DNA from: Chloroherpeton thalassium ATCC 35110
GTDB taxonomy: Bacteria; Bacteroidota; Chlorobiia; Chlorobiales; Chloroherpetonaceae
Direction: 5' to 3'
NCBI RefSeq assembly: GCF_000020525.1
Contig: NC_011026.1
Coordinates: forward strand, 2,896,001 to 2,960,000
DNA length: 64,000 bases
Under the pieces are notes generated by a model. The model worked only from the letters and a program-made list of their open reading frames with translations, was not told where the DNA came from and made no database searches. The translations under genes and the position numbers were made by a program. Positions 1 to 64,000 of the stretch are shown piece by piece (the stretch's first letter is position 1; each line of letters opens with the position of its first letter).

Positions 1-1
1 C

Positions 2-145
2 TGTGAGCTCTATGGTTGTTGTGATTTTTTGCGCAACCAAGCCATCTACAATCTTTTTGAGCAACTCAAAATCCAAATAACCTTGTTGCCTCGTTTGGTG
101 GCTGTACGGGCAAAAGGTGCAGTCCATGTTGCAATGGTTTGTTAG
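2..145 (+). CDS. 3' end of an unrecognised coding region (partial)
   Basis: An open frame enters from the left edge and stops with TAG at 143-145, giving about 47 residues rich in Leu, Val and Cys, ending in AKGAVHVAMVC. No family is recognised. It could be the tail of a gene whose body lies outside the window, or chance. The bases from 146 to 269 hold nothing I can support. Confidence 0.25.
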   Translation, partial: CELYGCCDFLRNQAIYNLFEQLKIQITLLPRLVAVRAKGAVHVAMVC

Positions 146-269
146 TTCAAGATACGTTCTGTTCAAGGGAAACTGGATCGAGTCAGTAACATTACATTTA
201 TTAGCCATTTACTTTCCTTTACTTGCAAGTTATATGTTCAAAAAAATGATCGAAGCATTTTTGGCAGCC

Positions 270-845
270 CTATCGCGACCAACCCCCATTCAAATGCTGT
301 TTAACATCCGGGTCATTTGCTGAGGCCTTTTGAATTTCTGCAATTTCTACGCGATACAGGCTCACCACATATCCATCAATTTGCGTGTCGTCTATGCAAA
401 ATCGTCCGGTAACGCGGATCGGCGTATTGACATATTCGGTTGATTTGCCTTGAGGTAATGATACGAGCACGGTTTCGTTTGGCTCTGGTGGAACTGAGTA
501 GCAGCAGCCGAAAAATGGATACTGAATCAGCATAAATTCCGTGATGTCAACTGCCTCGTTTAAGGGAATCATGTAGCCAGCAATGTTGATCATTTTTCCA
601 TCGAGGGCTTTTAGCTTGGGAGGAACTGCGCTGCGCCTGGTTTTTCCAAAACGGTATTCTCGTAGATCGTTGTAGGTCAAGTGTGTAGACGTGTTTTCAT
701 TCAAACCGCTTGCAGTTCCTACATCCGCAAAGCCAGCTTCCCAAAACTCGGAAGTGCAATCGGATGAAGGATGCCCGCTTTTGAAATGCGACTGAACAAC
801 CAATAGGCTGACAACTGAAAAGAAAACGTATTGGAGTATTCTCAT
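270..845 (-). CDS. DUF3299-family exported protein
   Basis: 191 residues. The N-terminus (MRILQYVFFSVVSLLVVQS) is a hydrophobic signal segment, so the protein is probably exported. The core has the DUF3299 pattern: LDGKMINIAGYMIPL (about residues 80-94), then a Phe-rich segment with the pair FFGCCYSVPPEPNETVLV and a C-terminal beta-rich part with GRF and a second Cys. DUF3299 has no settled function but recurs beside MacB/LolE-like ABC transporters tied to metals such as zinc. Here it lies 9 bases downstream of such a permease on the same strand, so it is probably the last gene of that operon. The metal link is inference from neighbours. Confidence 0.75.
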   Translation of the reverse strand: MRILQYVFFSVVSLLVVQSHFKSGHPSSDCTSEFWEAGFADVGTASGLNENTSTHLTYNDLREYRFGKTRRSAVPPKLKALDGKMINIAGYMIPLNEAVDITEFMLIQYPFFGCCYSVPPEPNETVLVSLPQGKSTEYVNTPIRVTGRFCIDDTQIDGYVVSLYRVEIAEIQKASANDPDVKQHLNGGWSR

Positions 846-854
846 ATTTCTCAG

Positions 855-2258
855 CTAACTAATCGGATTCAAGTTCTTAGCGACATCGGTTCTATACGCA
901 TTGAGCGCCGGAATTATACCTGCAAACGCACCACAAAGTGGAACGGCCAAAATTAACATGATTTCTACTGGAAATGAAAAGTTTTCTGTTAGTTTCACCG
1001 GATTTAAAAGCGATACCGCGATTTCGACGCCCGTGGTGTGCTCCACATAACCGCCAACTAACCAAATAATCGCCTTGCCCAAGAAAATCCCCACGAGCGT
1101 GCCCGCAAACGAAATAAAACCCGCTTCAAGTGTGATGATGTTGAAGATTCGCAGCTTGTGTGCGCCGAGCGAACGCATAATGGCAATTTCCCGCCGGCGC
1201 TCGTTGAGCGAATTGTAAATTGCAACCATCATGCCGATAAGCGACACGAGAATCACCAACAAGGTGATGGCGAAAAATAGCATATCCACGTTGCTGACAA
1301 TCGCAAACAGATCTTTAATTTCATTCACCGGAATGGAAGCCTGCGCAAGCGTTCCGTCGTTGATGTTTTTGTATAAGTGTAAGGCAAAAAGCGGCGAACG
1401 CACTTTTACAATCACCGCCGTGATGTCCTCTTTCATCGGCTCGTTTTCGTCATGGACATGGTGATGATGTTCATCTTCCGTTTCATGTTCAGCGTGCGCG
1501 TCATGATGTTCATCTTCCGTTTCATGCTCGGCGTGTACCATTTCCGGTTCGGACTCAGACATCGGATGCCCACCAAACGGAAAACTGCTTTGATGGCTAA
1601 GCTCGTGCGAGTGAACTTTCCAAACGGATTTTAACGTGGTGTAAATGATCTTATCGGCGGTGGTACCGGTCGGCTCGAGAATGCCTGCAACGGTAAACGG
1701 CGAGTCTTCATGTTTATGCCCAACACCTTCGGCTGTTTCTTCCTGCAAACCATGCGTGGCAACAAATTTATCGCCGATTTTCAGGCCGGTTTTCTTGGCC
1801 GCCTCGCTGCCCAAAACCGCCAGAAAAGATTCATCGGTTTGAAACGCTCGGCCTTCTTTCAACGCGAACTTTTTTCCTTTTTTGTAATTGAACTCGGAAA
1901 AAATTTCGTCTGTTGTTCCCACAATTTTAAACCCCTGAAAATTATCGCCCAGCGCATAGGGCAAAGCAAGCGCAACGCGCCGATCGTTTTTCAACGATTC
2001 ATAGACTTCGTAGCGAATATTTCCAACGGGGTTGCCGAGCATAAAAACCGTGTTCAAAACAAGCTGCATCGAACTGCCCTTCGCACCGACAATCATCTCG
2101 TAGCCCAAACTGGACTGCTTGAAATTTTCCTCGACTTGCTTTTTGATGGAAAGCGTCGCCGCAATAAGCGCCACACCGAGCGCTACAGAAAGCGCAGTCA
2201 GCGAAATAGAAAATCGCCGTTGCACAATATTTTTTAAAACCAGCTTTAAATCATTCAT
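855..2258 (-). CDS. MacB/FtsX-family ABC permease with histidine-rich periplasmic loop
   Basis: 467 residues with the FtsX/MacB/LolE layout: one N-terminal membrane helix (about 17-37), a long periplasmic domain, and three C-terminal helices (near 325-350, 370-400 and 430-455). The motif LNERRREIAIMRSLGA before the third helix is typical of the family. Residues about 230-272 are packed with His, Glu and Asp, including two near-identical 13-residue units (HAEHETEDEHHDA-like) encoded by a 39-base tandem repeat at 1464-1535 and ending in HHHH. This looks like a metal-binding loop, as in zinc transporters. With the ATPase upstream (2413-3084) and the DUF3299 protein downstream it forms a three-gene system. 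A role in zinc or other metal handling is inferred. A lipoprotein-release or efflux role is the alternative. Confidence 0.82.
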   Translation of the reverse strand: MNDLKLVLKNIVQRRFSISLTALSVALGVALIAATLSIKKQVEENFKQSSLGYEMIVGAKGSSMQLVLNTVFMLGNPVGNIRYEVYESLKNDRRVALALPYALGDNFQGFKIVGTTDEIFSEFNYKKGKKFALKEGRAFQTDESFLAVLGSEAAKKTGLKIGDKFVATHGLQEETAEGVGHKHEDSPFTVAGILEPTGTTADKIIYTTLKSVWKVHSHELSHQSSFPFGGHPMSESEPEMVHAEHETEDEHHDAHAEHETEDEHHHHVHDENEPMKEDITAVIVKVRSPLFALHLYKNINDGTLAQASIPVNEIKDLFAIVSNVDMLFFAITLLVILVSLIGMMVAIYNSLNERRREIAIMRSLGAHKLRIFNIITLEAGFISFAGTLVGIFLGKAIIWLVGGYVEHTTGVEIAVSLLNPVKLTENFSFPVEIMLILAVPLCGAFAGIIPALNAYRTDVAKNLNPIS

Positions 2259-2412
2259 GGCTTTTTCTGCAAAAATTGATGTCTTGTTTGCGCATTTGTG
2301 GCCTTGGGCTACGCTCAGGCCGTTTTATTTATTGATAACTTGAATTGGTGCGTTGCCCAGAGTCGAAACGCGCCGGATATATGAACGCCTTTGTTCAACG
2401 CAAAAACGGCGC

Positions 2413-3084
2413 CTATCTGCCCACGCTTTGGTTGATCGATTCCAATTCAAGTTGCTTTGGAAAACGCTCGGCCACTTCTTTTTCATGTGTGACCAAAATT
2501 AAAATCCGGCCATTTTCTCGACTAAATTCTTCGAGTAAATTCATGACGACTTCGGTATTCTTGTCGTCCAAATTCGCGGTTGGCTCATCGGCGAGAATGA
2601 TATGCGGCTCGTTGGCAATCGCGCGCGCCTGCGCAACGCGCTGCTGCTCACCAACAGAAAGCTGCGACGGCTTTTTATGCAGCTTTTCGCCCAAACCGAC
2701 GCGCTCAAGCAATATTTTGGCTCGCGCTTCCGGCTGCTTGACTTTTCCGCAAAAATTCATGGCGAGCAACACATTTTCCAACGCACTCAGCCCTTGAATC
2801 AAATTGAACGTCTGAAACACATAGCCAATATTTTCCGCTCGAAATAAATCGCGCTTGGACTCCGAAAGCCGGGTGATATCCGTTCCCTTCACAACAATTT
2901 GGCCGCTTTCGGGCGTGACAATTCCCGCGATTAAGTTCAAAAGCGTAGATTTTCCAGAACCTGATTTCCCAACAATCGCAACCGCATCGCCATCTTCAAT
3001 GGCTAAATTTGAGATGCTGAGCGTGGGATTTTCAGCCTGATTCTTGGTGTAGTGCTTTGTAAGATTTGAAATTAAAATGGACAT
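2413..3084 (-). CDS. ABC transporter ATPase, LolD/MacB type
   Basis: 223 residues, the usual length of a LolD/MacB-class ATPase. Walker A is GKSGSGKST (about 38-46), the Q-loop is in YVFQTFNLIQGLSALENV, the signature is LSVGEQQRVAQARA, and Walker B is IILADEPTANLD followed by the switch His in VTHEKEV. It would drive the His-rich permease at 855-2258, from which it is separated by 154 bases with no recognisable gene. An imperfect 14-base-pair inverted repeat (3086-3119) sits directly upstream of the start codon and no Shine-Dalgarno sequence is visible there, so expression may be controlled at this point. Confidence 0.9.
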   Translation of the reverse strand: MSILISNLTKHYTKNQAENPTLSISNLAIEDGDAVAIVGKSGSGKSTLLNLIAGIVTPESGQIVVKGTDITRLSESKRDLFRAENIGYVFQTFNLIQGLSALENVLLAMNFCGKVKQPEARAKILLERVGLGEKLHKKPSQLSVGEQQRVAQARAIANEPHIILADEPTANLDDKNTEVVMNLLEEFSRENGRILILVTHEKEVAERFPKQLELESINQSVGR

Positions 3085-3085
3085 A

Positions 3086-3119
3086 ACAGGCTAATTTAGT
3101 TTTTGCTAAAATAGCCTGT
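3086..3119. promoter_or_regulatory. Inverted repeat abutting the ATPase start codon
   Basis: ACAGGCTAATTTAG and CTAAAATAGCCTGT form 14-base arms with one mismatch around a 6-base loop. The element ends 2 bases before the ATG of the ATPase gene (minus strand). It could be a repressor operator, an RNA hairpin affecting initiation, or a weak terminator for the gene at 3154-3657. There is no long T run, which makes a simple terminator less likely. Confidence 0.45.
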
Positions 3120-3153
3120 CTGCTTGAAACATGCAATTTAATTGCATTAAAAA

Positions 3154-3657
3154 TTATGAAGAGAGTGGTGGTTTGCGATTGGTTGGATGCGTATCAGAAC
3201 TGCCGCGGCTAAATGATTCAGGCGCACTTTTTCTGAACGCATATTTTAGCTTGCTATAAAGTCCAGCAAAAACGTACATCACACGCTGAGCGAAGCCAAC
3301 AGACGACGTTCCGTCAAAAACCTTTCCTTGAAAGAGCGACTGGCCTGATCCAGAATCATAGGGTTTACGTTCTCGAGCCGGTTCAGACTGAAACGATGAA
3401 CTGCTATGCGATTTTGATTTCGTAGAAATTTGCTCAAATCGCACAAATTCTTTCGTCAGTTGTGGCGAAGAAACTTCATTGACCGGCAACCCTCCGACTT
3501 TATCTTCAGCCTTATCTAACAGCTTTTCGATCGCTTTGATTTTCAATTCCAGTTCTCTACGCCGATCTCGCTCCGTAATTAATTTACTGGCTATTTTCAG
3601 CTCGTAAAGCGCTTTGCGCTGCAATTTTAACGATGTTTTCAAAACACTTCCGGGCAT
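3154..3657 (-). CDS. Hypothetical protein
   Basis: 167 residues, no family recognised. The first about 60 residues are charged and helical (LKLQRKALYELKIASK, then RDRRRELELKIKAIEKLLDKAED), likely a short coiled coil. The rest is Ser-, Lys- and Pro-rich and looks disordered, apart from a short moderately hydrophobic stretch (VGFAQRVMYVFAGLYSKL). No signal peptide. It lies between a methyltransferase gene and the ATPase gene, all on the minus strand. Length, start codon and codon use are consistent with a real gene, but function is unknown. Confidence 0.55.
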   Translation of the reverse strand: MPGSVLKTSLKLQRKALYELKIASKLITERDRRRELELKIKAIEKLLDKAEDKVGGLPVNEVSSPQLTKEFVRFEQISTKSKSHSSSSFQSEPARERKPYDSGSGQSLFQGKVFDGTSSVGFAQRVMYVFAGLYSKLKYAFRKSAPESFSRGSSDTHPTNRKPPLSS

Positions 3658-3720
3658 TTATTTCAATCGGGTTAACCAATTACAAATTTTCTAACATTTT
3701 CACCGCATAATACAAAACCG

Positions 3721-4521
3721 TCACTTTATATCGCTTTGTTTTTTTTTAGCGAAGAAAATGAGTCGCTTTGATTTTTCAGGATGAAATAGCGAGCCGTCGT
3801 AGTCGCCTAACACATATTCTACCGAAAAACCCGTGCTGATCAACATTTCTTCCAATTCCGCTCTGCTATACAGCCGAACCGATTCCATGAAGGAGAACTG
3901 CTCGCCTTCATCGTCAATCGTGATGCGTTTTTCCACACGATTGTTTCTAATTGCGCGCTCTTCCGTGACCGTCACCGCGTCAAATTCCTTCACGCTCTTT
4001 GGATTCAAATTGGCTTCGATATAATCCTTGTTGAGAAAATCCAGCACATACCAACCGTTTTCTTTCAAGGCCAAATAGATTTTGCGCAACACATGACGGT
4101 CGTCTTCAAGATTTTCAAAATAGCCGAAACTGGTGAAAAGCTGAACGATGAGGTGAAAGTTGTCTATGTAATCAATGTCGCGCATGTCGCAACCGGTGAA
4201 ATGAAGTTGCGTGCCGCTTTTTTGCGCCGCCTGACGCGCTTCATTGAGCAAAAACGAGGAAAGATCGTTGGCGGTGACGGCGAAACCATGAGCAGCCAGC
4301 TCGATGGCATGACGACCTGCCCCGCAAGCTATGTCGAGCGCTGAAAGCGGAAAAAGCGATGCGTGAAGCGCTCGGCTAAGACCAGTGACTTCCAAAATCG
4401 TATTGACGGTTTTCACCGCTTCGCTTTTGCTGCGATGCTGATAAAGCTTTAAATAGGTGGGACTATTAAACCAAGAAACAAACCAATTCGTGGAGGTCGT
4501 CTGAGCTATCGTTTGCTGCAT
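3721..4521 (-). CDS. Class I SAM-dependent methyltransferase
   Basis: 266 residues. The SAM-binding motif I is LDIACGAGRHAIELA (about 62-76), followed by the acidic motif II VTANDLS and a motif GCDMRDIDY typical of Methyltransf_25/11 proteins. The N-terminus, WFVSWFNSPTYLKLYQHRS, matches a conserved opening seen in related soluble methyltransferases of this phylum. The substrate cannot be read from the sequence. The gene appears to have its own transcription unit, with a 185-base divergent spacer shared with the photolyase gene. Confidence 0.85.
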   Translation of the reverse strand: MQQTIAQTTSTNWFVSWFNSPTYLKLYQHRSKSEAVKTVNTILEVTGLSRALHASLFPLSALDIACGAGRHAIELAAHGFAVTANDLSSFLLNEARQAAQKSGTQLHFTGCDMRDIDYIDNFHLIVQLFTSFGYFENLEDDRHVLRKIYLALKENGWYVLDFLNKDYIEANLNPKSVKEFDAVTVTEERAIRNNRVEKRITIDDEGEQFSFMESVRLYSRAELEEMLISTGFSVEYVLGDYDGSLFHPEKSKRLIFFAKKKQSDIK

Positions 4522-4662
4522 AGTATCTTCATCTTATAATATGTTTAAAAAGCCGCTGGAATATAAGAAATCTCCTGGCGAAGCAGAAGAATACTAAATT
4601 TAGGCCAAAATCCGAGCGCTACGTTTTTTTGATTTTATATCACACCAATATTTGCGTTTTTA

Positions 4663-4676
4663 GGTCAGAAATGACC
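4663..4676. promoter_or_regulatory. Small perfect palindrome upstream of the photolyase gene
   Basis: GGTCA-GAAA-TGACC lies 30 bases before the photolyase ATG in the divergent spacer. It could be an operator half-site pair. It is short enough to be chance. Confidence 0.2.
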
Positions 4677-4706
4677 GTCTAATTAACGAAGCATCGCTAT
4701 AACCAC

Positions 4707-6140
4707 ATGAACCGCATTATCGTTTGGCATCGAAGAGATTTGAGAATTTTTGATCATTCCGCGCTCGCGGAAGCTGCGAAATTCGCCGATGAAATCATTC
4801 CGATTTTCATTTTAGATGACGACATTTTGCTCCGACGCGAGGATTTTTCGCCGGCGTGCGTGGGCTTTATGTTGGAATCGCTGGAAGCCTTAGCGTTGAG
4901 CTACGCAAACATCGGCGGAAAATTGATTGTGAGGCGAGGTCAAGTTTTGGAAGTTTTAAAATCGCTTGTTGGGGAAACGCGCGCGCAGGCGATTTACTTC
5001 AACGAAGATTATGAGCCGTTCGCCAAAATGCGCGATCAAGCCGTGCAATCCGAATTTGAGAAATTGGGCGTTCGAGTGAAAGCATTCACCGACCAAGTTT
5101 GTTTTCATCCGCAGCGCGTTTTGAAAGATAACGGTCAACCCTACACGGTTTTCACGCCATATCAGAAAAAATGGCTGGCTTTATCTGGAAACATTCCAAC
5201 GCCGCAGCCCGCGCTCACGCGAATTTCTACGCCGGAACTTCCCTCTATACCGCTGCCCAAAACGAGCGACATTCGCAAAAAATTCAGCGTCCAGCCGATT
5301 GTGCAAGGCGGCGAGCCGAAAGGGCTGAAGCGACTGCGCGCGTTTCTTTCGCAGAACATTTATCATTATAAAGAACTTCGCGATTTTCCCGCAACGAATG
5401 CAACCAGCTTGCTTTCGGCTGATTTGCGATTCGGCACCCTTTCTATTCGCCACGTTTTTCATGAATCAATGCGCCTTGTACCTCAAGCAAGTGAGCCAGC
5501 ACGAGAAGGCATTCAGACATTTATTTCAGAGCTGATTTGGCGAGAATTTTATTTCCAGATTTTGGATCATTTTCCGCATGTGGAAAAACACAGCTTCAAG
5601 CCGGAATTTGAAAATTTGAAATGGGAAAATAACGAGGTGTTTTTTGAAGCTTGGAAAAATGGGCAAACCGGCTATCCGATTGTGGATGCGGCGATGCGAG
5701 CGCTTCGCCAAACCGGCTGGATGCACAACCGCTTGCGCATGATTGTAGCCAGTTTTCTCACGAAGGATTTGCTCATCGATTGGCGCTGGGGCGAACTTTA
5801 TTTTATGCAACATCTCATCGACGGCGATTTGGCAGCAAACAACGGCGGTTGGCAATGGTCAGCCTCTACCGGAACGGATGCACAACCCTATTTCCGAATT
5901 TTCAATCCCGTTTTGCAATCGCAAAAATTTGACCCGAAAGGTGAGTTTATCCGAAAATATGTGCCCGAACTGCAAGCCGTTCCCGTCCGCTATATTCACT
6001 TTCCTGCTGAAATTCTTAGAAAATCACCGCTTTTGGCGCGGGAAATTGGCGTGGCACTTGGGAAAGATTATCCGCATCCTATTGTAGAACACAAAGTCCA
6101 GCGAGAAAAGGCGCTTCGGCTCTACAAAGCGATGCCGTAG
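4707..6140 (+). CDS. phrB: Deoxyribodipyrimidine photolyase (class I CPD type)
   Basis: 477 residues, the usual length of a class I photolyase. It repairs cyclobutane pyrimidine dimers with blue light through reduced FAD. The N-terminal Rossmann-type antenna domain begins IIVWHRRDLRIFDHSAL. The C-terminal FAD domain has FISELIWREFYFQIL, PIVDAAMRALRQTGWMHNR and the diagnostic NNGGWQWSASTGTDAQPYFRIFNP region, with the tryptophans used for electron transfer and lesion binding. The cofactor of the antenna domain (folate or deazaflavin) is not assigned. The gene stands alone on the plus strand, suiting a phototroph exposed to light. Confidence 0.95.
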   Translation: MNRIIVWHRRDLRIFDHSALAEAAKFADEIIPIFILDDDILLRREDFSPACVGFMLESLEALALSYANIGGKLIVRRGQVLEVLKSLVGETRAQAIYFNEDYEPFAKMRDQAVQSEFEKLGVRVKAFTDQVCFHPQRVLKDNGQPYTVFTPYQKKWLALSGNIPTPQPALTRISTPELPSIPLPKTSDIRKKFSVQPIVQGGEPKGLKRLRAFLSQNIYHYKELRDFPATNATSLLSADLRFGTLSIRHVFHESMRLVPQASEPAREGIQTFISELIWREFYFQILDHFPHVEKHSFKPEFENLKWENNEVFFEAWKNGQTGYPIVDAAMRALRQTGWMHNRLRMIVASFLTKDLLIDWRWGELYFMQHLIDGDLAANNGGWQWSASTGTDAQPYFRIFNPVLQSQKFDPKGEFIRKYVPELQAVPVRYIHFPAEILRKSPLLAREIGVALGKDYPHPIVEHKVQREKALRLYKAMP

Positions 6141-6292
6141 CAACAGCCTGATTTTACCTTTTGGTAAACAATCGATAAAGTTCTTGTATCAATTTCAATA
6201 TTATCATTTGCCTTTCTTTATATTTCAGAACAATCCTAAATTCATACATCCATGTGCTTCCCTAATCAATAGATTAAAATCTGGCGAAAACT

Positions 6293-8686
6293 ATGCCCAA
6301 GCTCGTTAAAATTCTCCTTTTAGACCACCACGCTGAAACGGAAAAAGCCCTTCAGCAAATACTTGCAGCCAATGGCCATCAAACGATCTCACTTATTCGC
6401 GTTGATTCTTTCTCCGAACTCAAATTTCAACTTGGCTGTTTTCAGCCAGATCTGATCATCAGCGATTACCAAATTGCCGGATTCACGGCCATCGAGGTTC
6501 TAGATTACCTGAAGCACAATAAAATCCTCATTCCATTTGTCATTTTCACCAACCCGGCCAGCGAAGAAATTGCCGCAAGCTGCATTAAAGCAGGCGCTTC
6601 AGAATACATTCTGAAGTCAAATATATCATCGCTGCCCGCTCGGATTTCGCCATATATCAATTGCGCATCGGATTTCGCCGAGCCGATTTGCTTTCATGCG
6701 CAGGAACATCCGTTGCACGCGCACGCAAAGGACGATATGCCCACACTCAGCAGCCTTCTTCCTGAGGACGCGTATCATCATCTATGCGACTTGCTGACCA
6801 GCCAAAGCCAAAATATCATTTTCATCTTTGAATTATCGAAAGAAGGCGCGCCGGAGCAATTCATTTATTTCAACGAAGCCACTTGCCAGAAACTTGGCTA
6901 TTCATATCACGAACTCAAAAATCTCTTTCCAATTGAGATTTTTTCAATCGGATGTTGCCACACCGTCCAAAAGCATTACGAGTCATTAACTTCGCAACCG
7001 AGCATCTGCTTTTTTGCTGAATTGACCACCAAGGAAGGCCTCGCAATCCCAACAGAAGTGCGCGGATTCACCTTCATGAAGCAATCGCGCATTTATGCGA
7101 TTTCCATTCTTCAAGACGCCAGACGACAAGCGGCTCATGATGGCGTTCAACAAAATTTATTCCTGGAGAAATTCTCACCCATTTTCCATTTAGCGCCTAT
7201 TCCGATTGCAATTTTAAGCCGCACGGAGCTGATGTTTATGGATGTGAATGATAATTTTATCGAGCAAACTGGCTGGGAAAAAGACGAGATTCTTGGCAAA
7301 GGGGTTTACGATCTGCACTTACTGACCAGAAAGCAATTTAAGTTTTCTCAAGCGCTGAAAATCCTCGATAAGCAAGGCTACATCAAGGAAATTGAAATCA
7401 GCTATCGGACTAAGTCGGGCGAAATTCACTATTGTTTGCTTTCATGCAAGCTGTTTGATCTGAACGGCAAAGAATGCCTTCTTGCCATGTGCCACGACAT
7501 TTCGCACCTCAAGCATTTGGAGTTTGAAAAACAACGCAAAACAGCCCGAAAATTTCAAACGCAAAAAATGCTTTCGCTTTGCACGCTCACCGAAGGCATT
7601 GCGCACGATTTCAACAACTTGATGGGCATTATCATGCTGGCCATCGATGTGATTCGAACCAGCACAACCGATCCCGAGCAACTTAATCGCCTGAAAATTA
7701 TCGCCAACGCCACCGAACGCGGCTCGGCCATTGCTCGAAAGCTGCTAATTTTTAGTCAATCCGATGATGCACGCTTCGCCCCCATTTCGCTGGAATACAT
7801 TTTGAAAAACTTGGAAACATTGGTTCGCGCCACTTCACCCAAAACCATTAAAATTTATTTTTCTTATTCCGCAAAACATTCTGCCGTTTTTGGAGACGCA
7901 GAGCAACTTTCCGAGCTTTTTTCAAATTTGATCACAAATGCCATCGAGGCCATGCCTCACGGCGGAACATTGCGTGTCGAGCTCGTGCAAGAAACCAACA
8001 AAGAACTCCTGGAACTGACGCTTGGAGAAAACATTCCAGACCATTTGATCGCGGTTCGTGTGATCGATTCAGGTCATGGCATTTCTGAAGAAGCGCAAAT
8101 GCGGATTTTTGAGCCGTTTTTTACCACAAAGGAATCGCCAAAAGGTTCTGGCGGATTAGGGCTCGCTGTGGTGCACGGCATTGTACAAAATCATCAAGGC
8201 TATATTGACCTGCAAAGCTCGCCTTCCGGCACTATTTTCACGATTTACTTTCCATTGCTGCCTGAAGCTGAAAGCCAGAAAAAAGCAACGGAAATGCTTC
8301 ATTACCGAAAAAAATCCGAGCTGACGATTCTCATCATCGACCACAATCAAGCAGATAGAAACAACCTGTTCAACATCATCAAAGGGGCTGGCTTTAATGT
8401 GATTGAAGTTGATAGCGCTCTTTCCGGCTTGAACACGTTTAAAGCGCATCTTGAGGAAATCGATCTGGTTATTGCCGAACTCCATTTGCCGATCATGGAT
8501 GGCGAAACGCTTTGCAAAAAAATATTGGAAATCAACCCACTTCAAAAGGTTATTCTTTCTTATGAGCCTTCGCCAATTGCAGAAACGCGTCCAAGAACCC
8601 TCTGCAACCGCACGCTCGACATGATTCCAAAACCATTTCAAGCCGACGACATTTTGAACATTATTTCAAAATCTTCTATCGACTGA
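6293..8686 (+). CDS. Hybrid sensor histidine kinase (REC-PAS-PAS-HisKA-HATPase-pseudoREC)
   Basis: 797 residues, no membrane segment, so cytoplasmic. Order: an N-terminal receiver (KILLLDHHAE, phosphoacceptor Asp in DLIISDYQ, Lys in YILKSN), two PAS-like domains (about 160-285 and 300-420), a HisKA segment with GIAHDFNNLMG (His438), a HATPase_c domain with NAIEAMPHGG, DSGHGI and GSGGLGLAVVHGIV, and a C-terminal receiver. In the last domain the expected Asp is Glu729 (DLVIAELHLPIMDG), while the conserved Lys (MIPKPF) is kept. Such a domain cannot form the normal aspartyl phosphate and may be a mimic or docking module. No cognate regulator is adjacent. Confidence 0.9.
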   Translation: MPKLVKILLLDHHAETEKALQQILAANGHQTISLIRVDSFSELKFQLGCFQPDLIISDYQIAGFTAIEVLDYLKHNKILIPFVIFTNPASEEIAASCIKAGASEYILKSNISSLPARISPYINCASDFAEPICFHAQEHPLHAHAKDDMPTLSSLLPEDAYHHLCDLLTSQSQNIIFIFELSKEGAPEQFIYFNEATCQKLGYSYHELKNLFPIEIFSIGCCHTVQKHYESLTSQPSICFFAELTTKEGLAIPTEVRGFTFMKQSRIYAISILQDARRQAAHDGVQQNLFLEKFSPIFHLAPIPIAILSRTELMFMDVNDNFIEQTGWEKDEILGKGVYDLHLLTRKQFKFSQALKILDKQGYIKEIEISYRTKSGEIHYCLLSCKLFDLNGKECLLAMCHDISHLKHLEFEKQRKTARKFQTQKMLSLCTLTEGIAHDFNNLMGIIMLAIDVIRTSTTDPEQLNRLKIIANATERGSAIARKLLIFSQSDDARFAPISLEYILKNLETLVRATSPKTIKIYFSYSAKHSAVFGDAEQLSELFSNLITNAIEAMPHGGTLRVELVQETNKELLELTLGENIPDHLIAVRVIDSGHGISEEAQMRIFEPFFTTKESPKGSGGLGLAVVHGIVQNHQGYIDLQSSPSGTIFTIYFPLLPEAESQKKATEMLHYRKKSELTILIIDHNQADRNNLFNIIKGAGFNVIEVDSALSGLNTFKAHLEEIDLVIAELHLPIMDGETLCKKILEINPLQKVILSYEPSPIAETRPRTLCNRTLDMIPKPFQADDILNIISKSSID

Positions 8687-8752
8687 AATGCTGCTGCTAA
8701 AGTGGGCTTGCTTATCATGAACAGAAAAAATCGGTTTTTTTGTATTTCTTTT

Positions 8753-8783
8753 TTTGAAAAACGAATCAAAAAACTTACATTTG
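8753..8783 (+). promoter_or_regulatory. Bacteroidota-type promoter of tRNA-Cys
   Basis: TTTG at 8753-8756 is followed after 19 bases by TACATTTG at 8776-8783. This fits the primary-sigma consensus of Bacteroidota (TTTG, about 19-21 nt, TAnnTTTG). The tRNA starts 17 bases further on. The same layout occurs before the tRNA cluster at 29.1 kb. Confidence 0.6.
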
Positions 8784-8800
8784 TGGCTCGTTTTCAAAAT

Positions 8801-8874
8801 GGCGATGTGGCCGAGTGGCTAGGCAGAGGTCTGCAAAACCTTTTACAGCGGTTCGAATCCGCTCGTCGCCTCCA
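8801..8874 (+). tRNA. tRNA-Cys (GCA)
   Basis: Cloverleaf with a 7-base-pair acceptor stem (GGCGATG/CGTCGCC, one G-U), an anticodon loop CTGCAAA giving anticodon GCA, and a T-arm GCGG-TTCGAAT-CCGC. The 3' CCA is encoded (8872-8874). Confidence 0.95.
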
Positions 8875-8933
8875 ATCTTTCTACGCTTCTTTTCTTTTGT
8901 AGTCTTTCAAAATCCCAATCACCGTTGATTCAC

Positions 8934-10610
8934 ATGGGCTTTCGTCGCTCTTTGTTCATCCTTCTCAACGTGGCGGTTTTATTTGTCTTGGTCGGCTATG
9001 TCGTGTTTCCGTCGCTATATAGCGTCTGGGAAAGTCTCGGCGGCAATGCTGGTTTCAGCGTGGATGCTTATCTGGATATTTTCTCTTCCGACAGTTACTT
9101 TAGCGCAATTCTCAACACCATTTTGCTTTCCGCAGCAACGGTCGTTGGTGCGGGATTTTTCGGCGGATTGCTCAGCTATATTTTCTGGCGATTCGATTTT
9201 CCCTACAAAAATCTGCTGCACAAAATTTTCCTCTTGCCGCTCGGCTTGCCGCCGCTCGTAGGCGTTTTTTCGTTTCTTTTTTTGTACAGCGAATCTGGCA
9301 TTTTGCCCCGACTGATTCAAAATCTGTTTTCACTTGACTCGCCGCCCTTCTCGTTTGACGGATTCGGCGCCGTTTTGATCGTGCACGTGTATTCCTTCTT
9401 CGTGCATTTTTTTCTTTTCTCGCTCGCAGGACTTTCCAAGTTTGATTATAGCATGATTGAAGCCGCGCAAACGCTCGGCACCACGAAACTCAGAACGCTC
9501 ACGCGCGTGATGCTGCCCATGCTTCGCCCGTCGGTGGTTTCGGCTTCGTTGATGGTTTTTATTCTCAGCACAGCATCTTTTACCGCGCCGCTGCTTTTTG
9601 CGAGCCGCGAACGCTATTTGACCGTCGAGATTTTCAACCAGAAATTGAACGGCAATTTCGAGATCGCAAGCGCCTTGACCGTCGTCTTAATTTTCATTTC
9701 AATTGCCGTGCTTTATCTGTTTGAAAAACAGCAGGGCGAGAAATTGCTGACTTTCGCGCGCCGCGGCGCATCGGCAAAAGTCGCGCCCAAACCCATTACG
9801 CCACTTTTTGCCGGCATTTTAAGCCTGCAATTTCTTTTCGTGATTCTGCCAATTTTGACCTTGCTTTTGATGTCCTTTTCCGCCAGCGACGCGTCGAAAC
9901 TTGCCGTCATTCCTGACAAATACAGTTTGGAAAATTATCTGAGCATTTTTCAGGAGGAAAATTTCTATCGACCGTTCGTGAATAGTTTGGAAATGGCGAT
10001 TTTGGCTGGCGTGCCAAATTTGATTTTCGGCTTCATTGCGGGGGCGCTCGTCGTGCAGAAAGAAACGGTCGCCAAACCCTTAATGTCCGTTTTGCTGTTG
10101 CTGCCGCTCGCGATTCCGGCAACGGCGCTCGCCATCAATCTGATTGCGACGTTCAACAAGCCGTCGCCGCTGGCGCTTGGCAATGTGCTTGTCGCTTCAA
10201 GCGCGATTTTGCCGCTCGCGTATTTCATCCGCAACATTCCCTATGTGTCGCGCAGTGTTTCCAGCACGCTTGCGACTTTTGATTATTCACTGATTGAGGC
10301 CGGCTTAAATTTGGGCGCGTCATTTATAAAAGTGATCGGGCGAATCGTGCTGCCCATTATTCTTTCCTCTATTGCTTCAGGATTTTTATTTACCTTTATT
10401 AATGCGATTGGCGAATTTCCATGTTCGGTTTTGCTTTACAACGCGGAAAATAAACCCGTTTCAGTTGAAATTTTTTCCGAGTTGCGCCTCAACGAATTTG
10501 GCGTAGCCTCAGCGCAAGGTGTTTTGCTGATGCTGCTCATTTTCGCTTTTACATGGATTTTTGGCCTCGTATTTAAAACCCGAAATAAGCTTTCAAGCTT
10601 CGATTTTTAA
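8934..10610 (+). CDS. ABC permease with two fused BPD_transp_1 domains (Fe3+/thiamine/2-aminoethylphosphonate type)
   Basis: About 558 residues with roughly twelve membrane helices in two homologous halves. Each half carries an EAA-type loop for ATPase docking: IEAAQTLGTTKLRTLTRVMLP in the first, and IEAGLNLGASFIKVIGRIVLP in the second. This duplicated layout is that of FbpB, ThiP and related inner-membrane permeases of the iron(III), thiamine and phosphonate importers. ATG at 8934 is preferred. An in-frame TTG at 8925 would add three residues. No binding protein or ATPase gene is adjacent (mreC follows by 19 bases), so the substrate is open. Confidence 0.85.
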   Translation: MGFRRSLFILLNVAVLFVLVGYVVFPSLYSVWESLGGNAGFSVDAYLDIFSSDSYFSAILNTILLSAATVVGAGFFGGLLSYIFWRFDFPYKNLLHKIFLLPLGLPPLVGVFSFLFLYSESGILPRLIQNLFSLDSPPFSFDGFGAVLIVHVYSFFVHFFLFSLAGLSKFDYSMIEAAQTLGTTKLRTLTRVMLPMLRPSVVSASLMVFILSTASFTAPLLFASRERYLTVEIFNQKLNGNFEIASALTVVLIFISIAVLYLFEKQQGEKLLTFARRGASAKVAPKPITPLFAGILSLQFLFVILPILTLLLMSFSASDASKLAVIPDKYSLENYLSIFQEENFYRPFVNSLEMAILAGVPNLIFGFIAGALVVQKETVAKPLMSVLLLLPLAIPATALAINLIATFNKPSPLALGNVLVASSAILPLAYFIRNIPYVSRSVSSTLATFDYSLIEAGLNLGASFIKVIGRIVLPIILSSIASGFLFTFINAIGEFPCSVLLYNAENKPVSVEIFSELRLNEFGVASAQGVLLMLLIFAFTWIFGLVFKTRNKLSSFDF

Positions 10611-10629
10611 AAGCCTTACGCCGTAAGTT

Positions 10630-11463
10630 ATGCAGCGGATTTATGACATTTTTTATGATTTCAAGGAATATTTTCTGCTGGTTCTTTATTGCCTCATTTC
10701 GCTTGCGCTTTTTTCAGTGCAAGACACGCCGCCGATTCGCACCCTGAGAAGCGCCGCTGTGGAAATTTATTCGACTTTGGAAAATGGCTTGACTTTTTTT
10801 AACCGCTACTTTGCTTTGATGGAAGAAAATGAGCGGCTGCGCGAGCAAAACATTCAGCTCTCGGCGCAAACCAATCTGCTGAGAAATGCCGCCGAAAGTT
10901 ATTCTCGATTTCAACGGTTACTGGATTTTAAAGAAAGTTCGTCGGCGCGATTGGTGCTTGGGCGCATCGTTGATCGCACGTTTGGCAACGAGCGCAATTT
11001 GATCACGGTCAATCGTGGCTCGAGCGATGGCATCCAAATTGATATGCCCGTTTATACCGACCGCGGGCTTGTGGGCCGGGTGATTTTGGTTTCGCCACAT
11101 TATTCACTTGTTCAACCCATTATCAATCCTGATTTTAAAGTTGGGGTTTATGCGGAAAAAACGCACGCCATGGGCGTTCTAAACTGGAAAGGTGGCGATG
11201 AGGTGTTCGCACAGCTCGAACACGTGCCGATCAGCTCAGACATCAAATTGGGCGATTATCTTTACACAACGGAATTTAGCACCTTTGCCAGCCCGAATAT
11301 TTTTGTCGGTGAAATTACCAAAGTTCATGCTGGCGAGTTTTTTTATGATATTGAAGTGAAACTGGCCGTTGATTTTTCGGCGCTGTCTTATGTTTTTATC
11401 GAGCTTAACCGCGAAAACGGGGAAAAAACCGAGCTGCAACAGCAATACGACAAGTTCCAATAA
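10630..11463 (+). CDS. mreC: Rod shape-determining protein MreC
   Basis: 277 residues. One N-terminal membrane helix (about 13-30), a coiled coil (about 55-85, FALMEENERLREQNIQL), then the two beta domains of MreC with VNRGSSDGIQIDMPVYTDRGLVGRV and IKLGDYLYTTEFS. MreC sits in the periplasm and links MreB filaments to the PBP2/RodA elongation machine. It heads the order mreC, mreD, mrdA. mreB and rodA are not in the window. Confidence 0.93.
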   Translation: MQRIYDIFYDFKEYFLLVLYCLISLALFSVQDTPPIRTLRSAAVEIYSTLENGLTFFNRYFALMEENERLREQNIQLSAQTNLLRNAAESYSRFQRLLDFKESSSARLVLGRIVDRTFGNERNLITVNRGSSDGIQIDMPVYTDRGLVGRVILVSPHYSLVQPIINPDFKVGVYAEKTHAMGVLNWKGGDEVFAQLEHVPISSDIKLGDYLYTTEFSTFASPNIFVGEITKVHAGEFFYDIEVKLAVDFSALSYVFIELNRENGEKTELQQQYDKFQ

Positions 11464-11577
11464 AATCTCATTCCTATACCCGAATTCGGTGGAGATGAAA
11501 TACATAAAAGATTTTAACTTTCGTTTCATACATTTGTGTTTTAACTCAATTTTTCACTTGTCTTACCGGAATTAAAG

Positions 11578-12060
11578 TTGCTTGAAAATCGCTTTATTTT
11601 TTACTCCATTGGCGGCGTTGCGATTTGCTTTCTGCAGCAATTGCTATTTGATCGGCTCGCCATCTACGGTTTGCCGCCCGACTTTGTGACGATTTATGTG
11701 GTGTTTCTCGCCATGCGCGAAGGCCAAAGTTTTGGTACCACTTCCGGTTTTTTAAGCGGCCTTTTGCTTGGGCTGCTCACTGGAACGCTCGGCCCAGCGG
11801 CTTTTGCCAAATCAGTTGAGGGATTTGTGGGCGGCTATTTCACCATGCCCGACGAACGAAATTTGACGAAGCATTTCCTCAATGCCATTCTTGTGGCCAG
11901 CTTTCTCGGGAATGTGTCTTTCTTCTTAATTATGCTCTCGAAAAACGTTTCTTTTCTCAAACTGTTTTTCTTTTATGGAGCAACCGGCAGCCTTTATAAC
12001 ACGCTCATCGCGTATGTGCTGTTCAACATCGGACTGAAGCGCTTTTTTATTGTGAGGTAA
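11578..12060 (+). CDS. mreD: Rod shape-determining protein MreD
   Basis: 160 residues, four to five membrane helices, the expected size and character of MreD. Recognisable segments are GLPPDFVTIYVVFLAMREG and FGTTSGFLSGLLLGLLTGTLGP. The start is TTG at 11578, which follows a 114-base spacer after mreC. The gene is 3 bases upstream of mrdA, so the two are almost certainly co-transcribed. Identification leans partly on position because MreD is poorly conserved. Confidence 0.88.
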   Translation: MLENRFIFYSIGGVAICFLQQLLFDRLAIYGLPPDFVTIYVVFLAMREGQSFGTTSGFLSGLLLGLLTGTLGPAAFAKSVEGFVGGYFTMPDERNLTKHFLNAILVASFLGNVSFFLIMLSKNVSFLKLFFFYGATGSLYNTLIAYVLFNIGLKRFFIVR

Positions 12061-12063
12061 CGC

Positions 12064-13878
12064 ATGGTCAGCAAAAGACTTCCTATCGGCATTGTTAATA
12101 CTTTTATCATTTTAGTCTTTCTCGGCTTGCTTTCGCGCTTATTTTATTTGCAAGTGATTACGCAATCCGAACTCGGCGAAATTTCTTCGCAAAACAGCGT
12201 TCGCCGCATTCCGCTCGACCCGGCCAGAGGCATTATGATCGACCGAAATGGAAAACATGTGGTCGATAACCAGCCGCTTTATAGCATTCAGCTGATTCCT
12301 GCCGAGTTTGATAAATCCAGTTTGCCGCTGCTTGCAAAACTGCTCAAAATGCCAGAACAGGAACTCAAGGAAAAAATCAGGGATGGTCGGCTGTATAATA
12401 AATTTTCGCCCGTTAAGCTGAGCCGCGATGTTTCGTTTGAAGTTTTAGCAGGAATTGAAGAAAATAGCTGGCGCTTACCCGGCGTGTCTTATGCGGTCGA
12501 AAGCAAACGCAAATATCTGGAAAATGTACATGGCTCGCATATTTTCGGTTATACCAAAATCATTTCGAAGCGCCTGCTGGAAGAGCTCCCAAATGATGTT
12601 TATGAACGCGACGACATTATTGGATATAGCGGTTTGGAGAAAACCTACGAACGCGTGCTTCGTGGGCAAAAAGGTGAGAAATTCGTGCTCGTCAATTCGC
12701 TGGGCAAAGTAACCGGCAAATATGAAGATGGCGAAAAAGATAAACCTGCGCTCAAAGGAAATGATCTTTACCTGACACTCGATGCAAATTTGCAGGCGCT
12801 CGCTGAAAAGCTTTTAGATGCAACGGGAAAATCAGGTGCGGCGGTTGCCATCGATCCGAACAATGGCGAAGTGCTTGCGCTTTGCAGCAGCCCCAGCTAC
12901 GACTTGGACGTGATGAGCGGCTACACCAAAGCCGACGCCTGGCAAGAAATTTCTCGCTCGCCAAAGCGCCCGCTCTTCAATCGCGCCACCCAAACACGCT
13001 ACCCGCCGGGGTCTACTTACAAATTAATTCTGAGCATTGCCGCACTTGAAGAAAAACTGGCCACAGAAAACACAAAGTTTACTTGTACAGGCCATTTTTA
13101 CTACGGAAACAAAGATTTTCTTTGCCATGGCGGGCACGGACACGGCTCTTTGAACATGACGGAAGCCATTCAACATTCGTGCAACTCATACTTCTACAAC
13201 TTAATGTTTAAAGTGGGGCTTGAACTTTGGGCACACTATGGCGATATGTTTGGCTTTGGAAAAAAAACCAGCATCGATCTGCCTGACGAGCAGTCCGCGC
13301 CGCTTCCGACGAAAACTTACTTCAATAGCCGCTACGGCGAAAGAGGCTGGACACAAGGCTACTTGGTGAGCCTCGCTATCGGGCAAGGCGAAATGGGCGC
13401 TTCGCCGCTGCAAATGGCTGCCTACACCGCTGCCATTGCAAACAAAGGCACTTACCATCGCCCGCATTTAGTGAAAGGATACGCTGAAGCAACCACCGGA
13501 CAATATGTCCCGCTGAGCTACGAAAGTCGAAAATTACCCGTTTCAGAAAAAACGTTTGACATTGTTCGCAATGGCATGAGGCTTGTGGTAGAAAGCGGTA
13601 CGGCTCGAACGGCGCAAATTCCAGGCGTTGTGGTTGCCGGAAAAACAGGAACTGCCCAAAACCCTCACGGCGAAGATCACGCGTGGTTTATTTGTTTCGC
13701 GCCGTATGATAACCCGCAAATTGCCCTTGCGGTGCTCGTGGAAAATGCCGGCTACGGCGGAACGGTTTCTGCGCCAATTGCCCGAGAAATGATCGATTAT
13801 TATCTCAACAAACGCGAACCAAGCCATTTCAACCCGGAAACGGCAACAGCCGAACGCATTGCACAACTTCAGAATTAA
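12064..13878 (+). CDS. mrdA: Penicillin-binding protein 2 (cell elongation transpeptidase)
   Basis: 604 residues. An N-terminal membrane anchor (IVNTFIILVFLGLLSRLFYLQ) is followed by the dimerisation domain (RRIPLDPARGIMIDRNGK) and the transpeptidase domain. The active-site motifs are STYK (nucleophile Ser317), SCN in HSCNSYFYN, and KTGT in VVAGKTGTAQNP. PBP2 cross-links lateral-wall peptidoglycan during elongation, working with RodA and MreCD. It follows mreD by 3 bases. Confidence 0.94.
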   Translation: MVSKRLPIGIVNTFIILVFLGLLSRLFYLQVITQSELGEISSQNSVRRIPLDPARGIMIDRNGKHVVDNQPLYSIQLIPAEFDKSSLPLLAKLLKMPEQELKEKIRDGRLYNKFSPVKLSRDVSFEVLAGIEENSWRLPGVSYAVESKRKYLENVHGSHIFGYTKIISKRLLEELPNDVYERDDIIGYSGLEKTYERVLRGQKGEKFVLVNSLGKVTGKYEDGEKDKPALKGNDLYLTLDANLQALAEKLLDATGKSGAAVAIDPNNGEVLALCSSPSYDLDVMSGYTKADAWQEISRSPKRPLFNRATQTRYPPGSTYKLILSIAALEEKLATENTKFTCTGHFYYGNKDFLCHGGHGHGSLNMTEAIQHSCNSYFYNLMFKVGLELWAHYGDMFGFGKKTSIDLPDEQSAPLPTKTYFNSRYGERGWTQGYLVSLAIGQGEMGASPLQMAAYTAAIANKGTYHRPHLVKGYAEATTGQYVPLSYESRKLPVSEKTFDIVRNGMRLVVESGTARTAQIPGVVVAGKTGTAQNPHGEDHAWFICFAPYDNPQIALAVLVENAGYGGTVSAPIAREMIDYYLNKREPSHFNPETATAERIAQLQN

Positions 13879-13892
13879 AAGGATTTTGATTG

Positions 13893-15386
13893 ATGATTTT
13901 CAAAACGGACGCATCGGAAACACAAGCTTATTTGGAAGACACCAGCGCCTTGCGCGACGGCCACACGCCAGGCGTTTATATTCCCGAAAATCAAGAAGAA
14001 GCGCTGCAAGTCCTTAAAAAAGCTGCTGACGAAAAATTTCGCCTCACACTTTCCGGCAACGGCACAGGCACAACCGGCGGACGAATTCCCTATGGCGACT
14101 ATGTTTTAGCGTCAAATAAATTGAACCGCATTCTTGGCGTTGAAAAACATGCGGATGGAACAGGCACGGCTCGTGTGGAATGTGGCGTGCTTTTGCACGA
14201 TTTGCAGGAAGAAGCCCTCGCGCTGGGGCTGCTCTATGCACCTGATCCAACCGAAAGTTACTGTTTTATCGGTGCAACCATTTCAAACAATTCATCAGGA
14301 TCGCGTTCGTTCAAATATGGCGCAACGCGGAAGTATGTCAAACGGCTCAAAGTTGCGCTACTCGGTGGCGATTTTCTCGAAATAAAACGCGGCGACATTC
14401 TGGCCGACGATGACGGCATTTTGCGATTTACGCTGGCTTCCGGGAAAAAAATGGAAATCGCGATTCCAAATTACGACATGCCAAAAACGAGCAAGCACAC
14501 TGCAGGCTATTTTTCCGCGCCCAACATGGATTTGATCGATCTTTTCATTGGCTCGGAAGGCACGCTCGGATTTGTTCTCGAAGCGGATTTGCATTTAATT
14601 CCCAAGCCGGAAAAAATCATCGGTGTGCTGGCCTATTTTTCGGACAAAGACGATGTGATTCGCTTTGTAGATGAAGCGCGCGAGCGCACCAAAAAAGCCG
14701 CAACGCCAAACGAACTTTCCGCACGCGCATTGGAATTTTTCGATGCGAATTCACTGGACTTTTTGCGCCAAAAATATCCGAACATTCCGGCTGAGGCGAA
14801 GGGGGCGATTTTCTTTGAGCAAGAAGTCACTGCGGCGAGCGAAGATGAACTGCTCGGCGAATGGTTCGATTTGATGGAAAAACATCATGCGCTGCTCGAC
14901 AACTCATGGGCAGCCTTAAGCGTTGATGAACAGCGCGCCATGCGCGAGTTTCGGCATTCGCTTCCGGTGCTGGTCAATGAGTGGCTTAGCAAACAAGAAA
15001 CGCGCAAAATTAGCACGGATATGGCCGTTCCTCAGGCGCAATTTCAAGAGCTTTTCAACCTGTACGAAACCCAATGTCAAGCGCAAAAACTGCCCTACAT
15101 TCTCTTCGGCCACATCGGCGACTCGCACTTGCATCTGAACATTTTGCCTAAAAACATGGCCGATTTTCATCGAGCAAAAGACCTTTACGACGAATTTATG
15201 GCAAACGCGCTTGCCATGGGCGGCACCATTTCTGCCGAGCATGGCGTTGGAAAATTGAAGTCAAAATATTTGGTCAACCTGTTTGGCGAGGCTGGCATTC
15301 GGGAGATGGTTCGCATCAAAAAAATCTTTGACCCCGATTTGATGCTGAATGTGGGCAATCTGATTCCGAAGGCGTATTTGCATTAA
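13893..15386 (+). CDS. FAD-linked oxidase (GlcD/D-lactate dehydrogenase-like)
   Basis: About 497 residues. An N-terminal FAD_binding_4 (PCMH) domain holds LTLSGNGTGTTGGRIPYGDYVL and ATISNNSSGSRSFKYGATRKYV. The C-terminal FAD-oxidase_C domain holds the His-rich FGHIGDSHLHLNILPK and GGTISAEHGVGKLKSKYL, typical of flavin dehydrogenases for 2-hydroxy acids (glycolate, D-lactate). No iron-sulfur domain follows, so it is the short form. ATG at 13893 is placed 9 bases after AAGGA. A TTG one codon earlier is less likely. The physiological substrate and electron acceptor are not determined. Confidence 0.88.
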   Translation: MIFKTDASETQAYLEDTSALRDGHTPGVYIPENQEEALQVLKKAADEKFRLTLSGNGTGTTGGRIPYGDYVLASNKLNRILGVEKHADGTGTARVECGVLLHDLQEEALALGLLYAPDPTESYCFIGATISNNSSGSRSFKYGATRKYVKRLKVALLGGDFLEIKRGDILADDDGILRFTLASGKKMEIAIPNYDMPKTSKHTAGYFSAPNMDLIDLFIGSEGTLGFVLEADLHLIPKPEKIIGVLAYFSDKDDVIRFVDEARERTKKAATPNELSARALEFFDANSLDFLRQKYPNIPAEAKGAIFFEQEVTAASEDELLGEWFDLMEKHHALLDNSWAALSVDEQRAMREFRHSLPVLVNEWLSKQETRKISTDMAVPQAQFQELFNLYETQCQAQKLPYILFGHIGDSHLHLNILPKNMADFHRAKDLYDEFMANALAMGGTISAEHGVGKLKSKYLVNLFGEAGIREMVRIKKIFDPDLMLNVGNLIPKAYLH

Positions 15387-15835
15387 CTTGAACGAATTTT
15401 GTTCCCCCGCTATTTTCAAAATTCGAATGCCAACCCTTAGTTAGACGAAACACTGCTTGTTCCGGGAAAATTGACCGCTTGTTTTTTATTTCCCGCTAAT
15501 CAAAACACCGCCACTTCAAATAAATTCATTTTGAAGATCAATTAGCTTTTCTTATCATCCCATGTTCCCTGCGTTAGTCTATAAACCCAAGCCGAAAAAA
15601 CATGTCAACGACCTCCAAAGCTGCCTTAAACCTATCCGGCAAATCTTGCAAATCTTTTGCTGCCTATTTTAAATCCATTTTCTGTCGAGACAAGCTCCGC
15701 TTCTATTTCTTTTGATCGCCATTCACTAACTCAGCCTGTTTATTTCAATCCAAGATCGGATTTGACATCATTGAGTTTTTAACCCGTTTTAAATGAGATT
15801 GAGCAGACAAAAATCTTTAACCAAAGGAGAAAAAC
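15387..15835. other. Intergenic region without a supported gene
   Basis: 449 bases. A 37-codon frame (15602-15715, plus strand) begins MSTTSKAALNLSGK but has no Shine-Dalgarno sequence and no recognisable family. The only clear signal is the strong ribosome site AAAGGAG at the end, which serves the alpha-amylase gene. Confidence 0.6.
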
Positions 15836-17284
15836 ATGGGCGTCATGATGCAAGCTTTTTACTGGGACTGTCCGAGAGTAGAAGGACAAGAATTTCTATG
15901 GTGGGAATATGTTAAGGAAAAAATTCCTGCCTTAGCTCAAGCTGGCTTTAGCGCTTTGTGGCTACCGCCAGCACATAAAGCGCCAAACATTAATGGATTA
16001 TCTATGGGCTACGACCCTTACGATTATTACGATCTCGGCGAATACGACCAAAAGGGTTATGTAAAAACCTGGTTTGGCTCAAAACGCGAGTTACTTGATT
16101 TAATTGATTTGGCTCATTCTTATCAGTTAAGCGTGATTGCAGATATCGTGATCAACCACAACAACGGCGCCGACGCAGAAGAAGTCAATCCAATTGATGG
16201 CCACACGCGCTGGACACTTTTCAGTCAACCCAAAAGTGGAAAATTTCTTCGCAGTTGGGACTGCTTTCACCCAACTCACTATGAGACTTGGGACGATGGC
16301 ACATTTGGCGACATGCCCGATCTTTGCCATAGAAACCCATATGTTTATACCGAGATTCTCAAGTTAGCCAAATGGCTGATCGAAGACATTGGCTTCGACG
16401 GTTTCCGATACGACTTTGTAAAAGGCTATGGAACCTGGATCATCAAGGCAATTCAAGAGCAACGGTATACAAAAAACGGCCAACCGTTCAAGCCTTACGG
16501 CGTTGCCGAGAATTGGTCGAGCGATCGGGAAATTGAAGATTGGCTCAACGAAGTCAACAATTGGAATGATAATCCTGTTGACGCCTTTGATTTTCCTTTA
16601 AGATATCAACTCAAAAACCTATGCGATGTTTATGGGTTTAGCTTAAAAAATTTGATCGGCAGCCACACGGTTTTTTATGACAAACCATTCGGAGCGGTTA
16701 CGTTTGTTGATAATCATGATTTCCGAGGAGACGACACGCCACAAATCACTCATGATAAATTATTGGCTTATAGTGTCATTTTAACGCATGAGGGCTATCC
16801 GTGTGTATTTTGGCAAGATTATTACAGTTGGGATTTAGCCAAAGAAGGCTCGCCTAACGGCATCGCGGCCTTGATAGAAGCTCATGAACAGTTTGCAGCC
16901 GGTTCCACAAGCACGCTCTGGCTCGATGACAACTTATACATTATGCAACGAACAGGTTTCGAAAATAAACCCGGTTTGATTTTTGTCCTGAACAACAGAC
17001 AGGCGATAGTTGGAACGGGGCGTGGGTTTCCACACAGTGGAAAAATATTGATTTCGAGCCGATTGCCTGGTGGAGCAGCAGCGAGCTTGACACGCCTTAT
17101 CATCAACATGTCTACGACGATGGCCGTGGCGAATTTTGGGCGCCGCCTCGCGGATATGTGGTTTATAAGCCGAAAGTCTAACCAACGACTTTTTGAAAAA
17201 TTGTTAGTCGAACTGCGACTTGAGCGGCAACGAGCGGCGCTTATTCCTGGCGCCGCTTTTTGCGGCCATGCAACCTGCCACTGA
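15836..17284 (+). CDS. Alpha-amylase (GH13) with a frameshifted C-terminus
   Basis: The GH13 catalytic barrel is intact: start MGVMMQAFYWDCP after AAAGGAG, region I VIADIVINHNNG, nucleophile Asp in FDGFRYDFVKGYG, acid Glu in PYGVAENW, and FVDNHD. It hydrolyses alpha-1,4-glucans and shows no signal peptide, so it probably acts on intracellular glycogen. After LIFVLNNRQ (17000-17002) the frame changes. The expected C-terminal domain (DSWNGAWVSTQWKN... ending YVVYKPKV) continues in another frame and stops at 17179-17181. The open frame instead runs to 17284 through a transcription terminator, which shows that the extension is not ancestral. A single missing base near 17003-17005, or a sequencing error, explains this. 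Confidence 0.85.
   Translation: MGVMMQAFYWDCPRVEGQEFLWWEYVKEKIPALAQAGFSALWLPPAHKAPNINGLSMGYDPYDYYDLGEYDQKGYVKTWFGSKRELLDLIDLAHSYQLSVIADIVINHNNGADAEEVNPIDGHTRWTLFSQPKSGKFLRSWDCFHPTHYETWDDGTFGDMPDLCHRNPYVYTEILKLAKWLIEDIGFDGFRYDFVKGYGTWIIKAIQEQRYTKNGQPFKPYGVAENWSSDREIEDWLNEVNNWNDNPVDAFDFPLRYQLKNLCDVYGFSLKNLIGSHTVFYDKPFGAVTFVDNHDFRGDDTPQITHDKLLAYSVILTHEGYPCVFWQDYYSWDLAKEGSPNGIAALIEAHEQFAAGSTSTLWLDDNLYIMQRTGFENKPGLIFVLNNRQAIVGTGRGFPHSGKILISSRLPGGAAASLTRLIINMSTTMAVANFGRRLADMWFISRKSNQRLFEKLLVELRLERQRAALIPGAAFCGHATCH
17233..17261 (+). terminator. Rho-independent terminator after the alpha-amylase
   Basis: AGCGGCGC (17233-17240), a 9-base loop and GCGCCGCT (17250-17257) form a perfect GC-rich hairpin followed by TTTT. 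It lies 52 bases after the TAA at 17179-17181 that would end the unshifted amylase frame. Confidence 0.8.
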
Positions 17285-17433
17285 TGAAACTTCCCTTTTA
17301 TTCCGTCTTCAATTCTTATTTTTCTCATCGCCAAAGTACGAAATGAGATTTTTTGTAGAAATTCTGGCGAAATGAGAATCAACATAAAAATTGCTCAAAA
17401 ATCAATTCTAACATTAGAAGTAAGACGTAAATA

Positions 17434-18015
17434 ATGCAAGGATTTTTAGACCAAATTAGATATTACGCGGAATTAAATAACCATGAAATAAGAATCCTTC
17501 AAGAAGCTGTTACACGAAAAAATTATAACAAAAATGACTTGATATTTACAGAGGGAAAAATATCAAATGAGATTTATTTCGTTACAAAAGGCTGTGTTAG
17601 ATTATTTTATAATGTAGATGGAAATGAGAAAACGGCTTTTTTCTACACGGAAGGACAGTTTATTTGCGCAGGAGAAAGCTATACCTTTGGCGTTCCTGCA
17701 AAAGAAAATTATCAGGCTGTTGAGCAGACCGAACTTTATATTATCACCAAATCAAACATAGAAAAATTATTATCCGTATCGGCAAAATTTGAAATTATTG
17801 CGCGCATCGCCACAGAAAATGAACTCATCACCTGCCAAAATATCATTGCCTCATTCGTCACCAAAACAGCAGAAGAAAGATATATCGAACTGCTTAATAA
17901 ACAGGGAGATTTATTTCAACGAGTACCGCAACAGTATATTGCTTCTTTTTTAGGCGTTTCACCTGAAACACTCAGCAGAATTAAAGCGAGGGTTTTTAGA
18001 AAAAAGAATTCTTGA
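17434..18015 (+). CDS. Crp/Fnr-family transcriptional regulator
   Basis: 193 residues, close to the length of the short Bacteroidota Crp-like regulators. The N-terminal cyclic-nucleotide-type beta barrel holds NKNDLIFTEGKISNEIYFVTKGCVRL and AFFYTEGQFICAGES. The C-terminal winged helix is QQYIASFLGVSPETLSRIKARV. No cysteine cluster for an Fe-S centre is present, so it is not an Fnr-like oxygen sensor. The coding sequence is visibly more AT-rich than its neighbours, which suggests transfer from a Bacteroidota-like donor. It probably forms a unit with the NAD(P)-binding protein immediately downstream. Confidence 0.85.
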   Translation: MQGFLDQIRYYAELNNHEIRILQEAVTRKNYNKNDLIFTEGKISNEIYFVTKGCVRLFYNVDGNEKTAFFYTEGQFICAGESYTFGVPAKENYQAVEQTELYIITKSNIEKLLSVSAKFEIIARIATENELITCQNIIASFVTKTAEERYIELLNKQGDLFQRVPQQYIASFLGVSPETLSRIKARVFRKKNS

Positions 18016-18081
18016 CGATCGTCAAGAAAAATGGCTGCTGCTATCGGTAGTTTTGTTGAAAATCATACACTCAAATCACGC

Positions 18082-18981
18082 ATGATGGAAACGAAAAAAG
18101 TTTTAGTAGCAGGCGCAACCGGTTATTTGGGACAATACCTGGTAAAAGAATTGAAAAAAAGAAATTATTGGGTTCGGGTTTTAATTCGCAAGCCCGCGCA
18201 AAAAGTCAAGTTCGAGAATGTGGACGATTATTTTGTCGGCCAAATCACCCAACCGGAAACGCTGCAGGGCGTTACGCAAAACATCGATTGGGCTTTTTCG
18301 ACTGTAGGCATTACGCGGCAGAAAGACGGATTCACCTACATGGATGTGGATTATCAAGGAAATGCGAATTTGCTCAAAGAAGCTCAAAAAACGGGCGTGG
18401 CGTCGTTTCAATACATTTCAGCAATTCATGGCGATAAATTGCGCCATTTGAAGATTTTTGAGGCCAAAGAAAAATTCGTAGACGAGTTAAAAGCTTCTGG
18501 AATAAATTATTGCGTGCTCCGGCCAAATGGATTTTTCTCAGACATGGCCGACTTTCTGCAAATGGCAAAAGCTGGGCGAGTGTATTTATTTGGCAACGGC
18601 GATTATAAATTAAATCCCATCGACGGCGAAGATTTAGCAAAAGTATGCGTAGATAAACTGCTTTCTGGAGAAAAAGAAGCTTCCATAGGCGGTCCGGATG
18701 TTCTCAGTCAAAACGAAATTGCCGCTTTGGCGCTGAAAGCTTGGAATCAGCCAGAAAAAATCACCCATTTGCCTGACTGGACAAGAAAATTTACCCTCTG
18801 GGTTTTACGAACTTTTACCTCACCCAAAACGTACGGTACGATTGAATTCTTTTTATCTGCCATGGCATCTGATAATATCGCCCCGCAATATGGCAACAAA
18901 AGCTTGCAAGATTTTTTCAACTCTGAAGTAAAAAATCAGAAAATTCCATACTGGCTTCTTTTTAAATCCATGAATAGCTGA
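18082..18981 (+). CDS. NAD(P)-binding protein of the atypical SDR/NmrA family
   Basis: About 299 residues. The N-terminus has the dinucleotide site VLVAGATGYLGQYLVKEL. Other family marks are AFSTVGITRQKDGFTYMDVDYQ, FEAKEKFVDELKASG and RPNGFFSDMADFLQMAKAGR. These place it among extended/atypical SDR proteins with an NmrA-like fold. The 8-vinyl reductase BciA belongs to a related group, but nothing here shows that activity. ATG at 18082 is preferred because the Rossmann motif begins five residues later. An in-frame ATG at 18031 would add 17 unlikely residues. It follows the Crp-family gene closely. Confidence 0.82.
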   Translation: MMETKKVLVAGATGYLGQYLVKELKKRNYWVRVLIRKPAQKVKFENVDDYFVGQITQPETLQGVTQNIDWAFSTVGITRQKDGFTYMDVDYQGNANLLKEAQKTGVASFQYISAIHGDKLRHLKIFEAKEKFVDELKASGINYCVLRPNGFFSDMADFLQMAKAGRVYLFGNGDYKLNPIDGEDLAKVCVDKLLSGEKEASIGGPDVLSQNEIAALALKAWNQPEKITHLPDWTRKFTLWVLRTFTSPKTYGTIEFFLSAMASDNIAPQYGNKSLQDFFNSEVKNQKIPYWLLFKSMNS

Positions 18982-19296
18982 TCATAAGCCCCCATTTTAA
19001 TCTCATCTTTTTTTCTTTTTTCGACGAATATATGGCACTAAACTTCTGAATTCGCTGTTTAACCAACGAATCTGCTATTCTTTATGATTCGATTCAGATG
19101 TGTGACCAAAACCACGAGGCGCATTTTGACTGTAAAGAAACGCTGAATGATGTTCTCGCTTGAGTAGTATTCCCCGTACATTCTCTTGAAATTCTCTTGA
19201 GCCATCTACTTTAATTGCCACATTTTTTTCGGGAATATCTCGGGTTCCGTTCTTTAGCGATTCAAGAAGCTTTTAACCCTCAAGAAATACCAGATT
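18982..19296. other. Intergenic region without a supported gene
   Basis: 315 bases. The only pattern seen is a short direct repeat of ATTCTCTTGA near 19180-19200. No convincing promoter, hairpin or reading frame was found. Confidence 0.5.
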
Positions 19297-19800
19297 ATGA
19301 ACAAAAAAATATTCATTAGCTTTCATTATGATCGAGACGCTTGGAGAGCGGCTCAAGTGCGTAATCACCCCGACATGCAGTACTCTTTTCATAAGACGGA
19401 ACTTTTGGACGCTGCGAAGTGGGATAAATTGAAGCAAAAAGGTGACATCGCTATCAAAAACTGGATTAAATGCCAGCTTGAAGGAAGCACAGTCACCATT
19501 GTTTTGATTGGAAAAGAAACCGCTCAGCGGCGATTCATTAAATATGAAATCGAGCAAAGCTATTATAGAGGAAATGGGCTAATTGGGATTTACATTCACA
19601 AACTCAAAAACCAGTTTGGCTATTCCGATGAAAAAGGAGAAAACCCGTTTGAGCATTTTTACCTGCACCACGATTACTTAAATCCTTTGACGAAGCACAC
19701 AAAAACCTACGACTGGATTGATGACAACGGCCCAAAAAACATTAGCTCTTGGATAGAAGATGCTGCCAAAAGTACACTAAGAAAACACGCTTGCTACTAA
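19297..19800 (+). CDS. TIR-like (DUF1863) protein resembling Thoeris ThsB
   Basis: 167 residues. The strand beta-A motif KKIFISFHYDRDAWRA is followed by a Trp/Asp segment (AAKWDKLKQKGDIAIKNWI), STVTIVLIGKETAQRRFIKYEIEQS with the putative catalytic Glu84, GLIGIYIHKLKNQFG, and YDWIDDNG with SSWIEDA at the end. This order matches the DUF1863/MTH538 TIR-like fold and from memory aligns along its length with ThsB, the NAD-consuming signal producer of the Thoeris anti-phage system. The partner ThsA (signal-activated NADase) is not in the window. It may be an orphan sensor, a remnant of a defence island, or act with a distant effector. Confidence 0.75.
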   Translation: MNKKIFISFHYDRDAWRAAQVRNHPDMQYSFHKTELLDAAKWDKLKQKGDIAIKNWIKCQLEGSTVTIVLIGKETAQRRFIKYEIEQSYYRGNGLIGIYIHKLKNQFGYSDEKGENPFEHFYLHHDYLNPLTKHTKTYDWIDDNGPKNISSWIEDAAKSTLRKHACY

Positions 19801-19890
19801 GCGCAAACAGTCACCCAAACCTTTATCACCCGACTTTATTACATTCTAACATTATACATTTTACATTCACCCTTTTACACAAAAAAGTAG

Positions 19891-21078
19891 CTAATTCGCT
19901 TTTTCCAGCATGACAAGGATAGTTTTCAGCTCTTTATTGCGAATGACTTTCAGCTTCAACTTATCCCCTGCTTTTAATTCTCTAATTGCCCAACTTAAAT
20001 CTTGCTCGTTCTTAATTTCTTCATCATTCGCCTCGACAATCACATCGCCGGGTTTTAAACCGGCCTTTTCTCCCGATGAACCCGCCTGAATATCCGACAC
20101 CAAAACGCCTTTAATCGCTGAGAGACCAAAAGCTTTTGCTAAACGCATATCTATCGGCTGAACAGTAATCCCGGTTTTGAAGCTTCTATCAACCTTTCCA
20201 TTTCGGCGCAGTTCATCATAAATGACTTTGAGCTTATTCACCGGCACGGCAAAGCCAATGCCAATCGATCCTTTGCCACCACCCGTGTAAATAAATGTAT
20301 TCATACCAACAACTTCAGCGGCTGCGTTCAAGAGCGGGCCGCCGCTATTGCCACTGTTAATTGCAGCATCGGTTTGAATCATGTCGCGATACGAGCGGCC
20401 ATCCACATCGGGAAAGTTTAGCCCCGCCGCGCTCACAACGCCCACCGTCACCGAGGGCTTATCATTGATGTCAAAGAGGCCAAACGGATTGCCAAGAGCA
20501 ATCGCCCACTCGCCCACCATGATGTCGTTCGAATCACCAAATTTCAAATAAGGAAAATCTTCTCCATCTATTTTCAAAAGTGCGATATCGGTTAAATCAT
20601 CTGCACCCACCAGCTTTGCATCGTGGCGTGTGCCGTCTGTTAAGGTTACCACAATGCGAGTCGCGTTTCCGGCCACATGCGAATTGGTCAAAATGTAGCC
20701 ATCGGAAGATATCAAAAAGCCAGAACCCAATCCTTTGACTTCCTGCTGAAATGTCCGTCCTTGCGGGTTCATAAATTGTCCCCAAAACGGATCATTTTCC
20801 CAAAACATGCTCAGCGGGTCACGATAACGATATTTCCGTATTTCCGTCACATTAATGCCCACCACCGCAGGGCTTGCCGTTTGAACGGCTTGGGTGATGG
20901 CATTTTTTCTCGAAGAAGAAATTTGATTATTCAGCGATTCCGTGCTTTGAGCATATAATGAATTTGGAGCGACTTCACGATGCGTGTTTTCATCGTCGCT
21001 CGTTCTGGAATCCGTGCATGCGCTATGAAGAAAAGCGCACAGCAAAATGATGGAGAAAGTGAAATGTCGCTTCATCAT
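19891..21078 (-). CDS. HtrA/DegP-like serine protease with one PDZ domain
   Basis: 395 residues. A hydrophobic N-terminus ending at LHSAC suggests export, possibly lipid attachment, although the lipobox is not canonical. The trypsin-like domain has the triad His in LTNSHVAG, Asp in DLTDIALLKI and Ser in GNSGGPL. A single PDZ domain follows (KGVLVSDIQAGSSGEKAGLKPGDVI), so the layout is DegS/DegQ-like rather than the two-PDZ DegP form. It degrades or refolds damaged envelope proteins. The Yip1-family gene lies 24 bases upstream and is probably in the same operon. Confidence 0.92.
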   Translation of the reverse strand: MMKRHFTFSIILLCAFLHSACTDSRTSDDENTHREVAPNSLYAQSTESLNNQISSSRKNAITQAVQTASPAVVGINVTEIRKYRYRDPLSMFWENDPFWGQFMNPQGRTFQQEVKGLGSGFLISSDGYILTNSHVAGNATRIVVTLTDGTRHDAKLVGADDLTDIALLKIDGEDFPYLKFGDSNDIMVGEWAIALGNPFGLFDINDKPSVTVGVVSAAGLNFPDVDGRSYRDMIQTDAAINSGNSGGPLLNAAAEVVGMNTFIYTGGGKGSIGIGFAVPVNKLKVIYDELRRNGKVDRSFKTGITVQPIDMRLAKAFGLSAIKGVLVSDIQAGSSGEKAGLKPGDVIVEANDEEIKNEQDLSWAIRELKAGDKLKLKVIRNKELKTILVMLEKAN

Positions 21079-21102
21079 TACTTATTTTTTTCAATGTTAG
21101 CG

Positions 21103-21660
21103 TCAATCAGTGGGCAAAACCAACCGCTTAATAGCAATTAAGATAGACAAGGTTATAAAATTGACGAACAAGATGGCGAGAGCTGACAGCCCAAAAAGCT
21201 TGTTTTTTTCTTCCTTCGCCGGCGAAAACATCGTTGGCAAACCGACCTTCGCCAGCACAATGCTATAACCTGTGCCAAGCAAGCCCGCCAGAAACGCTAA
21301 AAAGTGCGTCGATAAAAAAGTTAATGACAACCAAAATGGAATAGAAGAAAACACGACGAGCTTTGTTGAAGCCACCATGTCGACGGATGAATCAAACCGT
21401 CGAGAGACTTGCAAAAGCAGTCCGCTGGTTAATGTCAGATTCAAAAAGGTGAGCACAAACGCGGCAATTGCAAATAGCACCCCTTGCTTTGAAACCCCAA
21501 TCAAACTCAGCATGATAAAGATGCTGACAAAAACGATTGGCAAGGCAAAATCCCGCACAATTTCCGCATGGTCATAAATAGGCTCATTTTTTACGGTGAG
21601 CCATTCCGTATTTGGGCTGAGCAGCATTCCTACAGCTCGTTTCAAAATGTTAATCAACAT
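21103..21660 (-). CDS. Yip1-domain integral membrane protein
   Basis: 185 residues with about five membrane helices. The N-terminal LKRAVGMLLSPNTEWLTVKNEP segment and the helix pattern are those of bacterial Yip1-family (PF04893) proteins, whose function is poorly defined. It lies upstream of the HtrA-type protease gene on the same strand, 24 bases apart. The divergent upp gene begins 83 bases from its start. Confidence 0.75.
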   Translation of the reverse strand: MLINILKRAVGMLLSPNTEWLTVKNEPIYDHAEIVRDFALPIVFVSIFIMLSLIGVSKQGVLFAIAAFVLTFLNLTLTSGLLLQVSRRFDSSVDMVASTKLVVFSSIPFWLSLTFLSTHFLAFLAGLLGTGYSIVLAKVGLPTMFSPAKEEKNKLFGLSALAILFVNFITLSILIAIKRLVLPTD

Positions 21661-21743
21661 CTTTTTAAAGAATCATTCTTAAATCAAACAGAGTTGCGTA
21701 TTTTAGAGATGTTAACCATAAACGCCAAAAAAAGCTCGCATCC

Positions 21744-22364
21744 ATGCACTTCACAGTTATTGAGCACGCGCTTTTAAAAGCAGACCTCTCTGTTATTCGC
21801 GACGAAAAAACTCCAAATGGCCTTTTTAGAAATCGGATAGCCAGAATTTCAGAAATTTTAGCTGTTGAAATTCTCAAAAACGCCGAACTCAAACACTTCT
21901 CAGTTCAAACACCGCTTGAGAAAACTGTCGGATTTGGCTTAAGAAATAGCTATGTGCTTGTTCCCGTCCTGAGAGCCGGATTAGGTTTGGTTGATGGATT
22001 TCTCAAGTTTCTACCTGATGCCGGCGTGTCTCACATCGGCGTTTCGCGCGATGAAACTACCCATGAACCGAATTTTTACTACTCCAACATTCCTGAAAAA
22101 ATTCAGGAGTCGATCTGCATCATTTTAGATCCGATGCTCGCCACAGGCGGCAGCGCCACCCTGGCAGCTGATCTACTAAAAGCAAAAGGGGCCAAACGCC
22201 TTATGCTCGTTTCCGTTGTAGCCGCACCTGAAGGCGTACGAAAACTAAACGAGCATCACCCTGACATTGCGATCTACACCGCTGCACTCGATAGAGCGCT
22301 CAATGTCAACAAATTTATTTTGCCTGGTTTAGGCGATGCCGGCGACAGAATTTTTGGCACGTAA
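21744..22364 (+). CDS. upp: Uracil phosphoribosyltransferase
   Basis: 206 residues, full length. It converts uracil and PRPP to UMP in pyrimidine salvage. Visible marks are the N-terminal HALLKADLSVIRDEKT, the ribose-binding VPVLRAGLGLVDG, the PRPP loop LDPMLATGGSA, and the uracil-binding C-terminal DRALNVNKFILPGLGDAGDRIFGT. The gene ends 3 bases before the stop of the convergent VanZ-like gene, with no terminator between them. Confidence 0.95.
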   Translation: MHFTVIEHALLKADLSVIRDEKTPNGLFRNRIARISEILAVEILKNAELKHFSVQTPLEKTVGFGLRNSYVLVPVLRAGLGLVDGFLKFLPDAGVSHIGVSRDETTHEPNFYYSNIPEKIQESICIILDPMLATGGSATLAADLLKAKGAKRLMLVSVVAAPEGVRKLNEHHPDIAIYTAALDRALNVNKFILPGLGDAGDRIFGT

Positions 22365-22367
22365 CCC

Positions 22368-22763
22368 TTACTTGCTCAGCGCTTTTGTGCGAAACTTTAG
22401 AAAGATCAGGCTAAAAACCACAATGCCAAACAAATCAGCGTTCAAATCCATGATTTCCGGCGTGCGGTTTCGCACAAAATACTGATGCGTTTCATCACTA
22501 ATCGCATAAAGCGTCGCAAAAAGAATCGTGCAGACCAGCCAGTTTTCTTTCAAATAGGGAAACGACTCTTGGTGATACAGCGCATGCGCGAGAAGAAATG
22601 CCAATCCGCCGAATAGCATGGCGTGAACCAATTTATCCGGGGAAATCAGATCGAGCTTTACAACGGGAAACGTGTCACCAGGAATGCTTGAAAGGACAAA
22701 AATAAAACCGGCATAGAGCAATGCCGGAAATTGATTGAGCCAAAAAGACTTGTTTAATTGCAT
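22368..22763 (-). CDS. VanZ-family membrane protein
   Basis: 131 residues, four membrane helices. FVLSSIPGD, PDKLVHAMLFGGLAFLLA and YAISDETHQYFVRNRTPEIMDLNADLFGI are the conserved segments of VanZ-like proteins. VanZ itself gives low-level teicoplanin resistance. For chromosomal homologues like this one the role is unclear. It follows the EnvC gene by 10 bases on the same strand. Confidence 0.82.
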   Translation of the reverse strand: MQLNKSFWLNQFPALLYAGFIFVLSSIPGDTFPVVKLDLISPDKLVHAMLFGGLAFLLAHALYHQESFPYLKENWLVCTILFATLYAISDETHQYFVRNRTPEIMDLNADLFGIVVFSLIFLKFRTKALSK

Positions 22764-22773
22764 GAATCATCGG

Positions 22774-24174
22774 TTATTTTTTTGCAAGCCAAACTTCTGG
22801 ATCGCACTTATCACGACCTTTCCAAACTTCAAAATGCAAGATTGAGCCGCCTTCAGTCATCTTACTTGAAACACCAATAACCTGACCCGAACGAATCACT
22901 TCGCCGTTGGTCACTCGAATATCCGCCAAATTTGCATAAACGGTGATGTAGGAATTCGAGTGGCGGATAATAACAATATTCCCAAATGTGGGCAAGTACG
23001 CAATTTGGGTAACCTTTCCACCAGCAACAGCATGTACTGAACTGCCAATCGGCACGGAAATATCTACGCCATTGTTGAAAGTCACAATTTTCAAGTCCTT
23101 ATCCTCATTTTTACCAAACGCTTGCACAATTACCCCGCCACCAACCGGCCAAGGCAAGCGCCCGCGATTTTTATCAAAATCAATGGAGACGGCGCTATAA
23201 TCAAAATCGCTGGCACTTTCTTTCAACATGGGCTGGGCTGGCTCCAATTCAAGCGCCACATCGGAGCGCCGGCCATGTTTCTCCGAATTAGGTTCTTGCT
23301 GTTTAGCCATCAAGCGGCGCCGTTCGGCTTCTTCGCGTTTCTTGCGCGCAATTTCTTCGCGAATCGCCACTTCTTCTGCTTGAATGAGTTGCTGAATTTG
23401 CTTTTGCAGCAGCTTCGATTTTTCCTGACTCTCTGTAATTTGCTTTTTAAACAGCCGCTTGTTCTTTCTCAAATTGCTTAGCAGCGTTTCTTTTTCTTTC
23501 TTTCGCTGCTGATACGACGCTAAAGTCTCTCGCTTCTCGTTCAACAACGATTGCGACTCCTGATATTGCGCTTGCAGCAAAGCTTTTCGTTTGGAAATCG
23601 CTTCTTTTTGAAGCTCAATATCCTTCATTTTGAGCTTCCCCACGTCCGAAAATCGCTTGATATATTCGCGGCGCACCAACGCCTGATTTACCGATTTGGA
23701 CGAAAACAGCACTTCAATTTCTTTTTGCTCGCCAAATTTGTAAATCGCAACCGCGTAGCGCGCAAAATCTGCTTTCATGCGAGCCAAATCTTTTTCGGCT
23801 TCATGCAGTGCCTGCTTTTGCGCACGAATTTCCAAACGCAGTTTTCGCTGGCTGCTGGTCAATTTGGAAACAATTTCTTTATAAAGCAGCAACTGCGTAG
23901 ATAGATTTTTCAAAGTCTCAATCGACTTTTTCTCCGATTCCGACGCTTCGCTGAATTTTGCTTCATATTCATCCACTTGCTTTTGAAGCAGCTTCAAAGT
24001 CTGCTCAGTTTCCAGGCGCTCTTTTGAAATTTTTTGAATATCGCTCTTCTTTGAATTTTCAGCCGAGAAACCTGAAACGCTGCAAACCAGCAAAATCGAT
24101 AGTAGAAACGCCAGTTTCATTTGTAATAGCAGATTTGATATCGGATTCTTAATCACGTTGCTCATCATTCTCAT
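22774..24174 (-). CDS. envC: EnvC-like murein hydrolase activator
   Basis: 466 residues. A hydrophobic signal near the N-terminus (MKLAFLLSILLVCSVSGFSA, so the true start may be the Met about 18 residues in) is followed by a long coiled coil (about 45-290) and a C-terminal LytM (peptidase M23) domain. The zinc ligands are degenerate: the usual H-x-G-x-D is NGVDI, and the H-x-H segment reads YANL. This is the pattern of EnvC/NlpD activators, which switch on amidases at the division septum and are not themselves peptidases. VanZ follows in the same unit. Confidence 0.9.
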   Translation of the reverse strand: MRMMSNVIKNPISNLLLQMKLAFLLSILLVCSVSGFSAENSKKSDIQKISKERLETEQTLKLLQKQVDEYEAKFSEASESEKKSIETLKNLSTQLLLYKEIVSKLTSSQRKLRLEIRAQKQALHEAEKDLARMKADFARYAVAIYKFGEQKEIEVLFSSKSVNQALVRREYIKRFSDVGKLKMKDIELQKEAISKRKALLQAQYQESQSLLNEKRETLASYQQRKKEKETLLSNLRKNKRLFKKQITESQEKSKLLQKQIQQLIQAEEVAIREEIARKKREEAERRRLMAKQQEPNSEKHGRRSDVALELEPAQPMLKESASDFDYSAVSIDFDKNRGRLPWPVGGGVIVQAFGKNEDKDLKIVTFNNGVDISVPIGSSVHAVAGGKVTQIAYLPTFGNIVIIRHSNSYITVYANLADIRVTNGEVIRSGQVIGVSSKMTEGGSILHFEVWKGRDKCDPEVWLAKK

Positions 24175-24213
24175 CCGCTTTTTGTTTTACAGACCAAGCC
24201 AAGTAAACGTAAA

Positions 24214-24241
24214 AAAGGTCTAAGGATAGCCCAAGACCTTT
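24214..24241 (-). terminator. Terminator of the TonB-like gene
   Basis: AAAGGTCT (24214-24221) and AGACCTTT (24234-24241) pair around a 12-base loop. On the minus strand the stem is followed by a run of T, 37 bases after the TonB-like stop codon. Confidence 0.7.
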
Positions 24242-24277
24242 GGCTGAAAATATCGCTTTTTTCAAAGAAAACGCAAT

Positions 24278-25165
24278 TTATCGATTTATGGAAAACTTTA
24301 TGGGAATCACCACTGAGCCTGGCACGCATTTTCCTCCGGTTTGAGCTGGAATAAAATGCGTTTCATCCGTCAAAACACGAACAACTTCGTCATTCAAAAG
24401 TTCATGACCTGGTTTCAAAAAATCAATTTGCGTAATTGCGCCATTCGCATCAACCGAAACTTTTACAACCACCTTTCCATCAATGTAGAGCCGACGCGCC
24501 ACTTCAGGATAAACCAGTTTTTTATAAATCGATGAAATGCCGCCCTCGACATCAACCGGTTGATCTGGCACTTGATTCATAACCGTTTCTTGCTCTTGAG
24601 CCGTTTCCAAAACCTCGTGAATTTCTTCGGTTACATTTACGATTGGTTCTTGCTCAGCTGATGCCAGTTGAATCGGTTCTGCGACTTCTTTCACCAGCGT
24701 TGGAGTTTCAGCCGCTTCTTTTTCTTGCGCTTTTGGCGGCTCAGGCGCTAAAGCCACTGTTTTCTTAGGCAATTCTGTTTTTTGGGCTGGCTCCACCGTT
24801 TTGGCAGGCTCTCGTTTTGGCTTTTCTGGAATGGCCGCTTTAGCAAGCAGCGTTTCCTGATTTTCACTCCCAAATCGAATGTCTTTTCGGTGAAGCATAT
24901 TGCCAACCAGAGTCATCGTGTTTTGCCAACGAAGCGCTTGCTTAGATGCTTTCACCAAATACGTGCCTTCAGGAATTGAGAGAAAAACGTAATACCCGCG
25001 TGCATCGGTTAATTTCGCTTTCATCACTGGCCCTGAAATAAAAACGCTGACACCGGAGAGCGGTTCGCCTTGTTGACTCGTTACGCGACCAATTAATTTG
25101 GTTTGCCCATAACTTGACTGTGCGAAAAGTCCGGTCAGTAGAATCAATAAAACCTGTTTCATCAC
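24278..25165 (-). CDS. TonB C-terminal-domain protein with N-terminal CarboxypepD-like domain
   Basis: 295 residues. The N-terminus (MKQVLLILLTGLFAQSSYGQ) looks like a cleavable signal rather than a membrane anchor. A CarboxypepD_reg-like beta domain follows (LIGRVTSQQGEPLSGVSVFISG), then a Pro/Glu/Lys-rich linker (about 110-200), and a C-terminal TonB_C domain (VYPEVARRLYIDGKVVVKVSVD, HFIPAQTGGKCVPGSVVIPIKF). Classical TonB is anchored in the inner membrane to pass energy to outer-membrane receptors. The apparent lack of an anchor makes this an odd variant, and a direct role with the two receptors at 36.6 and 44.8 kb is uncertain. Confidence 0.8.
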   Translation of the reverse strand: MMKQVLLILLTGLFAQSSYGQTKLIGRVTSQQGEPLSGVSVFISGPVMKAKLTDARGYYVFLSIPEGTYLVKASKQALRWQNTMTLVGNMLHRKDIRFGSENQETLLAKAAIPEKPKREPAKTVEPAQKTELPKKTVALAPEPPKAQEKEAAETPTLVKEVAEPIQLASAEQEPIVNVTEEIHEVLETAQEQETVMNQVPDQPVDVEGGISSIYKKLVYPEVARRLYIDGKVVVKVSVDANGAITQIDFLKPGHELLNDEVVRVLTDETHFIPAQTGGKCVPGSVVIPIKFSINR

Positions 25166-25300
25166 GTTGCCTGTTTATTTACAGGAAAAAAGGCGGGAGC
25201 TCATCTTATTCCAAATGGAATTAAAATTAATATTTTTTTAATAGATTTGCTTACTAACATTTATTTTTTAACCCAAAAAGCGTAGCAACAAAAGGGATTT

Positions 25301-25408
25301 ATGAAAACGCCCTTTTTTAACTTTCACGTGATTTTTCTGCTTGTTGTCTTATTTTTACTTCAAATCTTGCTTCGGCCTTTTTGCCAGCAATTCACACAAT
25401 TCTTTTAA
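25301..25408 (+). CDS. Possible small single-span membrane protein
   Basis: 35 codons, ATG at 25301 placed 6 bases after AAAGGGA, stop TAA at 25406-25408. Residues about 9-24 (HVIFLLVVLFLLQILL) are a clear membrane helix with a charged end. It lies 20 bases upstream of murA on the same strand. Support is the ribosome site and the hydrophobic profile only. No family is recognised and it could be chance. Confidence 0.4.
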   Translation: MKTPFFNFHVIFLLVVLFLLQILLRPFCQQFTQFF

Positions 25409-25428
25409 GCTTATCTGACTTTTGTTGA

Positions 25429-26718
25429 ATGGAAAAACTTGTTATTAGAGGCGGGAAACCCCTTTCTGGAACGGTATCCGTTTCCGGTTCAAAAAACTCT
25501 GCGCTGGCAATTATGGCCGCGGCTCTTTTGCCAGCTTCTGGAAAAACCGTGATTCACCGCGTGCCAAACCTTCGTGATGTTCATACTTTAAGCAATTTGC
25601 TTCGGATCATTGGAGCAAAAGTTGATTTTGAAGCGCATACCTTATCAATTGCATCCGGCGACATTTCCCACTATGAAGCACCTTATGAATTGGTTAAGAA
25701 AATGCGCGCTTCGATTTATGTGTTAGGGCCGTTGTTGGGAAGATTTGGCCGCGCGAAAGTTTCTTTGCCTGGCGGCTGCGCATTCGGGCCTCGGCCAGTA
25801 GACTTACACATCGAATCCATGAAAAAATTAGGCGCCGACATCAAACTTGAGGACGGCTACATTATCGCAAAAACAAAACGCAAAGGCTTGAGTGGCGCAA
25901 AAATCGACTTTCGGATTTCTTCGGTTGGGGCAACAGGAAACACGCTTATGGCTGCGGCTTTGGCAAAAGGAACTACTTGCCTGACAAATGCGGCGTTAGA
26001 ACCCGAAATCGTGTATTTATGCGAATTTCTTGAAAAAATGGGCGCCAAGATTTCCGGCATTGGCACCACCACACTTGAAATAGAAGGCGTTGATGAACTC
26101 TATCCGATCCGCGCCGACAACATTTGCGATCGAATTGAAGCCGGCACGCTGCTCGCCGCTGCTGCGATTACTCACGGCAACATAACCCTAACGGATGTAG
26201 ATCCCGATCACCTAACTGCAATTCTTGAAAAGTTTAAAGAAATCGGCTGTGAAGTCAGCACCACCGAGACGGCGATCACGCTTTCCGCTCCTGAAACCTT
26301 GCTTCCATCGAATGTTGAGGCCTTGCCCTATCCAAAATTTCCAACGGATATGCAGGCACAATGGATTGCGCTGATGACTCAGGCAAACGGCATCAGCCAG
26401 ATCATCGATCAGGTCTACACAGAACGCTTTAACCACGTGCCGGAACTGAATCGGTTAGGCGGCGAAATTACGGTTAAAAATAACATGGCAACGGTTCATG
26501 GCGTCAAACCGCTCAGCGGCGCCAAGGTGATGTCGACCGATTTGCGCGCTTCCGCCAGTTTAATTTTGGCCGGCCTTGCCGCAAAAGGAACAACAGAAGT
26601 GCTGCGGGTGTATCATCTCGACCGAGGATACGAATCAATTGAAAAGAAACTACGAAAATTAGGGGCTCGCATTCGTCGCCAAACCTACGACGAATTTGCC
26701 CAACCGCAACTCACTTAA
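25429..26718 (+). CDS. murA: UDP-N-acetylglucosamine 1-carboxyvinyltransferase
   Basis: 429 residues, full length. It transfers enolpyruvate from PEP to UDP-GlcNAc, the first committed step of peptidoglycan synthesis. The N-terminus [24 protein letters not shown] holds the conserved Lys-Asn pair. The catalytic loop [17 protein letters not shown] carries Cys117, the fosfomycin target. The C-terminal [22 protein letters not shown] is also diagnostic. It begins a plus-strand run with a lipoprotein and a DUF58 protein. Confidence 0.96.
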
Positions 26719-26738
26719 AAACTGAAAGGCGCTACTTT

Positions 26739-27362
26739 ATGAACAGTTTCAAAATCTTTTTCAGAATGCTTCCTGTGCTTTTGATTTTAGCCGGTTGTGC
26801 CGGCTCAGGTCTTAAAATAGAAGGCACGGCGAGGCTTGATTTGGGAAAGGGCGATCCAAAACCGGTCGCAAACGCGCCCGTTGTTCTGCTGCCCAGTTCA
26901 CCTTATACTGCGCAGTTAGAACAAAAGCGAAACGGCTTCACCATGGGGCAATCTGAAATCGCTCATTTGCGAAACTTGCTTGTGGAAAAACAGGACAGCT
27001 TGAAAGCCGCTTATGTAGCAAGCAACTATCAGAATGCGGCTGTCAAAACTGAGTACGAAGCCCTGACCGACACGCTGGCTCAACTCAAAAAAGAATCCGA
27101 CGCATTTAAAAAGGAATACATCACTTCGGTTGCAAAGTGGCTTGGCCAAGTTGCCATTGCAAAAGCGCAAACGGACGAAAATGGCAAGTTCCATTTCGAA
27201 TCGCTTGAGCCCGGAAAGTACCTTTTAGTTGGCGTTTATGGAATTTCAAAACAGACAGGACTGCTCATCAAATCCATCGACATCAGCCATTCGGGCGAGG
27301 AAAATCTTTCCATCCAAAACCGCGACAGAATTTTCTATATCGACGAAAACGACGAGATGTAA
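26739..27362 (+). CDS. Putative lipoprotein with a carboxypeptidase-regulatory-like tail
   Basis: 207 residues. The signal ends with lipobox LILAGC (Cys20), so it is probably lipid-anchored. The middle (about 60-140) is charged and helical. The C-terminal part, DENGKFHFESLEPGKYLLVGVYG, resembles the beta strands of CarboxypepD_reg/transthyretin-like domains. Function unknown. It lies 20 bases after murA and about 110 bases before the DUF58 gene on the same strand. Confidence 0.75.
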   Translation: MNSFKIFFRMLPVLLILAGCAGSGLKIEGTARLDLGKGDPKPVANAPVVLLPSSPYTAQLEQKRNGFTMGQSEIAHLRNLLVEKQDSLKAAYVASNYQNAAVKTEYEALTDTLAQLKKESDAFKKEYITSVAKWLGQVAIAKAQTDENGKFHFESLEPGKYLLVGVYGISKQTGLLIKSIDISHSGEENLSIQNRDRIFYIDENDEM

Positions 27363-27470
27363 TATTTAGCAACCTATAAGAAAATGGAGAGCCTGATTTT
27401 TCACGGCGCTCCATTTTTCTTAGGCATTGCGCTCAAACGCAACCAACCAAGAGTCAATTTCACACCAGCC

Positions 27471-28388
27471 ATGAACGATTACCGAAAATATCTCCAGCCT
27501 GAAACTGTTTCAAAACTGAGCAGCATTGAATTGAAAGCGAAGCTAATTGTGGCCGGATTTTTAATTGGACTTCACAAAAGCCCTTATCATGGCTTTAGCG
27601 TGGAATTTGCGGAACATCGTCAATATGCGTTTGGCGATGAAATCCGCCACATCGATTGGAAGGTATTTGCTCGCACAGATAAATATTATGTCAAGCAATA
27701 TGAGGAGGAAACCAACTTGCGTAGCTACATTTTGCTTGACGCGTCAAGCTCTATGCAATATCGTTCCGAAAAAAAATCTATTCCGAAAATCGAATATGCC
27801 GCTTATTTGGCAGCGGCGCTTTCTTTGCTGATGATTCGCCAAAGAGATGGCGTTGGGCTGGTTACTTTCACCAACAACCTGCATGATTTTATTCCACCAA
27901 GTGTTAAGCCCTCTCATCACACATTCATTTTGAAAAAATTGGCGGAAGTCAGTCAATTGGTCACTGAAAATAAAAATCGGCAAACCGATGTATCGAGCGC
28001 GTTTGCAAAACTCGCCGAAAGGATTCAAAACCGAAGTTTAGTGATTGTCATCAGTGATTTTTGGGACGAGCCGTCGCACATTGTCAGCGCACTCAAACAG
28101 TTCAGCCACCGGTTTAATGAGGTCATCGCCTTTCACATTATCGACCCAGCCGAACAAAATCTGGACTTCAACGCCGACTCCGAGCTTATCGATATTGAAA
28201 CCCGTTTGTCAATCGCAACCGATACGCGCCATATTCAAGCCGTTTATCAAAAAGCTTTTGAAAAGCGCTCGCATTACTATAAAAATGCGTTGGCCGATAA
28301 TCACATCGATTACAACCTATTGCTTACATCAAATCCATTTGATGAAGCTTTATTTGCCTATCTAAAAAAACGCTCTAAGATAAAATGA
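27471..28388 (+). CDS. DUF58 (VWA-like) domain protein
   Basis: About 305 residues from ATG 27471. The DUF58 signature FAEHRQYAFGDEIRHIDWKVFARTDKYYVKQYEEE is followed by a VWA-like fold with LLDASSSMQYR (a MIDAS-like D-x-S-x-S) and VIVISDFWDE. Proteins of this kind usually work with a MoxR AAA ATPase and BatA/B membrane proteins, which are not in the window. An upstream in-frame ATG at 27384 would add 29 residues with no family match. Confidence 0.88.
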   Translation: MNDYRKYLQPETVSKLSSIELKAKLIVAGFLIGLHKSPYHGFSVEFAEHRQYAFGDEIRHIDWKVFARTDKYYVKQYEEETNLRSYILLDASSSMQYRSEKKSIPKIEYAAYLAAALSLLMIRQRDGVGLVTFTNNLHDFIPPSVKPSHHTFILKKLAEVSQLVTENKNRQTDVSSAFAKLAERIQNRSLVIVISDFWDEPSHIVSALKQFSHRFNEVIAFHIIDPAEQNLDFNADSELIDIETRLSIATDTRHIQAVYQKAFEKRSHYYKNALADNHIDYNLLLTSNPFDEALFAYLKKRSKIK

Positions 28389-28500
28389 TTTAAGCTTTTT
28401 GTGGGGGAAATGAGGATAACTGCAACGACCAAAACACGACAGCTTTGTTGAACAAAATCAGCACAGAAACACACATCAACCAGAAAAACAGCGCAGCGCC

Positions 28501-28890
28501 TTACGCTTCTTCACTATCAACTTCACCAAAGAATTCAATTTTGCAAACTGTTGCTTTAAAACCTGTATCTTGATATAACTTATCGATCAGCTCCTGTGAG
28601 TATTTCTTATCAATATCATAGATTTTGCCTGTTTTGGTTGATACAAAATGGTGATGCTCATCGACGTTGCCATCAAAACGGACTTTACCATCTTCAAAAA
28701 CCAGCCGCCTGATAATCCCTTCATCAGCCAGCAAGTTGAGGTTTCTATAAACCGTTCCTAAGCTAATGCTCGGAATTTTATGTCTTGATTGTTCATATAC
28801 CCAATCGGCTGTTGGATGGGTTTTTGTTGCACGAACAATTTTTAAGATTTCTTCTCTTTGACGAGAATATCTTTGCCCTGCTTTCTCCAT
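28501..28890 (-). CDS. perR: PerR/Fur-family regulator lacking the structural zinc cysteines
   Basis: 129 residues. The winged helix contains HPTADWVYEQ and ISLGTVYRNLNLLADEGII. The regulatory-metal region reads RFDGNVDEHHHFVSTKTGKIYDID, which aligns with the PerR sensing site (Asp73, His79, His81 and a His at 25). The two CxxC pairs that hold structural zinc in PerR and Fur are absent: the first reads S-T-K-T at 84-87 and the tail has none. Cys116 is the only cysteine. It probably senses peroxide or iron, but PerR, Fur and Zur cannot be told apart with certainty. Confidence 0.8.
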   Translation of the reverse strand: MEKAGQRYSRQREEILKIVRATKTHPTADWVYEQSRHKIPSISLGTVYRNLNLLADEGIIRRLVFEDGKVRFDGNVDEHHHFVSTKTGKIYDIDKKYSQELIDKLYQDTGFKATVCKIEFFGEVDSEEA

Positions 28891-28927
28891 AATTAAACGG
28901 ACTTAAAGGTTATCAAAACAAAACAGA

Positions 28928-28942
28928 TAATAATTGTAATTA
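28928..28942. promoter_or_regulatory. Candidate Fur/PerR box before the regulator gene
   Basis: TAATAATTGTAATTA is an imperfect 7-1-7 inverted repeat about 38 bases upstream of the regulator's ATG. It resembles the PerR/Fur box style (TTATAAT-N-ATTATAA) with several mismatches. Autoregulation would be typical of the family. Confidence 0.3.
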
Positions 28943-29056
28943 CTCATAAAAACAAGGGAAATATTTTTTTTGTTCTCCAATGCCTCTTTACACCGCCATG
29001 ATTTATGGAGAAAATGAAACTTTCTTAAAAAATATTGCTTTTCCCTAATATTAAAA

Positions 29057-29088
29057 TTTGGATTTTTCAGCAAAAGCAGCTACCTTTG
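29057..29088 (+). promoter_or_regulatory. Bacteroidota-type promoter of the tRNA cluster
   Basis: TTTG (29057-29060), 20 bases, TACCTTTG (29081-29088), and the first tRNA 19 bases later. It matches the TTTG / TAnnTTTG consensus and the layout found before tRNA-Cys. Confidence 0.6.
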
Positions 29089-29107
29089 CTACCCTTTGAT
29101 ACGGTAT

Positions 29108-29181
29108 GGGCCCTTAGCTCAGTTGGTCAGAGCAAGCGACTCATAATCGCTGGGTCGTAGGTTCAAGTCCTACAGGGCCCA
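29108..29181 (+). tRNA. tRNA-Met (CAT)
   Basis: Acceptor GGGCCCT/AGGGCCC, anticodon stem AGCGA/TCGCT with loop CTCATAA (anticodon CAT), T-arm CTAGG-like with TTCAAGT. The first acceptor pair is Watson-Crick, so it is not the initiator. Elongator Met is favoured by overall similarity, although a lysidine-modified tRNA-Ile2 cannot be fully excluded. No encoded CCA. Confidence 0.9.
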
Positions 29182-29197
29182 CATCAAAAAGTTAAAC

Positions 29198-29274
29198 GGC
29201 GTGTTCGTCTAGCGGCCTAGGACACCGCCCTCTCAAGGCGGAGATCAGGGGTTCGAATCCCCTACACGCTACCA
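29198..29274 (+). tRNA. tRNA-Glu (CTC)
   Basis: Acceptor GGCGTGT/ACACGCT with G1-U72, anticodon stem CCGCC/GGCGG, loop CTCTCAA giving anticodon CTC, T-arm AGGGG-TTCGAAT-CCCCT. Discriminator A and encoded CCA at 29271-29274. Confidence 0.92.
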
Positions 29275-29288
29275 AGTTTTTTAGCATT

Positions 29289-29362
29289 GCACCTGTAGCT
29301 CAATTGGATAGAGCATCTGACTACGGATCAGAAGGTTGAGGGTTCGAATCCTTCCGGGTGCA
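29289..29362 (+). tRNA. tRNA-Arg (ACG)
   Basis: Acceptor GCACCTG/CGGGTGC, anticodon stem TCTGA/TCAGA, loop CTACGGA giving anticodon ACG (A34 presumably edited to inosine). T-loop TTCGAAT. No encoded CCA. Confidence 0.93.
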
Positions 29363-29379
29363 CAAAGTTCTTCAGTTAT

Positions 29380-29452
29380 TGAGGAGTGGCCAAATTGGTA
29401 AGGCTCCTGACTCTGGATCAGGCAATTGCAGGTTCGAGTCCTGCCTCCTCAG
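29380..29452 (+). tRNA. tRNA-Gln (CTG)
   Basis: Acceptor TGAGGAG/CTCCTCA, anticodon stem CCTGA/TCAGG, loop CTCTGGA giving anticodon CTG, T-arm GCAGG-TTCGAGT-CCTGC. The U1-A72 pair is typical of tRNA-Gln. No encoded CCA. The 220 bases after it hold no supported gene. Confidence 0.92.
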
Positions 29453-29672
29453 CCCCGAATTTCCCGTTTTATTCATGTTTCACACAAGTTAAAATCCCTC
29501 AAAATCGGTCAAAATCAGCAATTCAACTAAAATCCAACCTTTTGTAAAATATCGATTAGATTCCTAAAACTGGAGCCAGTTTAGTGTCAAAATATTGTTG
29601 AAGATAAACCGAATTCCATCTAAGCTCAACACAGCAATCAGCCATGCCGAGCTTAGATCAAGTTCTGCACAT

Positions 29673-32600
29673 TTATAGCTTCCAATCGTACTTCCATTTT
29701 TCGACATCTTTGGCCGTCAAAACATCAATCTTGCCGCCTTGATATTCTTCCTTCACTTCGCCCATTTCTTCTTCCATGTCACCCTCAATTTCGAGCGCGG
29801 CGTCTTGGATGTCTTGCAATAGGTCGGCGTCCGCTTGCCAAAGTTCGCGGGCATTGGCTTCCAGCAATCGACGCGTGAGTTCTTCCAACGCATACGGGTT
29901 GGTTTCGCGTAGCCACTCTAAATTTTCCTTATCTTGAATGTAAGTTTCCGCGACGCTGTCAAACACCCACTTTTCCACTTGCCGGCTCGTTGCGCTCCAT
30001 TTGAACAAATTATTCACGCGGCTGGCCACCGACTGCGCGCCTTGAAATCCATGCTCTTTCTGATTTTCAATCCAGCGTTCGTTGAGCAATTTCGCCCGCA
30101 CGGAGCGCGAAATTTCCTCCTTGAAATCGCGGATGTCGGTGTTGTCCGGCGTGTTGCTGTCGCCCCAATAAATTTTCGGCGCTTTGCCGGAAAGCGCTCG
30201 CGTAGCCGCCGCCATGCCGCCTTGAAACGACGCATAGCAGCCGCAATCCAGCACATCGTATTCGGCGGAGGATTGCTTCATGTAGGACACATTCATGCGC
30301 TTAAGCTGCGAGGCCAACAGCTTGTGCGCCTTCATGCCGAAGTGCGAGGATGATTCGCCGTAAGCGTAGCCTCCCCAGTTGATGTAAGCTTCCGCCAAAT
30401 CGGCGTCCGTTTCCCACGCCGACGCATCGAGGGCAAGCCCGACGCCGATGCCGTACGTGCCGGGCGCCGACGAAAATACGCGAAACATCGCCAGTCGCTG
30501 CATTTCCGATTCCGACAGCTCGTTTGAAACATCGCTGCGAAGTTCGGCGATTTGCTCGTCGGTATGTTTCTTGATGAAATTGCGATCGGCGGGTTCGTCC
30601 AATTTGCTGAGCATCACGACGGCTTTGTCCAAAAGCTGCATGAAGTTCGGCACCATGTCGCGTAAAATTCCGCTGGTCTCAATCGTGACATCCACGCGAG
30701 GCCTCGTTACGGTTTCGCCCGCAATTTCAATTTGTAAATTTTCCAACGAAATCGCCCGCACTTCACGAACGCGACCACTGGATTCCCAAACCGGCTCAGC
30801 GCCCATCAAATACAAAATTTGCGAAAGCATTTCGCCGTCGGACTTAAACGCATCGGTGCTCCAAAGGCTCATGCCGATGCTTTCGGGAAACACGTCTTCG
30901 TCCTGATGGTATTTCTGCAAAAGCTTATCGGCTAAGGTTTTCCCGACCTCCCACGCGGATTTTGTCGGCAGCGCCTGAATGTCCGTTGTGAAGAAATTTC
31001 GCCCTGTTGGCAAGGCTTCCGTTTTCCCGCGTGTGAGCGAACCGGAAAGGCCAGCCTCGATATATTCGCCGTCCAACGCCCGCAAAAGCTGCTTGATTTC
31101 CCGCTCGGTCTCCCCGATTCTTCCTGCCAAATCGAGGCACCACGATTTCAACTTCGGATATTCCTCAGCGCACGAACTCGGCAGGCCGGACGCCTCTTCG
31201 CTGAGCAATTCGGAAATGACTTGAACCGCGTCGTCGTAATCTTCGCCCGTCGGCTCTGGGTTGAAGCGCGCGATTTCCTCCAACTTCGGCAATCCGTCAG
31301 CCGTGTGCATGAGCGTTGTCGCGAGCATTTGCGCGGTTTTTTCCGCGCTTGGCGTTTGCCCAAAAACGTGCATTCCTTCCGGCGCAAGCGAGCGTTTTAT
31401 CAGTTCAATCTGGCGCGAGGCGAACGCAGTTTGCGCCTCCACTTCCGCCATGCTCGCCTCTTTCGGAAGAAATTTCAGTTTTATCAAAATGGGCAACATG
31501 GCGGCTTTGAGCTTTTCTTTTCGGTTCAAATCCTTCGCCAAATCCGCCCGCTGAAATTCCTCAAGCAAGGATTCTAATTTTCGCAAATCGTCGGAAATCT
31601 CCGCTGGACGATAGGCTGGCGTGAGATGATCGATGATAACCGCGCGTCCGCGCCGTTTGGCAATCACGCCTTCGCCAGGCACATCCATGATGTAAGGATA
31701 GAAATTTGGCAAATCGCCGATGGAAATTTCCGAGAAACACCGCGCAGAAAGCGCCGCTCGCTTGCCGGGCAAAAACTCCAACGCGCCTTCCGTGCCAAAA
31801 TGAATGACCGCGTCGGAGGTTTTTTGAATGAACCGATAAGTGGCAAGCCAATGATGCGGCGGCGAAAGTTCCGGGTCGTGCAAAATCCGACAGACTTCGC
31901 CGTTGCACTTCGCGCCGTAGCAGCCCCGCTTAGGCTGCGCCATGATTTTAATTTTGCCGAACTGCAAGCCGGTAATCACCAAATGCGGTTTGCCCTCTAC
32001 CTCAAAAACCATTCCTTCGCCGGGAAAATCTTCCCAGTCGCGAAGCATTTTCCCTTTGACCGCATCGTCCAGCGTGTCAAAAAATTCGCGGTATTCGGTC
32101 TCGTCCATCAAGTGCAAATGCCCGCCTTTGCGCACGATTTCATCGACGGTTGTCCAGCGAAATTCTGCGATGGCTTTCCGCGAAAGAATCATGTCCAGAA
32201 TTTCCTTTCCGGGTTCGGGCGCGTCGCCCACATCGTAGCCCTCCGTCTTCATCGCTTTCAGGACTCGCGCAAGGCTTTCAAACGTGTCCATCCCGACGGC
32301 CATCCCGACGGTCGCTTCCACGCCCTTGCACGGATTGTTGTGCAAAACGAAGGTCACGCGCTTTTCGGCATTTTCCATCTTGCGAAGCGCAATCCAACGC
32401 TTGAGGCGATTGACGAGAAACCCGATTCGCTCGGGAATCGGGACGAACTCGCGGAACGCGGTTTGAATGTCGTAAGACTCTTTTATCGCGGCAAAAATGG
32501 TGGGTTCAATGACGCCGAATATTTCCGGCTGCACGAGCGAATGCACAAGGCTCATGGCGCTAAGGCCTTGCGGGTCTTCAAGCCATTCTTCGGGCGTGAG

Positions 32601-33404
32601 CAAATAATTTCGTATGAGGTGCAAAACCGGCGCATTGATTTCCTGAAGCACGGCACCATGTTCGGCGTTTGCGAGCAAGCGACCGGTGAGCATGTTCAAA
32701 ATCGCAAGCGGCTTTTCGGGTAAATTTTTGAAAATGCTGTACCAAGGATACATCGCCTCGAGCGACTCTTTGGCCGGATTGATGCTGTCGCAAAACACGC
32801 AAATCGACAACAAATTTTCCTCTTCCAACGCCGTGATAACCGCGTCCACATCGGCGATGTTTTGCTCGGCAATTTGTCCGTAGTAGCAAATGAGGCCAAT
32901 CGGCGTGCGTTCGTTTTTTTCGGAAAAATGCACATTGCGCCACGCAAAATAGTCGTCTGCGCTTTCAAACGTTTCGCCAGCTTCGGGGTGATAAATGCCG
33001 TTTGTGCGAACCGGCTTCGGCGCTTCTACCTCGCAGCTTGCGCCCGCTTTTGCCGCGAGATATTTCAAGCCGTTGACATAATTTTCTTTTGAAACGACGG
33101 CGAAATATGCCCGCACGGTTTCCGCCTCCGCTTCCGAAACGGTTGAAAAATCCCCGCCGAGCAACGGACTAAGCGCCACGCGATGCGTCACAAGGCGAAC
33201 CGCATCCGAAAGCTCCTGCAAGGCGGGCGTCTCTTGCGTCATGTCGGTGATGAGCAAATCGATGTCACCGTTTTGGCAACGCTCTCGAAGCTCCGCATAA
33301 TCGCGCTGCCCGAATCGCTGAAACGCGATTTCCTTTATCGTTTTTGCCGCTTGCTCCCATATCGCGGAGCTGTGCATATTGTTCAAAAAAGCAATGCGAA
33401 CCAT
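29673..33404 (-). CDS. Divergent CobN/BchH-superfamily chelatase-like protein with GTEG motif
   Basis: About 1243 residues from ATG 33404, which follows AGGAGA by 8 bases. An in-frame ATG at 33425 would add 7 residues. The whole length follows the CobN/BchH large-subunit fold. The region equivalent to the metal-site motif reads VIHFGTEGALEFLPGK, with Glu539 where CobN and BchH have His (compare GKHGSLEWLPGK in the neighbour at 38.3 kb). LPNFYPYIMDVPGEG and AKRRGRAVIIDHLTP follow as in CobN. It ends a locus with ChlI, ChlD, a TonB receptor and a second CobN. It could insert metal into a different ring, or remove metal as shown for the CobN-like heme dechelatase HmuS. The exact reaction is not known. 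Confidence 0.85.
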   Translation of the reverse strand: MVRIAFLNNMHSSAIWEQAAKTIKEIAFQRFGQRDYAELRERCQNGDIDLLITDMTQETPALQELSDAVRLVTHRVALSPLLGGDFSTVSEAEAETVRAYFAVVSKENYVNGLKYLAAKAGASCEVEAPKPVRTNGIYHPEAGETFESADDYFAWRNVHFSEKNERTPIGLICYYGQIAEQNIADVDAVITALEEENLLSICVFCDSINPAKESLEAMYPWYSIFKNLPEKPLAILNMLTGRLLANAEHGAVLQEINAPVLHLIRNYLLTPEEWLEDPQGLSAMSLVHSLVQPEIFGVIEPTIFAAIKESYDIQTAFREFVPIPERIGFLVNRLKRWIALRKMENAEKRVTFVLHNNPCKGVEATVGMAVGMDTFESLARVLKAMKTEGYDVGDAPEPGKEILDMILSRKAIAEFRWTTVDEIVRKGGHLHLMDETEYREFFDTLDDAVKGKMLRDWEDFPGEGMVFEVEGKPHLVITGLQFGKIKIMAQPKRGCYGAKCNGEVCRILHDPELSPPHHWLATYRFIQKTSDAVIHFGTEGALEFLPGKRAALSARCFSEISIGDLPNFYPYIMDVPGEGVIAKRRGRAVIIDHLTPAYRPAEISDDLRKLESLLEEFQRADLAKDLNRKEKLKAAMLPILIKLKFLPKEASMAEVEAQTAFASRQIELIKRSLAPEGMHVFGQTPSAEKTAQMLATTLMHTADGLPKLEEIARFNPEPTGEDYDDAVQVISELLSEEASGLPSSCAEEYPKLKSWCLDLAGRIGETEREIKQLLRALDGEYIEAGLSGSLTRGKTEALPTGRNFFTTDIQALPTKSAWEVGKTLADKLLQKYHQDEDVFPESIGMSLWSTDAFKSDGEMLSQILYLMGAEPVWESSGRVREVRAISLENLQIEIAGETVTRPRVDVTIETSGILRDMVPNFMQLLDKAVVMLSKLDEPADRNFIKKHTDEQIAELRSDVSNELSESEMQRLAMFRVFSSAPGTYGIGVGLALDASAWETDADLAEAYINWGGYAYGESSSHFGMKAHKLLASQLKRMNVSYMKQSSAEYDVLDCGCYASFQGGMAAATRALSGKAPKIYWGDSNTPDNTDIRDFKEEISRSVRAKLLNERWIENQKEHGFQGAQSVASRVNNLFKWSATSRQVEKWVFDSVAETYIQDKENLEWLRETNPYALEELTRRLLEANARELWQADADLLQDIQDAALEIEGDMEEEMGEVKEEYQGGKIDVLTAKDVEKWKYDWKL

Positions 33405-33433
33405 TTTTTTTCTCCTGAATTTCAATGTTTTCC

Positions 33434-33465
33434 CCTGTCATTCTGAGGCGACAGCCGAAGAATCC
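33434..33465. repeat. Imperfect palindromic intergenic repeat
   Basis: ATTCTGAGGC-GACA-GCCGAAGAAT has 10-base arms with two mismatches. With the flanks (CCTGTC...CC) it resembles the dispersed TGTCATTCTGAG/GAAGAATC-type intergenic elements found in many genomes, including Chlorobi. It lies in the 128-base gap between chlI and the second CobN homologue and would be transcribed as a hairpin. Only this copy was noticed in the window. Confidence 0.45.
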
Positions 33466-33532
33466 ACAAGAACGAATGGATGCTTCGCGATGCTCAGCTT
33501 GACATCGAATGAATGCTTCACCTAAGAAGGTT

Positions 33533-34570
33533 CTAAACCTCCGCCGTTTTCTTGAGCATCCGGCTAACGTCCATCACAATGTCTTGCAGCGGTTGACGGC
33601 GGACGCGGTGCGGCAAGGCAAGCTCAGCAGCTTGATCGATGTCCGCTTGCTCGACTTCCGTGCGGCCATGATACGCAGCCAATGTTTTCGCCGTTTTCAA
33701 AATGATGATGTCGCCGCGATGACCGTCCACACCGACCTCCAAGCAGTAATTGGCAATTTCCAAAAGGCGCGCTCTGGAAATATTCACCTTCGGATAAAGC
33801 GCCATCGCTTTTTTGATTTTTTGAACCAACGCTTCCGAATCTGCCTTCCACGAGCCGATAAAGCTTTCCGGCGTTTTTTCAAATTCATAGCGGCGCTCCA
33901 TGATTTCCACGCGCAAGTTCGGGTCGGTGATGCCCTCAATCTGGACACAAAGCCCGAACCGGTCGAGAAGCTGCGGGCGAAGTTCGCCTTCCTCCGGGTT
34001 CATTGTCCCGACGAGCGTAAATCGCGCTGGATGGGAAAATGAAATGCCTTCGCGCTCGATGGTATTTACGCCCATCGCCGCCGAGTCGAGCAAGACGTCC
34101 ACCACATGGTCGTCCAAAAGATTGACCTCATCCACATACAAAATGCCGCGATGCGCCGACGCCAAAAGGCCGGGCTCGATGCGCTTCTCGCCTTTTTTCA
34201 GCGCGTATTCCAAATCGAGCGTCCCGACGACGCGATCTTCCGTTGCGCCCACAGGTAACTCCACCACGCGCACATGCTTTTTCTCAGTCTCAAGCGACCC
34301 GAGCGAAACTGCGTCGCCGACCACCGAAAGGCATTCGCGGATGATGTCGGAATTTTCATCGGGCGAAAGGTTGAACGGCAAGCCCTTAACCACATCAATT
34401 TCCGGCAAAATGTCAGCGAGCGCACGCACGGCGGTCGACTTCGCCGTGCCTTTTTCGCCGCGAATCAAGACGCCGGAAAGCGTCGGGTTGATGATGTTTA
34501 AAATCAAGGCCAGTTTCATCTTCTCCTGCCCGACAATTGCGACAAACGGATAAATATGCTGTTTCTTCAT
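33533..34570 (-). CDS. chlI: ChlI/BchI-type AAA+ chelatase ATPase subunit
   Basis: 345 residues, the usual length of ChlI. Walker [10 protein letters not shown] (38-46), Walker [14 protein letters not shown] (Asp147-Glu148), sensor-1 region [21 protein letters not shown]. It forms the ATP-hydrolysing ring that drives metal insertion by the large CobN/BchH subunit together with the D subunit. Its start overlaps the chlD stop (ATGA, 34567-34570), so the two are translationally coupled. Context with CobN proteins and a cobalamin riboswitch argues for a corrin or other non-chlorophyll substrate, but a link to BchH elsewhere cannot be excluded. Confidence 0.92.
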
Positions 34571-36594
34571 TTCATGCTGTCCTTTACAATGCTTAAAAGT
34601 TGATCGGATTTTAAATCGTCTATTTTGAAATAGTCTGCGCTGAGCATGGCCGAAATTTTGGACGCCAGCCCGAACGAGACCAGCCCGGCCTCTTCCGTAT
34701 CCACCACGATGAAACGGATGCGCGCTTCCTCCGCCATTTTTCGCGCCACCGCATAAACTTCGTCCATCGGCTTTTGATTGCCGAGCGCAAAATTGGCCTT
34801 GCCGTCCGAGATGATAATCATGATGGGGCGGGCTGTCGGCTCTTTGAGCAGATAGTTTTTACAAAGCTCGTAGCCTTTGACAAGTCCGGCGGAAAACGGC
34901 GTGCGACCGCCGACGGGCATGTCTTTCAAAAGTTTTCCTGCAACTTCCACCGACGAGGTGATGGGCAAATTTACCCAAGCTTCTTTTTTGCGAAACGAGA
35001 CCATCGCCACCTTGTCGCGCTTTTGATACGCATCGAGCAAGAGCGACATGACCGCGCCTTTCGAGGCCGCCATGCGCCCGCGAGCGCCCATCGATCCGCT
35101 GGCGTCGACAACGAACAGCAGCAAATTGCCGACGCGCTTTTCGCGGATTTTCTCGTGAATATCGCTTTCGTGCAGGGCGACGGCCATGCCGTTCGGATTG
35201 TCGCGGTGTCGCTGGTGCGGCGCGGCGGCGCGAAGCGTGGCATCGAGCGCGATGTCGTCATTGCTGCGCTTCGAGGTGCTACGAATGTAGCGGCCTTGCT
35301 TCTGCGAAACCTTTGACCGCGACCGCCGACCCGAACCGCGCCGCTTGTTGCGATCCTTCGGCGTGGAAAATTTCTTCACTTTGAAGGTTGCGCCGATGTC
35401 GAAAATTTGCTCCAAAACTTGTTCATGCGCTTCCTCCGGCGAGCGCTCGTCGTCCTCGTTTTTCTCGTCCGGCGAGTCCTGCTCTTCTTGGTTGTTGCCC
35501 TGCTGTTCTTGCTGCGGCTGCTCGCGTTCTTCGCCCTCACCTTCGGGCTGATTTTGCGCTTCGGGTTGCGGCTGTTCTTGTTGACGGTTTTCCTCCGGTT
35601 CGGGCTGCTCTTGTTCTTGTTGCTCCGGTTCGTCCTGCTCTTCCGGCTGAGGCGGTTCGGGCGGCGGGGGCGGAATGGGGTCGCGCCGGCGATGCGACAA
35701 CGCAAACGGCGCAACAATTTTGATGTCCTCCACACCGACTTCAAGCTGCGAACGATAAGCCGCGTGCGCCCGAGCGGCGTGCTCAATCACCAAATCCGCG
35801 CGATGTCCGGCCACGTTATTTTCGCGGCAAAGCTCCGAGATGAACGAGCGCAAATGCGGCGGCATTTTCACTTCGGTGAAAAGCTTTTTGGCTTTGGCTA
35901 TTTTTTGCGCCAGTCGATCGTTTTCGGCTTGATAGCTTTCGATAAATACGATCGGGTCCGAGTCGAAAGCTTCGCGGCGCAAAATGAGATCCACGCGATG
36001 TTCGGGGTCGCGCTCGGACTGAACTTCTACGCAAAGTCCGAACCGATCGAGAAGCTGCGGGCGAAGCTCGCCTTCTTCCGGGTTCATTGTCCCGACCAAA
36101 ATAAATTCCGACGGATGCTTGAACGACATGCCTTCGCGCTCAATGTGATTTTCACCCGAAGCCGCCGCATCCAAAACGACATCCACGATGTGGTCGTCCA
36201 ACAAATTCACCTCGTCGACATACAAAATGCCGTGATGCGCTTTGGCGAGCAATCCGGGCTGAAACACCCGGTGCCCTTCTCTGATGGTCAAATTAAAATC
36301 GATGCCGCCGACCACGCAATCCTCCGTTGCGTTGAGCGGCAAGGTGACCACCGACGGGCGATGCTTTTCAACAATTTGGCTTTTTGTGCCGTCGTGCAAT
36401 TCGGCCATCGGCTGCGATTCGACTTCGGGCAAAAGCGCGCTCAACGCCCGCACCGCAGTCGACTTCGCCGTGCCTTTTTCCCCGCGAATGACCACGCCGC
36501 CGACCTTTGGATTCACGGCATTTAAAATCAGGCAAAGCTTTAAGTCCGCCTGCCCAATTATGGCTGAAAACGGAAACAAGTGTTTGTGCATCAT
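34567..36594 (-). CDS. chlD: ChlD/BchD-type chelatase subunit (AAA+ plus VWA)
   Basis: 675 residues. The N-terminal AAA+ domain keeps Walker A (GEKGTAKST, 38-46) and Walker B ([10 protein letters not shown]). A Pro/Gln/Glu-rich linker (about 305-390) follows. The C-terminal VWA domain carries the MIDAS motif VDASGSMG (Asp497) and [11 protein letters not shown]. ChlD couples the ChlI motor ring to the large chelatase subunit. It starts 6 bases after the upstream TonB receptor gene and overlaps chlI by 4 bases, so outer-membrane receptor and chelatase subunits are made from one message. Confidence 0.92.
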
Positions 36595-36600
36595 TTCTTT

Positions 36601-38337
36601 CTAAAACTGATAATTCATTCCGAAAACCCATTCCAAGGGCGGCGCGTCGTAGCCATCACCATAGCGATACGATTTGTCAAAAAGGTTATCGACATCAATG
36701 AAAAGCCGCACCGCGCCAAGCCGATAGTCAGCCCTGAAATTCGCAATCCAATAGGCATCTAAGGATTTTGAATTGTCGGAACGCGTGTAGGTTTTGGAAT
36801 CGTACTTTAGGCTGACTGTCATGGAAAGTCGCTCAATCGGATAGAGCATCACATCGGCTGTGATGCGATGAAACGGCTTGGCCGGAAGCCAATAGCCGGT
36901 TTCGTCATTTTGAGCGTGCAAATACATGTAGGCCGGACTCAGCGAGACCTGCGCCAAAGGTTGCCAAAAAACAGACGTCTCGACGCCCTGATAAGTCACC
37001 TTTCCAAAATTCTCATACATGCCCCAATCGTCGCTTTGCCACACATACGTGATGCGATCGGTGATTTTGCTATAAAATCCCGAAATCGAATAGCTGAACG
37101 TTTTTGCCGGCTTCACCTGAAAGCTCACACTCAAATTCGTGGCTTTTTCCAGCTTGAGATTCGGATTGGGCTTGGTCACAGAAGTTTCGTTGTAGCGCTG
37201 CTTGAAGGTCGGCATGTTGTTGGTTTGATTGACCGAGCCGTCCAAACTGAACATTTTCGAGAATTGATAAATCGCTTTCAATTCAGGATTAAAAGCGTTT
37301 GGAAAGGCCGTGTAGAAATTTGCGCGCGCGCCAAGCGAGAGCTGAAGCGGAAAGTTTTCAAACCGAATTGACTTTGAAAAAAAAGCCCAAGTTCGCGTCT
37401 CCGCTTGCTTGTCGAATTGCGTGCCCGAAGCTTCTTCCCATTCCACGCCAGCGCCGAAGGTGAAAAGGCCAAGCTTCGGCAAATTTGCGGGAAGCATGAA
37501 TTTTTGGCCAATTTGTGTTGAGCGAAGCTGATTGTAAAGGTCGCGGTCGGAATCGCGATTTTCGGTTTCCGACCAACTGATGTAAGTCCGGCTTTTGAGT
37601 TCGGAAATATCCGCGCTGAAAAGTCCCGACGCCGACTGATAATCGTTCCGAGAGTTCGGCGTGCGGCTTTCCGGCAATCCTCGCGAGCCATTGGCTTGGT
37701 CGATAAAATCAGCCGCCAAACCGAACGAAAGCGACTCCTTCGGATGAAACGCCGTCTTAGCACCCAATTGCCATTGCGTCTTGTCGGAGTTTTCCACAAA
37801 CCCGTCCTCCGCCTCGTAACTGGCCGTCAGCGCTGCGCCCATTTCTTCGTACTGACCTTGAAGATTTAACTCGACATTTTTATGCTCGAAACGTCCATAA
37901 AAACTTTCCAAGTTGCCGTTGAATCGGCTGATTTTTTTCGAGGTAATCAGAATGACGCCGCCGCTGGTGTTGTCGCCATAAATCGCCCCGCCCTTGCTTT
38001 TGTGAATCTCGATGGATTCAACCGCGCCGAGCGAAATCATGTCCCATTTCACGCCGCCGGCGCTGGATGTCGGGTCGTTGATGGGACGGTCGTCCATGAA
38101 AACCATCACGTTCGAGGAGCCACGAATCGAGATGTAGGAATCCGTGGCTTTTAGTCCCGGAACGCGATTTAGCACATCTTGGATTTTCATCACATTCATC
38201 GCGGCGATTTCTTTCGCAGTAATCAGAATGCGGTCGCTTGCCTCTTGCGCCCAAAGCTCGGGCATCAACCCAAGGCAAACGCAAATGCCGAAGCACGCCC
38301 GCAGCACTTGTCGCTGATAATTGAAAAACTTCCTCAT
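36601..38337 (-). CDS. TonB-dependent outer-membrane receptor (BtuB-like)
   Basis: 578 residues from ATG 38337, which begins with the signal MRKFFNYQRQVLRACFGICV and overlaps the cobN stop by 4 bases (ATGA). The plug domain has ILITAKEIAAMNVMKIQDVLNRVPGL-type sequence, SYISIRGSSNVMVFMDDRP and GAIYGDNTSGGVILITSKK. A 22-strand barrel ending in aromatic YQF follows. The length is close to E. coli BtuB (about 614). Being sandwiched between cobN and chlD it probably imports the ring or metal complex that the chelatase uses. Corrinoid is favoured by the riboswitch upstream, but heme or a metallophore is possible. Confidence 0.88.
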   Translation of the reverse strand: MRKFFNYQRQVLRACFGICVCLGLMPELWAQEASDRILITAKEIAAMNVMKIQDVLNRVPGLKATDSYISIRGSSNVMVFMDDRPINDPTSSAGGVKWDMISLGAVESIEIHKSKGGAIYGDNTSGGVILITSKKISRFNGNLESFYGRFEHKNVELNLQGQYEEMGAALTASYEAEDGFVENSDKTQWQLGAKTAFHPKESLSFGLAADFIDQANGSRGLPESRTPNSRNDYQSASGLFSADISELKSRTYISWSETENRDSDRDLYNQLRSTQIGQKFMLPANLPKLGLFTFGAGVEWEEASGTQFDKQAETRTWAFFSKSIRFENFPLQLSLGARANFYTAFPNAFNPELKAIYQFSKMFSLDGSVNQTNNMPTFKQRYNETSVTKPNPNLKLEKATNLSVSFQVKPAKTFSYSISGFYSKITDRITYVWQSDDWGMYENFGKVTYQGVETSVFWQPLAQVSLSPAYMYLHAQNDETGYWLPAKPFHRITADVMLYPIERLSMTVSLKYDSKTYTRSDNSKSLDAYWIANFRADYRLGAVRLFIDVDNLFDKSYRYGDGYDAPPLEWVFGMNYQF

Positions 38338-41300
38338 TCGGTTAAATCCTCGATCTTTCCTTCCGTTTCCAAATATTCTTCGCGCAAACTTTGCGTCATT
38401 TCCTCGCTCGCGTTCCACATCCCGCGACTGATGGCTTCCAAAAGTTTGTCCAAAATATTTTGATGCGCGTAAGGATTCACCTCCTGCATCCATTTTTTCA
38501 TTTCGGGATCGAGGGCGTATTTTTTTGCGACGCGCTCATACATCCAATCGTCGACGACTTCGGCGGTGGCATCCCAACCCAGAATGACATCCATCATTTT
38601 GGAAATGTCGCCAGCGCCTTTGTAACCGTGACGCTTCAGCCCGTCGAGCCATTTTGGGTTGAGCAAGCGAGCACGGAAAATGTGCTTCGCTTCTTCTTCG
38701 GTGGTGCGAACTTGCACGCGCTTCGGGTCGGAGCTATCGCCCATAAACGAGAACGGCTTTTCGCCGCGAACAACCTTCGAGGCAACAATCAGGCCACCAT
38801 AATAATTATAGTAATCTGTACAAGAGAACATGTCGTACTCGCGCGAATCCTCATTTTTCACCGTCACATCCATTCGAGAAAGAACGGTTTTAAACGTCTT
38901 CGGCTTTTGCTTGCCGTAGCTGCCTTTGCCGTAAGCGTGTGCGGAATAGCGAATGTAGTTCGCCGCCAAATCGTCCTGCGTTTTCCAATTTTTGGATTCG
39001 ATGAGCTCCTCAACGCCCGCGCCGTAAGTGCCCGGCGGACAGCCAAACACACGGAACGTGGCTTCGCGCATGGCGTCCTCTTCGCTCATGCCGTCCTGTT
39101 TGTAGGTTTCGTAGTCCGCCCAAACGTTTCGGCGCAACATGTTTATTTCGGGGGGTTCGTTTAGCGCCGAAACCATTTGAACGGCGTCGTCAATACGCTC
39201 AACCAAAAGCGGAAAGGCGTCGCGGAAAAAGCCCGAGATTCTCGGGACCACATCCAAACGCGGCCATTTTAGCTCATCAGCCGGAATGATTTCCAAGCCT
39301 TTCACATAGCCGCTGCCTTCCTGCCAAACCGGCCTGATGCCCATCAAATACAGAATTTCCGCAAGGTCGTCACCTTTGGAGCGCATGGTTGCGCCGCCAA
39401 ATAAAATGATGCCGATGCTTTCGGGATATTTGCCCGTTTCGTCTAAATATCGTTGAACGAGCGCGTCGCCGAGCCGCTGCCCGACTTCCCAAGCGCCCGG
39501 ACTGGGAATTTTGTTCGGATCGACAGAATAGAAATTTCGTCCGGTTGGTAAAATGTCGGCTTGCCCACGCGTCGGTGCGCCGGAGGGCCCGGGCTGGACA
39601 AATTGCCCATCAAAGGCGCGAAGGCTCGCCGTCATTTCGTCCGTCGTTTTTTGAATGTTTGGCACAATGCTTTCACAAATGAAATCCAGCGCGCGCTCCA
39701 CCGACGGCGTGATGATGCTGCCAAATTTTTCGCTCGCGGCGGAAATCGCTTCAGGATGAAAATCACGGTTTTCCAAAAACGACATGATTTCCAGCGCGCT
39801 GTCGTGTGCCTCACGAATCAGTTCGCCGCCGGTTTTGCGATGTCCGTTTCCGCCCGAAATAGCATTTTCGGAAGATGAATTGCCGGAAGTTGAACTGGCG
39901 AAAATGGCCTTGCCTTTATTTTCCAAAAGCACATCGTAGTTGTAGCCTTGCGCTTCGAGCAGCGCCTCGCGCAGCGACGGAATGCTGCCATTGCTGATGC
40001 GCGTCATTTGCACGAGCAGCTGGCTGAGCTGCTCGCCTTCGGGCGCCTGGCCGAAAGTGTGCAAGCCATCGGAAATCATGGTGTCGGACATGTCGTCCAA
40101 GTACGCATGAAGCTTTTCAAGAAACGCATCGAAATCGGCGAGAGCGGCGTCTTTCGTGATTTCAAGGTCTTTGTCCAAGTCGGCCTCTTCGGCGGCCTCC
40201 CAAATCATCGGGCGCAGAATTTCCAGTTTGCCCGGGTCGCCGGATTTGGCGTCGGCGTAATCGCGCAGCAAGTTTTCCACTTTGGCCATGTCTTCGTACA
40301 AATCCGCGTTGGTGAAAACCGGCGTCAAGTGGTCGATGATGCAACAGTACGACCGGCGTTTGGCCTGCGTGCCTTCGCTCGGGTCGTTGATGATGTAGGG
40401 ATAAATGTTCGGCAAATCCATGATGGATAAATCCGGGAAGCACTTTTCGCTAAGCCCCAGCGCTTTGCCGGGCAGCCATTCGAGCGAGCCGTGCTTGCCG
40501 ACGTGCATCACGGCGTCGGCTTGGAAGACATCACGAATCCATCGGTAATAAGCCAAATAGTGATGCGGCGGCGGAATGTCGGGGTCGTGCAAAAGCTGAT
40601 CCATGCGTTCCAATTTTCCGCGCGACGGCTGAATCGTGATAAAAATATTACCGTTGATGAGTCCGGGAAAAAGCAATTTCCCATCATGGACGAACAAATC
40701 GCCGGGCATGTCGCCCCAGCTTTTCACCATTTTTTCTTGAACCGCTTCGGGCAGCGCGTTGTGCCAAGGCATGTATTGCGAAGCCGTGGCAGCAGCGGCA
40801 GCTCGCTCAGCCATTTTATCCGGCGGCAGCCAGCGGCGGTCGCAGGTCATTTTTTCCAAAAGCTCGTGGGCGAGGTCGTCGCCTTTTTCATAGGTTTTCT
40901 CCACCTTGTAGCCTTCCGCTTGCAAATTTTCCAACAGCTTATTCACGCTTTGAAAACTGTCCAGCCCGACCGCGCAGCCGATTCTATCGTTGCGCGGCGG
41001 GTTGTGGTGAAAGACAATCGCAAGGCGCTTTTCCGAATTGGGTTTATGGCGAAGCATCGCCCATTTTTTAGCCAGCGAAACCAATTTTTCGATGCGTCCC
41101 GAAATGGGCATGTATTTGGTGAGCATCGCGCCGGTGACGGGATCGACCTCGTTTTCCTCGCGCGTGCCAACGGGAATGGTAATCAGCGCGCCGTCAAATT
41201 CTGGTTGCGCCGCCGCAAACGAAACTTCCATTGTGCTCATGCCTTGCACGCTGTTTTTCCAAACTTCATAAGGCTGATTGGTAATCATGGCTTGCAAAAC

Positions 41301-42161
41301 CGGCACATCGAGGCTCGGATACACATCCTTATAAGCCGGATAATTGAGCGTGAGCGAGAAGATTTGCGGATTGATTAAAACATCGATTCGCGATTTGCCG
41401 TCGGGCGTTTTGAAAAACATATCGCTGACCGCATCCGCACCTTTGTTTCCGCGCGCCATGTCTTTGTAGCGAATGTGAAATATCGGCAATGCGTTTGCGC
41501 CTTGTTTTTCAATTTCCCGAATCAACACGTCGAAATGCACCAAGTTGTTATTCACCCAATAGTTTTGGTTAAACCAAAGCCCAATGGTTGGTTTTGCGGG
41601 GTCAATGCGCGAGTTCAGATAACCGTCGAAATCCTCAAAATCGGAAAACTCCGGGTGGTAAATGCCCTCATGCGGCAAATGTTTCGGCGCTGCGCACGGG
41701 TGCGTTCCTTGTGCGAGCATGTTATAAAGATAGCCGACCAAATGCTGGAAATTCCAACTGCCACCATGACTGAGATATTGATTGATTTGGTCGCCGTGTT
41801 CGGTGCCAAAAGTGTTTGCATATTTTTGCGCCAATGCAATGCCTTCCTCATCGCCGCCGCTCGTATGAATATGCACAACCGGCATACACTGGCCGTCGCT
41901 TAATCGCGCATCCATGAGCTCGGCCAGCGCGTCAAATGCCGGACACGAGCGCTTGCCACCATGCAACGCAATGATCATCACATCACTTTGCATGGCTTTT
42001 TCGGCAAATGCTTGCTTGCGCGCGTCATCAAAAAGTTGGGTTTGCGTTCGGGCAAACACGCTAACATTTCCGCCGTTTTGCTTAAAGAGCTGCACGCCCG
42101 CGCTTAGCGACGGAATTTCCATGCCCGTGGCGCTGTAATAGCAAAGATTAAAGGTGTTCAT
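38334..42161 (-). CDS. cobN: CobN-type cobaltochelatase large subunit
   Basis: 1275 residues, the expected length. It keeps the CobN hallmark AVMHVGKHGSLEWLPGK (His557), DLPNIYPYIINDPSEG, AKRRSYCCIIDHLTP and the C-terminal RARLLNPKWLDGLKRHGYKGA and YDMFSCTDYYNYYGG segments. CobN holds the corrin ring while the ATPase subunits drive Co2+ insertion. Many organisms that lack CobS and CobT pair CobN with ChlI and ChlD, as found here. It begins within the last codons of the radical SAM gene (14-base overlap) and overlaps the receptor gene by 4 bases. Mg chelatase BchH is less likely given the GKHG motif and the context. Confidence 0.9.
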   Translation of the reverse strand: MNTFNLCYYSATGMEIPSLSAGVQLFKQNGGNVSVFARTQTQLFDDARKQAFAEKAMQSDVMIIALHGGKRSCPAFDALAELMDARLSDGQCMPVVHIHTSGGDEEGIALAQKYANTFGTEHGDQINQYLSHGGSWNFQHLVGYLYNMLAQGTHPCAAPKHLPHEGIYHPEFSDFEDFDGYLNSRIDPAKPTIGLWFNQNYWVNNNLVHFDVLIREIEKQGANALPIFHIRYKDMARGNKGADAVSDMFFKTPDGKSRIDVLINPQIFSLTLNYPAYKDVYPSLDVPVLQAMITNQPYEVWKNSVQGMSTMEVSFAAAQPEFDGALITIPVGTREENEVDPVTGAMLTKYMPISGRIEKLVSLAKKWAMLRHKPNSEKRLAIVFHHNPPRNDRIGCAVGLDSFQSVNKLLENLQAEGYKVEKTYEKGDDLAHELLEKMTCDRRWLPPDKMAERAAAAATASQYMPWHNALPEAVQEKMVKSWGDMPGDLFVHDGKLLFPGLINGNIFITIQPSRGKLERMDQLLHDPDIPPPHHYLAYYRWIRDVFQADAVMHVGKHGSLEWLPGKALGLSEKCFPDLSIMDLPNIYPYIINDPSEGTQAKRRSYCCIIDHLTPVFTNADLYEDMAKVENLLRDYADAKSGDPGKLEILRPMIWEAAEEADLDKDLEITKDAALADFDAFLEKLHAYLDDMSDTMISDGLHTFGQAPEGEQLSQLLVQMTRISNGSIPSLREALLEAQGYNYDVLLENKGKAIFASSTSGNSSSENAISGGNGHRKTGGELIREAHDSALEIMSFLENRDFHPEAISAASEKFGSIITPSVERALDFICESIVPNIQKTTDEMTASLRAFDGQFVQPGPSGAPTRGQADILPTGRNFYSVDPNKIPSPGAWEVGQRLGDALVQRYLDETGKYPESIGIILFGGATMRSKGDDLAEILYLMGIRPVWQEGSGYVKGLEIIPADELKWPRLDVVPRISGFFRDAFPLLVERIDDAVQMVSALNEPPEINMLRRNVWADYETYKQDGMSEEDAMREATFRVFGCPPGTYGAGVEELIESKNWKTQDDLAANYIRYSAHAYGKGSYGKQKPKTFKTVLSRMDVTVKNEDSREYDMFSCTDYYNYYGGLIVASKVVRGEKPFSFMGDSSDPKRVQVRTTEEEAKHIFRARLLNPKWLDGLKRHGYKGAGDISKMMDVILGWDATAEVVDDWMYERVAKKYALDPEMKKWMQEVNPYAHQNILDKLLEAISRGMWNASEEMTQSLREEYLETEGKIEDLTE

Positions 42162-43209
42162 AATGTAGAGCGTTTTTTAAATTCACGGATTTTGCCAGCG
42201 TGCGAAGCATGACGCACAGCAGCGTTCGTGCTGACGGTTCGTTGTAATACAAGCGCGAGGGACAGTCGCCCGGGCAGCGGCCTTCAAGTGGACAGCCCAT
42301 GCAATCGCTCAAGGCAATTCTTTCTTTTCCCAGTTTATCTAACCGGCTTGAATCCGGCGCATCGAGCGTGCCGAGCGAAAAATCGGGATCGCCGAATGTT
42401 TGCGTGCATGGATAGAGTTCTCCGCTTGGCGAAACGGCCAGGCTTTCGCCGGAGCACGCCTCGCAAAATGGCTGAGACGAACTTCGATTCATGGCCTTCG
42501 CCAGCGTGTCCCACTCACGAAAATGAATCGGAACACTTCGCACGGAATTCACAAACTGCAATCGCTTGAGCAAACCTTGCAGCGCGTGCTCGAGCTCCTC
42601 TGGGCTTGGCAAGTCAATTGTATCATTTTTCAACGCGCCGCCTTTTCGCACCAGCATGTCCAACCCAATGCCACGCGCGTTTGGAAAAGCGCCCAAAACG
42701 AACGGCAATTCTTTCAGTTTATTCACATTGCGATTCGAAACCACCGCCGTGACATTGAACGGAATGCCCTCTTCCCGCAATAATTTCATGCCTTGAAAAG
42801 TTTGCGCGCTTCGTCCGCGAATGGATTCTTGCACATCTGGCACGCCGTCCAAGCTGATCCCTATTTTTACTCGATGCGTTCTCAGCTGTCCCAAAAAGGC
42901 TCGGCTCAGTAGCGTGCCATTGGTCTGCAACGAGATGGTCGATTCCGGGGAAACGGCTCGCGTTTTTTTGATAATCTCAAGCACTAAATCTTGCTCAAGC
43001 GTTGGCTCGCCGCCGGTGAGCTGCACATGAAACGCTTTGCCAGAAGAAGCTGCCAAACGCAAGGCTTTTTCAGCAATTTCCAAACTCATCGGACGCCTTG
43101 ACTTATACTTCGCATCACCTCGCTCGTAGCAGTACGCGCAAGTCAAATTGCAATCGCCCGTTACCATGAGCATTACATTTCTCGGCTTAAAAATTGAATC
43201 GATTTGCAT
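42148..43209 (-). CDS. Radical SAM protein with SPASM-type C-terminus
   Basis: About 353 residues from ATG 43209, preceded by GAGGAG at 9 bases. The frame is open to 43341, which would add 44 residues and leave only 7 bases to the upstream gene. The radical SAM cluster motif is CNLTCAYC, followed by the GGEP motif (QLTGGEPTLEQD) and ISLDG. The C-terminal region has CEACSGESLAVSPSGELYPC and CMGCPLEGRCPGDCPS, enough cysteines for auxiliary Fe-S clusters as in SPASM enzymes. Those usually modify peptides or mature enzymes, but no precursor peptide is visible here. The overlap with cobN suggests action on the same tetrapyrrole system or its protein partner. Confidence 0.88.
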   Translation of the reverse strand: MQIDSIFKPRNVMLMVTGDCNLTCAYCYERGDAKYKSRRPMSLEIAEKALRLAASSGKAFHVQLTGGEPTLEQDLVLEIIKKTRAVSPESTISLQTNGTLLSRAFLGQLRTHRVKIGISLDGVPDVQESIRGRSAQTFQGMKLLREEGIPFNVTAVVSNRNVNKLKELPFVLGAFPNARGIGLDMLVRKGGALKNDTIDLPSPEELEHALQGLLKRLQFVNSVRSVPIHFREWDTLAKAMNRSSSQPFCEACSGESLAVSPSGELYPCTQTFGDPDFSLGTLDAPDSSRLDKLGKERIALSDCMGCPLEGRCPGDCPSRLYYNEPSARTLLCVMLRTLAKSVNLKNALHYEHL

Positions 43210-43348
43210 CTGTTTCTTCTCCTCTACATTGTATTTGCAAAAACCTTTTTCACATAAGCGCTTGCGATATGACGCTTTTTCTGAACGCGTATTCTTAATG
43301 GAATGCCATTGTGTGTTTCTGCTATGGTTAGGCGCTATCATCTTTTTA

Positions 43349-44569
43349 TCAATCCAGCTTTCGGTAATAGACCAGCTTGTGCTCCGGCAAGAGTTCGGGA
43401 TGAAAAATCTTGATTAAATCAGCCAGCACAACTTGCGGCTCCATCATGCCCGTTTCCCAAAATCGATTGCGCCCGTTGTTGAACGCCGACGCATTATTAT
43501 TATAGACTTGCCCGGTTTGAACCGATTTGAAAATCCCGTATCGCTTATCCTGTCCCAGCAATTCTGAAATTTTCCTAACGTCCCACTGCGGATTCACCCA
43601 ATAGTCTGCCTTAATTCCCTTCTGAATGGCGACTTCCAAACTGACGACATTTTCCTCGTACTCGTTTTTTGGCTCCAAAATGTAATTGGCGCCCGCATCC
43701 AGCAGAAATTGCACGAACCATGCGCTCGAGCCGTGCGTTGTCCACGCGCCTTTTCGATTGTGCCCAACAATGACGCCCGGCTTTTGAGCAACAGCATCGG
43801 CTACGCGTTGATAATTGAGGTATTGGGTTTTGACGCTGTCGAAGTAGGCTTGCGCAATGGCTTCCTTTTGAAAAAATGCGCCGATAAACTTTATCCATTC
43901 AAGCACGCCAAGCGGCTGGGCTTCCAAATGCGCACAAATCAGGCCGGGCGTAATGCCAAACTGGTGAATCTTTTCTTGCATGTCGAAATCGCTACCCGAC
44001 CCATAAATAAAGGCGACATCGGGTCTGGTTTCGACCAGCGTTTCCATATTCATATTTTGGCTGTCTCCCAGCGCTGCCATTTCTCCCGCATCCAACATCT
44101 CGTGAATGCGCTCATTTCCCACGCGCATTTTTCCCGAGACGCCAACAACGGCGTCAAAATGTCCCAAAAGCGCCACCAACGAGACATGAAAACCGCTTGC
44201 ACAAGTGACCGTTCGAACCGGAATTGAAACCAATTCATCGTAGTCGTAACCTTTGGGAACAGGCTGCCCTTTCGGCACCAAAAGATAGGTGAACCACAAC
44301 CCGCGCTTTCGTCCGACCGGCTTTTTGATTTCCAGCAATCGGCAGCCGTTTCTCAAACGGGTGATGCTAAACCGCTCGGCGAACTCAATTTTCACCTCGC
44401 CTTTTTGCGGAAGCTCAAGTGGCTGCGCCAAAAGATTTGCAGGGAAAAACGCCAGCACGCCACCTATCAGAAAAAAGCATCGCGGCGTTTTAAGCCTATT
44501 TTTTAGCGTTATGAAAAACGAAATTAGATTAGCCAACATCGTGCATCTTAAAATTGACAAGCCCAACAT
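43349..44569 (-). CDS. Periplasmic binding protein of the BtuF/FecB type (second copy)
   Basis: 406 residues. A signal (FFLIGGVLAFFPANLLAQ) precedes a class III binding-protein fold: SIPVRTVTCASGFHVSLVALLGHFDAVVGVSG, ETLVETRPDVAFIYG, LEAQPLGVLEWIKFIGAFF. Starts at 44569 or 44539 are both possible and neither has a clear ribosome site. It is homologous to the binding protein at 49.8-51.0 kb, but no permease or ATPase is beside it, so it probably feeds the same BtuCD-type pair with a different ligand form. It ends 7 bases before the longest radical SAM frame. Confidence 0.85.
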   Translation of the reverse strand: MLGLSILRCTMLANLISFFITLKNRLKTPRCFFLIGGVLAFFPANLLAQPLELPQKGEVKIEFAERFSITRLRNGCRLLEIKKPVGRKRGLWFTYLLVPKGQPVPKGYDYDELVSIPVRTVTCASGFHVSLVALLGHFDAVVGVSGKMRVGNERIHEMLDAGEMAALGDSQNMNMETLVETRPDVAFIYGSGSDFDMQEKIHQFGITPGLICAHLEAQPLGVLEWIKFIGAFFQKEAIAQAYFDSVKTQYLNYQRVADAVAQKPGVIVGHNRKGAWTTHGSSAWFVQFLLDAGANYILEPKNEYEENVVSLEVAIQKGIKADYWVNPQWDVRKISELLGQDKRYGIFKSVQTGQVYNNNASAFNNGRNRFWETGMMEPQVVLADLIKIFHPELLPEHKLVYYRKLD

Positions 44570-44783
44570 GATTTAGCATAAACCCTTTTATAAGAATCAG
44601 TTATTTGAATCTTTAGCCAGTATTTCTTGCAGGCATCGAATCATTATCATCAGTTCCATAATTGTATTCATTTTGACCGGCGACACTTGCGCTACCTGAA
44701 CAAAACGCGCTCAGGATAGCGCAAAATGGCGCGGCGATGTTTTTCGAGTCGTCCCTTGAAACACAACAGTTAAACATCAACTC

Positions 44784-47141
44784 TTAAAAATTCACTGCGT
44801 AGCGAACCCCAACTGAACGACCAGGCATGTTGTAGCCGTCTTTTTCGGTGTAATTTTCATCCAAGAGATTTTTGGAAAACACCGAAATGCTGCTGCTCTG
44901 ATTGATTGCAAAAGTGACATTCGCGTCAAAAATCAGGCTTGCCGGATGTTCAAGAACGGCGTCGGTTAATGTCGGACGCGCTTCCGGGTAGTAGTAGAAC
45001 CAGTTTTGTTCATATCGGCTGCCAATGTAGCGAGCGCTCAGGCGGGCACTTAAAAAATGATAGTCGTCGTACTCAATGCCGAACGAACCCCGATTTTTTC
45101 GCACATAATTCAAATCGGAGGTTTCGCCATCTTCGGTTTTCTCGGCTACGAGCTGATGCGTGAAGTTGGCAAAAAACCGCAAGGAATAGTCAAAATCGTG
45201 TAGCGCGCCGAAATCATACGAGAGCTCAAATTCCAAACCTTGCAATTCGGCTTCGTCGACATTTTCGAAGGTTTTATAATTGGTGGTGTCGGTGCCGTCG
45301 ATTTCAGTACCAGCCACTTCTTCGATGAAGTTATCCCACACTGTGTTGAAATAGGTGATGTCCGCACGAAAGCCCATATCAGACTCGTAAGTCAAACCGA
45401 TGTCAAATGTGACGCTGGATTGCGGGTCTAAATCAGCATTTCCGCGCGTTTCCACACCGTAAGAATTCACGTATTTTCCAGCTTTTTGGTAAGGATTCGG
45501 CGTCACAAAGGCGCGTCCGGCGCTGCTATGAATTTTCAATTCAGGAATGAGCCGATATTGCGCACTGACGCTTGGATTGAAATTTGAATAGGTTTCAGCC
45601 TTCGAATCCAGCTCGCTATTATCGAAGTATGGCGTTTCTTTCAGTTTGTAGCTGGTAATATCCAAACGCCCGCCGATGTTGGTAATCAAGCGGCTGTTTA
45701 AGAACGAAAGCGCGACTTCGGAAAAAACCCCGAAGGTTGAAAGCCGCTGGTTCGGGCGATATGGCGCGGTTTCGGTAGAATCATCCGAGTAGCTATGAGC
45801 GGTGACATCGGCCTGGTTAAAATCCACTCCCGCCGTGATTCGCTGGTCGCCAAGCGATAGAATATCTTGCATCTGAAATCCAAACCATTGCGTTTTGGAC
45901 TTGGAAGAGATGTAATCAATTTCGTCGTCTTGATGGTCGTAGTATTCGGTTTCTTCAATCGCCCAATAGGGTTTCACCTTAAAACTGTGCTGATTCAAAT
46001 TTCCGGTTAAGGAAAGGTCGATGGTTTGGCGATCCACATTTTTTTGCCCATGTCCATAGACAGCCCAAACCGAACCTGGCGTACGGACGCTATTGGCTTG
46101 ATAAATTTCACCGCGCGTTTCGAATCTGAGATCTTGCGCAAAATCATAACCCAAACGCAAACTGGCCGAATTTGTCGAGTAGCTGGTGTTGCGCATGGTT
46201 TTAATTTGCTGCTCCAGCAATTCGTTGTCAGGATCAGAAATGATCGTATTGCTGCCGATCTCGTAGTCGTCGTTTTGGTTAAACGTGCGCCCGCCAAGAT
46301 CAAAATCGAGTTTATCGGTTAGCGAGCCGCCGGCGTTGAACTTTCCGTCCAATGTTTTGAAGCTGCCATAGCTAAATTCGGCGTGGCCTTTCACATCTCC
46401 TTTTGAGCGTTTGGTGATGAAGTTAATGGTGCCGCCCATCGCTTGAGATCCATATAGCGCCGAGCTTGGACCTTTGATGACCTCAACGCGCTCGATGGTG
46501 CTCATATCGATGGTGGCCAAATTTGTCACACCCGCCGGACGGCCATCGATGAGATAGGTAACATATTGGTCTAAACCCGAATACTTTGGCGTAAATCCGC
46601 GCACCGAAACGCCGGAAAGCACGCCTGGATATTCAATAATATCGACACCGGCTGTTTTCTTCAGAAGTTCGGTTGCATCTTTTGGCGCGAGCGCTTCGAT
46701 GTCATCTTCGGTCACGATTTCTACTTTTCGCGGAATATCTTTGAGCCGCGAACCGGTTCTCGAGGCTTGCACAACAATTTCACCCGTCAGCCGCGAATCC
46801 TCGGCAAGCAACACATTGATGACCGAACTCTGGCCGATTTCTACAATCTTCTTGCGATAACCCAAATAGCTAAACAGCAAGTTTTTCGCGCCATCATCAA
46901 CCGAAATGGAATACTCGCCGTTGTCATTCGTCATTACGCCAAGCGACGAGCCTTCCACTTTAACCGTAACGCCAATCAACTTTTCATCTGTGCTTTCGCT
47001 TCTGACAACGCCCGTTAAAGTGCGCGTCTCCGCTTTTGCGCTGAGCGGCAAAAGCCCAAGCATGAGAATCAAGAATAATAATTTTCGATAGCGCCCTTGC
47101 TGCTCCTGCAAAGGCACTTTCAAATGAACCACACGCTTCAC
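44784..47141 (-). CDS. TonB-dependent receptor with N-terminal CarboxypepD_reg domain
   Basis: 785 residues, GTG start 8 bases after AAGGAGA. Signal (LLFLILMLGLLPLSAKA), then a CarboxypepD_reg-like domain (about 40-120, TLTGVVRSESTDEKLIGVTVKV), plug (ELLKKTAGVDIIEYPGVLSGVSVRGF, VEVIKGPSSALYGSQAMGGTINF) and a barrel ending in VGVRYAVNF. This architecture is common in Bacteroidota for corrinoids, siderophores and heme. It lies in the riboswitch-led locus, downstream of the ABC importer genes and separated from them by 379 bases. Cobalamin or a related corrinoid is the leading ligand. Confidence 0.88.
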   Translation of the reverse strand: MKRVVHLKVPLQEQQGRYRKLLFLILMLGLLPLSAKAETRTLTGVVRSESTDEKLIGVTVKVEGSSLGVMTNDNGEYSISVDDGAKNLLFSYLGYRKKIVEIGQSSVINVLLAEDSRLTGEIVVQASRTGSRLKDIPRKVEIVTEDDIEALAPKDATELLKKTAGVDIIEYPGVLSGVSVRGFTPKYSGLDQYVTYLIDGRPAGVTNLATIDMSTIERVEVIKGPSSALYGSQAMGGTINFITKRSKGDVKGHAEFSYGSFKTLDGKFNAGGSLTDKLDFDLGGRTFNQNDDYEIGSNTIISDPDNELLEQQIKTMRNTSYSTNSASLRLGYDFAQDLRFETRGEIYQANSVRTPGSVWAVYGHGQKNVDRQTIDLSLTGNLNQHSFKVKPYWAIEETEYYDHQDDEIDYISSKSKTQWFGFQMQDILSLGDQRITAGVDFNQADVTAHSYSDDSTETAPYRPNQRLSTFGVFSEVALSFLNSRLITNIGGRLDITSYKLKETPYFDNSELDSKAETYSNFNPSVSAQYRLIPELKIHSSAGRAFVTPNPYQKAGKYVNSYGVETRGNADLDPQSSVTFDIGLTYESDMGFRADITYFNTVWDNFIEEVAGTEIDGTDTTNYKTFENVDEAELQGLEFELSYDFGALHDFDYSLRFFANFTHQLVAEKTEDGETSDLNYVRKNRGSFGIEYDDYHFLSARLSARYIGSRYEQNWFYYYPEARPTLTDAVLEHPASLIFDANVTFAINQSSSISVFSKNLLDENYTEKDGYNMPGRSVGVRYAVNF

Positions 47142-47520
47142 AATCGTTTCTCCTTATTCATGTTTTTTTAGGTAAATCAAACCACGCCCTGGCCAAGCAA
47201 GCTGAAACGCGATAAAGCACGCGCTTACAGCGTTACAGCGCTTCGCTTACAAGGCTAATGTGATAGTTCAGAAACTCTGCTTGAGAATGGCCTTGGCCGC
47301 CGAAACGACGTAATCGCCCCGCACTGTTTGGCAACATCCTTAGCAGATTTGTATGTGAAGCCGGCTTCAAAAAGAACAAGGTGACGTCGTCCTTCACGAT
47401 TCTGTGTCGCTCAACGCTTATTACAAATGACTTGCATAAAAATTGAGCGCGCAGAAAATCCATCTATGTTTTGCAGCCGCTCTTTTGCAAAAGCCAAAAA
47501 GCGGGCTCTTCTATGAATGT
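47142..47520. other. Intergenic region with no supported gene
   Basis: 379 bases between the ATPase and receptor genes (both minus). An imperfect hairpin (AGCCCGCTTTT...AAAAGAGCGGCT, near 47474-47505) just after the ATPase stop contains the 12-base palindrome CTTTTGCAAAAG and may attenuate transcription. A 76-codon minus frame (47233-47463) has no recognisable family. No second cobalamin riboswitch could be assembled here. Confidence 0.5.
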
Positions 47521-48627
47521 TTAATTCATTCGGGTTCGTTGCGTTTGCAGCGCACGAATCAGTTCGGAGATGCTGTATAGATTTTCCGGCGCTTGAGCTT
47601 CATTTGCGAAGTAGCACCAGACATCACGGCACTTTTCAGAATCAATTTCTACACGAGGGTAAATAAATTCATCCAGGCAAACTTGGAATCCCAATCGCTC
47701 CAAGGCGCGCTTTGTCCAATGACCAGGAGCGCCATTGCCGATTAAGCCAATTTTTCCAGAAGTTGGATGATGAATTTGGAACGCGCCGGTTGCGCGGTCG
47801 AATAAAAATCCGTCGCGGGCAAAAGCTTTTTCAAATTGGCCGTTTAAAATCAGCTCTTCGGGAATGCCTGCGAGCAGTTCGCTTTTCGCATCCAAAGCGC
47901 CGTCTTTCTTTTCCTGCATGAGCCAAATTTTATCGGCGGCTTGCAGCGCCAAATCCAACTCGTGGGTCGACATCAAAATGCTTTTGCCTTTTTCCTGCGT
48001 GAGTTTTCTAAGCAGGCGGATAATTTCCACACGGTTCGGCAAATCCAAATGCGCGGTGGGTTCATCGAGCAAAATGATGGGCGTGTCTTGCGCGAGCGCG
48101 CGAGCAATCATCACCTTTTGGCGTTCGCCGTCGCTGAGGTCGCTCAGGTGCGCATTGACAAAAGGTTCTGTTCCAGTAATTTCTATCGCTTCGCGCACGA
48201 TTTGCTCATCGTCTTTAGAAAGATTTCCCATCCAACCGGTGTAGGGCGAGCGCCCGAGCGCGACCAACGCATACACGGACAAATTGCCAACCGTGATGCG
48301 CTCGGTTAATACAATACTTAAATGCAACGCGATTTCTTTTGAGGACATTTTCGAAATCGGCTTGCCGGAAATATCAATGGAGCCTGCAAGCGGCATTTGA
48401 ATGCCAGATAAAGTCCGCATCAACGTCGACTTGCCTGCTCCATTCGGGCCGAGTAAACAAACCAGCTCACCTCTGTTTAACTCAAGCACTAAATCTTTCA
48501 CAATGGTTCGAATCCGATGGCCTGGCTTTTTTGCGCTGCTCTTTTTCCCAAATCTCCCAAAATGGGAATGCTTCTTTCCTTGATAGCCAATCGTCAGCGC
48601 ATGGGTTCGTAGAACTTCCGGTCTCAT
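47521..48627 (-). CDS. btuD: BtuD/FecE-type ABC ATPase with a C-terminal extension
   Basis: 368 residues against about 250 for BtuD or FecE. Walker A GPNGAGKST, signature LSDGERQKVMIARALAQ, Walker B IILLDEPTAHLD and switch His in MSTHELDLALQ are intact. From about residue 260 an extra domain of about 105 residues follows (FDRATGAFQIHHPTSGKIGLIGNGAPGHW, then KRALERLGFQVCLDEFIYP). It energises the permease at 48.6-49.8 kb and overlaps that gene by 4 bases (ATGA). Similar tails occur in ATPases of this phylum. A regulatory role for the tail is inference. Confidence 0.88.
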   Translation of the reverse strand: MRPEVLRTHALTIGYQGKKHSHFGRFGKKSSAKKPGHRIRTIVKDLVLELNRGELVCLLGPNGAGKSTLMRTLSGIQMPLAGSIDISGKPISKMSSKEIALHLSIVLTERITVGNLSVYALVALGRSPYTGWMGNLSKDDEQIVREAIEITGTEPFVNAHLSDLSDGERQKVMIARALAQDTPIILLDEPTAHLDLPNRVEIIRLLRKLTQEKGKSILMSTHELDLALQAADKIWLMQEKKDGALDAKSELLAGIPEELILNGQFEKAFARDGFLFDRATGAFQIHHPTSGKIGLIGNGAPGHWTKRALERLGFQVCLDEFIYPRVEIDSEKCRDVWCYFANEAQAPENLYSISELIRALQTQRTRMN

Positions 48628-49775
48628 GAGAACGATGCTTTTAGGTTACGTTTTTTCATAATCACCCAAATCACGACTGGCGAACCGACAAGCGCCGTGA
48701 CGGCGTTAATCGGCAAGGTGGTTTGGCTGCCCGGAAGCTGCGCGATGATGTCGCAAAAAAGCATCAGAATCGCACCGACCAACGCCGAGCTTGGAATTAA
48801 AAATCGATGGTCGGAGGTGTTCAACATCGAGCGCGTCAAATGCGGCACCGCAATGCCGATAAAACCAATCGGGCCGCAAAATCCTGTAACGCTCCCCGCC
48901 AATAAACTGGTAGCTAAAATCACCGTAAATCGAACATAGCCGGTGCTCAGCCCCATGCTTCGCGCGTAATTTTCGCCCAAAAGCATGACATTCAACGATT
49001 TTGAAGCGGAGAGCGACACCACAAAACCAAGCAAAACCACAACGGAAAGCAGCATCAACTGCTCTTCAATCACGCCGCCCAAACTGCCAAATGTCCAAAT
49101 CAGATAATCCTGGATTTCTTCGGGCGCACTGAAATATTGCCAAATGCTGATGAGCGAAATCGTAATATTTCCAACCATGATGCCGACAATCAGGAGAACA
49201 ATGTTGTCGCGAATGCGAATAGAAATCGCCAAAATCACCAAGAGCACCAACGCCGAACCCAGCGTTGAAGCCAGCACAATCAACCAACTTCCACTGATGC
49301 CGAGCTGCTTAATTGCAAACGCATTCGTGGCTGCACCTGAGGCGAGCATCACCACTGCCACACCAAGACTTGCGCCAGATGTAATGCCCAACACGGAAGG
49401 TCCCGCGAGCGGATTTCTAAATAATGTTTGCATTTGCAAACCACCTACTGAGAGCGCCGCGCCGGCAAGCACCGCCGTAAAAGCTTTTGGAACGCGGATA
49501 AACTCAATAATTTTCTGCCATGCGAGATTTTCCGATTCTTCGCCCAGTAAAATATTGACCACTTCAGCGAGCGGGATTTGAACCGATCCCAACGCCAAAT
49601 CAACCACGAAGAAAAATGCAACACCGGCGAGCAGCATTAAAATGAGACTCACCTTTGGCATCAACGACGGCCATAACTGAGGAAACTCTTTTCTCGAAAC
49701 AGACGATTGCTGAGCCACCGTCGATTTTTCGGCAATTTTGGGTTCTGTGACTTTTTCGCCAATTAATCCTGACAT
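48624..49775 (-). CDS. btuC: FecCD/BtuC-type ABC permease
   Basis: 383 residues with about ten membrane helices plus a 35-residue hydrophilic N-terminus. FecCD marks: LAGAALSVGGLQMQTLFRNPLAGPSVLGITSGASLG, then LGENYARSMGL and GFCGPIGFIGIAVPHLTRSML, where the ATPase docks. Being next to a cobalamin riboswitch, vitamin B12 or another corrinoid is the probable cargo. Siderophore or heme permeases share the fold. It follows the binding-protein gene by 16 bases. Confidence 0.9.
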   Translation of the reverse strand: MSGLIGEKVTEPKIAEKSTVAQQSSVSRKEFPQLWPSLMPKVSLILMLLAGVAFFFVVDLALGSVQIPLAEVVNILLGEESENLAWQKIIEFIRVPKAFTAVLAGAALSVGGLQMQTLFRNPLAGPSVLGITSGASLGVAVVMLASGAATNAFAIKQLGISGSWLIVLASTLGSALVLLVILAISIRIRDNIVLLIVGIMVGNITISLISIWQYFSAPEEIQDYLIWTFGSLGGVIEEQLMLLSVVVLLGFVVSLSASKSLNVMLLGENYARSMGLSTGYVRFTVILATSLLAGSVTGFCGPIGFIGIAVPHLTRSMLNTSDHRFLIPSSALVGAILMLFCDIIAQLPGSQTTLPINAVTALVGSPVVIWVIMKKRNLKASFS

Positions 49776-49791
49776 TTTTTGCCCTTCAACT

Positions 49792-51042
49792 CTACTTAAT
49801 CTGTTGATAAAATGTGCTTTCGCGAAATGCTTCTGGTAGTTCTGAAATTAATTCAGGATGAAAAATCTGTATCAAATCAGCCAAAATGAGCTGCGGCTGA
49901 ACCACACCAAATTCCCAATAAGCATTCCCACCAAATGGATTGAGCTGTTTATTATTATTAAATACGCGCTCTTTTTGAACAGGCGCAAACTCTCGAAAGC
50001 GCGTGTCCTTGGCGAGCAATTCCTCGATAGATTTTGCCGTCCCTGGATTGATCCAAAAGTCCGCCGTTAAAGCCACCGGATAAACAGCTTCAAAATCAAG
50101 CTTGAGACTGCCGGTTACTTTTTTATTTTTCCAATAATAATCTGCGCCGGCATCCTTGAGAAATTGAGCGACATAGCTATCGCCGCCAGGAATAGACCAT
50201 GAATCTTTATAAGCCAGACCAGGCAAGACTGTCGGGCGCGCTTGAACGGAATCCGCCAGGCTGGCCAAACGCTGATACTGCATTTCGATGCGAGCAAATT
50301 TTTCATTAACCAGCGTTTCTTTTCCCAAAAGCACCGCAAGCAATTTCACCCACTCTGCACGACCCAGCGGCGAATTTTCTAACCACGCCGCACAAACCAC
50401 CACCGGCACACCCGCATCAATCAAAGTTTGATATTGTGCAAATTTTGCTGCCGGCAAGGCCGTTAGGATAACCAAATCTGGGCTTTTTTCTAATAAGATT
50501 TCAACGTTAGGACTGTACGCGTGACCGACGTCTGCAATCTCACCGTTTTTAATTCTTTCAACGACACTTGGCGTGTTTACAACTTTTGGATTGGATACAC
50601 CGACAATCGCATCTTCGCTTTCAGCAAGCGATAGCATTCCGATGTTGGTTGTCGAGAAAACAGTTACGCGACGAATCGGCGTATGAACAACGTAGTAATC
50701 ATGGTATTTTGGAGGAATGGCTTGTCCTTTTTTCACAATGACGTATTTGAGCGTATCGGCTCTGTCTTGAATGCCATTGTAAATTTTGAGAAGTGTTAAT
50801 CCGTCTTCGTAGTCGATCTGAAACCCTTTCGCGTGGCGAATCTGTATAGCAGACCCTTCCGAACGTGATAAGTCCAGATTTTGCTGATAAGATGTTTTTG
50901 GCACGTCGGAGCTTGGCTTAGTGCAAGCACTAAGAAAAAGGACGGTATATGTGAGCAATATGGAAAATAAAGCACGCGACTTACGTAATAACGAAACCGC
51001 AGGCTTTACTCCACGTAGTGGAATAAGCTTTCTTTCTTTCAT
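49792..51042 (-). CDS. btuF: Corrinoid/siderophore binding lipoprotein (BtuF/FecB type)
   Basis: 416 residues. The signal ends with lipobox LSAC (Cys40), so it is membrane-tethered. The fold has TPIRRVTVFSTTNIGMLSLAESEDAIVGVSN, VEILLEKSPDLVILTALPAA, LENSPLGRAEWVKLLAVLLGKE and a C-terminal ANL-like FNNNKQLNPFGGNAYWEFGVVQPQLIL. It starts about 40 bases after a cobalamin riboswitch and is the first gene of the importer, which is why BtuF is preferred over a siderophore protein. No strong ribosome site is visible, so the riboswitch may act on translation. Confidence 0.86.
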   Translation of the reverse strand: MKERKLIPLRGVKPAVSLLRKSRALFSILLTYTVLFLSACTKPSSDVPKTSYQQNLDLSRSEGSAIQIRHAKGFQIDYEDGLTLLKIYNGIQDRADTLKYVIVKKGQAIPPKYHDYYVVHTPIRRVTVFSTTNIGMLSLAESEDAIVGVSNPKVVNTPSVVERIKNGEIADVGHAYSPNVEILLEKSPDLVILTALPAAKFAQYQTLIDAGVPVVVCAAWLENSPLGRAEWVKLLAVLLGKETLVNEKFARIEMQYQRLASLADSVQARPTVLPGLAYKDSWSIPGGDSYVAQFLKDAGADYYWKNKKVTGSLKLDFEAVYPVALTADFWINPGTAKSIEELLAKDTRFREFAPVQKERVFNNNKQLNPFGGNAYWEFGVVQPQLILADLIQIFHPELISELPEAFRESTFYQQIK

Positions 51043-51081
51043 GTTCTTTGCTTTGCACCCGAAGCTAATGAAAAATATATC

Positions 51082-51272
51082 TCACGGCAGGTCTTCTGAC
51101 TTTCCCGAATCCGACAGCCTTCCCATCCTTAGAATAGTGGCTTTTTTTGTCAGATTACTCCATTGAATCTTATTTCAAAATTCAATGCAGGATTACAGCA
51201 GCGGGGACTGTTCCGGTCTTTCACCGGATTCCCTTTTAAGTTGGCTAAGAACAACACCGTGTAACAGGCCGT
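51082..51272 (-). ncRNA. Cobalamin riboswitch
   Basis: Read on the minus strand: a 5' GCCTGTTACACGGTG, then GGGAATCCGGTGAAAGACCGG, ACAGTCCCCGCTGCTGTAATCC (the B12-box region), a variable arm, GGATGGGAAGGCTG, and the closing GTCAGAAGACCTGCCGTGAG. Order and spacing match the adenosylcobalamin-type aptamer. It ends about 40 bases before the binding-protein start. High cobalamin should shut off this gene and probably the importer genes behind it. How far control extends past the gap at 47.1-47.5 kb is not known. Confidence 0.93.
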
Positions 51273-51386
51273 TATTTTACAGAAAAGAACTGAATATACC
51301 AAATTATTTAGTGGAGAATTTTTGTAAGGTTATCAAAAAATGCCTTACGATTTCTTTTCGGAAAAACGGAGCTTTTCAATGGAGGA

Positions 51387-51420
51387 AAAGCCGCTTTAAA
51401 GTACCCCTTAAAGCGACTTT
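51387..51420 (-). terminator. Terminator of argH
   Basis: AAAG-C-CGCTTTAA and TTAAAGCG-A-CTTT pair (12 of 13 positions) around the loop AGTACCCC. The stem begins 10 bases after the argH stop and separates argH from the riboswitch-led locus on the same strand. Confidence 0.65.
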
Positions 51421-51430
51421 CGGGAAATCC

Positions 51431-52831
51431 TTATTTTTGTTTTTTTCCTTTTTGCCGTTCCAATTGCATTTGGACAGATTCCGGCGACGTGCTACCCGCC
51501 GATTTCTTGCGCCGCACGCTGGATTCCGGCGTTAAGCTATCATAAATATCTGACTCGAACACAGGTGAAAATTTCTGATAATCTTCCAAGCTGATCTTCG
51601 GAAGCGGCGTGCCCGTCTGAAGCGAAAAGCTGACCAACTTTCCAGTGATTCGATGCGCATCCCGAAATGGAACATCTTTTCCAACCAAATATTCTGCAAT
51701 TTCTGTGGCCAAACTTAAATCGTTCTCGGTCACGCTCTTCAGGCGCGCTTTATTAACAACGGTGTTCTGAAGCAGTTTATTAAAAATATTGACACTTTCA
51801 ATTGCCGTTTTTGCAGCGTCAAAAAGCGGCGGCTTATCTTCCTGCATGTCGCGATTGTACGAAAGCGGTAAGCCTTTCATAATCGTGAGCAGCGCAATCA
51901 AATCGCCATAAACGCGGCCTGTTTTTCCGCGAACGAGCTCGGCGATGTCTGCATTTTTCTTTTGTGGCATAATGGACGACCCCGTCGCAAACGCATCTTT
52001 GAGTTCCAAAAATTTGAACTCCTCAGTTGTCCATAAAATTAAATCTTCGGAAAAGCGCGATAGGTGCATCATAATGATGGAGCAAGCCGATGCAAACTCT
52101 ATCAAAATGTCGCGGTCGCTGATGGCATCGATGCTGTTCGAAAAAATATCGTCAAAACCGAGCAACGCTGCGGTACGGCGCGTATTGACAGGCAAGCTCG
52201 ATCCGGCAAATGCCGCTGCGCCAAGTGGCGAGCGATTTACACGCTTTCTTAAATCCTGAACGCGCTCGATGTCGCGGGAAAACATTTCGAGATAGGCCAT
52301 ATAGTAATGCGACAGCAAAATGGGCTGCGCGCGCTGCAAATGAGTGTAGCCGAGAATAATTGTATCGACATGCTCTTCAGCTTTTTTGAGCAGCGTGTCG
52401 TTCATGTTTTCTAACGCGAGAGTCAGCGCATCGATTTGGCGGCGCATGTAAAGACGCGTGTCGGTTGCAACTTGGTCGTTGCGGCTGCGTCCGCTGTGCA
52501 CTTTTCCAGCCACTGCGCCAATTTTTTCCTTCAATCGATTCTCAATGACGGTATGAATATCTTCTTCTCGCCAGTCGAGCGGCACTTGACCTGCGTCAAA
52601 TTCCTTTTCAATTTCCTTCAGTCCGGCAATGATTTTTTCAGCGTCATCGCTTGAGATGATATTTTCCTCGCTGAGCATGGTCACATGAGCGATTGAACCC
52701 TGAATATCTTCTTTATAAAGCGCGCAATCTACCTCAACAGAGGATGAAAAACGCAAAGCGTCTTCGTCAAACGGCTCGGAGAAGCGGCTTTGCCAAAGCA
52801 ATTCTTTCTTTTCGTCTGATTTTTGTCCCAT
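51431..52831 (-). CDS. argH: Argininosuccinate lyase
   Basis: 466 residues from ATG 52831 ([17 protein letters not shown]). A longer in-frame start at 52891 would add 20 residues with no family match. It splits argininosuccinate into arginine and fumarate. Family marks: [39 protein letters not shown], and the mobile catalytic loop [12 protein letters not shown] with its Ser. The C-terminal 30 residues are basic and irregular ([21 protein letters not shown]), a small extension beyond the usual end. Confidence 0.95.
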
Positions 52832-53030
52832 TCTAAATTCGTTAAAAGCGTTGATTACCGATTTTCCTTGTTGCCCGCAAATGAACAGCATCTCAAGGAA
52901 TTTTACAAGTTATACACAATATACACCTCTACGGACTTTTTTTGGATTGTCAGCAAATGTAATCTGCCGCCCGTTACTTCTCAGCGGCCAACAAAATGGG
53001 TTGTGTTCAAAACTTTTGGATATCGAAAAC

Positions 53031-53077
53031 AAAAAGCCGCCGTTTCGCACCAAGCATAGTGGAAACGGCGGCTTTTT
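53031..53077 (-). terminator. Strong bidirectional-type terminator after acn
   Basis: AAAAAGCCGCCGTTTC (53031-53046) and GAAACGGCGGCTTTTT (53062-53077) form a perfect 16-base-pair stem with A and T tracts. It lies 38 bases downstream of the acn stop (minus strand) and about 200 bases upstream of argH, so it ends the acn transcript. Confidence 0.9.
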
Positions 53078-53114
53078 CATTCAATAAACCGGCTTTGGAA
53101 ATAACCTCATCGGT

Positions 53115-55382
53115 TTATTTCTTGTTTTGCTCTTTGATTAAGTTCAAGGCGGAACCGGCTTTGAACCAAGCAATCTGATTTTCGTTGTAGGTGTGATTGG
53201 CTTGGATTTCATCAACCGAGCCGTCGGCGTGGCGAAGCACGACCGTGAGCGGCTTGTTCGGCTGGAAGTCAGTCAGGCCGACGATGGCGATGGTGTCGTC
53301 CTCTTGAATTTTTTCGTAATCGTTTTTATCGGCAAAAGTCAAGGCGAGCATACCTTGCTTTTTGAGGTTGGTTTCATGGATACGCGCAAAGGATTTTACG
53401 AGAACCGCACGAACGCCGAGGAAGCGAGGCTCCATCGCCGCGTGTTCGCGCGAAGAGCCTTCGCCGTAGTTTTCATCACCGACGACAACCGTAGCGATGC
53501 CCTGTGCTTTGTATGCACGCTGGGTAGCCGGAACTGCGCCGTATTCGCCGGTCAGTTGGTTTTTAACGCAATCGGTTTTTTCGTTGAAGAAGTTCACCGC
53601 GCCGATAAGCATGTTGTTGGAAATGTTATCCAAGTGGCCTCTGAATTTGAGCCACGGGCCGGCCATCGAGATGTGGTCGGTGGTGCATTTTCCTTTGGCT
53701 TTGATGAGCAACTTCATGTCTTTCAAATCGTTGCCGTCCCATGCGCTAAATGCCGAAAGCAATTGCAGGCGTTCGGAATCGGGATTTACGATCACTTCAA
53801 CGCCGCTGCCGTCTTCCGCCGGAGCTTGATAGCCGGCATCTTCCACCGCGAAACCTTTTTCAGGAAGTTCCATTCCCGTCGGCGGGTCTAATTTGACCTC
53901 TTCGCCGTTTTCGTTGGTCAAGGTGTCGGTGAGCGGGTTGAAAGTCATTTTACCGGCAATGGCCAGCGCGGTAACGATTTCCGGTGAAGCGACAAAACCG
54001 TGCGTATTCGGGTTGCCGTCGTTACGCTTTGCAAAGTTGCGATTGAATGAAGTGACGATCGAGTTGCGCTCGTCTTTGCCCATATTGATACGAGTCCATT
54101 GACCGATGCACGGGCCGCAAGCGTTTGCCAACACCACGCCGCCGATTTTGTCAAAATCTTCAATCAGACCGTCGCGTTCGATGGTGTAACGAACTTGTTC
54201 CGAACCCGGCGTAATGGAATATTCCGCTTTGGCTTTGAGATTTTTCTCCGCAGCTTGGCGAGCGAGCGACGCCGAACGGGTAATATCTTCATAAGAAGAG
54301 TTTGTGCAAGAACCGATCAAACCGGCTGAAACTTCTTCCGGCCAACCGTTTTCTTTCACCGCTTTGGCAAGCTCGGAAATCGGATGCGCGAGGTCGGGCG
54401 TAAACGGTCCGTTTACATGCGGCTCAAGCTCGGACAGGTTGATTTCGATGACTTGGTCAAAATATTTTTCCGGCTCGGCATAAACTTCCGCATCGCCTTT
54501 GAGGCAGTCGGCAATTTTATCGGCGGCCTCGGCCACGTCGGCGCGTCCGGTTGAGCGGAGATAGTTCGCCATTTTTTCGTCGTAGCTGAAGGTCGAGGTG
54601 GTTGCACCGATTTCTGCGCCCATGTTGCAAATCGTGCCTTTGCCCGTGCAAGAAAGGCTGTCTGCGCCTTCGCCGAAGTATTCAACGATGCAGCCCGTGC
54701 CGCCTTTCACGGTCAAAATACCGGCGACTTTCAAAATCACGTCTTTCGCCGAAGTCCAACCGCCCATTTTGCCAGTGAGTTTCACACCGATGAGTTTCGG
54801 GAATTTAAGTTCCCAAGGCATTCCGGCCATCACATCCACCGCGTCGGCGCCGCCGACACCGATGGCAATCATGCCGAGACCGCCGGCATTGACCGTGTGC
54901 GAGTCCGTGCCGATCATCATGCCGCCCGGAAATGCGTAATTTTCAAGCACGACTTGGTGAATAATGCCTGCGCCCGGTTTCCAGAAACCGATGCCGTATT
55001 TATTTGAGACGGACGCCAAAAAGTCATAAACCTCTTTGTTAACATCTTTAGCCGCTTCCAAATCTGCGTCAGCGCCGCTTTTGGCCTGAATCAAGTGGTC
55101 GCAGTGTGCGGTAGAAGGCACGGCCACTTTGGCGCGACCGGCTTGCATGAACTGCAAAAGCGCCATCTGTGCGGTTGCGTCCTGCATCGCCACACGGTCG
55201 GGATTGAAGTCAACGTAAGACTCACCGCGCTTGTAGGCCGTTGTCGGCGTGCCTTCGGCGAGGTGGCTGTACAAAATTTTCTCGGCAAGCGTCAAAGGCC
55301 GTCCAACAACCTTTTTTGCCGCTTCAATGCGCTCGGGCATTTCGGCGTACTTCGCTTGGATCATCTCAAAATCAAATGCCAT
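53115..55382 (-). CDS. acn: Aconitate hydratase (mitochondrial type)
   Basis: 755 residues from ATG 55382, placed after AGGAGA. The longer frame to 55451 has no family match in its first 23 residues. It interconverts citrate and isocitrate with a [4Fe-4S] centre, whose ligands are the Cys in [13 protein letters not shown] and the pair in [29 protein letters not shown] and [21 protein letters not shown] are further marks. Length and sequence fit the mitochondrial ACO2-like class rather than AcnA (about 890) or AcnB. In green sulfur bacteria it would serve the reductive TCA cycle. Confidence 0.95.
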
Positions 55383-55758
55383 GATGGTGTTCTCCTGTTT
55401 TGAATCAATGTTTTTGGATTGAATCACCAGTACCTGAGCAAAAGCATTCATTCAGGTTTGGTAAAAAATCACCGCAGGACAGCTTTACACGCAGGAATGA
55501 ATGCAAAATTGCCCTGTTTTTTCCTGAAAAATTATCTTTTGCCTGGATACTGTTGTGAGTTGATTAAAAAAGCTTTCCTGTTATAAGGAACAAAGAGGAT
55601 AAAACCGCTTTGAATTTGGCAAAATTTAGCGCAACAAAAATGATATTCAAAAATTTTTTTTACTTGATTATAAAAAACGGTTATACCGTTTGAAATTTAG
55701 TCGCCGTTAACGCAAAACGCATTCCCAGTGGAATGCGTTTTGATAGGCAAATAAGCAG
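55383..55758. other. Intergenic region between acn and the chemoreceptor gene
   Basis: 376 bases. It holds the terminator at 55713-55742 and presumably the acn promoter (minus strand), but no motif clearly fits the promoter consensus. No gene is supported. Confidence 0.5.
55713..55742 (-). terminator. Terminator of the chemosensory operon
   Basis: CAAAACGCATTCC and GGAATGCGTTTTG make a perfect 13-base-pair stem with loop CAGT, 17 bases after the chemoreceptor stop codon, with T tracts in both directions. Confidence 0.85.
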
Positions 55759-57729
55759 TTATCCAAAAAGCTGCGGGGTTTCTGTCAGTTTAAATCGCCG
55801 TACTGCGCTTTGCAATTGCTCAGCTTGATTGATTAACTCTTGTGTTAACTGCGCAATTTCCTGAGAGGATTCTTTGTTTCTAAGAGCGGTTTCAGAAAGC
55901 GACCGCACCACACTTGTGACTTTCTTTCCTAACGCTTTTTGCGTATCAGCCTGCTCAACAACCTGACTGGTTCTTATATTCATATCCGATGTTTTCATCG
56001 TCACTTGCTGACTACTTCTCATCTGAGTATCAACCAAGTTCGATAACCGACTCATAATCGCACTGGAACGCGAATAATACTGCGTGATTTTATCCAGTGA
56101 TTTTTCCGCATCGCTAACCGTGGCGACGCTATCACGAGCGGATTGGTTTGTCTCAATAACAGTATCTTGAACTTTTTGCGCATCGCGTCGAATATTGAAA
56201 ACCATGTCCTTAATTTGCTGAGAAGCCGTTGTTGATTCTTCCGCCAAAGAGCGAATTTCATTTGCAACCACTTTAAATCCTTTTCCAGCCTCTCCGGCAA
56301 TTGCTGATTCAATTGAGGCATTTACAGCAAGCAAGTTTGTTTGTTTTGCGGTTCTTGCAGCACTTTCCACAATGGATGAAATATCTCTTGTTGCTCTATC
56401 AAACTGCTGGACTTGCAAATGAAGACCTTCCAATTTATCTGAAATGCCTACCATGCTTAAATTCACTTGCTCGATAGCAAATCGGCCTTCCTGAATCTCG
56501 TGAATCACTTGGCTAAACACCTGATTTGCTTCTTGGATATTTCGGGCAGCTTCTTGTACCGTTCCGCTCAAATCTTCGATCGAGGTTCTGGTTTCACGGA
56601 CGTTGATCGTAAGGCCTTGCATATCCTCAATAATTAAGGTTGCTGTCGCCTCCATTTTGTCCATTATTTGCGTTATCTCGTGCACTAAAACGGTTTGGTT
56701 TTCTGCGCTTTTCAAAACACCTGTTGCAGTGTTGCTGATATCAAGCGACACTTGATTTAAACGCATTGTCAAATCGGTTATGTCTCTTACCGCCTCTTTT
56801 ACTGCATCCACCATGATATTAAATGAGTCGACCAGCTCACCAATTTCATCATGCTGCTCATAGCTCACCTTTTCGGACAAGTTGCCCTGCGAAACACTTC
56901 GAGCCGATCGAATAGTCTTCTGCAGTGGCTCAGCTAATTTACGTTGGAACAGATAATAGATGAGCGCGATCGATGAGCCAATCGCGACTAACCCAATTAA
57001 GATGGTATATATTAAATCATGAAATGCTGTATCATCAACCGCTTTGGCCGGCAAAACCAAGGAAATAGCGCCCATCAAATCATTTTTGCTGTATCCAAAT
57101 CCATTAGAGTATGTTTCGCTGATAAATTGTGGCGCCGCATCTCTTTCACCATGGCAATACAAACAGTGCTCTTTGGCCAACAATGGATACATAAATCGAT
57201 AAGCCGGCTCTCCAGCCACATCCGTTTTTTCCCATACTGGCAGTTCATCGACAACTGCCATATCAATCTCACCCGTGCTTGCATCCTTAGCAGAAAGCAT
57301 TGACTTCTCAAATTCCCGAAGGATTCTCTCCTCAAATTCGTCAGGCTTATTTAGCGGATTTCTATAATTGAGAGAAGGTTCTTTCTCAAGCACCACATTT
57401 TGGCCAATTTTCTCCACGTATTCATCCATTTTCTGTGTGGAATCTAAACTGGCTCGATTGATAAAGGCGTGATCGTGGATAAGATTTAATAATTCGGTGC
57501 TTTCTTCTGTAATCTGTATCCTGTTTTTTTCAAACAGCATTGAATTATAATACAACTCCCCATAAGTTTTCTGCGCAATCCTGACAGCGTGCTCTTTTAG
57601 CTGCTCATCCAGCTGCCTGACTTGCCTGACATAAAAAAAGATTGAGGTTAACACCACAACAACGGATAAAACAACACTGAAAGTGATAACAATTTTTTTA
57701 TCGAGCCTTGCCGTTAGGTGATTTGACAT
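55759..57729 (-). CDS. Methyl-accepting chemotaxis protein with a c-type heme (Tll0287/DUF3365-like) sensor
   Basis: 656 residues. Membrane helices at about 12-34 and 238-262 flank a periplasmic sensor of about 200 residues. This contains CLYCHGE (Cys189, Cys192, His193), a CxxCH motif for covalent heme, within the DUF3365/Tll0287-like context [24 protein letters not shown] and [15 protein letters not shown] domain and a cytoplasmic signalling domain follow, with the hairpin tip [45 protein letters not shown]. It probably senses redox state or a gas and reports to CheW. It is the last gene of the unit that begins at 61.9 kb. CheA is not in the window. Confidence 0.92.
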
Positions 57730-57815
57730 GCGCTTTTAAACTTGGGATTACGTATGAATTGCCGCCTGCAAACGGGAAATACTGAACAGGCGGCAATTTA
57801 ATGTTTCGATATGAA

Positions 57816-59633
57816 TTACTGATGAGATAACACAGGAACACTGTAAAAATTGTAACCCATTTCTTGCATGGATTTCGCTAAGTGTTCTGTATCTAAATCA
57901 ACTTTTGTTTTGGCAGCACTTTTATCTTTGTTGGATATGCCAACATGCAAGTTGAAATATTCCACAATTGAGTTGCCTAAACTTTCAAGCTTTTCTTCGG
58001 CTTCTCCTTCAACAGCCAATCCACCTAAACTTTTTTCATCAGGCACAATGGAGTAACGGAAGCAAAAGTCAATGTAATTTAAGATGTTTGGATTTTGAAT
58101 GCTTTTTACATCCGTAGAACCATATCTCGCGATATAATCTTCCAAGATAGCATTCGGATTGTTTTGACGAGCATAATTGACCAAATCGACAAAAGCCTTC
58201 GTGTACTCAAGCCTCAAATTAGATGACTTGTATAGAACATCTGTTTTCATCGCATCGAGTTGCTTTTGCCACATATCAATCATTTCTAAGAACTTCTTAA
58301 ACCGCAGCTTTTCCATTTTTTCGCGTTTTTCAGGATCACGCTCTTCTAACTCTTTTGGATCAGGCTGCTCAAGTTTTGTTTTCAATTGATTGATATCGGA
58401 AATCACGCGCCGTTCGATGAATTTATCCGCATACTCAGGATTCTTTTGCTTCAATTTCAACATAAAGTCAAGTCCATTTTCCTTAATTAACGGCAGTGGA
58501 ACTTGAATATAGCGGCAAGCTTCATCTAACCGATCCGTATCCACATAGAAGTTGGCCAAAGCAATTTGATACGGATAGTAAGTTAAGTCAGAGGCAAATG
58601 TCATTAAAAGATAGAACTCTTTCTTTAGAACATCCGGTTCTTCATTGGCCTTATCTTTCCAATACAAACTTTTGGATGCTTTATCTTCTGGAGAAGGAAC
58701 ATTGATTTTTTTAAAGAAACCCGCTTTGATATAAGCTTGAGAACCGGTTCGTTCGCGTTCAACCATTTTCTCAATGACGCTTTTCATCTCCGTACGATAC
58801 TTTTCCTGACCCGGTAGCGGATTCTGATCCAACGCCGCATAAAGGTGCATAATCGCTAAAAGCTGATTTTCAACTTTCTGGTCACCTTTTGAGTTCTTAA
58901 TTTTCCCCAAGTAGTCACGAGCAATCATGTAATTGGAGTGAAAGATTACTTCATCTTGACGCCTTACAATTGCATCTGAGCGTTTTCCAACACCTTGCTT
59001 AAATCGAATATTTAAAGCAAGAGCGACAGTCAATGCTTTCAAATACTCTTTATTCTTGAAAAACTGCTCTAATTCAAACATTTTGGCTTCTTCATCAAGC
59101 CCTTTTTCCAACTCGTCGTCAGCTTTTAGAACAATTTTATCACCATCGACGCGGAAAATCACATCATCTTGATCTGTGGAGAAAACTGATGAGGCATGAG
59201 ATCCATCACTCAAGACGTCTCCGAGAATCCCTTCAAGGTCTAATCCAAGTAAATTGTCGGTATTGCTTTCTTCTTCCGCCAGAAAATCTTCGGCAACCGG
59301 AGCTGGCTCTGGCGCGGGCTGAGGAGTGGCAACAGGCTGAGGTTTCGGTGTTTCTGATTCAGGCTTTACGACAGCAGGTTGCTGTGCTGACTGAATCACT
59401 TCTGAGAGCACATTCAGAAAATCTTCAACTCTATCATTAGAAATAGAACTTGAATTGATATAGTCACCGATTAGTTTAGCTTCTTTGTCAAGCGTTTGGA
59501 GATAAACATTCTGAGCATTTCGTGAAAGGGCGGACTGAATTGCTGCTGAATTTTCCATAATCTTGGCGATTAATTCAGCACGTTTCTCAAACCCTCCATC
59601 AGCATTCGATGTTTTTTGAGCGATAGTAGCCAT
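57816..59633 (-). CDS. Uncharacterised 605-residue protein of the chemosensory operon
   Basis: 605 residues, no signal or membrane segment, no family recognised. N-terminal helical part (1-90), a Pro-rich linker (about 90-115, PKPQPVATPQPAPEPAPVAED), then an acidic region and a mostly helical body (about 190-480) with a charged coiled-coil-like stretch (LEERDPEKREKMEKLRFKKF). The gene lies between cheW and the chemoreceptor gene with gaps of 52 and 86 bases. Position suggests a scaffold, an adaptor or a motility output specific to this lineage. That is inference from neighbours only. Confidence 0.7.
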   Translation of the reverse strand: MATIAQKTSNADGGFEKRAELIAKIMENSAAIQSALSRNAQNVYLQTLDKEAKLIGDYINSSSISNDRVEDFLNVLSEVIQSAQQPAVVKPESETPKPQPVATPQPAPEPAPVAEDFLAEEESNTDNLLGLDLEGILGDVLSDGSHASSVFSTDQDDVIFRVDGDKIVLKADDELEKGLDEEAKMFELEQFFKNKEYLKALTVALALNIRFKQGVGKRSDAIVRRQDEVIFHSNYMIARDYLGKIKNSKGDQKVENQLLAIMHLYAALDQNPLPGQEKYRTEMKSVIEKMVERERTGSQAYIKAGFFKKINVPSPEDKASKSLYWKDKANEEPDVLKKEFYLLMTFASDLTYYPYQIALANFYVDTDRLDEACRYIQVPLPLIKENGLDFMLKLKQKNPEYADKFIERRVISDINQLKTKLEQPDPKELEERDPEKREKMEKLRFKKFLEMIDMWQKQLDAMKTDVLYKSSNLRLEYTKAFVDLVNYARQNNPNAILEDYIARYGSTDVKSIQNPNILNYIDFCFRYSIVPDEKSLGGLAVEGEAEEKLESLGNSIVEYFNLHVGISNKDKSAAKTKVDLDTEHLAKSMQEMGYNFYSVPVLSHQ

Positions 59634-59685
59634 GTTATTATAATTTTAAACAATTAAACTTTTGCGCCTATACAGTCCCAAGCAA

Positions 59686-60345
59686 CTATTGAAATTGCTT
59701 TAGTTCTTTCGTGTTAAGCAATTTTGCTGTGTCTATCAAGACCACATCATTTCCAGTATTTTCCTCACCAGGCCTTGCATAAAGACCTTTCGCGCAAAAA
59801 TTAATCCGGCTGAGTTCTTTATCCTCCCTGCTAATGCGAATCACATCGCTTTCAGCGACGCGGACAACATCTAATACAGAATCTACCACAAAGCCGACAG
59901 AATAAATGTCCCCACGCAAGATTAGAATTTTCTCCGCAGACCGGAAACGCCTGGATGTAATCTGTGCTTTCTTGGCCGGAAACCCTAATATTATTTTCAG
60001 GTCGACAATTGATGTGACTTCCCCTCGCACATTACATACCCCCAACACATAAGACGGAAGGCCTGGAACAGGGATAATCTTCTGCATATCAATAATGCCG
60101 TCAATATTTTTTATCAAGAAAGCAACCTCACGCTCACCGATCAGAACAGCAATATACTGTTCCTTAACTTCATCTTCAGATTCTTGAACGTTCTCGGCTT
60201 GCTCACTTGTAAAAACCTCGACCTGCTCCACAGCTTTGCCTGAAAGTCGCTTTAAATCTTCCACTTTTATCTCACCTGGAAGTTTTACAGCTAATTTTTG
60301 GCTCTGCGCATTTGCACTTTTCGATTGTTCTTCAGCCATGGACAA
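59686..60345 (-). CDS. CheW-like adaptor
   Basis: 219 residues. A nonconserved N-terminus of about 60 residues leads into a CheW domain: QYIAVLIGEREVAFLIKNIDGIIDM, IIPVPGLPSYVLGVCNVRGEVTSIVDLKIILG, VGFVVDSVLDVVRV. CheW bridges chemoreceptors to the kinase CheA. It is preceded by the CheY-like gene and followed by the unknown 605-residue gene, all on the minus strand. Confidence 0.92.
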   Translation of the reverse strand: MSMAEEQSKSANAQSQKLAVKLPGEIKVEDLKRLSGKAVEQVEVFTSEQAENVQESEDEVKEQYIAVLIGEREVAFLIKNIDGIIDMQKIIPVPGLPSYVLGVCNVRGEVTSIVDLKIILGFPAKKAQITSRRFRSAEKILILRGDIYSVGFVVDSVLDVVRVAESDVIRISREDKELSRINFCAKGLYARPGEENTGNDVVLIDTAKLLNTKELKQFQ

Positions 60346-60404
60346 CTGCGGGTTTGTTCACATCATCACACACAACAAAATACTTAGGGTAGATAGATCA
60401 AAAT

Positions 60405-60767
60405 CTATGCCATTGCTTGGGTAACAGCTGCAACTAAATCTTGCTCATTAAATGGCTTAACAATGTAGGCAATTGCGCCCTGCTTTAACCCCCAAAATTT
60501 ATCGCTTTCCTGATTTTTTGAAGTAATCATGATCACAGGAATGTTTGCAGTTTCCGGCATTTTTTTCAGATTTCTGCAAACTTGGTAGCCATCTTTTTTA
60601 GGCATAACTACATCAAGAACAATGATATCAGGTTTTGCCGATTTTGCCTTTTCTTCCCCTTCTTCACCGTCATTAGCCTCAAGGATAGAATAGCCAAGTG
60701 TTGTCATGACTTTAGCAATAATTTTTCTTTCAACGGCGCTGTCATCAATAATAAGAACTCTTGGCAT
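60405..60767 (-). CDS. CheY/PilG-like single-domain response regulator
   Basis: 120 residues, a lone receiver. The acidic pair and phosphoacceptor are in LIIDDSAVERK and IIVLDVVMPKKDGYQVC, with Thr/Ser in VIMITSKN and Lys in YIVKPF. The pattern resembles PilG and PixG-type regulators of surface motility more than flagellar CheY. No flagellar gene is present in the window. It lies 59 bases upstream of cheW. Confidence 0.92.
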   Translation of the reverse strand: MPRVLIIDDSAVERKIIAKVMTTLGYSILEANDGEEGEEKAKSAKPDIIVLDVVMPKKDGYQVCRNLKKMPETANIPVIMITSKNQESDKFWGLKQGAIAYIVKPFNEQDLVAAVTQAMA

Positions 60768-60841
60768 GTGTGAATTACGTTTGAGATTTTATCAAAAAAA
60801 ATTAAAACCGCTTTTAGAATATAAAAATTACGCGCTTAGGC

Positions 60842-61942
60842 TTAATTCTTTAAAAATTTATCTACAATTTCAACCAATTGCCCATCTTTAAAAGGCTTGG
60901 TCACATAATCGTTTGCTCCGGCATGTAGCCCTAAATTTTTATCAATCTCAGCATCTTTTGCTGATAACATTACAATCGGCGTTGTTTTCAAGTCTTCATA
61001 TTCCGAGCGAAGCGTTTTGCAAACCTTCAGGCCTGTTGTATCTGGGAGCATTACGTCCAGTAAGATCAAATCCGGTTTTTGCTCGGTTGCCAGTTTTATA
61101 GCAGCTTCGCCCGTCGCTGCGCTAATAAGACCATATCCTGTTTCGGCCAACGCCATCTCAATGGACTTGCGAATAACCGCGCTGTCATCGACAATCAATA
61201 TCTTTTTGCGGGTGTCTTGTTCAATTTTTGGAACTTCGACCCATTTTTCTTCTATGAAAAACGAAATGGCTTTGAGGACCTGAACCTCGTCCATCTTCAG
61301 CTTCATGATAATCGTGCGAACATCTGTTTTTCCATCAATGGCAAGAAAGACCTTCCATTCATCAAGCTTCAACGCAATTTCTTTCAGGTTATCATCACCG
61401 CGTTTGGTACGCTTCGGCACCAATGATGTACTGGAGATTTTTTCTCGAACCAACTTCAGTTCGTCGACCTTAACGGAGGCGTTCAGCAAGATATTTTGAA
61501 CGTCAATTCCGTTGCTCAAGGCTTGCACTCTGAGCGGCGCATCCGGGTCAAAAGAAACCTTCGCATTTTTTTCCTGAAGAAGATTGGTGATCACCCTTTC
61601 AATTTGGATTCGAATGGCACGCACCAACCGCTGGACATCAACTTTTTTCATGGCAGCTAAAATCTGCTCGATTCGCTTGCCTTTGAAATTTGTTTTTTGC
61701 AGCCGAATGGCTTCATCCAAATCAGATCGGGTAATAAAGTTTTCTTCAAGCAGGATAGCACCCAGATCTTCTCCACCCGTATCAACCGCGATGACCATGC
61801 CATTTCTAAAATAGACAACCTTTTTTACCTCACCATAGTCCGAAGATGTTTGCACAATCATTGCGCCCGATTTGCGCATCGTTCGAATGAGTTGCAACAT
61901 TTCCGTAATCGTCCAACCCTTAATGCTACCTGTAAATGCCAT
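60842..61942 (-). CDS. PatA-like response regulator (DUF4388 plus receiver)
   Basis: 366 residues. The N-terminal DUF4388/PATAN-type domain (about 1-110) begins FTGSIKGWTITEMLQLIRTMRKSGAM and includes VVYFRNGMVIAV. A middle helical region follows (to about 245). The C-terminal receiver has ILIVDDSAVIRKSIEMAL, phosphoacceptor Asp in LILLDVMLPDTTGLKVC and Lys in YVTKPFKDGQ. PatA-type regulators steer twitching or gliding and phototaxis in cyanobacteria and relatives. As first gene of the unit it suggests that this operon controls surface motility. Confidence 0.88.
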   Translation of the reverse strand: MAFTGSIKGWTITEMLQLIRTMRKSGAMIVQTSSDYGEVKKVVYFRNGMVIAVDTGGEDLGAILLEENFITRSDLDEAIRLQKTNFKGKRIEQILAAMKKVDVQRLVRAIRIQIERVITNLLQEKNAKVSFDPDAPLRVQALSNGIDVQNILLNASVKVDELKLVREKISSTSLVPKRTKRGDDNLKEIALKLDEWKVFLAIDGKTDVRTIIMKLKMDEVQVLKAISFFIEEKWVEVPKIEQDTRKKILIVDDSAVIRKSIEMALAETGYGLISAATGEAAIKLATEQKPDLILLDVMLPDTTGLKVCKTLRSEYEDLKTTPIVMLSAKDAEIDKNLGLHAGANDYVTKPFKDGQLVEIVDKFLKN

Positions 61943-62114
61943 TTGCTAAGCAGTACCTAATTTGTATTCAAGAGGTTTAGCGATAATCGCGCGCATGCGC
62001 GTCGCTATTTTCAAAAACTCACTTGGATTCACATCTGTGGCAATTTTTATCAATATAATAATTATGCTTTACAAAATTTCAAAGTTTCGAGCTATCAGCC
62101 ACTTGTATAACCCA

Positions 62115-62143
62115 AAAAAGGAGATGCCCAGCATCTCCTTTTT
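62115..62143 (-). terminator. Terminator of the small lipoprotein gene
   Basis: AAAAAGGAGATGC and GCATCTCCTTTTT, a perfect 13-base-pair stem with a 3-base loop, 28 bases after the lipoprotein stop. Confidence 0.85.
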
Positions 62144-62170
62144 CTTGATAACTTAAAACTTGCCGCAATT

Positions 62171-62365
62171 TTAGTGGGCTGCTGCAGAATCAGCTGGAGT
62201 TTCGCCATGACTTGCAGAATCAGCTGGTGCTTCGCTGTGTTCAGCTTCATGCTTCTCTTCTGTAACAGTAGCTTCTTTTTTCTCTTCATCTTGCTTTTCA
62301 GCATTACCACAACCAAATGCGGTCAAAGAAGCAGCAACTAAAAATACGGAAAGTAACTTTTTCAT
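62171..62365 (-). CDS. Small acidic lipoprotein
   Basis: 64 residues. The signal ends at lipobox TAFGC (Cys19). The mature part is Glu-, Lys-, His- and Ala-rich and holds two copies of a 10-residue unit (APADSASHGE, then TPADSAAAH), encoded by a 30-base direct repeat at 62184-62235. No family. Signal, lipobox and a clean terminator behind it support a real, perhaps abundant, envelope protein. Confidence 0.75.
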   Translation of the reverse strand: MKKLLSVFLVAASLTAFGCGNAEKQDEEKKEATVTEEKHEAEHSEAPADSASHGETPADSAAAH

Positions 62366-62825
62366 AATTTGTGTCCTCGCTTTTTTTGTTTAAACCCCAG
62401 CTTTCACCAGGGATATGTTTACACTTTTTCTAAATTGTTTTTGAGGTAATTCAGATAACCGACTGAAGCACTTGCGGCTATATATTTTTTCTAATTTTAA
62501 ATCGGGTCAAATTTACGACAAGCCCTAATATTCTCCAAGCCCCAATTCCATATCTATATGGATATCGAATTACGGAATATGGCAAACACACTGCCTTTTT
62601 ATAAAAGAAACTGCCCCCTTGTTGAGATATCCTAACCACTAAAATACTTTACAAGTCAAGCTGGCACGAAAAGAATTCTTACCCTCAGTGGCCTTGTTCA
62701 AAAAAGCGCTTTAGTGCAACGCTCAGAAAAAACAAATACCCGATCAGAACCTTTTTTACTAATTTTGTAGCTGTTCAGTTTTTTGTTTTCTCTCTCATTT
62801 TTGCATTCAAACACTTGCAAACGCG
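62366..62825. other. Intergenic region without a supported gene
   Basis: 460 bases. It holds an inverted repeat TCCATAT-CT-ATATGGA (62547-62562) and a stretch near 62615-62650 that on the minus strand resembles a tRNA D-arm but does not fold into a cloverleaf. No gene was found. Confidence 0.5.
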
Positions 62826-63683
62826 CTACCCAATTGTGACGCGAGCTCCAATTCGATAACCTTTTTCTGTTTTGATAGGAAATCCCGCTTCGGTTTCGAG
62901 ATCGTGCTGAAACACAAGTAGCCAATCTTCACGAATAGCTTGGTCTAACAAAGTTTTCTTTTCTGCCATCAGGTCTAACGGAAATAAGTCGTATCCCATA
63001 ACCCAAGCGAGCGGGGCATGCGCCGTGGTTGGAATTAAGTCGGCACAGAAGCACACTGTTTTGTCACCGTCGGACACTTTCACGAGCTGCTGACCTCTGG
63101 TATGAGCATGAGAAACAATTGTGAAAACACCCGGAAATAATTCAAGATTTCCGTTAATTTTTTTCAACTTTCCGGAGTCTTGCAGAGGCAAAAGGTTTTC
63201 TTTTAAATAACTGGCTTTTTCGCGCGGATTTGCGTTCATCGCCCAATCAAAATTTTCTTCTTGAACATAAAAAGTCGCGTTCGGGAAAGCAAGGTCGCTT
63301 TTTCCATCCACATATTTGATGGCTCCGCCTACATGATCAAAATGCAAATGCGTAATAATTACATCGGTGATATCTGCCAAAGACAGATCATGTTTGGCTA
63401 AATTTTCTTCCAAAAAAGATTCCGAGACTTGATAAATTTCCTGATATTTTTCCGACCATTTTTGCCCGACACCCGCATCCACCAAAATGTGCCGGCCTTC
63501 ACCGGAAATTAAAAGCGCCCTGGCAGCAAGCGTAACTCGATTCTGTTCGTCAGCCGGAAACTTTTTTTCCCAAAGTGTTTTGGGCACTGTGCCAAACATT
63601 GCGCCCCCATCCAAAGCAAATGTCTCGCACAAAATCGCATGAACTTGATAATTTCCTATTTTCATCTTTTCTAATGGTTGCAT
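62826..63683 (-). CDS. Metallo-beta-lactamase-fold hydrolase
   Basis: 285 residues, no signal peptide. Zinc ligands: HLHFDH (in IITHLHFDHVGGAIKY), the later His in SHAHTRGQQ, Asp in FCADLIPT and a C-terminal His in FQHDLE. The layout is that of the lactonase-like subgroup that includes N-acyl homoserine lactonases, but the substrate cannot be assigned from sequence. An in-frame ATG six codons later is an alternative start. The terminator of rplS lies directly upstream. Confidence 0.88.
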   Translation of the reverse strand: MQPLEKMKIGNYQVHAILCETFALDGGAMFGTVPKTLWEKKFPADEQNRVTLAARALLISGEGRHILVDAGVGQKWSEKYQEIYQVSESFLEENLAKHDLSLADITDVIITHLHFDHVGGAIKYVDGKSDLAFPNATFYVQEENFDWAMNANPREKASYLKENLLPLQDSGKLKKINGNLELFPGVFTIVSHAHTRGQQLVKVSDGDKTVCFCADLIPTTAHAPLAWVMGYDLFPLDLMAEKKTLLDQAIREDWLLVFQHDLETEAGFPIKTEKGYRIGARVTIG

Positions 63684-63695
63684 TTCAAAATAAAA

Positions 63696-63715
63696 AAAGC
63701 CCGATAACGGGCTTT
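63696..63715 (-). terminator. Terminator of rplS
   Basis: AAAGCCCG-ATAA-CGGGCTTT, an 8-base-pair stem followed on the minus strand by TTTTTTATTTT, 34 bases after the rplS stop. Confidence 0.88.
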
Positions 63716-63749
63716 AATATAAAAGGTATTTTCAAAGATACAGCAACAG

Positions 63750-64000
63750 TTACGCCATTTCTGAGTTTGTTGTTTTTTCTTTGATTTTCATTGCGGCCTT
63801 ACCGGTACGGTTGCGCATGTAGAAGAGTTTTGCACGACGAACTTTACCGCGCTTAACCACTTCTATTTTTTCAATAATCGGAGAATGAAGCGGAATAATA
63901 CGCTCAACACCGACACCGTGAGAAATCTTGCGAACTGTGATGGTCTTCGACATGCCCACGCCGCGAATGCTGATTAAAATTCCCTGAAAAAGCTGTAAGC
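63750..64000 (-). CDS. rplS: 50S ribosomal protein L19 (C-terminal part)
   Basis: The frame enters from the right edge and gives about 82 residues, roughly the C-terminal two thirds of L19: [39 protein letters not shown], then [29 protein letters not shown]19 sits at the 30S-50S interface. The N-terminus lies outside the window. The Met at 63959 is internal, not the start. The 3' tail is about 10 residues longer than in E. coli. Confidence 0.95.

Follow-up and report, generated by a model that had tools for sequence, protein, structure and literature searches.

The residues with which class-I chelatase large subunits act on a tetrapyrrole ring have been described for ChlH and for the heme dechelatase HmuS. 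In ChlH, H621, E660 and H1174 are essential catalytic residues directed at the ring nitrogens (2026 review, PMC13297055). In HmuS, His538 and His1209 hold a cation in the cleft, and the peptide preceding His538 is cis; the H538A substitution abolishes heme conversion and leaves heme binding unchanged, and His538 was described by the authors as strictly conserved across the superfamily (PMC12583661). The reaction that defines the cobaltochelatase CobN is the insertion of cobalt into hydrogenobyrinic acid a,c-diamide. For CobN of the type considered here, the AAA+ proteins ChlD and ChlI were proposed as partners by Rodionov, as cited in a passage of PMC9227772. A cobN-bchH-bchI-bchD cluster is present in Ca. 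Chlorobium antarcticum and C. tepidum, and cobalt insertion into an acquired corrinoid was proposed for it in the sections of PMC8620254 that describe the cluster. This cluster is very probably the same as the Chlorobiaceae CobN1/CobN2 cluster discussed below; in those sections BchH is the annotation of the second large subunit, and the lost His, the Cys branch, and the nitrilase and radical SAM partners are not mentioned.

Here we describe CobN2, which is encoded together with a classical CobN1 in the window, the whole 64,000-nucleotide stretch of the Chloroherpeton thalassium ATCC 35110 genome that was analyzed. The new finding is that the catalytic His is missing from one of the two large subunits, which belongs to a different branch, with Glu, Ser or His occurring in the same context. 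This makes CobN2 a natural experiment on the role of the His in metal insertion and removal, and separates two proteins that are annotated CobN/BchH within such clusters.

The cobN2 gene and its operon

In the window, cobN2 is the last gene of a row that is headed by a cobalamin riboswitch. The features are given in their order on the minus strand, starting from the riboswitch.

51069..51276, minus strand: cobalamin riboswitch heading the same-strand gene row (RF00174, 98.4 bits, E 2.4e-23)
49792..51042, minus strand: periplasmic binding protein, BtuF-like (PF01497)
48624..49775, minus strand: ABC permease, BtuC-like (from sequence)
47521..48627, minus strand: ABC transporter ATPase, BtuD-like (from sequence; between the permease and receptor genes)
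44784..47141, minus strand: TonB-dependent receptor (best scores against hemin-receptor subfamilies, below cut-off)
43349..44569, minus strand: periplasmic binding protein (PF01497)
42148..43341, minus strand: SPASM-like radical SAM protein, adjoining cobN1 (PF04055; homologues in the clusters of relatives)
38334..42161, minus strand: CobN1, classical cobaltochelatase type with a normal HVGKHG motif (TIGR02257, 977 bits, above the cut-off of 822)
36601..38493, minus strand: TonB-dependent receptor (TIGR01779 vitamin B12 receptor, 112 bits, below cut-off)
34567..36594, minus strand: ChlD-like AAA+/VWA subunit (TIGR02442 'putative cobaltochelatase', 784.3 bits, above the cut-off of 779.45)
33533..34570, minus strand: ChlI-like AAA+ subunit (N-terminal part of TIGR02442, 488 bits; TIGR02030, 437 bits)
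29673..33425, minus strand: CobN2, class-I chelatase large-subunit homologue without the catalytic His (ORF; PF02514, 1130 bits)

The row from the riboswitch to cobN2 contains two gaps (380 and 215 bases), and a single transcript is therefore putative. A scan for promoters and terminators found no promoters above chance. The listed ATG of the receptor gene at 36601..38493 overlaps cobN1, and its start is likely near 38337. The ChlI and ChlD genes adjoin cobN2, AAA+ partners (CobS/CobT or ChlI/ChlD) being one of the features expected of a CobN. This linkage suggests that the two subunits may be shared by CobN1 and CobN2, and possibly they serve CobN1 only. Near the cobN2 end of the operon there is a gene for a Fur-family regulator (28501-28890, minus strand), and four tRNA genes (29108-29452, plus strand) lie between it and cobN2. 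Three BchH-type genes are present elsewhere in the C. thalassium genome.

The cobN2 ORF encodes 1250 amino acids from a TTG at 33425, with an alternative ATG seven codons on, at 33404. Glu546, as counted from the TTG, is the Glu539 of the preliminary description, which counted from the ATG. That description had placed a GAA codon at 31788-31790, and the minus strand indeed reads GAA from 31790 to 31788, within CATTTTGGCACGGAAGGCGCG, which encodes H F G T E G A (motif context HFGTEGALEFLPGK). The motif with which it was compared is also as reported, CobN1 (38334-42161, minus strand) reading HVGKHGSLEWLPGK. The further statement that the gene is not decaying agrees with intact copies in every complete relative and with a low dN/dS, dN being ~0.036 and dS ~0.28 between two close Chlorobiaceae, similar to 0.028 and 0.29 for CobN1. 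CobN2 is under strong purifying selection. A pseudogene or a sequencing error is ruled out, as the ORFs are intact, dN/dS is low and independent genomes carry this Glu as well.

The CobN-Mg_chel domain of CobN2 is full length (positions 2-1088 of the 1090 in the PF02514 model, 1130 bits) and the protein has the six-domain fold of the superfamily, of which it is a member; Glu546 takes the place of the catalytic His in the superfamily motif HxGxHG. CobN2 scores below the equivalog cut-offs of every NCBIfam CobN and BchH model, with 736.5 bits against a curated cut-off of 822 for TIGR02257 (CobN) and 689 bits against 829 for TIGR02025 (BchH).

Active-site residues, fold and phylogeny

Residue equivalences were derived from the published ChlH numbering and from alignments of PDB chains.

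32328..32330, minus strand: Cys366 (NNPCKG), the fourth co-occurring Cys (alignment)
31890..31922, minus strand: C-x4-C-x4-C loop with Cys502, Cys507 and Cys512 (GCYGAKCNGEVC), a low-pLDDT loop in the AF2 model
31788..31790, minus strand: Glu546, codon GAA, at the position of ChlH His621 and HmuS His538 (alignment; PMC12583661, PMC13297055)
31776..31778, minus strand: Glu550, equivalent to ChlH Glu625, kept in 10/10 aligned CobN2
31671..31673, minus strand: Glu585, equivalent to ChlH Glu660, Glu in 9/10 aligned CobN2 and Asp in one
30237..30239, minus strand: Cys1063, at the position of ChlH His1174 and HmuS His1209 (alignment)

An alignment of 51 proteins was examined, comprising 10 CobN2, 18 classical CobN (six of them Chlorobiales CobN1), 13 Cys-branch proteins, two short forms, five BchH/S/T, one HmuS-like protein and two unplaced sequences. 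The residue-546 column contains His in 42 of the 51, Glu in five and Ser in four, these nine all being CobN2; every aligned protein outside CobN2 keeps the His, including the Bacteroidota HmuS-like protein (L110). Among the 41 non-CobN2 proteins 41 columns are invariant, and 38 of these are kept in every CobN2. The altered columns are 546, Pro1116 and Glu585 (Asp in a single member), and residue 546 is the sole active-site column lost in most CobN2. The position of ChlH H1174 and HmuS H1209 is mostly Cys among CobN2, with Gly and Ser also occurring, and is Asp in classical CobN. A functional His at another position, which the preliminary description had named as grounds against its proposal, was looked for in the alignment, and only His524-His525 (PPHHW) came up. 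The first His of PPHHW occurs in nearly all family members and the second in classical CobN as well; this pair is not a specific replacement.

The AF2 model of CobN2 has a mean pLDDT of 87.8 and a pTM of 0.89. In a Foldseek search the best match was M. tuberculosis CobN (7c6o, TM 0.81, E 4e-83), and further matches included HmuS (9d26, TM 0.80) and ChlH (TM 0.75); with values this close, the fold alone does not discriminate between the three. The 38 of 41 invariant residues, together with the TM of 0.81 to 7c6o, indicate that the fold and the pocket are kept. CobN2 resembles CobN (TIGR02257) in its fold, in ~30% identity and in its ChlD/ChlI partners, but in CobN the two positions that face the ring are His and Asp, and there is no Cys loop. 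It resembles ChlH/BchH in the fold and in the equivalents of Glu625 and Glu660, but has Glu and Cys in place of His621 and His1174. Cys366, Cys502, Cys507 and Cys512 are all present in 25 of the 51 aligned proteins, and none of them is present in the other 26. It is a reasonable guess from this pattern that the four form one shared metal or Fe-S site, which is undescribed in the literature surveyed. In the model, the C-x4-C-x4-C segment probably serves as an active-site gating loop. The four all-or-none cysteines mark a large branch annotated 'CobN' that includes CobN2 (L045, L054-L076).

Three CobN2 sequences from a later search were added to the 10 in the alignment, giving a clade of 13 members (SH-aLRT 100), several of which come from incomplete MAGs. 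Residue 546 is Glu in seven of them, spread over two phyla, Ser in four (all Chlorobiaceae) and His in two (G566 and G941), which group together in the tree. At least three changes are required at this position, which fits Glu as the ancestral state of the clade, though by a hand count only one step better than the alternative. The clade motifs PCKG, CYGxxCxGEVC and PPHHW are shared by its members with small variations. Among 395 genomes of the Bacteroidota phylum, a DNA pattern specific for the Glu form matched G000 and G001 only, and a wider scan of genome contigs yielded two loci.

The preliminary description had suggested a tree as a check on whether Glu defines a clade. The clade is real and Glu is confined to it, but Glu does not define it, since Ser and His occur as well. 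For the same reason, the function common to CobN2 cannot rest on a Glu metal ligand, and Glu as a clade signature with a new metal specificity is excluded. Of the earlier proposal that replacement of the His suggests a different metal, ring or direction of reaction, the substitution of a conserved metal-site His holds in the alignment and an altered activity is plausible, but a new metal bound through Glu is not upheld.

The sister group of CobN2 is a Cys-rich branch annotated CobN (SH-aLRT 99), and classical CobN, BchH and HmuS form separate branches, in a tree in which HmuS is represented by one protein and the archaeal and methanogen CobN-like proteins by one haloarchaeal CobN. Proteins of the Cys branch, from Desulfobacterota-type genomes, contain the motifs HNNPCASVEATVG, QPKRGCAGxRCDGxVCKILHDP and HVGTHGNLEFLPGK; they have all four Cys in common with CobN2, but keep the His and have Cys-Cys in domain V where CobN2 has DCGC. 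The preliminary description treated the gene as a second CobN homologue paralogous to CobN1. A recent duplication of CobN1 as its origin is ruled out by the ~33% identity of the two proteins and their deep separation in the tree. Short CobN-like proteins (~1145 aa; L052, L053, L123, L124, L127) form a group of their own, with SVGTHGYIEFLPGK and Ser in place of the first motif His, and the gene for a short CobN-like protein in L086 adjoins ABC transporter genes.

Gene neighbourhoods and distribution of CobN2

A cobalamin riboswitch was found near 12 of the 13 CobN2 loci, and none near the G001 locus, a lax threshold included. The riboswitch lies upstream on the same strand in the window and in G410, G566, G650 and G736, and heads the CobN1 or the radical SAM gene in G941 and G894. 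In Chlorobiaceae and G395 the riboswitch comes immediately downstream of cobN2, at the head of the next TonB receptor gene, and direct control of cobN2 by B12 is only putative there. As a rough control, a cobalamin riboswitch was present in one of eight stretches around Cys-branch homologues.

CobN1, ChlD, ChlI and CobN2 are common to the clusters of the relatives. Of the 13 neighbourhoods of CobN2, several of which are truncated at contig ends, 10 contain a radical SAM homologue and seven a nitrilase-superfamily homologue. We know of no assigned role in B12 salvage for the radical SAM protein or the nitrilase. Five of the 13 also contain an AP_endonuc_2 TIM barrel of the CbiR superfamily, which is CbiR-like and of putative identity; CbiR is a cobamide-remodelling enzyme with homologues common in Chlorobi (PMC7733943). 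In G001, the genes after CobN2 are those for CbiM, CbiQ, CbiO, CobA, CbiX, CbiL and CbiH/C, and a CbiS/CbiZ-like gene lies close to the CobN2 cluster of G034. The neighbourhoods point to an uncharacterised B12-linked gene set of anaerobes, consisting of CobN1, CobN2, ChlD/ChlI, radical SAM, nitrilase and CbiR-like proteins.

CobN2 is present in six of 61 Chlorobiales, and in a set of 41 Chlorobiales genomes the four that have a classical CobN1 (PF02514 >1300 bits) are precisely the four that have CobN2. CbiD was found in all 10 CobN2 genomes tested (as a fragment in G395) and in five of eight Chlorobiales without CobN2. CbiD belongs to the anaerobic, early-cobalt route. Cells with this pathway should have no need of a late cobaltochelatase for de novo synthesis, and the CobN1-ChlD-ChlI set therefore most likely serves acquired corrinoids; the presence of a late CobN-type step beside CbiD suggests salvage rather than de novo synthesis.

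Possible roles of CobN2

Our leading interpretation, held tentatively and with somewhat less than even confidence, is that CobN2 may be an accessory corrinoid-handling partner of CobN1 in B12 salvage and probably does not insert metal itself. The sequence, the clade, the gene linkage, the riboswitches and the predicted fold are established by the analysis; from them we infer a corrinoid as its ligand, a division of labour with CobN1 and an absence of chelation. In this reading CobN2 belongs to a B12-repressed operon for corrinoid uptake and salvage. Its ring pocket is kept, as are Glu550 and Glu585, the acidic residues of metal and proton traffic; the His positioned over the ring nitrogens in enzymes that insert or remove metal is missing, and a Cys takes the place of the opposite His. 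It could receive, hold or prepare the incoming corrinoid for loading or transfer to CobN1, which together with ChlD and ChlI would carry out ATP-driven cobalt insertion; alternatively, it might present the corrinoid to the radical SAM and nitrilase partners. The occurrence of Glu, Ser or His at residue 546 in the same gene context speaks against this side chain as the catalytic group of the shared function, and fits a ring-binding protein that does not use the side chain for chelation. Against an accessory role, the retention of Glu in seven members over two phyla hints at selection for Glu and at possible catalysis, and the CobN2 of G566 and G941, having the His, might chelate.

The main rival explanation, which we consider possible but rather unlikely, is that CobN2 is an active remover or exchanger of corrinoid metal with changed ligands (Glu/Ser below the ring, Cys1063 above it and four extra Cys near the gate), stripping the metal before CobN1 inserts cobalt. 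Its pairing with CobN1 and ChlD/ChlI in one operon is consistent with this, as are the change of both catalytic His positions with Glu550 and Glu585 kept, the four co-occurring Cys with their suggestion of a metal or Fe-S site, and the ability of the class-I fold to work in the removing direction, as in HmuS (PMC12583661). However, the Ser of all four Chlorobiaceae is a poor ligand or base, Cys1063 is not constant among CobN2, and the four Cys are common to His-bearing homologues. We know of no class-I chelatase-type enzyme that removes metal from cobalamin. If true, metal exchange by CobN2 would show how cells salvage metal-free or wrongly metallated corrinoids. An improbable and more speculative scheme is that CobN1, CobN2, ChlD/ChlI, the radical SAM protein and the nitrilase-type amidase constitute an undescribed anaerobic corrinoid-remodelling route that swaps the central metal of scavenged corrinoids, in which CobN2 (with Glu/Ser and Cys and the four-Cys site) would demetallate and CobN1 would re-insert cobalt. 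That CobN2 is instead an ordinary cobaltochelatase that tolerates the substitution and inserts cobalt like CobN1 is fairly improbable. Most invariant residues are kept, the ChlD/ChlI genes adjoin cobN2 and two clade members have the His, but H538A abolishes the activity of HmuS, all aligned members outside the clade keep the His, and a CobN1 with the full residue set is encoded in the same operon.

A non-corrinoid tetrapyrrole, such as a new modified cofactor, on which CobN2 would act with the radical SAM and nitrilase proteins, would account for the frequency of these two partners (10 and seven of 13 neighbourhoods) but is very unlikely, as the cobalamin riboswitches and the CbiM, CbiX and CbiL neighbours indicate corrinoids. 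Least of all do we expect a heme dechelatase. The preliminary description had offered HmuS as a candidate model, and in favor of this CobN2 belongs to the same superfamily and shares its fold, and the TonB receptor at 44784-47141 scores best, below cut-off, against hemin-receptor subfamilies. HmuS, however, uses and requires His538 at the position of Glu546 and pairs it with His1209, where CobN2 has Cys1063; its conversion of heme to protoporphyrin depends on NADH and not on ATP. HmuS is also anchored by TM helices at both termini, and its domain IV contains a large insertion. A search of CobN2 for TM anchors gave no hydrophobic 19-mer exceeding 1.6, and the inserts of 43-78 residues seen in L110 are absent. 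In place of hmu genes, the gene context of CobN2 offers a cobalamin riboswitch and cobalt/corrin genes. A forced grouping of CobN2 with HmuS was rejected (p-AU 0.0005, HmuS being a single long branch and the test thus subject to long-branch effects). The residues, the missing TM helices and domain IV insertion, and the tree together speak against HmuS as the identity of CobN2, and the model was rejected.

Genes for a nitrilase, an AP_endonuc_2 protein and a SPASM-like radical SAM protein were seen beside CobN1/CobN2 and riboswitches in L033, L035, L078-L079, L081, L090-L093, L032, L130 and L131. In L130, two divergent cobalamin riboswitches lie back to back at 12262-12766, one directed toward CobN1 and the other toward the radical SAM gene.
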